Assembly: GCA_949825045.1 (NCBI GenBank)
Contig: OX463816.1
Span: 20,719,243 to 20,783,242 of the forward strand
Direction of reading: 5' to 3'
Length of the DNA: 64,000 nt
Origin: Argyresthia goedartella
Lineage: Eukaryota; Arthropoda; Insecta; Lepidoptera; Argyresthiidae
The notes under the pieces are model-generated. The model was not told where the DNA came from and searched no databases. It saw only the letters and a list, made by a program, of their open reading frames with translations. How positions within the stretch are numbered: the first letter of the stretch is position 1; the number at the start of each line of letters is the position of its first letter. Both the position numbers and the translations under genes were made by a program. Positions 1-64,000 of this stretch are shown here, piece after piece.

Positions 1-1368
1 TGAGGCGGTGGAAAATAATTTAGAAATACGCAAATTTCATGTATCGCTCGCGTTGTCTGCAGCTCACAGAGCCACTAAAAATAAACAGTCCTCAGCTCTG
101 AGAGTTGTCTCAGCTATCTTGTCATGTCACAATGACGCCATGTCAAAACTGTCATTTACTCAGAGATGAGCGCAGTGCCTATATTAATACGGGCCTTCCA
201 TTGGTTATACTGGATAATGAGGATCAAACCTGTCAAATGGCAATGGCAGATCCAACGTTTTCTGAGCTCGTCCTTCAACCTATCTAATATATCCTCGTAG
301 AAACCTAATTAAATGGGTTCAGGTACTACAATTTCTCGAATCCACGACATCAAGAAACTGGTTTTTGTCACAGAATTTGTTGACAATGTGACGTGTCGCT
401 TGTTACAAACCACAGGACACAATTATGCTACAAACAAACAGTGATGCCCTCTACCAAAAAGTTTTGTATGTATTTTTAATATCTTGTGACCCTTGCCGAT
501 ACGCATCTTTTGACACCCCAAACATTGACGTAGCCCTAAAACTCACAACACTAAGGCGAATTCGCACTCTCAGCGAAAAGTTTTTATTATGATATGTATA
601 GATAAAGTAGTATATGTAATTGTACATAACTAAGCATTAAAACACTCGTATGATGTTGTAATTCAAACCCACGCTCGAATTTTGATGCCCTTCATTATGT
701 ATCATTCCTATAAACTATTATAACTTAATTTAAATTTATACATAGGTGTAACTTAAGAGTACCTACATAAGCGAAAGAGACTAGTCAGCACGACACAGGG
801 AATCCTAGCGAGGGGTCTAGAGATTCCATAAAAATAAAAGTTGTTAACTCATTTCACTTGTGGAACGTTGTGACAGTGCAAGTGACCGGCGGCGACCGGG
901 AGCCGGACAATTTTTTCATAGGTGTTGAACTTTTTTTTTCTTTTTTTTTAATCTTATTTATTTTATAAGCCATACATCTTATGATTAAGTCAGCTTAAAA
1001 ATAATTAACAAAGTTACAGTGCTTACAGTATTACTTTAACAAAAGAAAATAACAATAAATAAATCATAAATTGGTTAGTTACATAAGTATTTTGTAGTGT
1101 TCCCATCTGAGATTCAAAGAGGTTATCAAGAAACTGTTGAACTTTGTTACAAAACAATAAGGTTCAACATCGCGGGCCATTTTTGTATGGCATTTATGGA
1201 GGGTTTATTATTATTTACTGTACTCTTATTAAGCTGGTTAAAAAGAGAAAGGCAGACAGTACATTGAACCACATTCTAATTACATAATTATTTGATACTC
1301 TATACTAATAAAAATGGACGATGAAACTAAAAACTATGATATTAGGCGCATTTACCCTATGAGTAAGT
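1..1368. other. Non-coding flank
   Basis: I see no supported gene here. The stretch is AT-rich with short open frames only, including one 60-codon frame at 105-287 with no recognisable motif. A pyrimidine-rich run lies near 930-950. It probably consists of old repeat remnants, but I cannot assign a family. Confidence 0.5.
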
Positions 1369-1394
1369 AAACGAGTAAGCATCCGGCCGCCCTC
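1369..1394 (+). repeat. Left piece of an inverted-repeat element split by a LINE
   Basis: The 26 bases ending in ccggccgccctca match 6907-6932 almost exactly. There they lead directly into the terminal inverted repeat of a short element. Here the match stops where LINE A begins, and the missing continuation (cctcagaacggatcg) reappears at 6221-6235. This is seen directly and implies that LINE A inserted into a copy of this repeat. Confidence 0.6.
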
Positions 1395-1692
1395 ATAATT
1401 CATTCATAATTCATTTATTGATTTGTGAGACACAAGTACATCAGGTGTAATGGTTGATAAAATATAGCTTCTTTTGTGCTCTACCTAAATAGGCATACAA
1501 ATCTTATGTCACAAGTAAAACTTTTTAAATAATTTTATAAAAATACAATTAAATACAGTATGTCAAAAATTAAAAGATTAAGTTAATATTAAAAAAACAA
1601 TTTAAATAAATACAAAATTAATGTCAATGATAAAAATATACATGTCAGCGTGTCAATAATTACAAACTAAATTAATAAATATCTGATCTAAA

Positions 1693-4563
1693 TTACAATT
1701 TATCTTCAAAGAACTCTTTCATGTCATAATAGCATTTATTAGTCAGCATGTCATATAATTTTCTTTTAAATTGAATAGTATTTAGCGATTTTAGATTATC
1801 TGGCAACTTGTTACATATTTTTGGTCCCATGACCACAATGCTTTTTTGTTTGAAGGCTGTTTTACAGGATTCAATTTTTAGTTTATGTGGATGCCGTATT
1901 GTTCTAGAGCTATTTTCATGCGCCTTTGGAAATAGCGACTCGTTTGTTTTGACAAAGACAGCAACTTCATATACATATAGACAGGTAAGTGTAAGAATTT
2001 TCAGTGCCTTAAAATATGGCTTACAGGTTTCGGTAGATTTTAACTGACACATCGCTCTCAGACATCTTTTTTGGGCTTTAAATATTGTAGTTACTTCAGT
2101 GCAATTGCCCCAAAATACAATTCCAAACCGCAATGTTGACATTACATACCCGTGGAAAGCTGACAGTACGGCGTCTCTACTAACAATTTTTGATAACTTG
2201 TATAAGGCGTAGGCAGATTTACTAAGCTTATTGCACGTTACCTCGGCTTGGTATTTCCAGCTTAAGTTATGATCTATCGTCAAACCTAAAAACTTGGTGA
2301 CATGTTCTTGCTGGATTGCTACATTGTTGTATACCAAGTTTACAGGAGGTGGATTGGTTTTTTGTGTAAAGTGCATAATTTTAGTTTTGCTTAAGTTAGC
2401 CTTTAAACAGTTTGATTCTAGCCATGACATTATTTCTTGGAGAGTTTTATTTATTTCGTGTTCGTAATTTTTATTTTCTGATTTTTTTATGACCGCTGTG
2501 CTGTCGTCAGCAAAGAGGGTCATAGGGTAGCTTACATTCAGCGGCAAATCGTTAATGTAGAGCAAAAAAATCAATGGGCCGAGTGTACTGCCTTGCGGGA
2601 CTCCATGTAGAGACAAGCGGTCATTTGAAGTATATGTTACTTCGTTGTTTGTCTCTATGCAAATATTTGAGAGTTGAGTTTGTTGTGTTCGCCCGTTTAA
2701 ATATGATTTTATGAGTTTAAAAGCTGTACCTCTCACTCCATAGAATTCCATTTTTTGTAGCAAAATTTTGTGATTAACGTAGTCGAATGCTTTTGTCATG
2801 TCCATTTCAATAGCCGATACTGGAACTCTAGAATCTACGCATCGTATTATATCCGCAAGAAAGTCGTATATTGCGAGATTAATACTTTTTCCTTTTCTGA
2901 ATCCTTTTTGCTGCTCTACTAATATATTATATTTATCGAGATAGTTGTAGACCGAATTATAAATAACATTTTCAAATATTTTGGAAATAATTGGAATTAA
3001 GGCAATTGGTCTGTAATTGTTAACCGAGTTTTTATCGCCTTTTTTATAAATAGGCTTAATTATCGTTGTTTTCAATTTTGCAGGGAAAGTCCCGTTAACA
3101 ATGCATAGATTTATTATGTGGCTTAGATGGGGTGAAATTATTTCATTAACGTATTTTATCATGTTAGTGCTAATGTTATCATAGCCTACGCTTGTTTTAT
3201 TTTTTAATGATTTTATTATTTTGATTATGTCATACGAAATTGTAGGTGATATAAATAATGAAGATGATTGAGAATTGAATTTTAGGTTATATGTCATATG
3301 TAGGTCCATAGGTGGAGTTGTTATTTGGTCTATGAAGTGGTCATTAAATGTGTTTGCAATTTTTATTGGTTCTGTAATCAATGTATTATTATCGTCCTTT
3401 AGTTTTCTAATGGGTGCCCTGGGTTGATAAGGTTTAGTGCTGTTAATAATTTTCCAAGTTGTTTTTGACTTATTAACTGACGTTCTAATTAAATGACTGT
3501 TTATAGATTTTTGTGTCAGCTTTATAATTTTTCTTAATCTTTGAGTATAAGTTTTTAGAGCATATTTATTGACTTCACTTGGATTTATCCTATTGTTCCA
3601 AAGCAGAGTCCTTTGCCTTTTTGTACATAATTTTATACCTTTTGGTATCCATCTGACTCTCTTTTCGCAGGAGATTTTAATATATTTTAATGGGAAACAT
3701 AGCTCATACAGCAAAAGAAAAATGTCAAGAAATCGGTTGTATGCCTCATTTGGGTCGTCAGTAGTGTATAAGTCAGTAAATTTCCATTGATTTAGGTACT
3801 CTTTGAATTTTTTTAGATTTTCGTCACAGTAGTCCCTCCGTTTTATCCGCCAGAATTTCAGTTTACATGTTTTTTTGACATTGCATTTCAATATTTGAGC
3901 TGTATGGTCAGACAAACCTAAATCGACGACCTCAGCCTGACAGCAAGTAGCATCATTGTGAGCAAAATTGTCAATGCATGTTTTGCTTTGTAGTCTTGTG
4001 GGCTCATTTATTGCTAAGGTTAAGTTGTGACTTGTTAAAATATGGATAAATTTTTGAGAGGTTTTATTTGGCTTCAAAATGTCTATATTAAAGTCACCAC
4101 AGAGTACAACTGTCTTGTCACGTTTTTTGTTAATTAATTTCAGCAACTTATTTAATTGTGTGAAGAAAATTTTTAATTCCGTAGCTAGCATTTTTGGGAC
4201 TCTATAGAGACATAGTATTATAAACGCGTAGTCTGTCAACTCTACTGCACAACATTCCATATTACTTGAAATAGAAATGTCCTGCAGCTCTACACTTTTA
4301 TATTTTATCCCGTTCTTCACAAGTATACATGCACCTCCCCTTTTTACATTTTGTCTGGAGTAACATGATGCCAAGTTATAGTTGGGTATGCATAGTTGAT
4401 CCTCATATCCTGACTCTATAAAATGCTCTGTGCAACAAATTACATCTATACATTTTCCTAATGAATCTAAATTTGATAAATGTACACTTAACAAGTCTGA
4501 TTTACTTATAAGTCCAGCTATGTTTTGATGTAAGATAGAGATACTGTTATAGGCGAAAAAACT
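1693..4563 (-). CDS. LINE A ORF2: endonuclease / reverse transcriptase
   Basis: This is the retrotransposon polymerase. It nicks target DNA and primes reverse transcription there. The N-terminal exonuclease-endonuclease-phosphatase domain shows ICCTEHF, VVLCGDFNIDIL and LGLSDHTAQIL. The reverse transcriptase shows NNYRPIALIPIISKIFE, DMTKAFDYVNH, HGVPQGSTLGPLIF and the catalytic LFADDSTAV. The frame is open from 4563 and overlaps the end of ORF1 (stop 4547-4549) in a +1 register. There is no ATG before the endonuclease motifs, so expression by re-initiation or frameshifting at ORF1's end is likely (inference). The frame is uninterrupted for about 950 codons. Confidence 0.85.
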   Translation of the reverse strand, partial: SFFAYNSISILHQNIAGLISKSDLLSVHLSNLDSLGKCIDVICCTEHFIESGYEDQLCIPNYNLASCYSRQNVKRGGACILVKNGIKYKSVELQDISISSNMECCAVELTDYAFIILCLYRVPKMLATELKIFFTQLNKLLKLINKKRDKTVVLCGDFNIDILKPNKTSQKFIHILTSHNLTLAINEPTRLQSKTCIDNFAHNDATCCQAEVVDLGLSDHTAQILKCNVKKTCKLKFWRIKRRDYCDENLKKFKEYLNQWKFTDLYTTDDPNEAYNRFLDIFLLLYELCFPLKYIKISCEKRVRWIPKGIKLCTKRQRTLLWNNRINPSEVNKYALKTYTQRLRKIIKLTQKSINSHLIRTSVNKSKTTWKIINSTKPYQPRAPIRKLKDDNNTLITEPIKIANTFNDHFIDQITTPPMDLHMTYNLKFNSQSSSLFISPTISYDIIKIIKSLKNKTSVGYDNISTNMIKYVNEIISPHLSHIINLCIVNGTFPAKLKTTIIKPIYKKGDKNSVNNYRPIALIPIISKIFENVIYNSVYNYLDKYNILVEQQKGFRKGKSINLAIYDFLADIIRCVDSRVPVSAIEMDMTKAFDYVNHKILLQKMEFYGVRGTAFKLIKSYLNGRTQQTQLSNICIETNNEVTYTSNDRLSLHGVPQGSTLGPLIFLLYINDLPLNVSYPMTLFADDSTAVIKKSENKNYEHEINKTLQEIMSWLESNCLKANLSKTKIMHFTQKTNPPPVNLVYNNVAIQQEHVTKFLGLTIDHNLSWKYQAEVTCNKLSKSAYALYKLSKIVSRDAVLSAFHGYVMSTLRFGIVFWGNCTEVTTIFKAQKRCLRAMCQLKSTETCKPYFKALKILTLTCLYVYEVAVFVKTNESLFPKAHENSSRTIRHPHKLKIESCKTAFKQKSIVVMGPKICNKLPDNLKSLNTIQFKRKLYDMLTNKCYYDMKEFFEDKL

Positions 4564-5749
4564 CTAGCTCCTTTTTTTCCTCTGCATTAACTTGCTGATT
4601 TCCATCCTTTTCTCCTCTATTGTTGATGTTACCATGCTGCTGTGTTACTTTAGTGCTTATTACGTTTGATAGTGCTTTAAGGTCTGCAAAGATTTGTTTC
4701 ATTCCCATGTTATTTAGCGCTAACTGCCGCCCCGAGAACATGTCGTGATCGTAGGTAAGGTTTTCATTGGAGTCCAGAATATGCGCATACTTATGGCTCA
4801 TATTATCTAACCAGAGTAGGTTGTTTAACATCTCAATCCTGGAGTTGAACATGGTGAGGTTCGGACCAAATTTAAATACAGGCAAACAGAGGATAATGTT
4901 TGTGTGTTGTATTCTTAGGAGTGTGCATCTTATGTTTTCTATAATTTCAAAGTAGTTATTGGTTTCCACGAAGTCTGTTTCTCCAATTATTACGATGCAG
5001 TAATCCTTACTTGTATGGTCTTGCAGCTTTATTTCAATATTCTTAAGGAGTACTTTGATGCCGACATTCCTAGTCAAATAGTGACACAGCTGAGTATTTC
5101 TGTCGAAGGTTTCCTGCGCAATTGTGAGGACGCTATTCTGTGAATTGCTGCTCAATATAGTTACTTTTCTCGTTAATGGTTTTATTTTTTCCTCATGCGT
5201 GCTTGGCGCCCTTGTTTCGTGCTGTAATGCAGACTTTGAATTCACATGTTCATTTTGTTGACCTGTTGGCTCTTTATGGGCTTTTTTTATTTTATTTTTA
5301 GAGTTAACGCCTAGCATAAGCCACTGCGTGAGGTCTACCGTCTGTTGTTCATTTGAAATTGAGGTAGTCGGTGTATCGTGACGCCGAGGAGTAGATTTGG
5401 ATGATTTGCTTTTTTTCCTTTTTGGAGTTATACAATCATTTTTTAGGCTTTCTGTTACCTTTTTGCACAATTCATTTGTTTTTTTCAAATCGTCAAAATT
5501 TTTATGTAAGCGTCTATTTTCTAAATTCAAATTTTCTATCTCTTTATGAGCTGTTTTTAGCTCTCGTTTCAGAACTTCAATTTGTTTTTTAAGCTCCGTG
5601 ACTTGGTTCTCGTCGTCGTCAGAGATTGCGGGCAAACTACTACTGGTGCCATCTAGGGGATCTTTGGTGGTATCTAGTTCCTCATCGGTCAACTGTGACT
5701 CTGATCGTGTTCGCGGCTTTCTGAATGTTATGTTTGCAAAGAAACTCAT
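4547..5749 (-). CDS. LINE A ORF1: coiled-coil, SGNH-like ORF1 protein
   Basis: ORF1 encodes 400 residues starting at ATG (MSFFANITFRKPRTRSES). Residues about 45-105 form a strong heptad coiled coil (VTELKKQIEVLKRELK onward), followed by a basic Lys/Ser-rich segment. The C-terminal half (about residues 215-350, with DYCIVIIGETDFVE) resembles the esterase-like domain of CR1-type ORF1 proteins. Known ORF1 proteins bind the element RNA and trimerise through the coiled coil. The stop overlaps the ORF2 frame by 17 bases, indicating coupled translation. Confidence 0.75.
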   Translation of the reverse strand: MSFFANITFRKPRTRSESQLTDEELDTTKDPLDGTSSSLPAISDDDENQVTELKKQIEVLKRELKTAHKEIENLNLENRRLHKNFDDLKKTNELCKKVTESLKNDCITPKRKKSKSSKSTPRRHDTPTTSISNEQQTVDLTQWLMLGVNSKNKIKKAHKEPTGQQNEHVNSKSALQHETRAPSTHEEKIKPLTRKVTILSSNSQNSVLTIAQETFDRNTQLCHYLTRNVGIKVLLKNIEIKLQDHTSKDYCIVIIGETDFVETNNYFEIIENIRCTLLRIQHTNIILCLPVFKFGPNLTMFNSRIEMLNNLLWLDNMSHKYAHILDSNENLTYDHDMFSGRQLALNNMGMKQIFADLKALSNVISTKVTQQHGNINNRGEKDGNQQVNAEEKKELEFFRL

Positions 5750-5802
5750 CTTTTTCAGTATAGATGTCGCTCACCACGAAGAGAAATACAAAAAAATATT
5801 TT

Positions 5803-5876
5803 GTAACACGGGCAGGATTGAACCTGAGGTCACTGCACCACAGTGCGTGTTAGTGGCCACTAAGCCACGGCGACAC
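5803..5876 (-). repeat. tRNA-like (SINE-head) sequence
   Basis: On the minus strand there is an A-box-like tggcttagtgg followed about 40 bases later by a perfect B-box-like ggttcaatcc, then AT-rich DNA. The spacing fits a pol III type 2 promoter, but acceptor stem pairing and an anticodon loop are not convincing, so this is a tRNA-derived SINE head rather than a tRNA gene. It lies in the 5' region of LINE A, so it may be part of that element's leader. Confidence 0.45.
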
Positions 5877-6235
5877 TAACATTCAGTTGCTAATTCTTTG
5901 ATTGTATCTTAGTAGGGAATGTGTTTGATGTGACGGAACTTTTGTTTATGTCTCAAGGTCGGATTGATGCCGGTTATTGAACTCACACGCACACTCACGT
6001 TCACTATTTTGAATGCAAACGATATTTTGGTTCAGTTTTTTGTTGATTACTGCCACAGTTTCGGTTTTATTTTTATTCTGTTTTCACAGTTTTGTTGTAC
6101 ACTAAATTATATACTCGATTTTGTGCCTTTTTAACTGGAAACTTCACTTTTTACCACGGTTTCTATTATATTTCTTAGAGAGAAGTTGTACTCGACCGCT
6201 TTTTATGACACTTCTAATAACCTCAGAACGGATCG

Positions 6236-6604
6236 CTGCGTCCACTTCTCGACTCCAGCCTCCCTCTGAGGGCGAAGCTCGGGATCTACAAGTGCTACGT
6301 GAGATCCCGCCTCACCTACGCGGCTCCGGCATGGTACGCCCTGTGCTCGGAGACGAACAAACGGAGACTCCGAGCCCAAGAGAACCTCTCTTTGCGTACC
6401 ATCGTCGACGCCCCCCGCTACGTGAGGAATGCGACGATCCAGAGGGACCTCAGATGGGAACCAGTGGACCAGTTTGTCCAGAGGCTGGCGAAGGGCATGT
6501 TCGCGCGTGCGGATAGCTCACAACATCCGCATATCCGCGACATGGCGCCGTACCACGCGCGCCCGCCCGACCGCCGCCGCCTGCCACGCGACCTGGTTGC
6601 CTAG
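6236..6604 (+). pseudogene. Jockey-type reverse transcriptase, C-terminal fragment
   Basis: The frame is open from the truncation point and encodes the last ~120 residues of ORF2: the post-RT thumb region with [16 protein letters not shown] and ending LPRDLVA. It is nearly identical to the end of the copy at 47620-48714. It lacks the catalytic FADD motif and endonuclease and cannot be active alone. Confidence 0.85.
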
Positions 6605-6777
6605 CCGGCGATCATCCAACAGAACACCCCTCGTGAGAAGATCTCCACCGCCCGCGAGGGCCCCCCGATGACCTGTCCATAGGAGTGGACAGAGGCGCTT
6701 CTTCAGGAAGAGATCCGATGATCTGACCCTGACTCCCCACGCCCCAGAATGGGTGCGTGAGATGAATTCTTGATTGA
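6236..6777 (+). mobile_element. 5'-truncated jockey-type LINE with 13-bp target duplication
   Basis: This is the terminal 542 bases of the same LINE family as 47445-49358. It is bounded by a perfect 13-bp direct repeat tcagaacggatcg at 6223-6235 and 6778-6790. A 5' truncation with an intact 3' end (ending ttcttgattgat, as in the other copy) is the normal product of target-primed reverse transcription. It sits inside the short inverted-repeat element described at 6811-7082. Confidence 0.85.
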
Positions 6778-6810
6778 TCAGAACGGATCGGCGACCGACG
6801 TATACGTTCT

Positions 6811-7082
6811 GAGGGCGGCGCGTTGACTGTTTACACCATGCGTTGGCTTGCGAACGGATGCGGTAGAACTGATCGTGTAAGTCCCCTTTTTGGATAAAAG
6901 CAGTGAAACGAGTAAGCATCCGGCCGCCCTCAGAACGGATCGGCGACCGATGCGACGTCGAATCGGCCGCCGCCACCTAGCGCGGCGACTGATCCGGTCG
7001 CCGATACGTTTTGAGGGCGGCGCGTTGACTGTTTACACCATGCGTTGGCTTGCGAACGGATGCGGTAGAACTGATCGTGTAA
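6811..7082 (+). repeat. Short TIR element (MITE) and duplicated flank
   Basis: 6924-7020 is a 97-bp sequence with about 26-bp terminal inverted repeats starting ccgccctcagaacg and ending the complementary cgttttgagggcgg. The 70 bases beginning gagggcggcgcgttgactg occur twice, at 6811-6880 and 7013-7082, so a second copy of the element precedes it. That first copy is the one interrupted by LINE A and by the jockey fragment. No coding capacity is present. Confidence 0.65.
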
Positions 7083-7869
7083 ATCCCCTTTAAGGAAGAC
7101 ATTTCAAAACAGACATTGCATTCAAATATGCCCATTACATTTAAAAACTCCGATTACATGGATTCATACTACCAGCCCCGTAAGTTTGTGGACTTAGTAT
7201 GGCATAAGGTACTCTAGATCTACATCATCTATATATATACTAAGGTAAGTGCGGTAAATAAGGACCACCTTAATTAAAAAATAATGTATTAATATTACTA
7301 ATGAAATTATGAATAAAAACAAGTCTTTAGAAGAATATTTGCTTTATTGGGATAAAGAAAAAGTACAAATGTTGGTGAAACATATGAGATGTGAATTTAA
7401 TTTAGTCCTTTTAAAAAAAGCTTATTGTGGACCTTATTAAACCACGGTATTTTAAAAGGGGCCACTTTCCAACTTATAATTTAAGATATGAAATCAAGAA
7501 AAAAATACAAAATATTACTTTTTTCCAGCATACATCAATCAACTTTTGGCATCAAAAATATATAAATTAAATGTTTTATTAACAGAAAAACAAAATAATG
7601 GACCTTATTAAACTCACAGAAACAAAACGATTTCGAAAACACTTTAAACATGTATATTTTAAACAAAGAATATACATTTTTAACAAACTATTGGCAACTC
7701 TTTTTAAATCTTTTCAAAAACAATAAAAATAAACATTGGAAAGATAATACTGGCCCTTATTACACTTATGAAAAGTAATTTTGAGATCACACATAAAAAA
7801 TAATGAGATCAGTCTGTCCTTCCTTGGATGATTCTCTATAAACGGATCAGTCATTCAGATCATAAATGT

Positions 7870-8232
7870 CTAATTATAATTACAGAATAAGCAATCAAAA
7901 TCAACGTCATTTTTCGTAAGGCCCAAACATTCCTCGTGGTACCATCTTTGGCATGTTGGGCATTGTCGCATGTATTCAAAATTTTCTGTGAAACAAGCAT
8001 AGCAGTACCATTTATCATCTGCATGGTTCACTTTGTTTTTACCTTTAATAGCTCCACTATTTTTCGTTTGACATGTCTTTCCTTTTTTATTTGTGCATTC
8101 TTTCTTTGAGTTTGCCTTCTTGCTAGGTTTGTCCTTACTTTTTACTTTCTTACGTTTCTGTTCGTTTTCTTTTACTTTCTTTTTCTGGATATCTTTTCTG
8201 TTTTCTCTTTCTGTAAACAAATCTTTCGTCAC
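7870..8232 (-). pseudogene. Zinc-finger (PHD-like) C-terminal part of the pogo protein
   Basis: This 120-codon frame is lysine-rich at first and then Cys-rich: WYCYACFTENF, CPTCQRWYHEECLGL and a final CLFCN. The spacing (C-x2-C, C-x2-C, H-x2-C, C-x2-C) fits a PHD or RING-like zinc finger, as found at the tail of some insect pogo/Tigger transposases. It is separated from the transposase frame by about 200 bases that contain a 16-bp fold-back, so the protein is probably broken. It could instead be a separate exon of the transposase. Confidence 0.5.
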
Positions 8233-8272
8233 TATCCGGGCTTTATAATTGATGGCTTTACGCCTTGGTATT

Positions 8273-8311
8273 AACTTAGGTATCGTGAAGAATACTCACG
8301 ATACCTAAGTT
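8273..8311. repeat. Fold-back palindrome, 16-bp arms, 7-bp spacer
   Basis: aacttaggtatcgtga and its exact reverse complement are separated by agaatac. The palindrome lies within the region that should encode the pogo linker and disrupts it. It looks like a local inverted duplication. Confidence 0.85.
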
Positions 8312-8436
8312 TGGTGTCGGTATTAATTGTCGGAATTCAGTTTTAGTGCTTTTCTGAGACTTCAACCTGACTAATGGAACCTCGTCTTCTGAATCGTCTT
8401 CTGTAGAATAATGTTCCCGCCTTCTTTTGTTGATGT

Positions 8437-10059
8437 TTACAAATGAAGATACATCGACAGGTTTAATAGGAGTACGTTCGCCGCAGCCACGATATCGTCA
8501 TCTTCAGAAGAGCTATATATTTGGCTATATAGCGGCTGACGTTTATGAGGCGAAAACGTCATATTGACGGAAGAATCGGAGCTGTAAGTAATCGGTCTTC
8601 TGATTGCAGCGCTAGGCGTACTTGATTCAGATTCTTCAGAACCAGAATCTGTTGTGGTGTAGTCAACCAAACGTTTCTTTACTCCAACACTGCTAACAGG
8701 AGAAGGTAGGCTATAGTTTTGTATTAAAGACGGCGAGCCATCAATAATGGTCTCGTCCGAATCACTGCTATGGCTCCGTGTTGCGCGCTGGGCTCTCAAG
8801 CCTGAAGGGCCAGGAGTCGGAGACACTTGCGACTGGTCTAGTTCTCCGACCTGGTTTTCTTGCATCGGGTGATTGGTCGGTATTGACGGTTGATAGGCTT
8901 CATCTGGAATGGCATTTGGGTCAAAAGGATAAAGCCCGGTAGCTTTAAACCCGTTGACAATATTGGAATGGGTCATACATTTAGACTATATTTTGCTTAA
9001 GATGGAATTGAATCTGGCTTTGGTAATTGTTCTGCCGGGGTATTGGTACAGATATGATAAAGCTTCTTCATCCCAGTAAACCTCAAATGATTTGTTGACA
9101 CTTCTGTCAAGTGGCTGGAGCCAGTGAGTGGTGTTGGATGGCAAACAGTATAAAACTATATTTTCTTTCTCCGCTGCGTCTACAATACTATAATCAAAGT
9201 GGCAAGAAGCGCCATCAAAAACAAGTAAACACTTGCCGGGAGTTTTGTACTTTCCCAAGTGATGGATGAATTCTGTAAACAGAGACGTTGTCATGGACCC
9301 TTTTTTTGCCATTCGTACCAATGATCCAGATGGCAAATTATCATTGAATTCTGGCTTCATTCTCTTCCCCTTAAACAGTATCATCGGCGGGATAGCAGTG
9401 CCTACTGCATTTACGCACATGGCAATAGTTACGTTTTCTGCGTGCTCTGGTGCAACCAAGGGCACATTTTTAGCCCCTTTTTCTGTTAAGACCACTGGTT
9501 GATTATGTATGGTTAACCTACAACCTTTTTCATCCATATTATATAGACGTCCGGGGCTCTCTCTAATCAGTTCTTTGTATATTTTTTTATATTCGTTAAA
9601 GTGCTGATTTACGATTGGTTTATTAACTTTCTGAGCCCTTCCTGGATTTAAGATCTGTACCTTTCGCTTTGACATATCGGAGTTTCGCTTCAAATACAAT
9701 TTTAACCAATCCTTTCCTGCTCGTTTTTTGGAGCGATTAAATTTGTTTGGAATGTCATTTTCGTCACAAAAAACGTAAGCTTGGTGTCGAATTGATTTTG
9801 GTTTTAACGGTAAGCCTACAGTAGCAAGTCTTTTTATTCGCGTGGCCAAATCAGTCTCTTGCTCTTTTGTTAAAATTGTACGACGCCCAATTTGTTTTTC
9901 GACTTTGCCACTTTTCAAATGATTGACTAAAGTTCTTCTGGGAATAGAATAACGCGCGGCTGCTGCACGTTGTGACATTCCTCCCCGGACGGCAGTCATA
10001 GCATCTTCTAGTTGTTTCAGTGTCCACGAACCTCGTTTCTTCTTAGGAGGTGGTTCCAT
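8437..10059 (-). pseudogene. Pogo-type (DDE) transposase, one nonsense codon
   Basis: Cut-and-paste transposase. The likely start is MEPPPKKKRGSW at 10059; an upstream in-frame ATG lies at 10113. N-terminal: a helix-turn-helix of Pipsqueak/CENP-B type (LEDAMTAVRGGMSQRAAAARY). Catalytic core: LYNMDEKG (first Asp), LLVFDGASCHFD (second Asp) and SNTTHWLQPLDRSVNKSF (third). An in-frame TAG at 8986-8988 interrupts an otherwise continuous frame (…NSILSKI stop SKCMTHSNIV…). The C-terminal part (8437-8976) retains NGFKATGLYPFDPNAI, typical of pogo/Tigger proteins, and a Ser-rich tail. The stop makes this copy a probable pseudogene. Confidence 0.85.
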
Positions 10060-10361
10060 GATCCTGTACAAGCAAAATAAGCTTTTGCAAAAGATATCAA
10101 GCAAGCAAAACATAATTAGAGATTCACGAATTCTGACCCTTTTTTTGGAAACTTTAATACTTGACTTTTTTAACTTTCAACAAAGAAATGATAAAAAGAA
10201 ATGAAATATATCTTGTCTCCCAAACGCCTAAACCAAATGAAAAAGAAAAAAAAACAGGTATTTTAAGCAATTAATTATCTTAGTGTGATTGGAAAGTAAT
10301 ATTTTCATATGTTTAATAAGAGCCGGCCCATTTACCCGCCACGAATGTGGCCCTTATTAGG

Positions 10362-10542
10362 CTTTGCAACGAATCATGCGAGACTCTTTAAAAATTTCTT
10401 TATTTATTAATGAAAAGTCAAAACTTACCTTGATTAGACAACACTGTTAACTTAAATTTATTGTTTTATGTTGAAAAACACAGAAAACAGCGTATTTTTG
10501 ACAATATTTCTATATTTTCACAAAAAAATAATAGTAACACGG
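10362..10542. other. Short spacer before the BEL element
   Basis: No gene is seen. This is AT-rich DNA ending in the 5-bp target site cacgg (10538-10542) that is duplicated after the BEL element at 17874-17878. Confidence 0.6.
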
Positions 10543-11087
10543 TGTTCGATTCCAAATCGATATTCGATCGATGGTTTCTGAACGGCCATTTTGAATTTGA
10601 CGTTGCTGCCAACCTAGCAGTTTTTTGACAACTGACGGACGAAAGCCCTCGCAAAGTAAACGCGTTTTGGTTAGGGTATTGAAATTAAATCGCAAGCCAT
10701 CTGGAATGTATTCGGGTTTCCCTCAGGATTGTCTATATAGCTGAGTGTGTTGTGGTTCCCCGAACCAGATAAAGTTCGCATTTACGTGGCCGATTGGTTT
10801 TTACCACGTAACATAACCTGTGTTGGAACACTGTGCTCATTGAAGCTGGCCCGCCAGTCATAGGAGGTTGGCTGAAGAACCTGTCTACCAAGAAGAGCCT
10901 AGGGTGCACCCGGGCCTTGCAGAGAGACAGGAGGTTGACGGGACCGAAGCACAGACCAGGTTAGATCGACCCCAATTACTTCAGCTCGGTGAATCGCCGA
11001 CGTTCACACTTCTTGGCAACTGATCGTTACGCTACCTCGTAGCTGATGGGCCCCTACGAGGTCATTAGGTGCTGAGAAGCCTGAACA
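10543..11087 (+). repeat. 5' LTR of BEL/Pao element
   Basis: 545 bp, starting tgttcgattcc and ending gcctgaaca. It matches the 3' LTR almost base for base and should carry the element promoter. The sequence just after it (ttttggtagctatagcg) is the candidate primer-binding site; I could not name the tRNA. Confidence 0.95.
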
Positions 11088-11599
11088 TTTTGGTAGCTAT
11101 AGCGTGGCTTCCTGAGATTTGCAGCCGTCAAGGGCTCCAGGAAGGCACGATTTGGGACTATCAATCTGTAGGTATAGGCGGTTATTAGGTAACTTGGTTG
11201 TGTTCCTATATCCACATAGATTGGTAGTATTGTAAGCTATAGGTCTATTGCTGGTAGTAGATAGACAGATATTGAATTGAATTACCAGTTAGTCAATCTA
11301 TTGAATGAATGTTTTGGTTAACATAGGTAGTTACATCTATTGATAGCAGGCTATTACATTGTTTTCAGTTTATAGCAATTTATAACTTGAACTAATATTG
11401 ACTATCTGTGTGTGTTTTAATGATAAAGGGAAACTAAATTGTATTTACAGAATTTATATAGATATAAAACTCGGTTCCTATTGTTTAAGGAAAACAACAT
11501 TGTTTAAGTTGTGGTTTAGGGTTCCCTCGTTTGGGTTGTAGACTGGAGGGTCCAATAAAATTGAGTTACTGAAAATTGTGAGTAAGTATCGTTCCGATC
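11088..11599 (+). other. BEL 5' untranslated leader
   Basis: Non-coding leader between the LTR and the gag ATG, AT-rich, with several short stop-filled frames. The putative primer-binding site is at its first ~18 bases. Confidence 0.7.
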
Positions 11600-13405
11600 A
11601 TGTCGTTATCTGAAATCCAGAAGGGTGTTTCTAAGGAACTCAGATGGTTTTCCTCCGCACACGGTCTGATAGACCGTTTAGATAGGCATGATGTGGTATT
11701 GGAGCGGTCTATGGACGTTAAGGAACGTTACAATAGGGTGCTCGAATTGTCCGCGCAGGCGGAATCAGTTGATGGTTGCGCACCTGACAGGCTGTCACGG
11801 TTGCTAGGGGATGTCGACCAATGTATGGAGATGGCAGCTGCTATCACGCAGAAGGCTGCGGACAAACGTAGACAGCGCGAGTCCAGCCATGGTGGTGACA
11901 TTGAAGCACCTCTGCCGCTTCAGGGTTCGGGGTCCAGGTTACCTGCCATAACTATGCCTACTTTTGACGGAGTGTCCGGTGAATGGATGAGCTTCATCAA
12001 TCTGTTCGACAGTTTGGTGCACATGCGATCGGACATTACCAAGTCTGTCAAGATGGCTCAGCTGGTGGCAGCATTGAGGGGTGAGCCTAGGGAGCTGGTC
12101 GCTCATTTGACAGTTACGGAGGGTAACTATGAAACGGCCAGGCAATTGTTGGTCAGACGTTACCATAACAAACGGAGGTTGGCCGATGCCCAACTGAACC
12201 GTTTGTTTAGTATCCCGGTTGTGAACAAGGTCGGGGCCATACAGACGGAGGTTTTGAACCCATTGTTGTCCGTCACCAAGGCTCTAGAGAATCTTGGACT
12301 TCCGGTTGGTGAATGGTCGTACCTACTGTTGTACATTGTACTTTCCCGCCTACCCGCTGACGTGCAGACTCGTTTCGAACAGTCTCACGGGAGGTCGGCC
12401 GAGGACCTGCCCGCCTTCTCCGACTTGGTCGGATTCTTGGAAGAGGAGGCTCGACGGGCAGAGAATTTGGGGTTGACGGTCACCCATCCTTCGGAGCCAC
12501 AGAGAGCTGCCGGGAGCGCTGTGAGTAGGGGCCCTCCGACGAGGAAGGACCGCACCAACCGGCAGTCGTATGGGACTGTGAGTGAATTGACCCCACATGG
12601 TGAGACCTGCCCATGTTGTAGGCAGATTGGCCATGCTGTGGCCAATTGCAATAAGTTCGGGGAACTTAGGGTTCAGGGACGGCGCCGGATGGCCAAGCAG
12701 CGGAGCTGGTGTTTCCTGTGCCTCGGGCCACACATGGCTAGGGACTGCACGCGCACAAAAATGTGCGGATATTGTGGTGGGGCCCACAACAATCTGTTGT
12801 GCATGAACCGGTCCGGCCAACAGCCTCCACAGGGCCGTATCCAGGGTGACACGGCATGGGGCCCTGAGAATTCGTTTGCGACTCGGAGCGCAACTCAGGG
12901 GCCAACGTCCCCACGTCCACAGGGTCGTACCCAGGGTGACACGGCATGGGGCCCTGAGAATTCGTTTGCGACTCGGAGCGCAACTCAAGGGCCAACTTGC
13001 CCACGTGCACAGGGCAGTACCAGGGTGCAGGGCCGCACTCAGGACCATTACATGGGGGGCCCTGAGTTTTCGGTTGCGACTCAGCATCCGACCCAGCGGG
13101 ACATTGGGTGTGTTGAGCAGGCCGTAACGGGCGGGTGGCATGGGAAACCTTCGAGCTATGCGGGTGCGGTTCGGACGCCGCCTCAGTTGTCGCCCCGCTC
13201 GTCGCCTCGTCCTCGTCGGTCACATGTGATGTCCCCCCCGCTCATGGAGCGGCCACGGTTGAATTCACGCCCACCCCCCTTTACGGGGAATCGTAGGTTG
13301 GGAATGGAACCGGCGCGTGGGCCATTTGTACAATGGGACCCTCTGGCGTATAGCTGCATACCTGATCGGTTACAGGCACAGTGGGGCCCCGGGGGTCCTC
13401 GCTAG
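11600..13405 (+). CDS. BEL/Pao Gag
   Basis: Structural capsid/nucleocapsid protein of 601 codons starting at ATG (MSLSEIQKGVSKELRW). The central part contains LPAITMPTFDGVSGEW and FINLFDSLVHMRSD, typical of the BEL Gag domain. Three Cys-rich knuckles follow: CPCCRQIGHAVANC, CFLCLGPHMARDC and CGYCGGAHNNLLC. After them a ~31-residue segment (QGDTAWGPENSFATRSAT) is tandemly duplicated at about 12829-13010, with a third diverged copy. The frame ends at TAG (13403-13405) and pol continues in the same frame. Confidence 0.9.
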   Translation: MSLSEIQKGVSKELRWFSSAHGLIDRLDRHDVVLERSMDVKERYNRVLELSAQAESVDGCAPDRLSRLLGDVDQCMEMAAAITQKAADKRRQRESSHGGDIEAPLPLQGSGSRLPAITMPTFDGVSGEWMSFINLFDSLVHMRSDITKSVKMAQLVAALRGEPRELVAHLTVTEGNYETARQLLVRRYHNKRRLADAQLNRLFSIPVVNKVGAIQTEVLNPLLSVTKALENLGLPVGEWSYLLLYIVLSRLPADVQTRFEQSHGRSAEDLPAFSDLVGFLEEEARRAENLGLTVTHPSEPQRAAGSAVSRGPPTRKDRTNRQSYGTVSELTPHGETCPCCRQIGHAVANCNKFGELRVQGRRRMAKQRSWCFLCLGPHMARDCTRTKMCGYCGGAHNNLLCMNRSGQQPPQGRIQGDTAWGPENSFATRSATQGPTSPRPQGRTQGDTAWGPENSFATRSATQGPTCPRAQGSTRVQGRTQDHYMGGPEFSVATQHPTQRDIGCVEQAVTGGWHGKPSSYAGAVRTPPQLSPRSSPRPRRSHVMSPPLMERPRLNSRPPPFTGNRRLGMEPARGPFVQWDPLAYSCIPDRLQAQWGPGGPR

Positions 13406-16400
13406 GAATTTGCGGCCCAACCATTGGTTGCCCCCCAACCGGAGACGGTGGTGTTACCGATCGCCTCTGTGCTTGTTTGGGATTTGGCGGGCAACCCAAC
13501 ATACGTTCGCGCCCTATTAGATTCTGGAGCTCAGGGCTGCATTGTATCGAACGATTTAGCAAAATGGTTGGGCCTCAAGGTAAATAGCTATAATAAATCA
13601 ATACGGGGCGTGGGGAATGTTACGGTTACGAATGTAGTTGGTCAATCGGTGATCACGTTCTCTCCACGTTATGACATTTTGACAAAAACATCCGTGCAAG
13701 CTTTAGTAATGACGCATGTCATGGGCAGACACCCCTTGGTGAAGTTGAATCCGGCCGTTCGATTCCTGACATCAGGACTCAAGTTGGCGGATCCCGATTT
13801 TGACACTCCAGCCCCGGTCGACCTGCTACTGGGAGCAGACGTTCTGGGTAGGTTTCTGTTGTCGGATCGGCGAGTTCTTCAGCCGGACGGGTTGATTGCT
13901 GTGGATACTAAGTTTGGTCACGTGATCATGGGTCCGGCATTGCCAATGGTTAGGCCTGCCGAGTCAGATGGCATACTTATTGGCTCAGCGTTGTCAGACG
14001 CTATCCAACGTTTCTGGGAGATAGAGGAACCTCCCACCGCTCGTCGAGTCGACGCAGACGAAGAAGAGTGCGAGTTGTTTTACCAGAATAGTACTGGTCG
14101 CCTTCGTTCTGGTCGTTTTGTAACTCGACTGCCTTTCAGGGCCGATCGACCGCCACTAGGAGAATCTAGGAAGATGGCTGAGACGAGATTGATGTCGATG
14201 GAGCGTAGGATGACAAGGGACGCCGTACTTAAACAAAAATATGTTGATTTCATGAGGGAGTATGAGTCGTTAGGACACATGTCGGTATCGGGTGTGGACT
14301 GGAGATCTGAGGATCATTGTTTCCTTCCACACCATGCCGTCCTACGAACCCCTACCGGCAAGATTCGAGTTGTTTTTGATGGGTCAGCACCTACCTCGAA
14401 CGGGATGTCCCTGAATCAGTGTCTACATTCGGGACCCAAGTTGAGTCGTGATATTTCGGATATTCTCACGAGCTTTCGGAGGCACCAGATTGTATTTGTC
14501 GCAGACATTCGGATGATGTTTAGGCAAACGGTAATTCATCCGGCTGACAGAAGGTATCAGTTGATACTTTGGCGTGAGTCCACGGCCGAGCCAGTCAAGG
14601 TCTATGAGTTAAACACGAACACGTATGGGTTACGGTCTAGCCCGTATTTGGCGATGCGTACCCTGCGGGAGTTGGCGTCGCGTGACCGTGTGAGCTATCC
14701 TAGAGCCGCCGCTATCCTGGAGCAAGATTTGTACGTCGATGACGTCTGCACAGGGGCAGCCAGTGTGGAGGAAGCTCTGGACCGACGTGACGAGCTCATT
14801 CAATTGCTGGAACGAGGCGGCTATGAACTACGCAAGTGGATGTCCAACTCCCCTGAGTTGATGGCTGGTCTCCCAGATGAGTTTCAACAAGACCCGCACG
14901 TTTTTGAGAATCCTGACAACCCTAACATGTTGTCAGTGCTTGGAATTCAGTACCGGCCCGTCCATGATGAGTTTACCTATCGGGTGGTTTTAGAAACACC
15001 GAAGGCCTGGACGAAGCGGTCAGTACTGTCAACGATTGCGAGAACGTTCGACCCGAATGGATGGATTTCTCCAGTCACCTTTGCTCTCAAATGTTTTATG
15101 CAAAGGCTATGGGCGGCTCAGTTGACCTGGGACACCCACCTCTCAGGTGATTTGTTGACTGATTGGACGCGAATGTTCACCTCGCTATCGGACATAAATA
15201 ATGTATCGCTGCCGAGGAAATTGATCCCTGCTGGAGATTACAGGGCAACCCTTCACGGGTTTTGTGATGCCTCTGAACGAGGGTTTGCGGCAGCGGTTTA
15301 TTTGCGAACCGTCACCTCCACCGGGGAGGTCGACGTGCGTTTGGTTTTGGCAAAAGCCAAGGTAGCGCCTATTCGGACAAGGATGACGATTCCAAAACTG
15401 GAACTGTCCGGGGCTGCTCTTTTGACCAAACTTTTGAATCACACTCTAACAGTGTTGCGTGGGTCAGTGGTTTTAGAGGATACGGTGTACGCTTGGACGG
15501 ACAGCCAGATTGTTTTGTGCTGGCTGAAGGCTTCGGTCCATAACTTAGAGGTTTTTGTTGCGAACCGTGTCTCCCAGATTGTGTCGTCTGAGGTCCCACT
15601 GACCTGGAGACATGTACCAGGAGAATTGAACCCGTCTGATTGTGCATCCAGGGGATGTCGGGCTCCTGAACTCGTTAGACACCATTTGTGGTGGGGACCA
15701 CCCTGGCTTGCCAAGAGAGAATCGGACTGGCCGCACAGCCATGTAGTAGTATCTTCGGATCATGGCCCCAGAGCGGCCGTGCATGTTACCCAGAAGGCTG
15801 AGGACCCTGACGCCGGGTTTCTGCTGGACCGGTATAGCTCACTTGACAAGTTGATAAACGTGTCCACTTGGATTAGGAGATTCGCTCGAAATTGTCGTAC
15901 TCCTCGCGATCAGCGAACGTTGAACCCTATTCTGACTCCGGCAGAACGAAACGAGTCGCTATTGAATTTGGTCCGGTTGGTACAGTCCTCGAAGTTTGGG
16001 GCAGAATTGGAGATTATACGAAGTGGACGTTCGAAATTGAAGGGAGCCGTCGCGCGTCTCAACCCCTTTGTTGATTCGACCGGGTTACTTCGGGTAGGAG
16101 GAAGATTGCGCAATGCGAATCTGTCGTATTCGGCTCGTCACCCACTTCTGCTCCCCAAGGGGGTACAGTTAGTTGAATTGCTGGTGACTGATCGTCATAT
16201 TAAAAACGCGCATGCCGGCTGTAACGCGTTGTTGGCCACGCTCCAGCGGGAGTTTTGGATCTTATCTGCCCGCCGTGTCATACGGAACATCGTGTTTCGG
16301 TGCATGCCTTGTTATCGACTTAAGGCTGCCACGATGCAACCTCTCATGGGGGACTTGCCCCCTGATCGTGTGAATGAGGTCAGACCGTTTTCAGGTGTTG

Positions 16401-17296
16401 GTACGGATTTTGCAGGACCGTTTATGGTGAAGAGTTCACGATTGCGTACCGCTAGGCAATACAAGGCGTACCTATGTGTGTTTGTTTGTTTAACCACCAA
16501 GGCGGTACATCTCGAGCTCGTGGCTGATCTCTCGACAGAGGCTTTCATTGCTTGTTTGGATAGGTTTGTTTCTCGAAGGGGACTTCCAACTTTGATCCGC
16601 TCTGATAACGGCACTAACTACATCGGTGCGGAACGATACTTACGAGAGATAGTCAACTTTTTGAATGTAAATAAAGTGGATATTGGAACGGCCCTCTCCC
16701 GTCGGGGTATACAGTGGACCTTCAGCCCACCGATTTGCCCCCACTGGGGTGGGATTTTTGAGGCCGTAGTTAAGTCAGCTAAGACGCACTTGGGGCGTAT
16801 AGTAGGTCAGACCGCGCTGACTTTTGAGGAGCTCGCGACATTGTTTTGTAAGATCGAGGCCGTTCTCAATTCGCGACCGTTGTGTCCGCTCAGCTCGGAT
16901 CCAAATGACCTGGAGGCTCTGACCCCAGGCCATTTCTTGATAGGACAGCCACTTAACGCGTTGCCCGAGCACCCCTTCGAGGGAGTGAAATTGTATCGGT
17001 TGTCAAGGTATCAGATGTTGCAGCAGTTTACTCAGAATTTCTGGAAGCGTTGGTCGCTCGAGTATCTGCATATCTTACAACAGCGCCTTAAGTGGACTGA
17101 CAAAACCAGCCCCCCTAGTGTTGGTGACCTCGTTCTGGTTAAGGATGCTAACCTACCGCCACTACGTTGGCGCAGGGGGCGCATTGTTAACTTGTTCCCT
17201 GGCAAGGACGGGACCCCCCGGTCTGCGGAGGTTCTAGTAGGAGGCTCGGTTCTAAAACAAGCGGTAGCAACGTTGTCTCGGCTGCCCGTAGATTAG
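13406..17296 (+). CDS. BEL/Pao Pol (protease, RT, RNase H, integrase)
   Basis: The frame follows Gag directly without a shift. Aspartic protease: ALLDSGAQGCIVS. Reverse transcriptase: VVFDGSAPT, FVADIRMMFRQ and the catalytic LYVDDVCTG. RNase H: FCDASERGFAAAVYL and AWTDSQIVLCWL. Integrase zinc site: HIKNAHAGCNALL followed by CMPCYR; core DFAGPF, RSDNGTNYIGAE and WGGIFEAVVKSAK. About 1,300 codons with no further stops. The first ATG is well inside, so expression probably needs read-through of the TAG at 13403; a nonsense mutation in an ancestral single Gag-Pol frame is the alternative. Confidence 0.93.
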   Translation, partial: EFAAQPLVAPQPETVVLPIASVLVWDLAGNPTYVRALLDSGAQGCIVSNDLAKWLGLKVNSYNKSIRGVGNVTVTNVVGQSVITFSPRYDILTKTSVQALVMTHVMGRHPLVKLNPAVRFLTSGLKLADPDFDTPAPVDLLLGADVLGRFLLSDRRVLQPDGLIAVDTKFGHVIMGPALPMVRPAESDGILIGSALSDAIQRFWEIEEPPTARRVDADEEECELFYQNSTGRLRSGRFVTRLPFRADRPPLGESRKMAETRLMSMERRMTRDAVLKQKYVDFMREYESLGHMSVSGVDWRSEDHCFLPHHAVLRTPTGKIRVVFDGSAPTSNGMSLNQCLHSGPKLSRDISDILTSFRRHQIVFVADIRMMFRQTVIHPADRRYQLILWRESTAEPVKVYELNTNTYGLRSSPYLAMRTLRELASRDRVSYPRAAAILEQDLYVDDVCTGAASVEEALDRRDELIQLLERGGYELRKWMSNSPELMAGLPDEFQQDPHVFENPDNPNMLSVLGIQYRPVHDEFTYRVVLETPKAWTKRSVLSTIARTFDPNGWISPVTFALKCFMQRLWAAQLTWDTHLSGDLLTDWTRMFTSLSDINNVSLPRKLIPAGDYRATLHGFCDASERGFAAAVYLRTVTSTGEVDVRLVLAKAKVAPIRTRMTIPKLELSGAALLTKLLNHTLTVLRGSVVLEDTVYAWTDSQIVLCWLKASVHNLEVFVANRVSQIVSSEVPLTWRHVPGELNPSDCASRGCRAPELVRHHLWWGPPWLAKRESDWPHSHVVVSSDHGPRAAVHVTQKAEDPDAGFLLDRYSSLDKLINVSTWIRRFARNCRTPRDQRTLNPILTPAERNESLLNLVRLVQSSKFGAELEIIRSGRSKLKGAVARLNPFVDSTGLLRVGGRLRNANLSYSARHPLLLPKGVQLVELLVTDRHIKNAHAGCNALLATLQREFWILSARRVIRNIVFRCMPCYRLKAATMQPLMGDLPPDRVNEVRPFSGVGTDFAGPFMVKSSRLRTARQYKAYLCVFVCLTTKAVHLELVADLSTEAFIACLDRFVSRRGLPTLIRSDNGTNYIGAERYLREIVNFLNVNKVDIGTALSRRGIQWTFSPPICPHWGGIFEAVVKSAKTHLGRIVGQTALTFEELATLFCKIEAVLNSRPLCPLSSDPNDLEALTPGHFLIGQPLNALPEHPFEGVKLYRLSRYQMLQQFTQNFWKRWSLEYLHILQQRLKWTDKTSPPSVGDLVLVKDANLPPLRWRRGRIVNLFPGKDGTPRSAEVLVGGSVLKQAVATLSRLPVD

Positions 17297-17328
17297 GGGA
17301 CAGGTGGGTGCCTGTCCGGGCGGGTGAT

Positions 17329-17873
17329 TGTTCGATTCCAAATCGATATTCGATCGATGGTTTCTGAACGGCCATTTTGAATTTGACGTTGCTGCCAACC
17401 TAGCAGTTTTTTGACAACTGACGGACGAAAGCCCTCGCAAAGTAAACGCGTTTTGGTTAGGGTATTGAAATTAAATCGCAAGCCATCTGGAATGTATTCG
17501 GGTTTCCCTCAGGATTGTATATATAGCTGAGTGTGTTGTGGTTCCCCGAACCAGATAAAGTTCGCATTTACGTGGCCGATTGGTTTTTACCACGTAACAT
17601 AACCTGTGTTGGAACACTGTGCTCATTGAAGCTGGCCCGCCAGTCATAGGAGGTTGGCTGAAGAACCTGTCTACCAAGAAGAGCCTAGGGTGCACCCGGG
17701 CCTTGCAGAGAGACAGGAGGTTGACGGGACCGAAGCACAGACCAGGTTAGATCGACCCCAATTACTTCAGCTCGGTGAATCGCCGACGTTCACACTTCTT
17801 GGCAACTGATCGTTACGCTACCTCGTAGCTGATGGGCCCCTACGAGGTCATTAGGTGCTGAGAAGCCTGAACA
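17329..17873 (+). repeat. 3' LTR of BEL/Pao element
   Basis: 545 bp, near-identical to the 5' LTR. It is preceded by a G-rich stretch (ggggacaggtgggtg) that may serve as the polypurine tract and followed by the target duplication cacgg at 17874-17878. Confidence 0.95.
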
Positions 17874-17878
17874 CACGG

Positions 17879-18355
17879 TAACGCTCGTCTAACGCTCGCG
17901 ATGAATGCGTGGCAACTGACAAGATGGCGGCCCGTGGGCTACGTGCCCTATAAGATTAGCGTTGCTATTGGTCCTTTCTAAGTGTGCGTGAGTTGAAACA
18001 TGTAAAACGTTTGAGAGTGTGTTTTTCTGAGAGTGGCCCTTAATAGGCCAGGGATACCAATGTCAATATGTAAATTGACATAGGTATCCCTATAATAATA
18101 AATGTAGCCACTTACATATTTCTGTTTTTGAGTAAATTTTTAGATGTAAACTAATTAATAAGTGACTAATTAATGATGTCCGGCCTCCTTCAGTATCCAA
18201 CCTCTTTAATGCTGGTGTTTACAGCTGGCCAGAAATTGAAGCAAATAAAAAAAACGAGTTTCAGGTCAAATTCCTTTCAGATGGAATCACAATTTTATTC
18301 TGTTAAAAAACTATTTTTGTCCATATTTTGCTTCTTTTAACATCTTTTGTTAATA
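17879..18355. other. Non-coding spacer with a hairpin
   Basis: No gene. A near-perfect fold-back lies at 18050-18091: 18-bp arms agggataccaatgtcaat and attgacataggtatccct, one mismatch, 6-bp spacer. Its right arm plus the following ~25 bases recur at about 21409-21443, so this is part of a dispersed repeat. The sequence ggcccttaataggcc just before it resembles the pogo subterminal motif. Confidence 0.55.
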
Positions 18356-19348
18356 ATGCCACGTCAACGAAGGCATATGGATGCCATTACTGCCACCAGA
18401 GCCGTTACATTGATTGCTGAAGGTCATTCACAGCGGTCTGTAGCTTTTTCGTTGGGTTTCTCTCGCCGATCCATCCAAAATGTGTGGGATCGGTTCCAAG
18501 AGACTGTCAGTGTTGCAAGAAGGCCTGCATCGGACAGGGTGCGAGCGACTACGGCACAAGAGGATCGCTACATCCGATTGAGTGCCCGTCGAGAGCGCTC
18601 TGTGACGGCACGTAAGTTACAAAATCGCCTACGGTTGACAACGGGGACTCGTGTTAGTGACCAAACGATACGTAATCGACTAGTACGAATTCCTTTATCT
18701 AGGTTTCGACGTGGAAATCGTTTAAGTTTTTGCCGCGAACATTCAGATTGGAGCATGAATCAATGGGGTATGGTGCTCTTCACAGATGAGTGTAAAGTGA
18801 AGATTTGTAGTGATGATCGGCGGATTAGAGTATGGAGACAGGGTGAGAGATTTTCCGATGTCTGCATCAAGGAAATTGACCGCTTTGGAGGTCCTAGTGT
18901 GATGGTTTGGGCTGGGATTAGCTTACAAGGCAAAACTGAGCTGGTTTTCTTAAATCAAGGCACAGTAACTGCACAACGGTACATCGATGAAGTCATCAGG
19001 CCTCATGTGATTCCATTCTCACAGAGAGTGGGGCCAGGGTTCTGGTTAATGCATGACAATGCCCGCCCACACACAGCTCGGGCCACTCAGACTGTACTGG
19101 ATGACTCCCATATTCGTGTCCTACCATGGCCAGCGTATAGTCCGGATTTAAATCCAATAGAGCATATGTGGGACCAATTAAAACGAAGGGTTAGGGAGCA
19201 TGAGCAAGAGGTTCACAACCAGCAACAGCTTGTGGATGCTCTGAAACGTGTGTGGGAAGAGATACCTGATGAATACATCAGAAACTTAATCGAAACGGGT
19301 GTGTTCTCCTCTCCTGAATACAGGAGAGGAGAACACACCCGTTACTAA
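18356..19348 (+). CDS. Tc1-family transposase
   Basis: Cut-and-paste transposase of about 330 residues starting MPRQRRHMD. The N-terminal paired helix-turn-helix region includes AEGHSQRSVAFSLGFSRRS, and the catalytic DD34E triad is visible as VLFTDECKV, WLMHDNARPHTA and SPDLNPIEHMWDQL. The frame is intact. The linker between the second HTH and the first Asp (IRNRLVRIPLSRFRRGN) seems shorter than usual, suggesting a small in-frame deletion. The last 15 codons lie in a perfect fold-back (19294-19343), so the original C terminus may be altered. I did not find convincing terminal inverted repeats. Confidence 0.9.
   Translation: MPRQRRHMDAITATRAVTLIAEGHSQRSVAFSLGFSRRSIQNVWDRFQETVSVARRPASDRVRATTAQEDRYIRLSARRERSVTARKLQNRLRLTTGTRVSDQTIRNRLVRIPLSRFRRGNRLSFCREHSDWSMNQWGMVLFTDECKVKICSDDRRIRVWRQGERFSDVCIKEIDRFGGPSVMVWAGISLQGKTELVFLNQGTVTAQRYIDEVIRPHVIPFSQRVGPGFWLMHDNARPHTARATQTVLDDSHIRVLPWPAYSPDLNPIEHMWDQLKRRVREHEQEVHNQQQLVDALKRVWEEIPDEYIRNLIETGVFSSPEYRRGEHTRY
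19294..19343. repeat. Perfect fold-back, 23-bp arms, 4-bp spacer
   Basis: aacgggtgtgttctcctctc… and its exact complement are separated by aata. It overlaps the 3' end of the Tc1 transposase frame and looks like an inverted duplication of coding sequence. Confidence 0.9.
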
Positions 19349-19985
19349 ACCATTAAAAAAACAGCTTGTGTCAGTTTTTGTGTTGTTTTGCAAAGAGTTT
19401 CTGTTTAGTTTTTGCTGTTGACAATGGACTAATTTCATGTTAATTGAAATAAGTGAAACAATTGACTACACAATTAAATGGTTATTAGCATAAGTTAAAA
19501 CAAAAGCCTTGTTACATGTTATTTTAATAAATATACATTACTGTTTACTATATTTTTCACGTAGCAATCAAAATACTTAGTGGCCCCTATTTTCTTTTGA
19601 GTAGTATAGATAGCTAGATCATCATCATAGAAGCTACAAAAAATAACACACCTCTGGCTCTGATGTAGTTGTGCTCTCTGGCTGACAGCTGACATGTTCG
19701 CTCGCATAAATAAAATATACATAAAATATGCAATGCAACAATAAGCACCTCCCAGAAAAATTATGTCGTATTGTTTTTCCAGATTATAAAAACACCTTGA
19801 AAAAACATGCAGTACCTTCATATTTTCCTTGGAATCCAGCTCCACATACACAAGACATATTATTTGTGTCAGAGGAACCTACCAGCCGGAGCTCAGGATC
19901 TGATAAGGAAAATTCGGCTTGGGTCTAGAATCGTTTCGCAGGAGAAGGGGAGTAAAAGAGGTTAAATCTGGTAGGGGCTGGCTCT

Positions 19986-20475
19986 CTGATTATAACAATA
20001 CCACTCTTATTACAAGGTAATGCATATTATCGAGTTTAAATAAAAATTGTTTCTAACCTCAAATTCAGATAAAAAGCGATAACGAAATGTACAAATGGGC
20101 ATTCAGGGCAAAATACTGCGGTAACTTAGGTGAAGGGTAAAGGGGGTGAGCGAAGCGAAGCCCCCTTTATCCTTCGTATTAGGTTGAACATGTAGGAACA
20201 ACAAAAATACTTAACAAAAAAAGTGTTTTTGCTGATAATTTTTTGCTGTAAAAATCAGTATTTTTGATGTGCGACTAAATACTTGCCTTTTTATGAGCCC
20301 TAGTAGCCGGAGCTAAGGCGATTGAAATAATAATGCGAAATAGGTCACTTTCGTAGCGAAATGATGTTAACATAACCTCAAAAATTGTAACCTCAAAAAC
20401 GAGGTTACAAAAAGTTATTTTCTCAAGAACGGTGCATTACCTTGTAATGGGAGTAGCGTCAGGGGAATCACTCAG
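19986..20475. repeat. MITE-like element
   Basis: The ends share an inverted repeat that includes attacaaggtaatgca on both sides, at about 20010 and its complement at about 20435. No coding capacity is seen in the ~490 bp between. The extent is approximate. Confidence 0.45.
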
Positions 20476-20604
20476 TCAAGTCACCGAGAAAACAACAAAG
20501 TTAACAGACCATATCATTTGCCAGAGCCATCGAACTGCTGACGGCCGTCGGGGCGGGGGGGGCGTCATTCTCTAGTCTGTCTGTGTAGTGAGGACCGTAT
20601 AATA

Positions 20605-20682
20605 TAACCCGGCCGAGTAAAATGTCACCTCGTTGATATGCATGTCACCTCGTAATGACGACACCTTTACTCGTCCGGGTTA
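20605..20682. repeat. Miniature inverted-repeat element, 78 bp
   Basis: taacccggccgagtaaa at the left end pairs with tttactcgtccgggtta at the right end, 17 bp with one mismatch. The interior holds a direct repeat of atgtcacctcgt. No coding capacity. Confidence 0.6.
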
Positions 20683-21660
20683 GATATCAAAATAAAAATG
20701 TATGGTCCACGTGGCACTGACCTCGAAAAGTAACGTACACAGCGCCATCTATCGGTATTTTCTGAGAAAAAACAGCTATTTTGGTTGATTTTGAATCAAT
20801 TTAAAACCAACTTTTTGTAATTTTTCCTCGATTCCGTCCCTATCACACTGCGGGTCATTCCGCCTGGAGTAACGGGGACCTTGCACGGACGAGATATCCC
20901 CTTAATACGCCGCATGCAGCACGGGGTGAAGCAGGCTTGGATAATGTAAGCACATGCTAATTAAAATAAACAATTTACATGAAAAGATAACTTTATTTAG
21001 CATTTAAATAGATAATATTTTCATTTACCTGTACAAAAGTATAACTTTTTTATCAATGAAAAATGGACTAGCGATTATGACTTCTAAAAACTAAACATAC
21101 ATTCTTATATAGAGTATAGTTTGTGTTAGGTACATGGCTAACACAGTATTTGTCTTGCTGAACCCTTTGTAAGGCAGATATTACTATTGGTTGAAGATTT
21201 GGTGGACATATAGTGGATTTGTACATTCAGTTGGGTACATGCGATGATGCGGATATATATATATTGAATAACGCATCATGAGTATCATTAAACACTCGAT
21301 AAAAAGGCCTTGCGTTACACACTTCAGCTGCGTATTAATTCATTTATGTAAATTAACAATGGACAATCATTGGATAATTAACTGTAGCTCAAATTCTGTA
21401 TCTTTTGACATAGGTATCCCTATAATAAATGTAGCCCCTTAATGTCCCCACCGAGGGGCACAGGCCTTTACACCCGGATACGAGCAAGATTAAGCCATAC
21501 TCCACCACGCTGGCTCAGTGCGGATAGATGGAGGGGTTTTACGACCACTACCACGTAGCAATAGTAGCCGGGACCTACAGCTCAACGTGTCATCCGAAAC
21601 ATGGAACGTCAAACGTCAAATAATGTACTTAAGATGAATTATTTATCTCATTGGTACATG

Positions 21661-21726
21661 GCCAGGTTTCAAACCTGCATCTCCTGTGTGAGAAGCAAGC
21701 GTAAAACCCATTAAACCACGGAGCTC
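21661..21726 (-). repeat. tRNA-like SINE head
   Basis: On the minus strand, gtggtttaatggg resembles an A box and ggtttgaaacc a degenerate B box about 35 bases later. It has no clean cloverleaf, so it is probably a SINE remnant. Confidence 0.4.
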
Positions 21727-21874
21727 TATTATATCCAAGTATCCCTATTATTGTCAAATTCTAATTGCAGTCGCTTTTATGACAGTCGGTGCAAAATATC
21801 ACGCTCTTAGCCTTATCATGGTATCTGACATGTAGGAATTTCAATCGCTTTGAAAAAAAAAACAATCACAACAC

Positions 21875-22065
21875 GACGACCTCTGTGGCGCTGCGGTTGT
21901 GGCTCTGCCTACCATGCGAGAGGTCCCGGGTTCGATCCCGGCTGGGGGTAAAAAAAACCCCAGGTCTTGGATGTTTATGTGTGTGACGTCGCTGTTTCTG
22001 GTTCCCACGACACAGGGTATCTTAGTGTGGGGCCAGAAACAATCTAAGTGCCTGTATGTAAATGT
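21875..22065 (+). mobile_element. tRNA-derived SINE, copy 1
   Basis: The head has an A-box-like tggcgctgcgg and B box ggttcgatccc about 50 bases later, followed by a unique body (tgtgtgacgtcgctgtttctgg, gtggggccagaa). The same head and body recur at 61397-61591, which defines a full SINE of about 190 bp. Confidence 0.8.
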
Positions 22066-23967
22066 TTGTTTCTGATTATTTCACACGACCTGACTTTTAG
22101 TGCGACCTTTGATTGTTTAGGTGATGTTGATTGGTAAATTTCTCAAAAGCCTAGTCAGATTTACATGATAAGGCTACAGATTGGTCAAGTCAATTTGAAG
22201 TATGCACACATCCCTACAAAACATTCATTTGACAGGGATTGCGATGGAAATTTCCAGCAAAGATTGACAATAGAGCTACGCATAGGAACACTATATGACA
22301 ATGAAAACGATAAACTTTGTATTGGCTATTGAATAAACTTAAATCTAAAGGTACCTACAAGTTTTTTGTGCATTCGTCTTAAATATGTTCTTTGTAAGGT
22401 ACTCGCTCAGATTCATTTTGCTCCGAGCAGATTGTTGCTTGTTAAATGTTCGCGTGGTCTTACATTCTACAGTAATACTGGTGCGATCTAAATAAACTTT
22501 ACTTTTATTACATTTTTTTTATAATAAACTTAAATTTACGTGGCATAATTTATAGATCGTATTGAAATTCTAATCAAATTTTTTTTTTGAAGATTTCCGT
22601 TTATCAAGCTATTAAACCTTCTCGCTGCCCCCCTATTACATCAACATGCCTATAATGATGGATAACTTCCCAAGTATTATGTCTTGAGCTTTGAAGTAAA
22701 GAGTGAACACTTATTAATAGATTATTTTATTTGATTTTATGGCCTTATACCCCATCCAATTATGTCCCTCTATGTTGTAGTTAGTCAAAGAACAGCCATG
22801 AGGGAAAATCCACGTTTTATGGTAGTATTTGATTTTTATTTTAACACTGAGGATAATTGTGTATCAAAAGAATGACTGTTATTGTCCTAAATATATAGGT
22901 ACCTTATCAATCCATACTTTATTTTACTATACCTACCATTCATCATCACTATTATAACAAAAACGGAGCTAAAGACAACACGCCGACACCGAAACAATGG
23001 TCGCCATAAATACCAATTGAAAAAAACATGTTGGAATAGTGGTACTTCTGATAAGTACCATAGACAAACTAAATACGATTATGACACTTCCGCTTTACCG
23101 TTCTCTATGCACGGTTTTATTGTACAACGATAGAACGTAACCTAAAAGAGCATTTTCGAATCCTTGATTTCGCGCGCTCGCGGTCGGCCTTTTTAATAGG
23201 TGCTCTGCGTCTCTACAGGTAGTCACAAACATAGGTCACAGTTATGGAAGACAGATTGATACACATTTCTGTTATTTACAACAAACTGACTGGAAAATAT
23301 TTTTTGTCTAATTCAACGTAGTATTAACGGCTAAATTGACAGTAATTTTAGTCGTTACAATAATTGATGCATTGAATTCATATTACAGTCGGTGATTACT
23401 TGTTTATTTTTTCAGTTCACGATCACCTTAGTGACAGGGACGCAAAAGGCCTAGAAATCCTTTCTAGATTTCAACATTTTAGAGAGCATCCTAATTTAAC
23501 ATGCCAATTAGCTCATAGTTGTTTATTTAGTCGATTCTAAGTTCAACTTTTTAACTATGAACTGATGATCACTTTTTTTTTATCAAGACTCCGTGTTTAC
23601 GATTGTTTAAAGATCGCACGCGGTCTATCGTAATATATCCTTACCATACTGGAATGGCTAGAATAGACTCAGTGTATATCACAACATCTAACCAGCCATA
23701 TTTGTAACATCTTATAATACGGCTTATTTAACACAGCGTTAAGGCAGGATAGTCTATTTTCTTTACCTACAAATTATATAATAGTATACTTTATGTAAAA
23801 GCTCGCTTAGATACATTATGTTTATAAATGACTACATCCTTAGTTATCTTGACCAGAACTGAGTTATCATCTATTTCACATAGTAGTTAGGTACATCTTA
23901 ATGTACCTTCTAGCATAGGGGCAAAAATATTATATTTTCTACCACAGACTGTAATGTTACTACATTA

Positions 23968-24050
23968 CTAGCCGTTTGTCGAGATTGCCGTTTACCTCTG
24001 GCCACGAGAGAGCGGCGGAAGGTAACTGCAATCTTGGAACAAACGGCTAG
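23968..24050. repeat. Fold-back element, about 33-bp imperfect arms
   Basis: The ends are ctagccgtttgt and acaaacggctag. Pairing continues inward with several mismatches around a ~17-base loop (gccacgagagagcgg). It may be a very short MITE. Confidence 0.55.
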
Positions 24051-25256
24051 CAGTAGTACTACAAATACTGTTGTGAAATAACCATTTATAACAATCAGAC
24101 ATTTATAATTCTATTGTAAGTTAAAAAATAAAACCACAACAAAAAATTGAGCCACATTCATCATAACAACTAAATACAAAACATTTTAGGTAGGTACTGA
24201 TAATACTGAAAACGTTGTTCCGCTTTGCATCCTGCTCAAATAATAATGTCATTAAAGTGACAATGTAAAATTATAATTTTTACTAGATACTAATACATGT
24301 CTTTTTAATCTGACTAGATTTATATTCGACTATTATCCATTTGATGGGAAACATATATTATTTTGAATGTCTTTTGATGAACAGTTAATATTTTACTTTA
24401 GTAAATACGTTATTGTTCGACTAGCACACAAATCACACAATATATAATTATCATTCTTAAATATGAATAAAAATCATGTTCTGTTTTTAACAGTAAATAA
24501 GTCAAATCGAGGCTAATTGAGTGAAACTATAATAACATTAAATATATCACTACTAATTAAACCAAAACGGTACACGTAAAATGTCGCAAAAATATAAGAA
24601 AATAAAACTATCAATATGTACGTACGTAACAAGAAAATAACAATAAAAGACATACTGCATCACTTTGGTATTCAGAAAGCCAATAAATATCGACATTTTT
24701 ATACAATAATAACAACACAATTTGGTCTGTTTAAAAGAATCCGTCGAGGTCTACTGAAGTTGTACATTAATATAATTTACAAATTATGTATATTACAATT
24801 ATTTTGTTTTATTTTGGGTATTTGGGCCCTCTAGTTCTGTAACCTTTTCCAGTAGCAACCACTGAATCATCAATAGGGTACTACCGAGCTACCTCACATC
24901 TTAACCCTACGTCATGTTTGAATTATCATGGTCTTTAGCTTTTTATTTTAAACAATACCACAATAGTAGTTCATGTGACTGCTACATAATGGAGGGCATG
25001 AATAATCGAGAGTGGGTTTATGAAACGAGCCGAAGGCGAGTTTCATAATAATATCACTCGTGAGTTTTTATGCCTCATTATGTACAGTTACATACACTAG
25101 TTTATCTACACACATATCATAAGCTCTCTTTGATGTGTTCAGGAACCGCATGTTTGATCGGCATCGTGGCATTGATGATTGTTCTGCAGTTGTTTAGCTT
25201 GTTATGTAGTACCAACTTCACAGACAAACTAGGGGCGGCACGCAGGCGGGCGTCGA

Positions 25257-25354
25257 CGTTCGAAATTTGAATGTCATAATTTGACAATTTTTTGTACATT
25301 ATGGATGACCATAATGTACAAAAATTTGTCAAATTATGCCATTCAAATTTTGAA
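25257..25354. repeat. Near-perfect fold-back, 47-bp arms, 4-bp spacer
   Basis: The arms end in gtacattatgg and ccataatgtac and are separated by atga. I count about three mismatches in 47 bp, and partial pairing continues outward for ~9 more bases. The short spacer matches those at 19317 and 33100. Confidence 0.85.
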
Positions 25355-26016
25355 CGGCGATGTACAAATTTTCAGATAAGAAATGAGTTTTTACCTAATG
25401 GTTTTACATTATGCTGGTCTTAACGTGCGGTTTTTAGACACAGTAAAGAGGGTTTATAATACGTCTGTAGATAAATTAAATATATTGTTTGCTGACGCAG
25501 TCCCGCATACGTATCACACCGGGTATGAAGGAATTGAGTATCCAGGGAACAGAGTTATCGCTTTATATAACGTGTTGTTAATCTTTCTACTTATTAAAAT
25601 TTATGCGGACCAATATAAACAACAAGTCTCAACTGGCAACATTGCTCAACATCCCTTACACTTTCTCAGCAATGTTGCTAGTTGAAAAGCATAACGCATG
25701 ACTATCACCTCCTGCACCGCTACACTAGCGCATGAACCACTCAGTTATGCGCTATGACACGTTGACCTACAGCGACAATTCTACTGGTCATCTTCCACTT
25801 ATTTCTCACGCGATACACAACACACAGACAACACGGTAGAAGTCCCCACGGCAGCGTAGCTTCAGAATACGCCGTGCAGCTTGTGCGGCTCAGCGCACTG
25901 GACTCTGTCCGCGAGGCCTAATGCACGCGAACATTTTCAATAGTTCGATAATAATTTGTGAAAATTCCTTCGAATTACGAAGACGATATTTTGGCTTATT
26001 ACAACATTCCAAGTCG

Positions 26017-26521
26017 CCGGGTGTTGTTTTATGTAAGTAACGCCCGACTCAGGGACGATATACGTATCGCTTGTAATAAAAAAAAATCCTCGCATAATTT
26101 TGATTCACAAATGACCGTATTCAATTTGTCCTGAAATACAACAAGGTGCGGACACGCCCGGCGCCCGGCGCCGGCGCCCGGCCGTACCACGGAGCTCGCG
26201 CACTCCGCGCACGAGTGCCCGATAATTCGAGCGCATTAGCATGCGATATAATTACGGCCAATTAATGATTTTTAGGTAATTTTCAGTATCGTATATATAA
26301 CCACTAATTAAGGCGAAGTGTGAGTTTTCAATAAAATTTACTTTACGATCGCGTTGCCGTAAAACGCCAGTTTTGTATAGAAAAGTCACGTGACCGCAAG
26401 CTCGATAGTCACGTGACTTTGCTATACAAAATGGCGTTTAACGGCGATAATAAAGTCAATTTTATTAAAAACTCACACTTTGCCCACTGAGTCGGGCGTA
26501 ACATTTCAAAACAACACCTGG
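26017..26521. mobile_element. MITE with about 35-bp outer TIRs and a nested ~85-bp fold-back
   Basis: The outer ends ccgggtgttgttttatg and its partner (aaaacaacacctgg) bracket two cgcccgactca motifs in inverted orientation. Inside, 26312-26484 is itself an inverted repeat with agtgtgagtttt arms and a cacgtgac core. A related sequence (acaacaccc, gagtcggcataa, a GC-rich gcccggc stretch) lies near 51545-51785. No coding capacity. Confidence 0.6.
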
Positions 26522-26953
26522 GGGGCTACCACAACGTCTTATGCCGATTCAAAATAGGAACCTAATTTGATCCGTAAAATTACAGTGACCGTCTTAAAAC
26601 AAGTCTTGGTATTAGGTAAATAAAGCCCATTATTAAGCGAATCGGAATGGAAATGGTTGCCATGGTGATGTTCTTGTTTTGAACCTAATTTGAATCGGAA
26701 AAAGATTGTGGTAACCCCCCTGTATAGAAAATTACTTATATCATAAATTAAAAAATATTTTATGTTATATCTTTTCTAGCATATTCAGCTAGATTATTGT
26801 TGTATAGACATTTTTAACTATTTGAACAAACGCTGCTAGCTGCTAGTACACCAAGCATATAATGACGATCACCCGTCTAGAAGCCACGCCGCCGTGGACA
26901 GTAGGCCCATACCGTTTGTATCAGAAGAGTTACAGAAGTAGCCGCGCCATCAG
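26522..26953 (-). other. INPP5E 3' flank / probable 3' UTR
   Basis: Sequence downstream of the INPP5E stop on the minus strand. No AATAAA is obvious within the first ~400 bases; one occurs near 26466 inside the MITE, which could supply the polyadenylation signal (inference). Confidence 0.4.
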
Positions 26954-27068
26954 CTACTGTATCGCGCAGACGGCGGAGGTCCCGGGCGCGTGGTCCAGGA
27001 GGGCGCGCCGACGCTTGATGCCTTCGAGGTAGACTTCGCGGTTGAACATGCCCGCTGCTAGGGGCACC
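26954..27068 (-). CDS. INPP5E exon 10 (terminal)
   Basis: Acceptor cattgcag at 27069-27076. Begins with one base completing a Val codon, then [20 protein letters not shown] and ends TSAVCAIQ stop. The Cys-Ala-Ile-Gln terminus is a CaaX prenylation signal like that of vertebrate INPP5E. Its phase fits exon 9 and also every intact satellite monomer. Confidence 0.93.
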
Positions 27069-30000
27069 CTGCAATGTGGGAGAGGAATACTTCAACTATT
27101 ATTCGCCAACAAATTCTAGCAAAAAATGTGTACAGCTAACAGTAGTTCTATACATTAATCGTCATTTTGCCAGTAATTGCGAGTTATTGTAGCGAGCTTA
27201 TTTAACATATAGCACACATCGTTTCGCCGTGTCTCTCATCATCCTGGGCTGAAAGCGCACACACACACACACAGATTTGAGCCCCACGTTAACGGAACTG
27301 AAGCCTGACATGCAGGGTGTTCAAATCCAGCCTTCTACGCACCTGCGCCAACGCCGCATATCACTCACACTTAGATAGCGCCGAACCGGCACGGTACACC
27401 CGCACTCAATTGTGGGTTATTTCGTTGGTTCACTTAAAGTTTCATCTTGAGGCACTTCACTGTTCTCCCATGGATGAAAAAACATTTTCAGTATAGGTAC
27501 GGAGCAGTCAACAAAAACACAAGCTTTCACTGCGGGGCGCTTCGATACAAACTAGCAAATTCACTTGCGGCCGCGGACGTTTTCGTGTACGCCGCACGTG
27601 ACTTTCTTTGATTGAGTGCCGGCATTCTTGGGCAAGAGTCTTGCGTGCCAAGGCGGCGCGATCAAAGACGACGGTATCTAAGTGAACAGACTTTATCTCA
27701 TATCACTACTGTTTATGTACTCACACATCAGTGCCGGGCCGCAGTGAGGCGGAGAACAAGCCCCACACGGGCTTGTGGTGGCTCGTGCATATCGACTGCA
27801 CCGAGTTGTACGAACCTGCAACTCGGTACAGTCGATATGTACGAGCGCCACATGTAACTACTGTTTATGTACTCACACATCAGTACGGGGCCGCAGTGAA
27901 GCTGAGAACAAGCCCCACACGGGCTTGTGGTCGCTCGTGCATATCGACTGCACCGAATTGTATGAACCTGCACCTGCACTACATATAATACTGTGTATGT
28001 ACTCACACATCAGTACGGGGCCGCAGTGAAGCTGAGAACAGGCCCCACACGGGCTTGTGGTCGCTCGTGCATATCGACTGCACCGAATTGTATGAACCTG
28101 CACCTGCACTACATATAGTACTGTGTATGTACTCACACATCAGTGCCGGGCCGCAGTGAGGAGGAGAACGGGCCCCACACGGGCTTTTGGTCGCTCGTGC
28201 ATATCGACTGCACCGAGTTGTACGCACCTGCACCTGCACTACATATAGTACTGTGTATGTACTCACACATCAGTGCCGGGCCGCAGTGAGGCGGAGAATA
28301 AGCCCCACACGGGCTTGTGGTCGCTCGTGCATATCGACTGCACCGAGTTGTACGAACCTGCAACTCGGTACAGTCGATATGTACGAGCGCCACATGTAAC
28401 TACTGTTTATGTACTCACACATCAGTACGGGGCCGCAGTGAAGCTGAGAACAGGCCCCACACGGGCTTGTGGTCGCTCGTGCATATCGACTGCACCGAAT
28501 TGTATGAACCTGCACCTGCGCCACATATCACTATTGCTTATGAACTCACACATCAGTGCCGGCCGCAGTGAGGCGGAGAAAAAGCCCCACAAGGGCTTGT
28601 GGTCGCTCGTGCATATCGACTGCACCGAGTTGTACGAACCTGCAACTCGGTAGTCGATATGTACGAGCGCCACATGTAACTACTGTTTATGTACTCACAC
28701 ATCAGTACGGGGCCGCAGTGAAGTTGACAACAGGCCCCACACGGGCTTGTGGTCGCTCGTGCATATCGACTGTACCGAGTTGTACGCACCTGCACCTGCG
28801 CTACATATAGTACTGTGTATGTACTCACACATCAGTGCCAGGCCACAGAGAGGCGGAGAACGGACCCACAAGGGCTTGTGGTCGCTCTTGTATATCGACT
28901 GCACCGAGTTGTACGCACCTGCACCTGCGCTACATATAGTACTGTGTATGTACTCACACATCAGTACGGGGCCGCAGTGAGGCGGAGAACGAACCCACAC
29001 GGGCTTGTGGTCGCTCGTGCATATCGACTGCACCGAGTTGTACGCACCTGCACCTGCACTACACATAGTACTGTGGATGTACTCACACATCAGTACGGGG
29101 CTGCAGTGAGGCGGAGAACGGACCCACACGGGCTTGTGGTCGCTCGTGCATATCGACTGCACCGAGTTGTACGCACCTGCACCTGCACTACATATAGTAC
29201 TGTGTATGTACTCACACATCAGTGCCGGGCCAGGGTGAGGCGGAGAACGGACCCACACGGGCTTGTGGTCGCTCGTGCATATCGACTGCACAGAGTTGTA
29301 CGCACCTGCACCTGCGCTACATATAGTACTGTGTATATACTCACACATCAGTGCCGGGCCGCAGTGAGGCGGAGAACAAGCCCCACACGGGCTTGTGGTC
29401 GCTCGTGCATATCGACTGCACCGAGTTGTACGAACCTGCACCTGCACTACATATAGTACTGTGTATGTACTCACACATCAGTGCCGGGCCGCAGTGAGGC
29501 GGAGAACAAGCCCCACACGGGCTCGTGGTCGCTCGTGCATATCGACTGCACCGAGTTGTACGAACCTGCACCTGCACTACATATAGTACTGTGTATGTAC
29601 TCACACATCAGTGCCGGGCCGCAGTGAGGCGGAGAACAAGCCCCACACGGGCTTTTGGTCGCTCGTGGATATCGACTGCACCGAGTTGTACGAACCTGCA
29701 CCTGCACTACATATAGTACTGTGTATGTACTCACACATCAGTGCCGGGCCACAGTGAGGCGGAGAACGGACCCACACGGGCTTGTGGTCGCTCGTGCATA
29801 TCGACTGCACCGAGTTGTACGCACCTGCACCTGCACTACATATAGTACTGTGTATGTACTCACACATCAGTGCCGGGCCACAGTGAGGCGGAGAACGGAC
29901 CCACACGGGCTTGTGGTCGCTCGTGCATATCGACTGCACAGAGTTGTACGCACCTGCACCTGCGCTACATATAGTACTGTGTATGTACTCACACATCAGT

Positions 30001-33000
30001 GCCGGGCCGCAGTGAGGCGGAGAACAAGCCCCACACGGGCTTGTGGTCGCTCGTGCATATCGACTGCACCGAGTTGTACGAACCTGCACCTGCACTACAT
30101 ATAGTACTGTGTATGTACTCACACATCAGTGCCGGGCCGCAGTGAGGCGGAAAACAAGCCCCACACGGGCTCGTGGTCGCTCGTGCATATCGACTGCACC
30201 GAGTTGTACGAACCTGCACCTGCACTACATATAGTACTGTGTATGTACTCACACATCAGTGCCGGGCCGCAGTGAGGCGGAGAACAAGCCCCACACGGGC
30301 TTTTGGTCGCTCGTGGATATCGACTGCACCGAGTTGTACGAACCTGCACCTGCACTACATATAGTACTGTGTATGTACTCACACATCAGTGCCGGGCCAC
30401 AGTGAGGCGGAGAACGGGCCCCACACGGGCTTTTGGTCGCTCGTGCATATCGACTGCACCGAGTTGTACGAACCTGCAACTGCACTACATATAGTACTGT
30501 GTATGTACTCACACATCAGTGCCGGGCCGTAGTGAGGCGGAGAACAAGCCCCACACGGGCTTGTGGTCACTCGTGCATATCGACTGCACCGAGTTGTACG
30601 AACCTGCAACTCGGTACAGTCGATATGTACGAGCGCCACATGTAACTACTGTTTATGTACTCACACATCAGTACGGGGCCGCAGTGAAGCTGAGAACAAG
30701 CCCCACACGGGCTTGTGGTCGCTCGTGCATATCGACTGCACCGAATTGTATGAACCTGCACCTGCACTACATATAGTACTGTGTATGTACTCACACATCA
30801 GTACGGGGCCGCAGTGAAGCTGAGAACAGGCCCCACACGGGCTTGTGGTCGCTCGTGCATATCGACTGCACCGAATTGTATGAACCTGCACCTGCACTAC
30901 ATATAGTACTGTGTATGTACTCACACATCAGTGCCGGGCCGCAGTGAGGCGGAGAACGGGCCCCACACGGGCTTTTGGTCGCTCGTGCATATCGACTGCA
31001 CCGAGTTGTACGCACCTGCACCTGCACTACATATAGTACTGTGTATGTACTCACACATCAGTGCCGGGCCGCAGTGAGGCGGAGAACAAGCCCCACACGG
31101 GCTTGTGGTCGCTCGTGCATATCGACTGCACCGAGTTGTACGAACCTGCAACTCGGTACAGTCGATATGTACGAGCGCCACATGTAACTACTGTTTATGT
31201 ACTCACACATCAGTACGGGGCCGCAGTGAAGCTGAGAACAGGCCCCACACGGGCTTGTGGTCGCTCGTGCATATCGACTGCACCGAATTGTATGAACCTG
31301 CACCTGCGCCACATATCACTACTGCTTATGTACTCACACATCAGTGCCGGCCGCAGTGAGGCGGAGAACAAGCCCCACACGGGCTTTTGGTCGCTCGTGG
31401 ATATCGACTGCACCGAGTTGTACGAACCTGCACCTGCACTACATATAGTACTGTGTATGTACTCACACATCAGTGCCGGGCCACAGCGAGGCGGAGAAAG
31501 GGCCCCACACGGGCTTTTGGTCGCTCGTGCTTATCGACTGCACCGAGTTGTACGAACCTGGAACTGCACTACATATAGTACTGTGTATGTACTCACACAT
31601 CAGTGCCGGGCCGTTGTGAGGCGGAGAACAAGCCCCACACGGGCTTGTGGTCACTCGTGCATATCGACTGCACCGAGTTGTACGAACCTGCAACTCGGTA
31701 CAGTCGATATGTACGAGCGCCACATGTAACTACTGTTTACGTACTCACACATCAGTACGGGGCAGCAGTGAAGCTGAGAACAAGCCCCACACGGGCTTGT
31801 GGTCGCTCGTGCATATCGACTGCACCGAATTGTATGAACCTGCACCTGCACTACATATAGTACTGTGTATGTACTCACACATCAGTACGGGGCCGCAGTG
31901 AAGCTTAGAACAGGCCCCACACGGGCTTGTGGTCGCTCGTGCATATCGACTGCACCGAATTGTATGAACCTGCACCTGCACTACATATAGTACTGTGTAT
32001 GTACTCACACATCAGTGCCGGGCCGCAGTGAGGCGGAGAACGGGCCCCACACGGGCTTTTGGTCGCTCGTGCATATCGACTGCACCGAGTTGTACGCACC
32101 TGCACCTGCACTACATATAGTACTGTGTATGTACTCACACATCAGTGCCGGGCCGCAGTGAGGCGGAGAACAAGCCCCACACGGGCTTGTGGTCGCTCGT
32201 GCATATCGACTGCACCGAGTTGTACGAACCTGCAACTCGGTACAGTCGATATGTACGAGCGCCACATGTAACTACTGTTTATGTACTCACACATCAGTAC
32301 GGGGCCGCAGTGAAGCTGAGAACAGGCCCCACACGGGCTTGTGGTCGCTCGTGCATATCGACTGCACCGAATTGTATGAACCTGCATCTGCGCCACATAT
32401 CACTACTGCTTATGTACTCACACATCAGTGCCGGCCGCAGTGAGGCGGAGAAAAAGCCCCACAAGGGCTTGTGGTCGCTCGTGCATATCGACTGCACCGA
32501 GTTGTACGAACCTGCACCTGCGCCACATATCACTACTGCTTATGTACTCACACATCAGTGCCGGGCCGCAGTTAGGCGGAGAACAAGCCCCACACGGGCT
32601 TGTGGTCGCTCGTGCATATCGACTGCACCGAGTTGTACGAACCTGCACCTGCGCCACATATCACTACTGCTTATGTACTCACACATCAGTGCCGGGCCGC
32701 AGTGAGGCGGAGAACAAGCCCCACACGGGCTTGTGGTCGCTCGTGCATATCGACTGCACCGAGTTGTACGAACCTGCAACTGCGCCACATATCACTACTG
32801 CTTATGTACTCACACATCAGTGCCGGGCTGCAGTGAGGCGGAGAACAAGCCCCACACGGGCTTGTGGTCGCTCGTGCATATCGACTGCACCGAGTTGTAC
32901 GAAGCTGCACCTACGCCACATATCACTACTGCTTATGTACTCACACATCAGTGCCGGGCCGCAGTGAGGCGGAGAACAAGCCCCACACGGGCTTGTGGTC

Positions 33001-36000
33001 GCTCGTGCATATCGACTGCACCGAGTTGTACGAACCTGCAACTCGGTACAGTATCGACTGTAACTGTATAAACAGTAGTTACATGTGGCGCTCGTACATA
33101 TCGATGTACGAGCGCCACATGTAACTACTGTTTATGTACTCACACATCAGTACGGGGCCGCAGTGAAGCTGAGAACAAGCCCCACACGGGCTTGTGGTCG
33201 CTCGTGCATATCGACTGCACCGAATTGTATGAACCTGCACCTGCGCCACATATCACTATTGCTTATGAACTCACACATCAGTGCCGGCCGCAGTGAGGCG
33301 GAGAAAAAGCCCCACAAGGGCTTGTGGTCGCTCGTGCATATCGACTGCACCGAGTTGTACGAACCTGCAACTCGGTAGTCGATATGTACGAGCGCCACAT
33401 GTAACTACTGTTTATGTACTCACACATCAGTACGGGGCCGCAGTGAAGCTGAGAACAGGCCCCACACGGGCTTGTGGTCGCTCGTGCATATCGACTGCAC
33501 CGAATTGTATGAACCTGCATCTGCGCCACATATCACTACTGCTTATGTACTCACACATCAGTGCCGGCCGCAGTGAGGCGGAGAAAAAGCCCCACAAGGG
33601 CTTGTGGTCGCTCGTGCATATCGACTGCACCGAGTTGTACGAACCTGCACCTGCGCCACATATCACTACTGCTTATGTACTCACACATCAGTGCCGGGCC
33701 GCAGTTAGGCGGAGAACAAGCCCCACACGGGCTTGTGGTCGCTCGTGCATATCGACTGCACCGAGTTGTACGAACCTGCACCTGCGCCACATATCACTAC
33801 TGCTTATGTACTCACACATCAGTGCCGGGCCGCAGTGAGGCGGAGAACAAGCCCCACACGGGCTTGTGGTCGCTCGTGCATATCGACTGCACCGAGTTGT
33901 ACGAACCTGCAACTGCGCCACATATCACTACTGCTTATGTACTCACACATCAGTGCCGGGCCGCAGTGAGGCGGAGAACAAGCCCCACACGGGCTTGTGG
34001 TCGCTCGTGCATATCGACTGCACCGAGTTGTACGAAGCTGCACCTACGCCACATATCACTACTGCTTATGTACTCACACATCAGTGCCGGGCCGCAGTGA
34101 GGCGGAGAACAAGCCCCACACGGGCTTGTGGTCGCTCGTGCATATCGACTGCACCGAGTTGTACGAACCTGCAACTCGGTACAGTATCGACTGTAACTGT
34201 ATAAACAGTAGTTACATGTGGCGCTCGTACATATCGATGTACGAGCGCCACATGTAACTACTGTTTATGTACTCACACATCAGTACGGGGCCGCAGTGAA
34301 GCTGAGAACAAGCCCCACACGGGCTTGTGGTCGCTCGTGCATATCGACTGCACCGAATTGTATGAACCTGCACCTGCACTACATATAGTACTGTGTATGT
34401 ACTCACACATCAGTACGGGGCCGCAGTGAAGCTGAGAACAGGCCCCACACGGGCTTGTGGTCGCTCGTGCATATCGACTGCACCGAATTGTATGAACCTG
34501 CACCTGCACTACATATAGTACTGTGTATGTACTCACACATCAGTGCCGGGCCGCAGTGAGGCGGAGAACGGGCCCCACACGGGCTTTTGGTCGCTCGTGC
34601 ATATCGACTGCACCGAGTTGTACGCACCTGCACCTGCACTACATATAGTACTGTGTATGTACTCACACATCAGTGCCGGGCCGCAGTGAGGCGGAGAACA
34701 AGCCCCACACGGGCTTGTGGTCGCTCGTGCATATCGACTGCACCGAGTTGTACGAACCTGCAACTCGGTACAGTCGATATGTACGAGCGCCACATGTAAC
34801 TACTGTTTATGTATTCACACATCAGTACGGGGCCGCAGTGAAGCTGAGAACAGGCCCCACACGGGCTTGTGGTCGCTCGTGCATATCGACTGCACCGAAT
34901 TGTATGAACCTGCACCTGCGCCACATATCACTACTGCTTATGTACTCACACATCAGTGCCGGCCGCAGTGAGGCGGAGAAAAAGTCCCACAAGGGCTTGT
35001 GGTCGCTCGTGCATATCGACTGCACCGAGTTGTACGAACCTGCACCTGCGCCACATATCACTACTGCTTATGTACTCACACATCAGTGCCGGGCCGCAGT
35101 GAGGCGGAGAACAAGCCCCACACGGGCTTGTGGTCGCTCGTGCATATCGACTGCACCGAGTTGTACGAACCTGCACCTGCGCCACATACCACTACTGCTT
35201 ATGTACTCACACATCAGTGCCGGGCCGCAGTGAGGCGGAGAACAAGCCCCACACGGGCTTGTGGTCGCTCGTGCATATCGACTGCACCGAGTTGTACGAA
35301 CCTGCACCTGCGCCACATATCACTACTGCTTATGTACTCACACATCAGTGCCGCGCCGCAGTGAGGCGGAGAACAAGCCCCACACGGGCTTGTGGTCGCT
35401 CGTGCATATCGACTGCACCGAGTTGTACGAACCTGCACCTACGCCACATATCACTACTGCTTATGTACTCACACATCAGTGCCGGGCCGCAGTGAGGCGG
35501 AGAACAAGCCCCACACGGGCTTGTGGTCGCTCGTGCATATCGACTGCACCGAGTTGTACGAACCTGCACCTGCGCCACATATCACTACTGCTTATGTACT
35601 CACACATCAGTGCCGGGCCGCAGTAAGGCGGAGAACAAGCCCCACAAGGGCTCTTGGTCGCTCGTGCAAATCGACTGCACCGAGTTGTACGAACCTGCAC
35701 CTGCGCCACATATCACTACTGCTTATGTACTCACACATCAGTGCCGGGCCGCAGTGAGGCGGAGAACAAGCCCCACACGGGCTTGTGGTCGCTCGTGCAT
35801 ATCGACTGCACCGAGTTGTACGAACCTGCACCTGCGCCACATATCACTACTGCTTATGTACTCACACATCAGTGCCGGGCCGCAGTGAGGCGGAGAACAA
35901 GCCCCACAAGGGCTCGTGGTCGCTCGTGCATATCGACTGCACCGAGTTGTACGAACCTGCACCTGCGCCACATATCACTACTGCTTATGTACTCACACAT

Positions 36001-39000
36001 CAGTGCCGGGCCGCAGTGAGGCGGAGAACAAGCCCCACACGGGCTTGTGGTTGCTCGTGCATATCGACTGCACCGAGTTGTACGAACCTGCACCTGCGCC
36101 ACATATCACTACTGCTTATGTACTCACACATCAGTGCCGGGCCGCAGTGAGGCGGAGAACAAGCCCCACACGGGCTTGTGGTCGCTCGTGCATATCGACT
36201 GCACCGAGTTGTACGAACCTGTGTAAGGATGGGCCTATTACGTGTGGAATGAGGCAGTCACATGTTCGAAAGACAGTTGTATATTGAGACATGAATCATA
36301 ATAAAGAGGCTATTTATAGATGTAAGTAGGGTTCAGGTGTGCATACACTACACCTTCCCCCTTTTTTGAAAGTAAAAAATATGCATATAATTTTTATGAC
36401 ATTTAACAATTTAGATCTAATAACATCAAAACAACAATCTAATAAGTAACTAATTTCTGTAAAAATAACAATAAAATAAATCACCTGTGTAAAAATATCA
36501 ATTGAAAATTTAAAATCTGTAAAAAATATAACAAATGAAAACCTTTTTTATTTTTGTTTGCCTGATACAATTTTGGAAATACTATCAAAATAAACTATAA
36601 CCATTTATTACTATTTCTCACCCCTTTTTAACACCTATTTTTAACAACTTCATTAAAGTACATTTATAATGATTACATAAGAACATTAGGTTACATATTT
36701 TCTAAAACTAATTTTGAATACACGAAATAAACGAATAAGTACATACACAAGTAAATACACGAAACCAAAATATCTATCTGTTTTAGGTGTAGGGTTGACG
36801 ACATGAACGAATTTTATACATTTAAACAAAATAACACAAAACCATAAAATTAATGAAACGCAAACACAAAATTACACATTTCTCAATCCTTCATCAAACA
36901 TTAGAACGATTTATTTTTAACACATTGAACTTTTACACAAAATTATAACAATTAATCAATTGCAATTTCAAAATTCCACGTTTCTCATTTCTTCTAAATC
37001 TCTTTCCTTTCTTCACGCATTTATTTACTTTGTCAAAACTTATTCCATAATCACTATCAACTTTTTATTTCTTTATACATTACATACCTACTTCCATCTC
37101 AAAAGAAAATCGTCACATCTTATAAAAATATAAATCTTCATTGCAAAACTATCAAAAATATACTCGCTTTTCATAAACAATCGCTATCAATCAAAGTCTC
37201 TATTTTATTATAATCTCCTTATCACTTCATATAGGTACTTTAATTATCGGGATCCGGACCCTTAATATTCACATGTAGTGAGTGCACATTTATAGGTACT
37301 TTTTATACACACTGGTATTTACTTTATAAGGTACTTTTTATAATAATACTTAAATACATAGACTAATAGTACCTGGCTCGCGAGCTTATTAGGTCATCGA
37401 TATCCAACTTTCTCACAAAGGAAACTCGTCCACATCATGATCGAAGAGGAAGGATTCGTGCCTTGTACCTTGTACCTTTGAGACTTTGATGAAAATACAA
37501 TAACATATCGGACTCGCCAATAGTTACGTACCATACTAAAAACATAACTTATACTCAATCCATACGAATCCTTCGAATTTTAAGATATTCTGTAAAGATT
37601 GGATGATCAGTCCAACTTTTCTCGAAAACTTAACAAACGAAGTGTTCCCAACTAACTTGCTCTGTGGCCTAGAGTAACAATCCTGCACATTCCACACCTT
37701 CTCTCAAATTCATACTTTTTATTCCTAAACAAAAACCAACATTCCCAAATCCAAACAAAATCAACTTTCCTATGTAATACTATCATAAAACTCAAAAATA
37801 TCAAATATGAAATAAACCTTCATAACAACGATTAACTTTTAATTTAATTCAATTTCCATACTTTTCAACTCTCAATATAAAACAAGAAGAAGTGACCATA
37901 TCCGCTGGTCAGACTATAATTCTATTAATAGACTCGATTGCAATCTGTAAAATAAAATAAACGTAAATGCAATCTCGAAACAATCTTTTGTATTAAACTA
38001 ACGTAAGTGGTTCCGTCGTTAGTAATGTATTTTAAATCTGAGGTTAAACTACTTTATCTGTAAATTATTCTGAAAACTAATGAAACATAAAAATCTGAAC
38101 ACACAAAAAAAAATAACTCAAGTTATCTTCTCTCTAAGACGTACTTATTTAGCATACTAAATATTTATTACACACACTCAACTGATTTTCGTACATACTC
38201 ATACTATTAAAATTCATTTCATACTGTAATTTAAAAAATGGTTCCAAACTTTATCTCTTTGCGGTACCCTAAGCTTGCTATCAATCATTCATCACCTTTT
38301 ACGTATCTCCCATATTAGTCAACTGAAACTAAAATCTTTCGCTCTATGCAAGTCGAACTGTAGTAACATGAACTTATAATAACAATTATGTTACGTCTAT
38401 AATCGATCCAAGTGTTCAGTTCTACCTAATTTGGATTATTCTGCAGTGTTGCATGTCCATATTTGGATTGCTTGCGAGAACTGTATTGAATTACTTGTAA
38501 TAACTGTGATTGTTACCAAGACATGAATCATTTATGTACTTGATTGTACATTTGGAGTAAATTTGAATTATGAGGCAATAATTTAATAAAATAGTAGAAC
38601 GGCTATAAAACAACAAAACTTTTATCTTCTTACTTCACACATTAAACCACATTCTTCACATATTTCTCAAAATCGTCTCCTCCAAAAATAAACTACCATC
38701 AAAATCCTCATCCAAAATAACTCGTGTCAAACTAATTCAATTTACTTTACGGCCGTCATAAATATCTCCATTCCCAAAAAAAAACAGTTATCAAACATTT
38801 ATTCATACTTCTCTTGCTAACTGTACTGTACTACTAACTTTTCGTTCTATGCCATTCATCATAATACTATTTTAGTTACTTCATGCAATCTTCATTTGGA
38901 AAAATAATTATATTAATATTGATCGTATCGTCAACCCTTTGACAATACAAAATCTAGCCAAAACTTAAATATACTAATCGACAAATAATTTAATTTACTT

Positions 39001-42000
39001 ACATGTCATACGTATAATAAAACCCATTGTCCAAAAAACACATTGACGCCACGACGTCATCGCCCGTGTCGCATGCAGCTCGCTCGGAGTCAGCACATCC
39101 TGGGATCCGTACATCTCCCAGCTGCGCTTGACCCGTACGGTTACGCCCAGCGCCCTGCTTCCACATCATCAGGCTTAGGAAATCGCCCGGCACCCGGCAG
39201 CACAAATCTTCTGTAATATTTTATTTTCTCTTCTTGTGTAAATATATTCTTTCTTCTATAATTATCTTCTTTCTTCTTTTTATCCGTCTTCTTCTGGCTG
39301 CAATCCGCTAATGTCGTGGTCTCTTCATAGGTCATCCCGTTCTTTTTCTCTATATATTTATCTTCGTTATATTTCTCTTTTCCAAGTTCTTCAAGTATTA
39401 TTTAAATATTATTTGAATTTATTTAATCGCCATTCGGCACAGCACTACCTCGCGAGAGGTAGGCTGGCCTGGCACGGTCGCCATGTAAGGATGGGCCTAT
39501 TACGTGTGGAATGAGGCAGTCACATGTTCGAAAGACAGTTGTATATTGAGACATGAATCATAATAAAGAGGCTATTTATAGATGTAAGTAGGGTTCAGGT
39601 GTGCATACACTACACCTGCACCTGCGCCACATGTCACTACTGCTTATGTACTCACACATCAGTGCCGGGCCGCAGTGAGGCGGAGAACAAGCCCCACACG
39701 GGCTTGTGGTCGCTCGTGCATATCGACTGCACCGAGTTGTACGAACCTGCACCTGCGCCACACATCACTACTGCTTATGTACTCACACATCAGTGCCGGG
39801 CCGCAGTGAGGCGGAGAACAAGCCCCACACGGGCTTGTGGTCGCTCGTGCATATCGACTGCACCGAGTTGTACGAACCTGCACCTGCGCCACATATCACT
39901 ACTGCTTATGTACTCACACATCAGTGCCGGACCGCAGTGAGGCGGAGAACAAGCCCCACACGGGCTTGTGGTCGCTCGTGCATATCGACTGCACCGAGTT
40001 TTACGAACCTGCACCTGCGCCACATATCACTACTGCTTATGTACTCACACATCAGTGCCGGGCCGCAGTGAGGCGGAGAACAAGCCCCACACGGGCTTGT
40101 GGTCGCTCGTGCATATCGACTGCACCGAGTTGTACGCCAGGTTCTTGAGCCCATACGAACTTGTGGGCGGCATTGCGCTGACACGACGAAAACCTGCAAT
40201 CGTAGTAGGTGTTTTAGAAAATAAACGGTCGGACTCGGCACCAAGGGTTCCGTACACACCTGTCGATTTGTGTATGTATGTTGGTATATTTAAATAGTAA
40301 GTTCATCACGCTCTTACAAATGCTTACGCTTATACAGTATGTACAGCTACATATGTACTTTCCCAATTTGTTTTTATTGTATACCTAATATCAAGCAATA
40401 TCAGCAAAATTGTGACATACCATATGGCGGTATCTTTTTATTGCGTTGACCCATGTTTTTTTACAACTTCAGAGACCATAAACCTGGGTCTCAATTATCT
40501 TATGGGAAACGCAGAGCGATATTGGCTGTCAGTCTCCAATCAAAATAGGCACCGCCGGCAAGCATTTGGCGCCTTTGGGAGCAATGGATGCGCTATCGGT
40601 ATACGTTTTCGATAAACAGAAAGGGCCCCTGAGTAATTCAACTTGATAACGCCACATTCCTGAGAAATAGGGTCTTGATAGACATACAAATGGACAACGA
40701 AGTGATCCTATAAGAGTTCCTTATTTCCTTTTAAGGGTCGGAAGCCTAAAAATAAGAAACTTTACAATGTACACTTTCTGCTATACATACATAGCAAAAA
40801 GAAAATTAGCGTCATGCCTTTACCCATACTGTGTGGTAGGAGCGCTCTGGGACTAAAGCGACCTGACTGATCGCTGCATCAAGACGTAATATACCATATT
40901 CAGAGCAGCGAGCTAACAAAGCGCTTTCTCCGTCATACTCATCATCATCATCAGCCTGTCAGTGAACCCACTGCTGAGTATAGGCCTCCTCATATACACG
41001 CTACTCAACCCGGTCCCGTGCAACCCGGGCCCACTGCTTTCCTGTTACAATATTGTTCTTCAATAACAAAGGAAATATAAGCGTTAAGGCGCTGTTAAGG
41101 TCATCGCTAACTTATATGACCGGACTGGGAGCGGCCCCACCCAGTATTTTTTTTTATTCAAATATGGGTTTTAAATTGTGCCCTGTGGATATACTATCGA
41201 GTGGTGTGTTTGCAGCAAGCTCGCTTAAAGCAAGCTGTCTGCTGAGTTATGACAACAATGTTAAGTATACCTAGATCACATTAGTCACCTGCGAAAGCGG
41301 AGTTGGTATTGAGGTTCATATTGCGCGACTTGAAGAGTATGCGGTCGGTGTACGCGGGCGCGCGCTGCTTACTTGAAGTGTCGAAGTTCTGAGTGCCCGG
41401 GTCGTACTGGGAAATGAGGAGTAGAACATATACATACAGGCATATGTTGCCTCTTGCCATAGAATACCCTTCGTCGTGGGAAACAGTGGCCTAATTTTGT
41501 AATTCTGATACCACCAAAAACATAAATGTGAACATGGGAGCCAAGTTCAATATCAAATTTATCGTGGCTGTCGACTTCGCGGACAAAAGATTTGAGATCT
41601 AAATGAATGCCAAATCTTTAACTTAAATTTGTGTTAAGTTATCTACTTTGTGTAACGTTAGAATTTCAGGATTATTATAGGTAAAGAACTTGGCATTGAT
41701 CTCAAATCTATTGTCGGCGAAGTCGGCAGCCACGATATTGCTGATATTGAACTGGGCTCCCATTTCCACATTTATGTTTTTGGTGGGATATCATTACTTT
41801 TTATTAATATTGGAATACAAGTCTCCTGCAGCCTTTAATTCAGAAACCACTCCATAAGTTGTCGGATGAAGCATACTTGCGCAGTACCCTCCTTCTGAGA
41901 CGTATGGTTTACCATATTGGACGCAAGTGTAGGCATTTAAATCTTCCCAGTTACGATATACATACTCTACTATGAACTCATGCAGCCCATTGGTTTGTTG

Positions 42001-45000
42001 TATATCAAAAGAATTAAATAAAGAAAACGCAATAAGCAACTTCCATCGGCGTGCATTAGAATAAGTGTAAATAATAAATATAAGTGTGTCAACCACCCTT
42101 AGTTCTACTGTACGACTCACTGTGTAACGTAAAAAAATACCTAAGTAATAAAAAATATACATGTTAATCTATTTATTTCTTAAAGGGAAAATACGATCTG
42201 ATGAGACTCAGCGAACCACCTACGTAGAAAAAACAAACTGAGAACTTTCATATGCATGTTATTAATCTATGTTATTAATTACAATACAATGTTCTCCACA
42301 ATTTACTACCACAAAATTTAGCAAGGAAACTGCATTATCATTCCAGTGAATACGAAAACCAATAACATGTGACAAGAGCAAATAATGCAATCGGGAGACA
42401 ACCGAACTGTTCGTGTCGACGCGATGTACCCCCCCGCTACCCGCGCGCGGCCCTTCCCATGCCCGTACCGCAACGCGAACCTCGTGACTCGGGTCGTCAA
42501 ATAGATTTCATTATATATTTATATATTTAATGACAACATGCACGTATTATGAATAAGGCGATTATCGCATAATTATTAGCAGTCAAGGTAGCCAAAAAGG
42601 TCGTATAACGTATTCATCATAACTGGAGTAAGGATGTGTTACGAATTCACGATCTGTTTTGCCTCTTTGGCTGCTACTAACGACATGAGCGGTTCAAATA
42701 ACATTATCACGGTTAAAACAATATTGAGCTAGCTATATCTCTAGTTGATTTTGAAACTGACATTAATTTTTGCTAACAAAAATTCGATGTGTGTAAATAA
42801 AAACTTTTTTTGGAAAATACTGCAAACCGTAAAAAAAATCACTGTTTCTTTATCTTAGGTTCTTAACCATACAATTACCCAGCTATATGCCAAATTTCAA
42901 CTTGCTAGGTCATCTGGACGTGGGTTAGGTTTTTGATGTTCGGCCAGTCAATCAGTGAGTTGTTATTCCATCTTCACCCGGGCTTTTATTGTATTTCATA
43001 CTTCTAAGGGCATGATTTACTTCTGTGGCTGTTGTGAGGGGGATGGAATCGGGGCAAGTATGTTCTATGATTTGATCAGTTTTAGTTATGTCCGAATATA
43101 GGTTTTTGTAGAATTTGGTGCAAATTTCGATAACTATGAATCTACTTCCTTGTTGTTTACCATTCTCGTCTGTCAGCCTTGTGATCCAGGTTTTACCTTT
43201 CGAGATTTCTTCTTTGGCTACTCGGAGTGAGGTGTTGTTCTGAATCGCTGCTTGCACCAAATTTGTGTTGCAGTTTCTTATGTCTTTCCTGATGCTACGT
43301 TTTACTTGTCTATCAAACTTATGATATTCTCTGGAGCCTTTTTCTAGAGATTCTCTCTCGTCTTTCAAAAGCTTAGTGGATGCACTCAATTTGTATTTTC
43401 CGGGTTTACCTAGTTTAATTTTATTGTGACTCTATCTTCTACGTCTAAGTTGAGATTTGAAAACTGGTTTGCGAGTTCTAAGTTAAAAGCATGTGCGCTA
43501 AGTGTAAGGCTATTGCGGCTTAGTTTTCTAATTTGTTTATTAAGTGTGGTCTATCATCAGATCAGAGCTGCATTTAAATTGGTTGAGAACGGTGACATTA
43601 GTCGGATGATAGTATATTAATAAAATATTAGTTTAAATAAAAAGGTGACAATATTCAACCTTCATTTTGCCGTGCATTTTATTGGTACATATTGACATCG
43701 ACTACCAATATATAAACTAAAAAATGGCCATTATGCATGACATGGTCACTCGTGCAACCTAGCCACACCTCGTCACAATATGAAATACGTGAATTAAATA
43801 CAACGTATATGTAATGTATGGTATGAGTTATAATTGTTTTATTTTTTTCTAAGTTTTAGGTAACACATTTTCAAAAGCTTGTAACACTGGTTTCGTTGCT
43901 ACCAACTTAACGGCGAAGGGACTTGTTATCTGAAATGCACTTTACCTTGTAGGTAGGCGGGAACGTGATGGGCGCCTCCCGAAACTCCCTGAAGGCGGCG
44001 CCGTTGTCCAACACCTCCGTCAGTTGGTCGGCGTGCCTCAACCCGTGTGGGAGATGGTGCGGCAGCGGGAACTGAAATCAGGAAACGCATTTCTTGTTGA
44101 ATAAGACATTTTTGAACATTGGTAAAGAATGACAATGTTTGACATATTATTTTGGTGGTTTATATTTTATCGAATGTTGAAAACTTATCCGTTTGAATCC
44201 CGATGGTGACCATGTTCTAATAAGATAACTGTCCAATCCTTTATTGAACTTTTGACATTTCCTGTGTACAGTATTAGACATATTTTTCGTTGCAGATGTC
44301 AAAAGTGTAGGGATTTTTATCTGTCAAAAAACCATTAATAGAGTGGACCAACTATAAGTACATTATACGGTGTTGTTGCCAACAATTATGGTATTAAAGA
44401 GAGATTCGTCATGATCTTAATCTCGGACATGTTCGTTCATCCTGAGACCTACTTTCAGGGAAGCTTCATGCAATTCTGCGAGCATATGTTGGAGATCTAA
44501 GACGCGTTCGGTGACGAGAATGAAGTCTACCGCGAACCTGAGATGCGACGTGCGCGCCCCGTTTATGTTGACTCCTCTCTAGCTACAATCCAACGTCTTC
44601 AAAATATCCTCTTAACATAACATTATACGGACTTTCTAACGGTGATGGAAATCTGAGGATAGTTTTTTATTCAACAAAGACATCCTCAAATAAATCGCTC
44701 AGATGAACTGACATGGTCACAAACAAGATGTAAACATGATGACAAATCGATAATAATAATAAAGTAATTTTCTTTCCGAAGTTTGCTGAATTTTTGCATG
44801 TAGGTAGGTACTAGTATGTACTATACTCCATTTCATATAACATTGGAAAAAAGAAGCAGTGGCAGTGAACATTTTTGGAATAGATCAAAATATTAACCCG
44901 TCACGTGCAACGCCCGACCAAGGACCTTGAGTTCAGGCTCTTTTATGGTATATAAAAATGGAAGGGGGCCGGTGGCAGATATCGCCATATTACTCAACTA

Positions 45001-48000
45001 TTCTTGATGTCCATGATGTAAATTATATATATTTCACAGAATGTTTCCATTTATGCTTGTTTTCATGTTCTTTTCTGTGTTTTGAATATTTTCCTAGCTG
45101 CGGTGGGGTGGGAAAATGTTTGCCCCTTGTAACACAATTCGCTCTAAATATTTCACAACACTATGTAACGGCATTAAAGGCTAAGGTCGAGCCACCGCTA
45201 TCAGTAGCTATGATCGTCTATTCTATCTACCCCAAAAGAGATGTCCCGATTCAGCTGTAAAATTTGTAAGTTAAGAATGATAAGTCTGAATTTCTCGTTC
45301 GTTGAGAAGTTCGTTAGACGTACAATAGTCGAACGGAAGATTGATTCAGGAAGTTACAGTTTCAAGTTAAACAGAGAAAGCATATATGCCCGCAAGCCGG
45401 TATTTCGCATCAGTTAGCGGTGTATTGCGCCAGATCGATCATTGTTGTATTTTGTGTGATGGTACCATTTATTTTTTGTATATATGGGCGCTTGGAACTT
45501 CTTTTAGTGGTCGACCACAATTTATAATATTCGTTTGGGATATCGTATAGATATCCGTCGTAGTTTTACGACGTGAGTACACTCGGCGCCACGAATAAAG
45601 AGCTCTCGGAGAAACTGGCGGGGATTACTGCGCATGTGTACAGTCGCGGCATAATTCCGAAGTGCGTTTTTAGGGTTAGTGTGAAGGAATGAGTGTTCAG
45701 GACTTTCTTCACTTCTATTTTTTCTCTGTTTGATATTTTGTTGATTGGGATATTAGCCGATGTAAATAATGGACTTTGTGTCAAATAAACTATAGGTACT
45801 CTCTATTTTAAGCTACTTGTATTCATAGCTTGTCCAAATTCTTCGCGATTTTGCTCCAAGTTATGGCAAATTTCGGTTAATATGTTTTGGTCTGTAACAC
45901 TTATTGACCTGTTTCTAACTTCATTTAAATTTTGAATTGTGGCTTCTAACAAGTTTTGTAGTGTGATGGAAGAGGTGGCTGATGTGGTCTTCGCCAGTTT
46001 TAAATCAGCAACGATTTCATCAGACTCTTTTTTGATATAACAGTTCACATCGTAAACCATTTTTCTAGCTTGCCTAGTCAGTACTTTATTTTTCGGCATT
46101 TTCGACCGGGGCGAAAGATAACGTTGGGTAATATTGTATGCGACTGTACTCAAGAAGCTTCGAGACGTGCTTTCGGTGCGGGCATCGGGAAGCGACTGAT
46201 CAACGAATCAGGTGCCGGCGCTGACTACCGCCCCCGTCGCTCCTCACTTCCCCGCGCCAAACACTTGTGAAAAGTGACTACTGCGCATTCAAGGACAAAG
46301 CTCTTTAGTCGTGGCGCCGAGTATACTCAATGATATTTCATGTGCTCGCTAGTAGCGGCTAGTGGTGGTTCCAATTATATATGTAGTTCACGGCAATAAC
46401 GATCCGAATAGACCGGTTTACACAATTGCGATTTGATTTTCCGAAATGGGTTTGAACTAGCGGTTACCTCAAAAGGTCCGTAACGTTTTGAAACCTTCAA
46501 CTCTGCGCAATTTGAGCTGGATGTTATCGAAACGTTGTCATTAGCGCTTTAGGAGATCTAACCCTCACCATAGCGAAGTGCATAGTTCGATAAATACCGA
46601 TCTATGAATTCCACTGACCTCAGCACGACCTCGGCCGAGCCTAATCATATATATTTGACTCAGCCTACACATTAGACCTCCAGCGAAATTTACATTTAAT
46701 TTAAAGATGCAACTTGAATACAAACTGACCCAAGGCAAAGCAAAACAATCTACCCGGTCCTAAACAATGAACTTTAGACTGTAATTTGATCTCTTCGCGC
46801 GTCCCCGACAACACTAAAATGTCAAAATATCAACAGGATAGGTTATCTGTAATGACACCGGTTTAACTTTGTTCTGAATTTGTTATTTCCATCCGCGGAA
46901 CCTCATCGATCAAACAGTCTCCCTTTGCCCTGCCAACCTAGGTTTAGCCGCAACTTAAGTCCTGTCTAGCCTAGTCTAAAATCCTAGTGTTATACCACGT
47001 CCATTATCGACACCACTCGAAAATGGTTGAGTTTGATTTGAATGTGCTTGTATGTTTAATGACTGTGTGTGTGGGAATTTCAAAACTCGCTACTCAAAAG
47101 GAATGAGGAGAGGATTAGCCCGCGAATATCCTAAGAGCCAATCCAGGAACCCTATGGTGAAGGAAAAAGGAATTTAGGGTCGCTCCAAGCCCAGACTCAG
47201 ACTCAGATCAATTACCTACAAGTTCTTATCTAACGACCCAAGGATAGTTTTGGAATTTGGGGTAGGTTGATTTAAAGGATAGGAACCGAGGTATATCTCG
47301 GCGCTTCAGACACTCACGAAAATCCACTGAAACTCGCAATCACAATTCGTCCAGTTCTGACGCGTAAAACGGCAGACCAAAACTGTTTAGAACTGCTGAA
47401 AGACGACTGTCACAGTAGCTTAACGCTGAGACTGAATGCTCTCCAATCAATCAAGAATTCATCTCACGCACCCATTCTGGGGCGTGGGGAGTCAGGGTCA
47501 GATCATCGGATCTCTTCCTGAAGAAGCGCCTCTGTCCACTCCTATGGACAGGTCATCGGGGGTCCCTCGCGGGCGGTGGAGATCTTCTCACGAGGGGTGT
47601 TCCGTTGGATGATCACCGGCTAGGCAACCAGGTCGCGTGGCAGGCGGCGGCGGTCGGGCGGGCGCGCGTGGTACGGCGCCATGTCGCGGATATGCGGATG
47701 TAGTGAGCTATCCGCACGCGCGAACATGCCCTTCGCCAGCCTCTGGACAAACTGGTCCACTGGTTCCCATCTGAGGTCCCTCTGGATTGTCGCATTCCTC
47801 ACGTAGCGGGGGGCGTCGACGATGGTACGCAAAGAGAGGTTCTCTTGGGCTCGGAGTCTCCGTTTATTCGTCTCCGAGCACAGGGCGTACCATGCCGGGG
47901 CCGCGTAGGTGAGGCGGGATCTCACGTAGCACTTGTAGATCCCGAGCTTCGCCCTCAGAGGGAGGCTGGAGTCGAGAAGTGGACGCAGCTTGGCGCGTGC

Positions 48001-51000
48001 CACCTTGACCTGGTTGACGACGTTGTCGACATGTTGCTTCATGGTGAGCCGGCGATCGATGGTCACTCCCAGGTACTTCACCTGCGGAGACCACGCGATG
48101 TCCTGTCCTTGGAGCTGGAGTGGTGGTGGAAGGGGGGACTGGCCTGTGATGAGCGCCTGCGTCTTCCCAACGTTGACGGACAACCGCCACTTGGCGAGCC
48201 AGTCGGGCAAGATGTCCAGGGTGCGCTGCAGTTTGACGGCAGCGTGCCGTGCCTGGATCGACGACGCGTAGTAGGCAGCGTCGTCGGCGAAGAGTGCCAG
48301 CTGGGCACCCGGCCCGACGGGGATGTCGTCCGTATATTGGGAGTAACAGGCTGGAGATAGGCAGCACCCCTGAGGGACGCCGGCTGCAACGGGGTGTTCC
48401 TCGGAGACGGCGTCTTCCACCATCACTCGGAAGCGGCGATTCTTCAGGAAGGAGGCGATGATCTGGACCAGTCTTCTTGGGGCTGGAGACGTCGACAATT
48501 TGTACAGCAACCCCTCGTGCCATACTCTGTCAAACGCCTTCTCCATGTCCAGGAGTACTGCGACAGTGTATTCCTTCTTGTTTAAACAAACCGTCATGTC
48601 ATTCAGTACTCTGGTGAACTGAAGCGTCGTAGAATGCTCGGGCCTGAAGCCGAACTGTTCTGGGCGCGGCTGGATGTGGGGCAGTAGCTTCGCCAGCAGG
48701 AGTTTCTCAAACACCTTTGAGATGGTACTCAGTAGAGTTATCGCCGATAGCTCTCAGGCAGCTTGGAGTCCTTGCCCGGCTTGGGCAACATGATGACCAA
48801 GCCCTCCTTCCATTGGGTTGGGAAGTGGCCCGTGCGCAAGATACCGTTAAACAGGCGCGTAACGGCCGCCACAGTACGTGGCGGCAAATGTAGCAGCGCC
48901 ATGTTAGGTATGCGGTCTGCGCCCGGGGCTTTCCTGGGCTTGGTACGTCTGAATGCACGCATGATCTGGCCGGGCGTGATGACGGTGGGGTCCTCTTCGG
49001 GAGCTATCGGCGAGGCGAAGTACTCTCGCAGGTGTCTCTCGACTGCTGCGACGTGCTCCACATCATCCGTAGGGTTCGGCTTGAACTGCTTCTCGAGGCA
49101 TTCGGCGAAGATCTCCGCACGGTCTTGGGCTCGAAATCTTGGTAGGCCGTCGCTGCCCAGGATTGGTCGGACGGGAGTTGGAGTAGTCGACAAATCCCGG
49201 CATAGGCGATGCACGGAGGGGACGTGGTCGCCCATGGACTCGACGTGGCGTTCCCAAGATTCTTCGGCGTGGAGATCAAGTCGGCGCTTCAGCTCTGCCG
49301 TCATGGCGTTGAGCCTGGTCTTCATCGTTGGGCAGCGGGTTTGCTGCCACTGCTACTGCTGAATGCTCTCCCCTTCCCCGCTATCGTATTTATAGACCCC
49401 ACATGTCTGGAAAAAAATGGCGTCCTTTGCGAACACGCGCTGCCCAAGCGAAGCTTCTTATCTCTAACTACACAGGGTCCAATTTCAACCAAACATGCCA
49501 TGCAGATCCGCCGTTCTACAAACTTTGTGTACGCAAATTCACTGTGATCAACCGTAGGTTATCACTCAAGCCATTCGGTATTGCCGATACACAAAATCTG
49601 TTGATCGCTGACCATAAAAGCTTGTTGCGATTAATTTAAGCCTTCCCGACCGCTAGCGCGCTAGACAAAGATCACTAGAATGATATTCAGACTCGTGATG
49701 TCAAACTCGCCAAATCGTACCAAACAAACGCAATTGTATATTTGCAGTCAACATAATAGCTTTCTCCGTATCGTTCCATAATAACCTTCCATTATTTAGT
49801 TATTCATAATTTATTCAGCGCGCAGCCAAATCGGCTCTGATCCCTACACATTCCGCAGGAATGCGACAAAAAAACCTGACCTGTAACCTTCCTCGAACCA
49901 TCCCACGCGCTCGGCTCATTGTTTTTTGCTAACTTACCCTGAGCTACTCAAAACCCCAACCGTTATATGAACCGACTCTCGTATTCAAAACAGCGCGGCG
50001 ATGGGCTAGCCCTCTGTCACGCAAAATGAAGTATCAAATGTACTGACTCTCGTGTACCATTACAACTAACACTTTAGAATGAAATTTTACACCCTCGCGA
50101 CGTTATTTTCACTTATCTATACATCAAATCATTATATACAAATCAAATTTCTTTGCACAAAAACAATCGCTGTCATGCAAAAATAAACCTGGCCGTTTTG
50201 CTGCCGCTTTTCCATCTACATTTTTTTCAAACGCCCTTCGTTTTATCTATACGAAATAAATACAAAGTTGTTCACCACAAATTAACGAATCACATGATCC
50301 ATAGACCACATTGATACAATGCTGCGGAACAGCTACAAACAATTGTTTTCAAACGCATCTTAATGTCAGATGTCTAATGTCAAGTGATTGAGAAATTCCG
50401 TCACGTCACTTCACTTCTCTGTTTTGCTGTGAGCTACTAGTTATAATTTTCTTCAAAGTTCTTAAATTTTTTTTTTTTGATGTCTGTAATTTTTTTATTG
50501 TTTGTTATCTGTTAATTTTATTGTTGGAGCAAGTTCGTGTGAAGTGAGTGACCCAGGCGTAGGCCCTACCCATTCGGGCGCAGGCCCTAACTCCTCGGGC
50601 GCAGGCTCTAGTCACACGGGCGAATAACCAAGCATCCAGCACTGGTCAACAACGTAAGCGTCACCGTGCTCTAAATGTAAATGAAGACGTCATAGAGTCG
50701 CCCAAAATGAAAAGAGCTAAACAAAACCCACTTCATTTCACTCACACACACGCACTCACCCTTACACACACACACACACACACCCTCACCCTCACACACA
50801 CACACACCCTCATGCATATACACACGCAGGTCATATAAGGAGTCTTAATAACTTTCTTTTTACTTAACATATTTTTGTAAATACTTACCTTATTTTCGTG
50901 TTTTCTTTACGCTAACATGTTTACAAACGATCTATGTAACTGAGTTAAGTAAATACTGAAGCCTGTAACACAGTGTATACTACCACAGGCTTCAGGGTTA

Positions 51001-54000
51001 CTGTAGATTTAAGACATTGTATTATGTTAAAAATAAAGAATTATTATTATTATTATTATTCTTCTAAAAAGCAAATGGTTCGCAACATTTTCAAACAGCG
51101 GCGGGAATAAAATTTTTCCTCGTACAAAACCGAATTAGTGTATAAAACTGCAGAAGTCTCAGGTGAGGCAATAATGATAGTTTATAATATTTTGTAGTAA
51201 ATAACTGTTATCCATGATTTGATCTGAGGCACATCAACTTAAACTTAATGGTAAATCAGTTTGGAATCTGAATATGGCCATTATTACTCTCCAAGAAATA
51301 ATGGCCCCCTTCCATTTTTATATCCCTAAATGAGCCTTAATTCAAGGAACTCTTATCCTTGGCCGGGCGTTGTACATGACGGGTTCATATTTTGAACTGC
51401 TGCAAAAAATCAGAGTTTTCGTGAGAGAAGCCGCGGGCAACTGGCAGTGTATACAGAGTATTGTTCCCTCAGGGATAGTTTGCGTATCACTAGTTCCTAA
51501 CTAAACATTTATTTTTTTCTTCCGTCGCATGATTTTGTTTCACCAATCTGAAAAACCCGCAACGTGCGGTCATGCCCGGCCGGTCCACGAAGCGCGGGCG
51601 CTCAGCGCGCCGGGTGCCCGATATTGCGGGCGCGGTAGCAAGTAATAGAAGGTAAGGCTACAATTTAAATAATTTTTAGGTATTTTTCACTGAAAATAAT
51701 TTGTTTTATTAATATTTTATTGCGTCATTGTCGTGTAAATAACCACACCTGAGTCGGCATAATTTTACAAAACAACACCCTGTTTAAACAAATGTAACAT
51801 AACAGCTTGTCGTGATCCAGACTGCACTTGCTCGACACCCCTCTCTCGTCAGCCCGACTTTCACGTGTTCTGCAAGGACTGCCTCACCAACGGTCTCGCT
51901 GAGCCGTTGTGGCTGCGACATTGAAACTCCACGTGAAACACACGGTCCACGTGCGGTTCACCATGATCTCGTCTCTTTAGCAGGGGCCAGGTTTCTAGAC
52001 AATATTTGCTTAGACTTTAAGCCGGGGCGCCCAAAGCGTCTTCGTCTCTCGTTTTCTCTCGGACGAAGGTTCTAGAACCTGAGAAATCATTTTACCAAGC
52101 TGACACTTTTTCCGGACGAACGATCGATTTGGGGGAAAAAAGAGCTTCACTTCACAAATAAACCTGGCGAAATCACTATCCCGGCTGATGTTCTCACAGC
52201 ACCAAAGCACCTCTCATCAAAACGCACACGCTGCCTACCCTGCCTACGTGGCAGCCATTTCTCACAAAGAAAACAACACTTCAAAATCCAACATGCGAAA
52301 ATCGATGCATCTCCCGAAAAACATCGGAGAGGTGCCACACCGTGGCCGACCCGCGCCACCTTGCGGCGTCGAGGTAAAACACTGGACCAGCCATCTAGTC
52401 TAGCTGGCAAATGTTCAACTTCTTTTTCGGCTGGCAACCCCAGACCGAATAGCTGACGATGTAAACAGCTCTGTAGTTTTTATTTCAATTAAATTAGTCA
52501 TAATTGCTTTTCTGCACGAGTAAACTTAATTTAAGTAGTAATTAGTGATTAAATAATGTGTAGATAAGAAACAGCTGTGCAAACATACAAGCTTTGGAAA
52601 AAACAAGACCGATTGTACCGGCCGATTGAACTGTCAAAATCAGTTCAAATAACAACGACGTAAACGGGGGAAGTATCGTTTTATTTCTGTATTTATAAGG
52701 GGCTTCCGCCCCCTTATCGACACTCTGACCAAAATTCGGCGCTAAAAGAAGAGCTCAGTGAGTTGGACATCCAATGCCAGGATCTCAGTGCCCAGAGAGA
52801 TGAACTACAACACCAAGTCGACTCATTTTACAAGTGTCATGATGTCCACCACGTAGCATTGCAACACATAAAATCACTTGAACAAAAGCTTGCAGAGGCA
52901 CACCACGAGCTTCAAGTTTTCAGCGAGCGGGAGGAATAGCGAGACAGTGCTACAACCAGGGCCTTCTATAATGAGGTCATGAGCCAAACTGGCATACCAA
53001 CTATTGACCTAACAGCTTGTGATCTCACGTGTGATAGTCCTAATAGATCGCAATCAGTAACCACTATGAGCTGTAGTAAAAATAAATTAAAGAAATATGT
53101 TAAATTGAATAATTATACAAAAAAAACACAAAAACTAGCTAATAGAAATAAAATATTTTGTAAAAATGTAAATTGTAGCAAGGAACGTGTCGAATTAATT
53201 AAGGAAATCGATGATTGTAGATTATGTTTGGAAAAAACTACAGAAAAGTATGAATGTGACACACGGTGACTCCAGTCAGATATGCATATTTTAAACTCAT
53301 CATTACAAAGTATTACACGTAAATATGAGTCAGCACAATACGAAATTAAGGAACATGTGTCGGCTATGAATAGTTTGTTGGAGACTTGTAAGTATAATTA
53401 TGACACTTTCATATCTTTGACCGACAATCACATCTGTGATTGTAAACAAGCTCCAGCGGACTGTTCCGTGCCGACCGTGTGTCCCGCCGAGCAGCCGGCC
53501 GAACAGCTCATACTGACCCAGGCGCCGCCGTCAGTCGACTTGAGTACTAATAGTGTTATCAATAACGCCTCCTCTCGGACAAAGGATAGGTATATAATGT
53601 ACAGCGATGAACTTGGAAAAAATATGGGTTTACAACTTAGTCAGCGCGTGGGCCAGGCAATATTAAATAACTGTATGCCTGGCGCCACATATTCACAAAT
53701 ATTAAACAAAGTGTTGTCATCGCAGTTTTTAGAACCAACCACCCTAATTATTTTAATTGGTAGAAGGGAAAATGTATCTAAAAAACTAATTACTAAATAC
53801 TTTTCCAAATTAAATTCTTTACAAAATGTAGATAGAATAATCTTGTTTGCGTTTCCCTTCAGCCAATCTTTGTCACAACATGAAAATCATATAAGACATG
53901 ATTATAATACATTTATACACACATTGACATGTCGTCATACTGAAAAATTTCATTTCATAGACACCAATATTTGTATTGGAAAATATTTTTATTTGACTAA

Positions 54001-57000
54001 GGATAGGTATTACCTATCTAGGTTTTATACAAAACAGATAGCACAGTCACTATCTTATTTTATTTTGAACTCAGTCAAGTTTTTGACTAATGAAACGCCT
54101 GCTTCTATTGAGCAGTGTAATAATAATGACATGTACTCCTTGGAATCTGTTCCAAGCTCTTTAAATTAACCCATAGGACAACAGAGAGTAACTCTGGCAG
54201 TAATATTAATATTTGTATAAATATACCTTCATCTTGCCCATTAAATCAAGTTACTAGTAATGAAAAATGTAAAAGTAAGAATATTTTAAACGTGGTTCAT
54301 CAAAATATACAGGGCATGTTAAGTAAAGAACTGGAAATTGAGTTATTCATGAACTGTAATAATATTGATATTTTATGTATAACAGAGCACTTTTTAAAGA
54401 GTTATCAGTTCATGTTCAACTTTAATAACCACCACGTTGCTAGTTCGTTCAACAGAAAAACAGCTGATCGCGGTGGCTCCTTAATACTTGTAAATAATAG
54501 TTTTAAATATAAGGAACGAGTTGACATAGTGAGCCTGTCTGTTGAGCGTACCATGGAAATAGCCTGTATTGAACTTGAACAACTTATTGTAATGAGCGTA
54601 TACAGACCACCAGATTCATCCTTTGATTTATTCGAAAAGAAAATGGATGAAGTGTTGATTAAAATCAGCGATAAAAACAATTTTTTTATAATTTGTGGTG
54701 ATTTTAATGTTAATCTGTTAGAGGATAATAATATTTGTACTAGATTAAAATCTTTATTTTTATGTCACAACATGAACTATCTGTTTTTGGAGCCTACTAG
54801 AATTACTGCAACATCTGCTACCTGCATTGACAATATATTTACTAACATTACGCCCATTTTCAAATCGGTCATCAATAAATTAACCTCTGATCACTCTGGT
54901 CAGATAGGTATATTCAATATTAAAATAAAAAAGGACCAAAAAGAGGATATTACATGTGTGCCCGTTAGTGACACTCGGCTTGAACACTACAGGAATAATA
55001 TTTTAGATAAACTATGGGAAATACCATACAGTGACGATCCAAATTTGTTGTACAACTCAGTATATAACCTTGTCAAAAATGAATATGATACGGTATTTAA
55101 ATAAAAAACTATAAAAGTTAATAACAAAGCTTTGTTTAGTGATTGGGCGACAGTTGGAATTCATAGGAGCAGACGAAGATTATATGAACTCTATGAAGAG
55201 AAATCATATAACAAAAATACGGCCTTTCTAGATTATGTTCGTAGTTATTCAAAAATGTTTAAACGCGTTTGTGCCGTAGCTAAATCTAATTTCATTAAAA
55301 ACAAAATTGAATCTAGTAGCAATGTAATGAAAACGACTTGGCAAATTATAAACAGAGAGACTGGAAAGGCCAAAGCTACACATAATAACTTCAAGCTTAA
55401 GATAGATAATCAATTGCTAAGTACAGACCTAGAAGTAGCAAAAGCTTTCGAAAATTTCTTTACGGACATTCCAGTTTCAACAACCAAGTCTTTAAATTCA
55501 TCTCCCGCTGCTGCTGAATCTATACTTAAACAAAACTTTGAGGAATGTAAAACAGATTTTAAATTTAGGCACGTAAATAATGAAGACATTGTAAAAGCGT
55601 TTAAATTCCTGGAAATGAAAAAGACAGCTGACGCCCATGGTCTATCAGTAAAAATTATTAGTTCCATTGTAGATTGTATTGCACCTCACCTTTGTTGTAT
55701 ATTTAATCAATGTATAGATAGTGGTGTGTTTCCTGACTTGATGAAACTAAGTAAAGTTATACCTTTATTCAAAGCTGGTAGTACATCAGACCCCACCAAT
55801 TTTAGACCCATATCGATACTACCAACGCTTAGCAAAATATTTGAAAAACTCATACTTAATCAATTGCAAAGTCATTTTTATCTCAATAATTTAATTCATA
55901 TTGCTCAGTTTGGTTTCACAAAGGGTCGTTCAACAGCCGATGCTGGTGTTGAACTAATCGACAATATTTTTGATGCCTGGGAAGACGCAATGGAAGCAAT
56001 AGGTGTCTTCTGCGATCTATCCAAGGCTTTTGATTGCGTCCATCATGACACTCTTGTCAGGAAGTTACGCCATTATGGTGTAAAAGATCAGGCACTTGGC
56101 CTTCTGGAGTCATATCTAACAGATAGGGTTCAGATGGTCGATGTTAATGGGAAAAGATCACCTGGGTCTTCAATAAGTATGGGCGTACCGCAAGGTTCAA
56201 TTCTTGGTCCTTTCTTGTTTTTAGTATATATTAATGATTTACCTTACCTTGTTAAAGCAAAACATGGGTTAGTATTGTTTGCCGATGATACTTCTTTGAT
56301 ATTTAAAGTTAAAAGACAGCAATCAAATTATGACGAGGTAAACAATGCTATCTCTAGTATAGTGAACTGGTTTACTGTTAACAATTTATTACTTAATAGA
56401 AAAGAAAACTAAATGTATTAAATTCGTGTTACCCAATGTGAACCCGGTAACTACAGACATATTTATAAAAGGACAGAGATTGGACCTTGTGCAGTCGACT
56501 GTCTTTTTGGGCATTACTTTAGACGCCAAACTACAATGGGATCCTCATATAAATAAATTGTCGAACAGACTGAGTTCGGCAGCGTTCGCAGTTAAAAAAA
56601 TTAGAGCTCTTACCGACGTAGACACCGCTAGACTAGTCTACTTTAGTTACTTTCATAGTCTAATGACCTATGGTATTTTATTGTGGGGTCACGCTGCGAA
56701 TGCTAATAGTATATTTATTCTGCAGAAACGGGCTGTTCGTGCAATTTATAGATTAGGGCCTAGAGTGTCACTGAGGGAAAAGTTTAAAGAAATCAATATT
56801 CTGACATTTGTGTCTCAATATATCTATGACAATCTTGTGCATGTAAAAAGAAATATAACTAATTTTCAGAAGTACAGTGATATACACAATTTTAATACTA
56901 GAAATAAAGACAAGTTGGTTGCTTATGTAAGCCGACTACATAAAATTAGTAATTCTTTTAAAGGCAATTGTATACGCTATTACAATAAGGTCACTACTGA

Positions 57001-60000
57001 TATTAAAAACTTACCTTTAGACAAGTTTAAAATAATAATAAAACAGAAATTGTATAAAAAAGGTTACTACAGGATATCTGATTACTTAGAGGACAGATGT
57101 CCATGGGAATAGATTGTTTGAGTAACAGGCTGTTTCGATATATAATTAGCATTCATTTTGTAATTTGACAATATTTTATTTAAAAAAGGAAACGCAAAAG
57201 ATGCGACGACTGTGGAGTTTCTTCGGTATGCTCTTCTCCACAGATTCCGCCATTGGGTTAGTGAACTCACCCAAAAAAATGTAATGACGGATCTAAGTGA
57301 TGTAACAACATCCTATGGAAATAAATGATTTTTGATTTTGATTTTTGATTTCACGCAACCAGTGGAACGCGGCCGCTCCGCCAAATGGAGGTACCAGTCT
57401 ATATAAATCGATAATTGGCGCAAATGAATGGATCTAAATCCAGTAATCGGCTCAATTTGAAGAGCGCCTAGCAAAAACTAACAGCAAAACGCAACCAGTG
57501 CACATCAACTATTTAGGGGCACTACACTGTGAACCAAGAACCCCATATTATTATATTGATTGTGACTTCATCAAGCAGCTGTGCAATAATTTACCGCTAG
57601 TCCGCTCAGAAGACCTTTCTATTATTTATTCATAATTTTCTTACGGAGAAATTTCGAACGTTCGATTATATACCGCTGAATCAGCTCTGAAGACCCAAAA
57701 AAACCATGTAGAAATGTATAAATAAATATACGTGTTATTGTCGTTTTGTTTCACTTCATCGATGACTATAAATCACGGCTACACCATTGGGTTTTTTTGT
57801 TCCTGTCAACAAAAAGGTATATCCATTCAAACTCCTGCAACTCTGTGTGGCTGTACTTCAGAAAAGTCGCCAGAAAGTCCCTAAAATGATTCAGCCTGCG
57901 GCGGATCCAACTTCTGAAAGCCAATTTAGTATCATATGCAATCCTTGAAGATCCAGGAAATGATGATAAAATAAACGTCAACATGAGCTGCCCCCCTAGC
58001 TGAAATCCTGGGTACGCCCTTGTACCGCAGTGTTTGCCCTGGTATTTTGTTTGCAATTCAAGTTTAAACCAGTTTACTATTTAACGGTTTTAACCGTTAG
58101 TTTACTTATCAACTAACGCGTCATATAGTAAGCAGTACGCTACAGTTGAATATCTGTCGATAGTTGACAAACTAACGAGAAGAAAAACGTTAGTTTTCTC
58201 TTTTTATAAGAAGGAAACATAAAACCTACATTTTAGGTAGAAATTATTAGACGAGCGAAGCGAACCTACACTAGGTCACAATCTAGTACGCCTTGTGGTA
58301 CACTTTATCAAGAAACTTTTAGACCTGCATATAGGTTTGAGCTTTAACATATTGATTTAATTGTGTGTGTTTAGATTGCCCGAATATCATTGAAATCTTG
58401 TATTCTAAAAAACTCAAAAATAAAATGTAAAAAAAATTGTACGGACTGCAATGATTGTATTGTAGCGCCTGCGAGTTTAGAGTTATTGACAAGTTTTCAA
58501 GAGAGATTACCTTTGCTGCGCTTTCTTTGAGTTATAAATCCCCTTAGGGGCTAACAAAAATGTAATAGTGATGGGGTCATCGGGACATCGATATTTGTAT
58601 CGATATTCATGCCATCACTATTATTTTTTTGGTTAATAGGAAGGGTATCAATTACCGTCGAATTAAATAATAGAGTGTATTTAGGTAATCTTTAAAGTAC
58701 ACTTCTAAGTAACAGTAGCAGCAAGGCAAATTTTTATACTATATGTGCGTGCATATACATTAAATTCAGAGTAACACAAAAGGCTTAGGACCAACGGCAA
58801 GATTCGACAACAACGTAGCAAGATAGTAGAGGTATCCGGGTCGCAAGTATTCGAAAGGATAAGTGGAGAAAGGATGAAAGACTTGGCCTGGACTGGAAGA
58901 TGATATGAGAGATGATACAAACTAGTACCCTTATAGGCTAACGATCGCACTGCATTGGTGTTAATCGTCGAGAATGTCAAAACTTTGATGGTAACAATAC
59001 AGATTGTTCAGGCTCACCTCAGTCTCTTCAATCCATCGCAACACAGCCGCCCGCGGCTCGCCCAGTCTGAAGTTGAGGTCCCCGCACCAGAACACATAGT
59101 CGAAGTTGTTGGTCACATCTGAAACACCGCTCATGTTTAAATGAATCGCACGACTAATGTCCAAAAAGACGAATGTCCAACGGCAGTCAAAGTTAACTGG
59201 TCCAACGATATAGCGAGGATAGCAGGAAATGAATGGAGGCGGGTCGCACATTACCGAAATGAGACAGACCGACAGAATAGAATTTAGGATATAAGGATAT
59301 CAGGAAACCCACGGTTGAGAATAGGCAAGGTTGATGCTAATGTGAACTAGGGACAGGGGAAAGTACGTACTTACATATTAGTCTCTCTCACCTTTGCTCC
59401 GATGCCGACATGGCAGATTCTTTGGTAGGTCGATAGCGCGAATGATCCTTTTGATATCCGAAACCCTCTCTTTTACTTTTTCCTGAGGAATAATAGAGAT
59501 ATTTTGGCTCTTGTGTCACATGATATCCTAATCAAAGACGTGCTTATGAATAGAGCCACAAACTTAATTGAGCCTAGACCCTGAGCACTAAAGTAGCGAG
59601 TATGACATGTCATTCGAGTGTCAGGTCAGGGACGCTAGTGACGCAGTTAGGCCAGTGGTGAGCTAGTGGTACTGTATCTAAAATGTTTACTTTGATAATC
59701 GTTTATTGTTACCTGATGCGCAGTAAGATGCGCTGTGACGAACAGAAAGGTGGAGCCGAATAGCGCGAACGATATAGCGACAGCGCCCTTCGTCCGGAAC
59801 ACGGTTCCGGGCCGGACGGAGAGGCTGCCGTCTTCCGGCAGAGAGCAGAACCAGATCAGGTCACGACGGACGAACACCGTCAGGTGGAGGGTGCCTGGAG
59901 TAAAAGACTCAACTTGATATAGGACAGAGGTTCATAGTAAGTCATTGTAATAAAAAAACAAGTATATTGTGAATATTCAAAAAAGTCGAAATAAAGCCCA

Positions 60001-62258
60001 TCTTACGTCATGTCAAACGGGAAGGCGAAGTCGAAAAAATCGCAAGCCCACGGAATTAATGGACCACCCCTGATGCTTTTTGAGGATTAATCCACTTTTG
60101 CCGCAGTCTCCTCTAGCCACACAAAATTTTCTGAATACAAATGTTTCAATTTTGGCCATGGTATTAAATAACATAAAAATATACATTTTAGGAGTATCTT
60201 TTTGCCACAATTACTATTATATGGTTAAATAAAAAGGCACAGTCAGCAACACAATTGTAGGACAGAAAAAACGGACCAGTTAAAAATATAATTTACGTTG
60301 GGTGGTGTGGATATAAAAACTTTTGAACTTAACCATACTTTGGCTACTGTGGGAAAAGGGAACCATCTAAACTCAAAAATTATTCATTTTAATAAGACTG
60401 TGTTAAAGGAGATGCCAAAAAAATGTGGTAAAGTGGAATAACCCCATAGGAGGCAGGCAGACAGCTGACATTGGATTTTGGAAAATATTGTCAACATTGT
60501 CATGTACTTAATTAAAGAAAGAAGAGGGAAAAATATACTTATAGTAATTCACGTTTTTTACCTAAATAATGTGAATGTAGCAACAAGTGTGATGGTCCCA
60601 AAACTTCCTGTATAGTAATTTCCCATTCTGTCCTCTCTGAGAAAGACTCCTGTGTTCCAATAGCAAAAATATCTGGAACATTTTTTACTTCCCTTGGAAA
60701 TATAAAGTCTGCTAGCTCCCTGAAAAAAATCAAGTAATGTCAGCTATATTCCACTGGCATCTCATAGTCATATCATAGAATTGATGATCTGGCCAAGTGG
60801 CCGACCATTTCATTAAAGGGTTGAATTTGATGAAACATGTCTTTTTAAAAGCATTTTTACTCAGTACTACCTAATGTTTTTTATGATATACATGTGACAC
60901 TAACACAATGACTATTCAAGGCTTTGTTGCGCCTTTGCCTTTAGTTTTCGCCTAAGCTGCCGCTGTGTTTTTTCTCTAAAAGATTCAATCATGGTTGGCC
61001 ATTTAATGATATGGTAGAGTACTCTGTCAAGAGTGAAACAACTAAGAAGTAGCAGTCATAGGAATAGCAGTTGCAACAACTTACTGTGGAGGTGTCTGTC
61101 CATTCATATTCCATGTACCAACAAATATTGTCACTTCTCTATCAGGGAACACATGCTCTAACTCCGCTGCACCCAACAATGAGTTTGTTGCCAGCCTTCC
61201 ATACAGATAGTTCCTTTCTCTGGCTTCCTGTGTCGGTATCAGGCGAAGCACTTGTGCAGCCAGCAGTGTATTACGAGCTAAGCTATCTGTACTGCCGGCG
61301 CGGGAATTTGATCTTGTAATCTGTGACTTTGCTCTGATGAGAAAATAAAAATATTATTGTTTTCACTGACAAAAATAAAAATATCCAAAGAGTAATGACG
61401 GCCTCTGTCAAGCTGCGGTAGTGGCTATGCCTACCATGTGAGAGGTCCCGGGTTTGATTACCACTGGGAATAAAGAAAAATAACCCAAGTTTTCGATGTT
61501 TATATGTGTGATGTCGCTGTTTCTGGTTCCCATGACACAAGGTATCCTAGTGTGGGGCCAGAAGCATTGTATGTGCCTGTATATAGATGTTAAAATTTAT
61601 GTTAATTTGACACTTACCTCTTTTTTCGATCTAAAGAACTGCTTCTGTCACTTTCAGGAGATGATGGATGATAAAAAGGTTTTGATTCACTTGAAATCAA
61701 GTGATCAGCTGATAGACGCTTCACAAATAAACTGCTTATAGGCTTTGCATCTTCAAATGAGCCTGAATGCTCATATAACTTGTTAACTTCTCCTTTAGGG
61801 AATTTCACAGTAGCTTTAGCTATATCCGGTTTTGAGTATGAATTAGCGTTATCACTTGGGCTTATTATTGAATTATTGATAGGACTAACTGGCATAGAAT
61901 CCTCTTTAGACGACTGTCCTTCAACTTGACTTTTTAGACGCGATCTACCAAAGAGTTTTCTGCAGCATTTCTGATGGTTTTCCTCTCTAAGCTTGTTGTC
62001 TGGATGTTTGTTGCTGTTGTCGCAGACGGGCTCAATATGGTTACATCTTTGGTATTCTAGGGTATCTAGGTGGTTCTCAGCACTATGAGCACTCTGTGCA
62101 ATGAACGGATCAGCTGGGGAGATGGGACGAGACGTCGATTGACTAAATTCGTCGTTGGAGTCCGTATCTACATAACAGCCAACTTTAGGTGACTTCTTGA
62201 CGAACAAACGTTTCCTGAGAGACAGTTTCTGTTTCGTTTTGTTAGGAGACGTTGACAT
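26954..62258 (-). CDS. INPP5E, inositol polyphosphate-5-phosphatase E (10 exons)
   Basis: Removes the 5-phosphate from PI(4,5)P2 and PI(3,4,5)P3; in animals INPP5E acts at the primary cilium and is prenylated. I joined ten exons (listed) with GT-AG introns and consistent phases. Coding length is 1,925 nt, one short of 642 codons, because exon 5 lacks a base. The intended product is about 641 residues, close to the vertebrate length. Family motifs in order: [107 protein letters not shown], and a C-terminal CAIQ CaaX box. The first ~215 residues are low-complexity and basic/serine-rich. Intron 9 (13 kb) carries the exon-derived satellite. Identification is firm; whether this allele is functional is not. 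Confidence 0.93.
27069..27680 (-). other. INPP5E intron 9, unique 3' part
   Basis: Unique sequence between exon 10 and the satellite. It contains an (ac)n microsatellite near 27260-27280 and nothing else recognisable. Confidence 0.6.
27725..27815 (-). pseudogene. Terminal satellite monomer, catalytic Asp changed
   Basis: Last copy before exon 10. It is a 91-base exon-like unit with acceptor cag and donor GTGAGTACATAAACAG in the right phase, but it encodes TSHHKPVW instead of TSDHKPVW. After its donor the sequence departs from the monomer consensus into unique intron, so it marks the downstream edge of the array. Confidence 0.8.
33068..33135. repeat. Perfect palindrome in the satellite, 32-bp arms, 4-bp spacer
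   Basis: The arm ataaacagtagttacatgtg… pairs perfectly with the matching sequence after the spacer atcg. An identical copy lies at 34201-34268, exactly 1,133 bp away, so the palindrome was copied as part of a larger duplication. Confidence 0.9.
34201..34268. repeat. Second copy of the 32-bp-arm palindrome
   Basis: Same arms and same atcg spacer as 33068-33135. It lies in the second copy of a ~0.97-kb duplicated block (about 32275-33245 and 33408-34378). Confidence 0.9.
36222..36352 (-). repeat. 3' LTR of the non-coding LTR element
   Basis: 131 bp, identical to the partner at 39484-39614. The polypurine tract (minus strand aaaaaagggggaagg) adjoins it at 36353-36367. Confidence 0.92.
36368..39468 (-). 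other. Internal region of the LTR element, non-coding
   Basis: Strongly AT-rich and asymmetric: the plus strand has very few G residues for about 2.6 kb (36370-38990), so the element's sense strand is C-poor. Near the 5' end on the minus strand a short lysine-rich frame (39141-39335, [16 protein letters not shown]) and a second frame to 38999 look like a leader or gag remnant. A good splice-donor match (at/gtaagtaa) lies near 39002. No retroviral domain is seen. Confidence 0.6.
39469..39483 (-). other. Primer-binding site, tRNA-Arg type
   Basis: Minus-strand tggcgaccgtgccag directly after the 5' LTR. It complements the 3' end of arginine tRNA (…ctgtcacggtcgcca in insects, from memory of the tRNA family) with one mismatch. 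It fixes the orientation of the element. Confidence 0.75.
39484..39614 (-). repeat. 5' LTR of the non-coding LTR element
   Basis: 131 bp, identical to 36222-36352, followed by the target duplication cctg and then the resumed satellite. Confidence 0.92.
39615..40136 (-). repeat. Satellite, upstream block (about four copies)
   Basis: Continuation of the exon 9 array beyond the LTR insertion: three complete monomers plus the shared 3' part of the genuine exon 9. Homology ends at about 40136, inside genuine exon 9, at the tetranucleotide gtac. This is the upstream boundary of the duplicated unit. Confidence 0.92.
40049..40193 (-). CDS. INPP5E exon 9 (genuine copy, catalytic SDHKP motif)
   Basis: 145 nt. 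Acceptor ctacgattgcag (40194-40205) with a plausible upstream ttctaaaac branch region; donor GTGAGTAC at 40041-40048. Encodes [15 protein letters not shown]… then [19 protein letters not shown], ending LRPGTD plus two bases. It is 54 nt (18 codons) longer than a monomer's exon, so the phase is identical. The His of SDHKP is the conserved catalytic residue of the family. Only this copy has the unique 5' half, which is why I take it as the original. Confidence 0.88.
40194..41288 (-). other. INPP5E intron 8
   Basis: No gene inside. The stretch at about 40935-41030 (catcatcatcatcagcctgt, then gtataggcctcc) looks like a common insect retroelement tail. The rest is unremarkable. Confidence 0.6.
41289..41406 (-). 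CDS. INPP5E exon 8
   Basis: 118 nt; acceptor ttcccag, donor GTGACTAATG. Encodes [20 protein letters not shown] then DRILFKSR, the conserved [13 protein letters not shown] motif that helps form the active site. Ends one base into a Gly codon. Confidence 0.93.
41507..41791. repeat. MITE with long (~115-bp) inverted repeats
   Basis: gataccaccaaaaacataaa at the left pairs with the complementary right end (tttatgtttttggtgggatatc), and pairing continues through most of the element (agttcaatatca, tcgtggctg). It lies in INPP5E intron 7. No coding capacity. Confidence 0.75.
41792..42951. other. INPP5E intron 7, no gene seen
   Basis: Short frames only; none shows a recognisable domain. AT-rich with a GC-rich patch near 42420-42490. 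Confidence 0.5.
42952..43560 (-). pseudogene. Reverse transcriptase fragment (RTE-like)
   Basis: Minus-strand frame with [22 protein letters not shown] and [17 protein letters not shown], the region between endonuclease and RT finger in RTE/craft-type elements. The preceding piece ([15 protein letters not shown], about 43430-43550) is in another frame. The palm is absent. Decayed fragment in INPP5E intron 7. Confidence 0.7.
43946..44071 (-). CDS. INPP5E exon 7
   Basis: 126 nt, phase 0 at both ends. Acceptor gatttcag, donor GTAAAGTG. Encodes [20 protein letters not shown] then [16 protein letters not shown], matching the family segment that ends in the substrate-binding FxPTYK motif. Confidence 0.92.
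44418..44600 (-). pseudogene. Reverse transcriptase palm fragment
   Basis: Minus-strand frame [20 protein letters not shown] then [20 protein letters not shown]. This is the RTE-type palm, with the catalytic FADD changed to FAVD. Dead fragment in INPP5E intron 6, not contiguous with 42952-43560. Confidence 0.6.
44601..45573. other. INPP5E intron 6 sequence without genes
   Basis: Sequence near 44895-44985 (cccgtcacgtgcaacgcccg, ccaaggacctt) reappears in inverted orientation near 51290-51400, so it belongs to a dispersed repeat. The 100-codon plus-strand frame at 44958-45260 has no recognisable domain. Confidence 0.45.
45574..46329 (-). mobile_element. 756-bp TIR element with a transposase remnant
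   Basis: The ends tgagtacactcggcgccacg and its inverted partner (cgtggcgccgagtatactca) form TIRs of about 35 bp continuing into aataaagagct. A minus-strand frame of 99 codons lies inside. It is probably a non-autonomous deletion derivative of a larger DNA transposon. Confidence 0.75.
45803..46099 (-). CDS. Small protein inside the TIR element (transposase N-terminus?)
   Basis: Starts [18 protein letters not shown] and continues [20 protein letters not shown], ending MNTSSLK; 98 residues, helical and charged. It resembles the N-terminal region of some insect transposon proteins, but I do not recognise the family with certainty. No catalytic domain. Confidence 0.45.
   Translation of the reverse strand: MPKNKVLTRQARKMVYDVNCYIKKESDEIVADLKLAKTTSATSSITLQNLLEATIQNLNEVRNRSISVTDQNILTEICHNLEQNREEFGQAMNTSSLK
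46330..47431. other. Non-coding INPP5E intron 6 sequence
   Basis: No gene or clear repeat is seen. Confidence 0.5.
47445..49358 (-). mobile_element. 5'-truncated jockey-type LINE, 1.9 kb, 13-bp TSD
   Basis: Minus-strand copy flanked by the direct repeat ctgaatgctctcc at 47432-47444 and 49359-49371. It begins within ORF2 and ends in the same 3' sequence as the short copy at 6236-6777. GC-rich relative to the surroundings. It lies in INPP5E intron 6, in the gene's orientation. Confidence 0.88.
47620..49358 (-). pseudogene. Jockey-type reverse transcriptase, frameshifted
   Basis: The first part (49325-48738) includes [20 protein letters not shown] and [20 protein letters not shown]; the second (48714-47620) includes [53 protein letters not shown] and the palm [11 protein letters not shown]. 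The two parts are joined by a one-base loss near 48740 (ESYR / [12 protein letters not shown]). The endonuclease is missing by truncation. Confidence 0.88.
49372..50520. other. Non-coding INPP5E intron 6 sequence
   Basis: No supported gene. AT-rich; frames at 49209-49639 are antisense to, or run past, the LINE. Confidence 0.5.
50521..51060 (+). mobile_element. 3' end of an unidentified retroelement
   Basis: Contains GC-rich tandem units (cgggcgcaggccctaa-like, three copies at about 50550-50620), a long (ac)n/(ccctca)n microsatellite at 50740-50830, and ends aataaagaattattattatt with an (att)n tail. The tail indicates a LINE or SINE 3' end. Family not identified. Confidence 0.45.
51061..52690. 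other. Non-coding INPP5E intron 6 sequence with MITE relatives
   Basis: 51545-51785 resembles the MITE at 26017-26521 (gcccggc-rich block, taatttttaggta, gagtcggcataa, acaacaccc). No gene is supported elsewhere; the short frames at 51812-52437 lack domains. Confidence 0.45.
52742..54169 (+). pseudogene. LINE B ORF1 with two in-frame stops
   Basis: One register runs through TAG at 52937 and TGA at 53267. The N-terminal coiled coil ([20 protein letters not shown]) is followed by Cys/Lys-rich sequence. The C-terminal half has an SGNH-like domain ([27 protein letters not shown]). The upstream start is not identified. It ends in tttaaat followed by TAA. Confidence 0.75.
54160..54166 (+). promoter_or_regulatory. 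Candidate -1 frameshift site at the ORF1/ORF2 junction
   Basis: tttaaat fits the X XXY YYZ slippery heptamer in the ORF1 frame and is followed immediately by the ORF1 stop TAA. ORF2 is in the -1 frame and open from 54130, so a -1 slip would fuse ORF1 to ORF2. No downstream pseudoknot was identified by eye. Confidence 0.4.
54167..57112 (+). pseudogene. LINE B ORF2: endonuclease / reverse transcriptase, broken
   Basis: Endonuclease: [50 protein letters not shown]. Reverse transcriptase: [54 protein letters not shown] and [16 protein letters not shown] at 55102-55104 and a frameshift near 56405 interrupt it. Length and domains are otherwise complete. Confidence 0.88.
57351..59017. other. Non-coding INPP5E intron 6 sequence
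   Basis: No supported gene. The minus-strand frame at 57766-58056 lacks known motifs and ends in repeat-like sequence. A short palindrome with atcgatatt cores is near 58585-58610. Confidence 0.5.
59018..59118 (-). CDS. INPP5E exon 6
   Basis: 101 nt; acceptor gtgtttcag, donor GTGAGCC. Encodes [20 protein letters not shown], the catalytic GDxNxR block, ending WIEETE in phase 0. It starts by completing an Asp codon, so it expects one leftover base from exon 5. Confidence 0.95.
59392..59481 (-). CDS. INPP5E exon 5, apparent one-base deletion
   Basis: 90 nt between acceptor attcctcag and donor GTGAGAGAG. The start matches the family in one frame (EKVKERV), and the rest matches in the next ([23 protein letters not shown]). 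One base is missing at about 59460 (gggttcgg where gggtttcgg would keep frame). With 91 nt the phase to exon 6 would be exact. Sequencing or assembly error, a polymorphism or a real null mutation are all possible. Confidence 0.8.
59713..59894 (-). CDS. INPP5E exon 4
   Basis: 182 nt; acceptor ttttactccag, donor GTAACAAT. Encodes [20 protein letters not shown] then [20 protein letters not shown] and AHLTAHQ, the core beta-strands and His-containing motif of 5-phosphatases. Ends in phase 0. Confidence 0.95.
60562..60719 (-). CDS. INPP5E exon 3
   Basis: 158 nt; acceptor ttttttcag, donor GTAAAAAACG. Encodes [20 protein letters not shown] then [13 protein letters not shown] and [13 protein letters not shown]. 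The GTQE motif carries the metal-binding Glu. It is joined by a 2+1 base split Gln codon to exon 2. Confidence 0.94.
61085..61333 (-). CDS. INPP5E exon 2
   Basis: 249 nt; acceptor ttctcatcag, donor GTAAGTTG. Encodes [20 protein letters not shown], a linker helix, then [20 protein letters not shown] and NGQTPP, where Asn of TWNMNGQ starts the catalytic domain. Split codons at both ends fit exons 1 and 3. Confidence 0.94.
61397..61591 (+). mobile_element. tRNA-derived SINE, copy 2 (INPP5E intron 1)
   Basis: Same head (agctgcggtagtggc, ggtttgattac) and body (gatgtcgctgtttctgg, gtggggccagaa) as the copy at 21875. It fills most of the 284-bp intron 1, opposite to the gene. Confidence 0.8.
61618..62258 (-). 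CDS. INPP5E exon 1
   Basis: 641 nt starting ATG ([20 protein letters not shown]), ending SSSLDRKK plus two bases at donor GTAAGTG. The ~213 residues are basic and Ser/Pro-rich without a folded domain, as in the variable N-terminus of INPP5E proteins. The ATG is the first in frame and follows an AT-rich, presumably promoter-proximal, region. Confidence 0.88.
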
Positions 62259-62681
62259 ATTGGGTTTTCAACCACAGTATTGCACTGTTTATGTTAATTT
62301 ACATTTTTATCTAAAAAGTTAATTACATTTTTATCTAAAATAGGTAACGTAACCTATAACTTTCGGTTCTATTCTGTCAATACTGTCAAATTATGTTCGT
62401 TCAGAAACTGAAAAAATGGTAATGCCGAATGTTGTGGTACTGTTTATTGTGGCAATTTAATCAGCAGATTGATCCTAATTTAAATCTTATACTCTTGTTC
62501 AAACTTTTAGACTAAACAATTTGAATAGTACATTAAGTTGCGTTACTATGGCGACAATACAAAAGCAAACTTGTAAACAATTTTCCCGTCAATCCCAAAC
62601 ACCTTTCCTCCCTCATGCTTGCTTACTTCATGCTATATGCTACCAATATTTTAATCAGGTCTTTACAATTTAATGGGTATT
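62259..62681 (-). promoter_or_regulatory. INPP5E 5' UTR/promoter interval
   Basis: The 423-bp gap between the Ly6-type gene's stop and the INPP5E start must hold the INPP5E promoter unless the two genes are co-transcribed. A short direct repeat (acatttttatctaaaa twice, near 62302 and 62326) is present. No TATA box is obvious. Confidence 0.4.
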
Positions 62682-62839
62682 TTAACAAAGACCTAAGATG
62701 GCGAAAGCTATTATTAGAAAGACAGCACCAGTCTTCAAAACACGTACAGCGTTACTGGTACCCGGGACTAACAAGTTTAATCCGGTGTACTCTGGAGTTG
62801 GCGATAGGCTTCCTCCAACCAATGACTGGATACCATCAC
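62682..62839 (-). CDS. Ly6/uPAR-type GPI-anchored protein, last exon
   Basis: 158 nt after acceptor tcttttttcag. Encodes GDGIQSLVGGSLSPTPEYTG, then NLLVPGTSNAVRV, and finishes with the hydrophobic tail AVFLIIAFAILGLC stop. A hydrophobic C-terminus after a small-residue stretch fits a GPI-attachment signal. The split Gly codon joins exactly to the exon at 62945. Confidence 0.8.
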
Positions 62840-62944
62840 CTGAAAAAAGATATACCTAGATATTTTATTAGGTAAAGTACGTGATTTTCTAGGTAATAGA
62901 TTAGTCCCTGAGAGTTTTTTTCAGTCTCAAGCATCGTCATTTAC

Positions 62945-63074
62945 CAATGTTGCATAAATCGGTGGTGCAAGCTCTGTAGAACGTTCTGAAGGTGGAATCA
63001 GTGACTTCGTGGTTCAGGAAGTCAGGAGTCTGCTCGCAGCCTCGCATGAAGCTCGCTATCTCTCCGGGCGGGTC
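62945..63074 (-). CDS. Ly6/uPAR-type protein, penultimate exon
   Basis: 130 nt; acceptor cattctag, donor GTAAATGA. Encodes DPPGEIASFMRGCEQTPDFL then FRTFYRACTTDLCNIG. The final C-x4-CN (CTTDLCN) is the hallmark of the three-finger Ly6 fold, and the GC…C pattern before it fits too. Earlier exons with the signal peptide and first cysteines must lie beyond the right edge. Insect relatives are small cell-surface proteins such as those regulating ion channels or septate junctions; the specific member cannot be told. Confidence 0.78.
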
Positions 63075-63493
63075 CTAGAATGAAGATCGGTTTCTGTTAA
63101 AACATTAGCGGCCAAGAGTTTCACCGACACCAACAGGCGCGCGCGACTTAAGGTAGGGACAGACTGAGCTCACGTATGCAACTTATGCAACGCAACGTGG
63201 GAGAGTTGATGTGTACGTACACTTGTCCCACGTACACAACGCTTGACATCAAAGACTTGTCATTTCTTCTTGAAGAAGGTGCAGCCGCAGCGTGCAAGCC
63301 CAACGTCTATTCGTGCGCGACTGACGCGTTGCGAACGTAAGTTCTAGAAACACACTGGTCGTACGCTTGGAATCAGTGTGACCAGATTAAATTTTACGAA
63401 AATACCGAGGCACCTCAAAAAAATTCTGAAATATACCGATTTACATAGGACAGATATACCAATAAAAATACTGATTTTCTTAACAGGTTTTAT
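63075..63493. other. Intron of the Ly6-type gene / non-coding
   Basis: Contains repeated tacgtacac/gtgggaca-like motifs at about 63165-63245 but no coding sequence that I can support. Confidence 0.4.
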
Positions 63494-64000
63494 TTATTCA
63501 TTTTCACAATAAATGTTAGAGTTATATTTTAACATCTTTTTCGAAGGATTAAATTTTACACAACCTCCTTCATCCTTAACACCTTGCTTTGTTTTTAAAA
63601 TTGCTGACACATTTTTGTTTACAAATCTATTTCTTTGGTCCGTTTTTATTAAATTTATCTGTGAAAATATGCGCTCGCATGCAGCATTCGATACCGGTAT
63701 ACATAGCAGAGATTTACTAAAACTAGTTATATTTTTGTATTTTAACATGCCATCACTGTTAGAAATTTTCCCAACTTCCACCCAAAATTGTTCACATGAG
63801 ATGGGTGAGCCAGTGCTCGAAGATTGTAACAAATCACTTACTTCGCGATCAAACTTTAGGGTTCTATATTCTTCGTCGATTAACTGCATTTGTTCTGGCT
63901 GTACTTCGCATGGGAAAGTTTCTATTACATTTCGTAAACTGCGAAATTCTTTATGCACGGCAGTGTGTGGGTCAAGAAATTTTAGTTCTTTAAAAACTGG
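63494..64000 (-). pseudogene. hAT transposase C-terminal fragment, runs off the window
   Basis: The minus-strand frame is open to the right edge (VFKELKFLDPHTAVHKEFRS…). It contains the hAT C-terminal dimerisation signature FSKSLLCIPVSNAACERIFS then QINLIKTDQRNRF. The catalytic domain would be beyond the window. It may sit in an intron of the Ly6-type gene. Whether the element is intact cannot be judged. Confidence 0.8.

What the first reader, a model, noticed from the sequence alone, without database searches (positions are those of the whole stretch)
27681..40193. A host gene's catalytic exon has become a satellite inside its own intron
The ~131-bp satellite monomer, read on the minus strand, is the 3' part of INPP5E exon 9 ([14 protein letters not shown]), its exact splice donor (GATGT/GTGAGTAC) and ~40 bp of intron. 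The genuine exon 9 (40049-40193) lies at the array's upstream edge, and exon 10 (26954-27068) lies downstream, in matching phase. I count about 66 extra copies. Tandem exon duplications are known, but dozens of copies of one catalytic exon forming a satellite between exons of the parent gene would be exceptional.
Basis: partly seen in the sequence, partly recalled or inferred. Interest (0 to 1): 0.97.

Follow-up and report, generated by a model that had tools for sequence, protein, structure and literature searches.

The report
Exon end stuttered 66 times in intron
In the INPP5E gene of what is likely a moth, the end of one exon together with its splice site is repeated 66 more times in the next intron, probably as a mutational accident that would be spliced out; the same kind of 'exon stuttering' was described in chicken, and this looks like a first case in an insect.

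Summary
A ten-exon INPP5E gene lies on the minus strand, predicted to encode 641 aa (best solved relative 2xsw, E 8e-92). Its ninth exon (40049-40193) abuts a tandem array whose units, typically 130/131 bp, hold the last 87 nt of the exon, the donor GATGT|GTGAGT and about 44 nt of intron. There are 67 copies with the genuine one; 65 of 66 extras keep the donor word. All matches found in the 1.1-Gb assembly lie at this locus. Most likely it was born by a microhomology duplication (GCGTA), grown by unequal exchange, and is spliced out. Use as alternative exons is unlikely: units lack a convincing acceptor, all 65 later intact donors give an immediate stop, and variants show no overall coding constraint. 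'Exceptional' needs tempering: Hron et al. 2026 described the same kind of event, 'exon stuttering', mainly on chicken dot chromosomes (1-44 copies). This is a larger, more regular insect case. A Plutella xylostella INPP5E prediction shows a likely parallel at exon 7.

The parts
40049..40193 (-). Genuine exon 9 of INPP5E (145 nt), with the SDHKPVW motif; acceptor TTGCAG, donor GTGAGT
   Evidence: Gene model; PDB 2xsw alignment; homologues
40049..40135 (-). The 87-nt end of exon 9 that is the exon part of the monomer
39615..40048 (-). Proximal part of the array: intron part of the genuine unit and 3 extra copies
36222..39614 (-). LTR element inserted in the array: two identical 131-bp LTRs, 4-bp target duplication CAGG
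27699..36221 (-). Distal part of the array: 63 copies in three families (A-like, B-like, C-like with inverted exon pieces)
27366..27698 (-). 333-bp insertion with 9-bp target duplication AGTGATATG capping the array; dispersed repeat family in this genome
27336..27350 (-). TGGCGCAGGTGCGTA: residue of the original intron that shares GCGTA with the exon; inferred birth breakpoint
27069..27356 (-). Remaining original intron 9 before exon 10 (inferred)
26954..27068 (-). Exon 10 with the C-terminal CaaX-like end CAIQ and stop codon
26954..62258 (-). Whole INPP5E coding region, ten exons, 641 aa predicted

Best explanation
This is an intronic tandem array in an INPP5E gene in which the last 87 nt of exon 9, its splice donor and about 44 nt of intron 9 are repeated 66 more times; it likely arose by a microhomology-mediated duplication enlarged by unequal exchange, and it is predicted to be removed with intron 9. 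Step 1 (inferred from sequence): a break or fork stall joined intron position GGTGCGTA|gaagg to exon position CCTGGCGTA|caact through the shared GCGTA, making a second exon end plus donor. Step 2 (inferred): unequal crossing over or conversion between neighbours multiplied it; long high-identity blocks inside the array are shown. Step 3 (inferred): template switching put inverted pieces of the exon into one lineage of copies, which then spread; the pieces themselves are shown. Step 4: two mobile elements sit in and at the end of the array (shown); that they came later is inferred from their target duplications within unit sequence. Step 5 (predicted): the genuine donor is used because only it belongs to an exon with a true acceptor. 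The genuine exon is expected to stay under selection as the fixed seed, while its copies drift.
For: The unit spans the exon-intron border and matches were found at this locus only. The distal flank, after the TSD-bounded insert, continues AGTGATATG..TGGCGCAGGTGCGTA; the core TGGCGCAGGTGC has its only occurrence in the window outside the array there, both strands, and 11 copies keep the matching junction GGTGCGTACAA. Internal blocks such as 1,332 bp at 99.1% and 1,010 bp at 99.7% fit unequal exchange. Exon-part identity falls with rank distance from the genuine exon (rho -0.41, nominal p 6e-4; copies are not independent). No coding constraint overall: 45 exon-part variants, 18 synonymous against 14.5 expected, P 0.12; 12 of 66 extra copies frameshifted, 4 with a stop inside. 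All 65 later intact donors give a stop right after ...PGTDV. Nine true acceptors have 0.50-0.80 pyrimidine in the 20-nt tract, the five pseudo-acceptor types that I chose 0.35-0.50.
Against: No RNA or read data. Pyrimidine content overlaps at 0.50, and not every pseudo-acceptor type was scored, so some copies could be spliced at low level: 124 of 802 AG-to-donor pseudo-exons would keep the frame when inserted singly, 51 with the AG inside the exon part and 73 with it in the intron part. The donor is less variable than average: 1 of 9 columns variable, hypergeometric P 0.047; longest invariant run of 12 columns, P 0.04. A 15-column window test was not unusual (P 0.35). High-frequency variants are somewhat rich in synonymous changes (6 of 9, P 0.035). 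The most distal copy is 99% identical in its exon part, against a simple age gradient. The birth breakpoint rests on one flank; 38 copies have GGTTCGTACAA and 14 GGTTCATACAA at the junction instead, and the flank has six extra bases against the unit.
Confidence: 0.8

Rival explanations
1. The copies are alternative or mutually exclusive exons that diversify the INPP5E C-terminal part.
For: 65 of 66 extra copies keep the donor word; 19 of 66 encode the same 28-aa peptide; 124 of 802 single pseudo-exons keep the frame.
Against: Units carry only the exon's 3' end and the acceptor types scored are weak; using a later donor instead of the genuine one leaves 0 of 65 open; no overall coding constraint; 12 of 66 copies frameshifted; none of the 120 listed homologues carries more than one SDHxPV motif.
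Confidence: 0.04
2. The array is a selected regulator: many decoy donors that engage U1, or hairpins from inverted exon pieces that make double-stranded RNA matching exon 9, tune INPP5E output.
For: Donor columns slightly less variable than expected (P about 0.04-0.05). 11 copies of 150 bp or more carry inverted exon pieces (7 of them as BLAST rows); one piece is predicted to pair with genuine exon 9 at -45 kcal/mol and to fold with the next unit.
Against: Tests are weak, uncorrected for relatedness of copies, and one of three was negative; inverted pieces occur only in one family of copies; no expression data.
Confidence: 0.1
3. The array is an assembly artefact, a true short duplication inflated by the assembler.
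For: Reads are not available here; only 48 of 67 copies are distinct.
Against: Three families, different unit lengths, an LTR element with its target duplication inside a unit and a second insertion at the end are hard to make by assembly error; the contig is one of 89 in 1.1 Gb.
Confidence: 0.06

Closest known systems
Exon stuttering (sequence stuttering) in chicken, mainly on dot chromosomes, Hron et al. 2026, PMC12954441 (outline with abstract, passages, sections 7 and 9 read)
   Same: Lateral part of a coding exon with its adjacent splice site is copied many times through the neighbouring intron, in imperfect tandem; the exon itself stays intact; source within 1 base of the exon border in over 90% of their cases.
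   Different: Here an insect, not a bird; 66 extra copies against 1-44 (median 4) there; 87-nt exon part against median 36 (20-187) there; regular, satellite-like unit with families and inverted pieces; of this gene's exons only exon 9 shows copies in the window; length variation between individuals not known.
Partial duplication of Y-linked gene exons in Drosophila, with microhomology-mediated end joining proposed, PMC8794474 (passages read)
   Same: Subsets of exons duplicated beside the presumed functional gene; microhomology-mediated repair proposed for duplications and the birth of new repeats.
   Different: Duplicated exons on Y chromosomes; the passages seen do not describe an exon-end array within the parent intron.
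Plutella xylostella predicted INPP5E P0001 (728 aa)
   Same: Same gene; the end of exon 7 occurs three times in the predicted protein, the middle one frame-shifted (35 of 35 positions compatible, maximum 16 in 200 shuffles).
   Different: Different exon, few copies, seen only through a predicted protein; the 641-aa prediction P0002 of the same species lacks it.
Tandem mutually exclusive exon clusters such as Dscam1 (recalled; one Dscam1 paper seen only as a search listing)
   Same: Many copies of one exon between constitutive exons.
   Different: Those are complete exons with both splice sites and open frames (recalled); these are not.

Membership tests
Exon stuttering (Hron et al. 2026) | Partial copies of an exon in the adjacent intron, starting at the exon border | tested here: met
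   the 67 aligned units run through the exon's last base into intron sequence
Exon stuttering (Hron et al. 2026) | Copies include the adjacent splice site and intron | tested here: met
   donor GTGAGT in 66 of 67, about 44 nt of intron in the typical unit
Exon stuttering (Hron et al. 2026) | Coding exon itself remains intact | tested here: met
   open ten-exon model; listed lepidopteran homologues mostly 84-91% identical over residues 240-641
Exon stuttering (Hron et al. 2026) | Strong length variation of the intron within the species | not testable with these tools
   One assembly only
Exon stuttering (Hron et al. 2026) | Association with GC-rich coding sequence (an association, mostly on bird dot chromosomes: 190 of 236 introns there, 46 elsewhere) | tested here: inconclusive
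   exon 9 end 62% GC, window 43%; but exons 4, 7 and 10 are about as GC-rich or more and show no copies
Mutually exclusive exon cluster | Each copy is a full exon with acceptor and donor and an open frame | tested here: not met
   only the exon's end is copied; 12 of 66 frameshifted
Satellite DNA family | Arrays at several loci or large heterochromatic blocks (recalled) | tested here: not met
   matches at one locus only (with the tool's caveat on lower bounds)
INPP5E | Inositol 5-phosphatase domain, INPP5E as best relative, C-terminal CaaX-like end | tested here: met
   2xsw E 8e-92; PF22669 E 1e-56; CAIQ

The most novel reading that the evidence does not exclude
Exon stuttering is not a bird peculiarity but a recurrent mutational process at GC-rich exon-intron borders in animals: moth INPP5E has been hit at least twice, at exon 9 here and at exon 7 in Plutella, and the selected exon acts as a permanent seed from which an intronic satellite is born and re-born.
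Probability: 0.3. Interest if true: 0.8.

Novelty: new variant of a known kind. Interest (0 to 1): 0.62.

Why it matters
It shows how a coding exon's edge can seed a tandem array while the gene model stays open, with the likely birth breakpoint still readable. It puts 'exon stuttering', described in birds in 2026 (and noted in gerbil genes as data not shown), into what is likely a moth genome, where it could be tested in short generations. It also gives a natural test of donor choice: one true 5' splice site followed by 65 intact copies of it. Intron 9 has grown from an inferred 0.31 kb to 12,980 nt.

Tried and rejected
Alternative-exon reading: tested by frame, stops, acceptors and synonymous counts and judged unlikely. 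The C-type family seemed at first to be a fossil of an older functional exon, because 6 of its 7 exon-part differences are synonymous (my count, chosen after seeing the data). The seventh, with its neighbour, turns a glycine codon into arginine, whereas 117 of the 120 listed homologues have glycine there and the other 3 (P0062, P0064, P0065) lack the stretch. I therefore do not claim it. Selection on the donor: two tests gave P about 0.04-0.05, uncorrected for relatedness, and a third was negative (P 0.35), so suggestive at most. A search for proteins resembling the array (260-aa frame) found one weak hit, an INPP5E fragment of Eurytemora (a copepod, recalled) with E 6.6e-4. The nine other exons gave no copies in the window, only matches of 13-17 nt. 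Eight literature searches were made; one direct precedent, PMC12954441, came up, and ('exon stuttering' and variants) returned that paper alone. The library holds open-licence papers only, so 'first in insects' rests on these searches. A Pfam scan of exon 9 alone found no family (it read frame 0, which is not the coding frame).

Full report
What is there. On the minus strand a ten-exon gene model runs from 62258 to 26954. All nine introns are GT-AG, phases match, and the predicted protein has 641 aa ending CAIQ. It matches PF22669 (E 1e-56) and, among solved structures, best the 72 kDa inositol polyphosphate 5-phosphatase 2xsw, i.e. INPP5E (E 8e-92); the exon 9 motif SDHKPVW aligns with SDHRPVY there. 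The homologue search (residues 240-641) reports 2,456 proteins among 7,993 scored candidates and lists 120; lepidopteran INPP5E proteins lead. A tree of 48 rows (47 of the 120 plus the window; many isoforms and most non-lepidopterans left out) puts the window with two Plutella rows (96/81, on a short branch of 0.053), while its highest identity is 81% to P0004 and by path the nearest rows are P0017, P0011, P0012 and P0003. Exon 9 matches one locus in 1,108,636,262 bases.

The array. The unit is the last 87 nt of exon 9 plus about 44 nt of intron 9. One search aligned 67 copies with the genuine one: 20 of 131 bp, 28 of 130, 7 of 129 (one of these only because the LTR element cuts it), 7 of 152, 2 of 150, 2 of 199 and one cut at 113. 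48 of 67 are distinct. 17 of 66 extra copies equal the exon part exactly and 5 equal the full unit. The donor word GATGTGTGAGT stands in 66 of 67. I see three families by eye: A (like the genuine unit), B (ACACAGTACT in the intron part, one base shorter) and C (11 copies of 150-199 bp with an inverted piece of the exon; 7 with the commonest form). Some units keep order in larger blocks: 1,332 bp at 99.1%, 1,182 bp at 98.7%, 1,010 bp at 99.7% (ungapped, 98% or more).

What interrupts it. 36222-39614 is a 3,393-bp element with two identical 131-bp LTRs and a CAGG duplication, inside a unit. At the distal end 27366-27698 is a 333-bp insert between two copies of AGTGATATG, and it belongs to a dispersed family: 40 scored matches, including itself, of 247 candidates. 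Accounting: 8,957 bp of array, 3,393 of LTR element, 333 of insert, 9 of target duplication and 288 of remaining intron give the 12,980-nt intron 9 (sums mine). Without them it would be about 0.31 kb (inferred).

Birth. After the insert the intron continues TGGCGCAGGTGCGTAgaagg; the genuine exon reads CCTGGCGTAcaactcgg. 11 copies have the junction GGTGCGTACAA, as a join through GCGTA would give; 38 have GGTTCGTACAA and 14 GGTTCATACAA, which I read as later change. Join by microhomology is inference from one flank. Such repair is proposed for Drosophila Y duplications and new repeats (PMC8794474, passages).

Does it do anything? Reading past the genuine donor gives ...PGTDV-stop, and none of 65 later intact donors keeps the frame. 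Of 802 AG-to-donor pseudo-exons, inserted singly, 124 keep the frame: 51 with the AG inside the exon part and 73 with it in the intron part. Five pseudo-acceptor types that I chose have 0.35-0.50 pyrimidine against 0.50-0.80 in the nine true ones. 45 exon-part variants: 18 synonymous, 25 non-synonymous, 2 stops; expected synonymous 14.5, P 0.12; singletons 8 of 25 against 7.6; frequent variants 6 of 9 against 3.1, P 0.035. Donor: 12 invariant columns in a row, P 0.04; 1 of 9 donor columns variable, P 0.047; 15-column window not unusual, P 0.35. So a neutral array is the best reading, with room for weak effects. The inverted pieces could pair with exon 9 (-45 kcal/mol predicted for one); nothing shows that they do.

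Known kind. Hron et al. 2026 (PMC12954441; outline with abstract, passages, sections 7 and 9) report in chicken, mostly on dot chromosomes (190 of 236 introns), that a lateral exon part with its donor or acceptor is copied through the intron: 115 genes, 236 introns, 1-44 copies, exon part 20-187 bp, spans 112-23,555 bp. They saw it in birds and, as data not shown, in gerbil genes. The present case meets the anatomical features, has more copies than their maximum, and is likely in an insect. A second lepidopteran hint is P0001, a Plutella xylostella prediction with exon 7's end three times over, the middle one in another frame (35 of 35 positions compatible with one DNA, 200 shuffles reach at most 16); P0002 of the same species lacks it, so polymorphism or a model/assembly difference is open.

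Counts were recomputed. It changed one statement of my draft: frame-keeping pseudo-exons do not mostly start inside the exon part (51 of 124).

Noticed in passing
protein P0001 (Plutella xylostella): Predicted INPP5E with exon 7's end in three tandem copies, the middle one frame-shifted, and what look like intron starts between them: a likely second exon-stuttering event in moth INPP5E.
   Followed up: partly
28695-29477 (-) and 28728-29456 (+): Where units are 129 bp, a multiple of three, long frames of 260 and 242 aa stay open through several units on both strands; one weak database hit for the minus frame.
   Followed up: partly
33032-33230 and 34165-34363: Two 199-bp units hold further inverted segments, suggesting repeated template switching.
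   Followed up: no
54130-56412 (+) and 47623-48753 (-): Endonuclease and reverse transcriptase frames of non-LTR-like retroelements inside intron 6 (Pfam Exo_endo_phos, RVT_1).
   Followed up: partly
11582-13405 (+): A 607-aa frame resembling a retroelement gag (recalled), with a 90-bp in-frame tandem repeat at 12826-13027.
   Followed up: no
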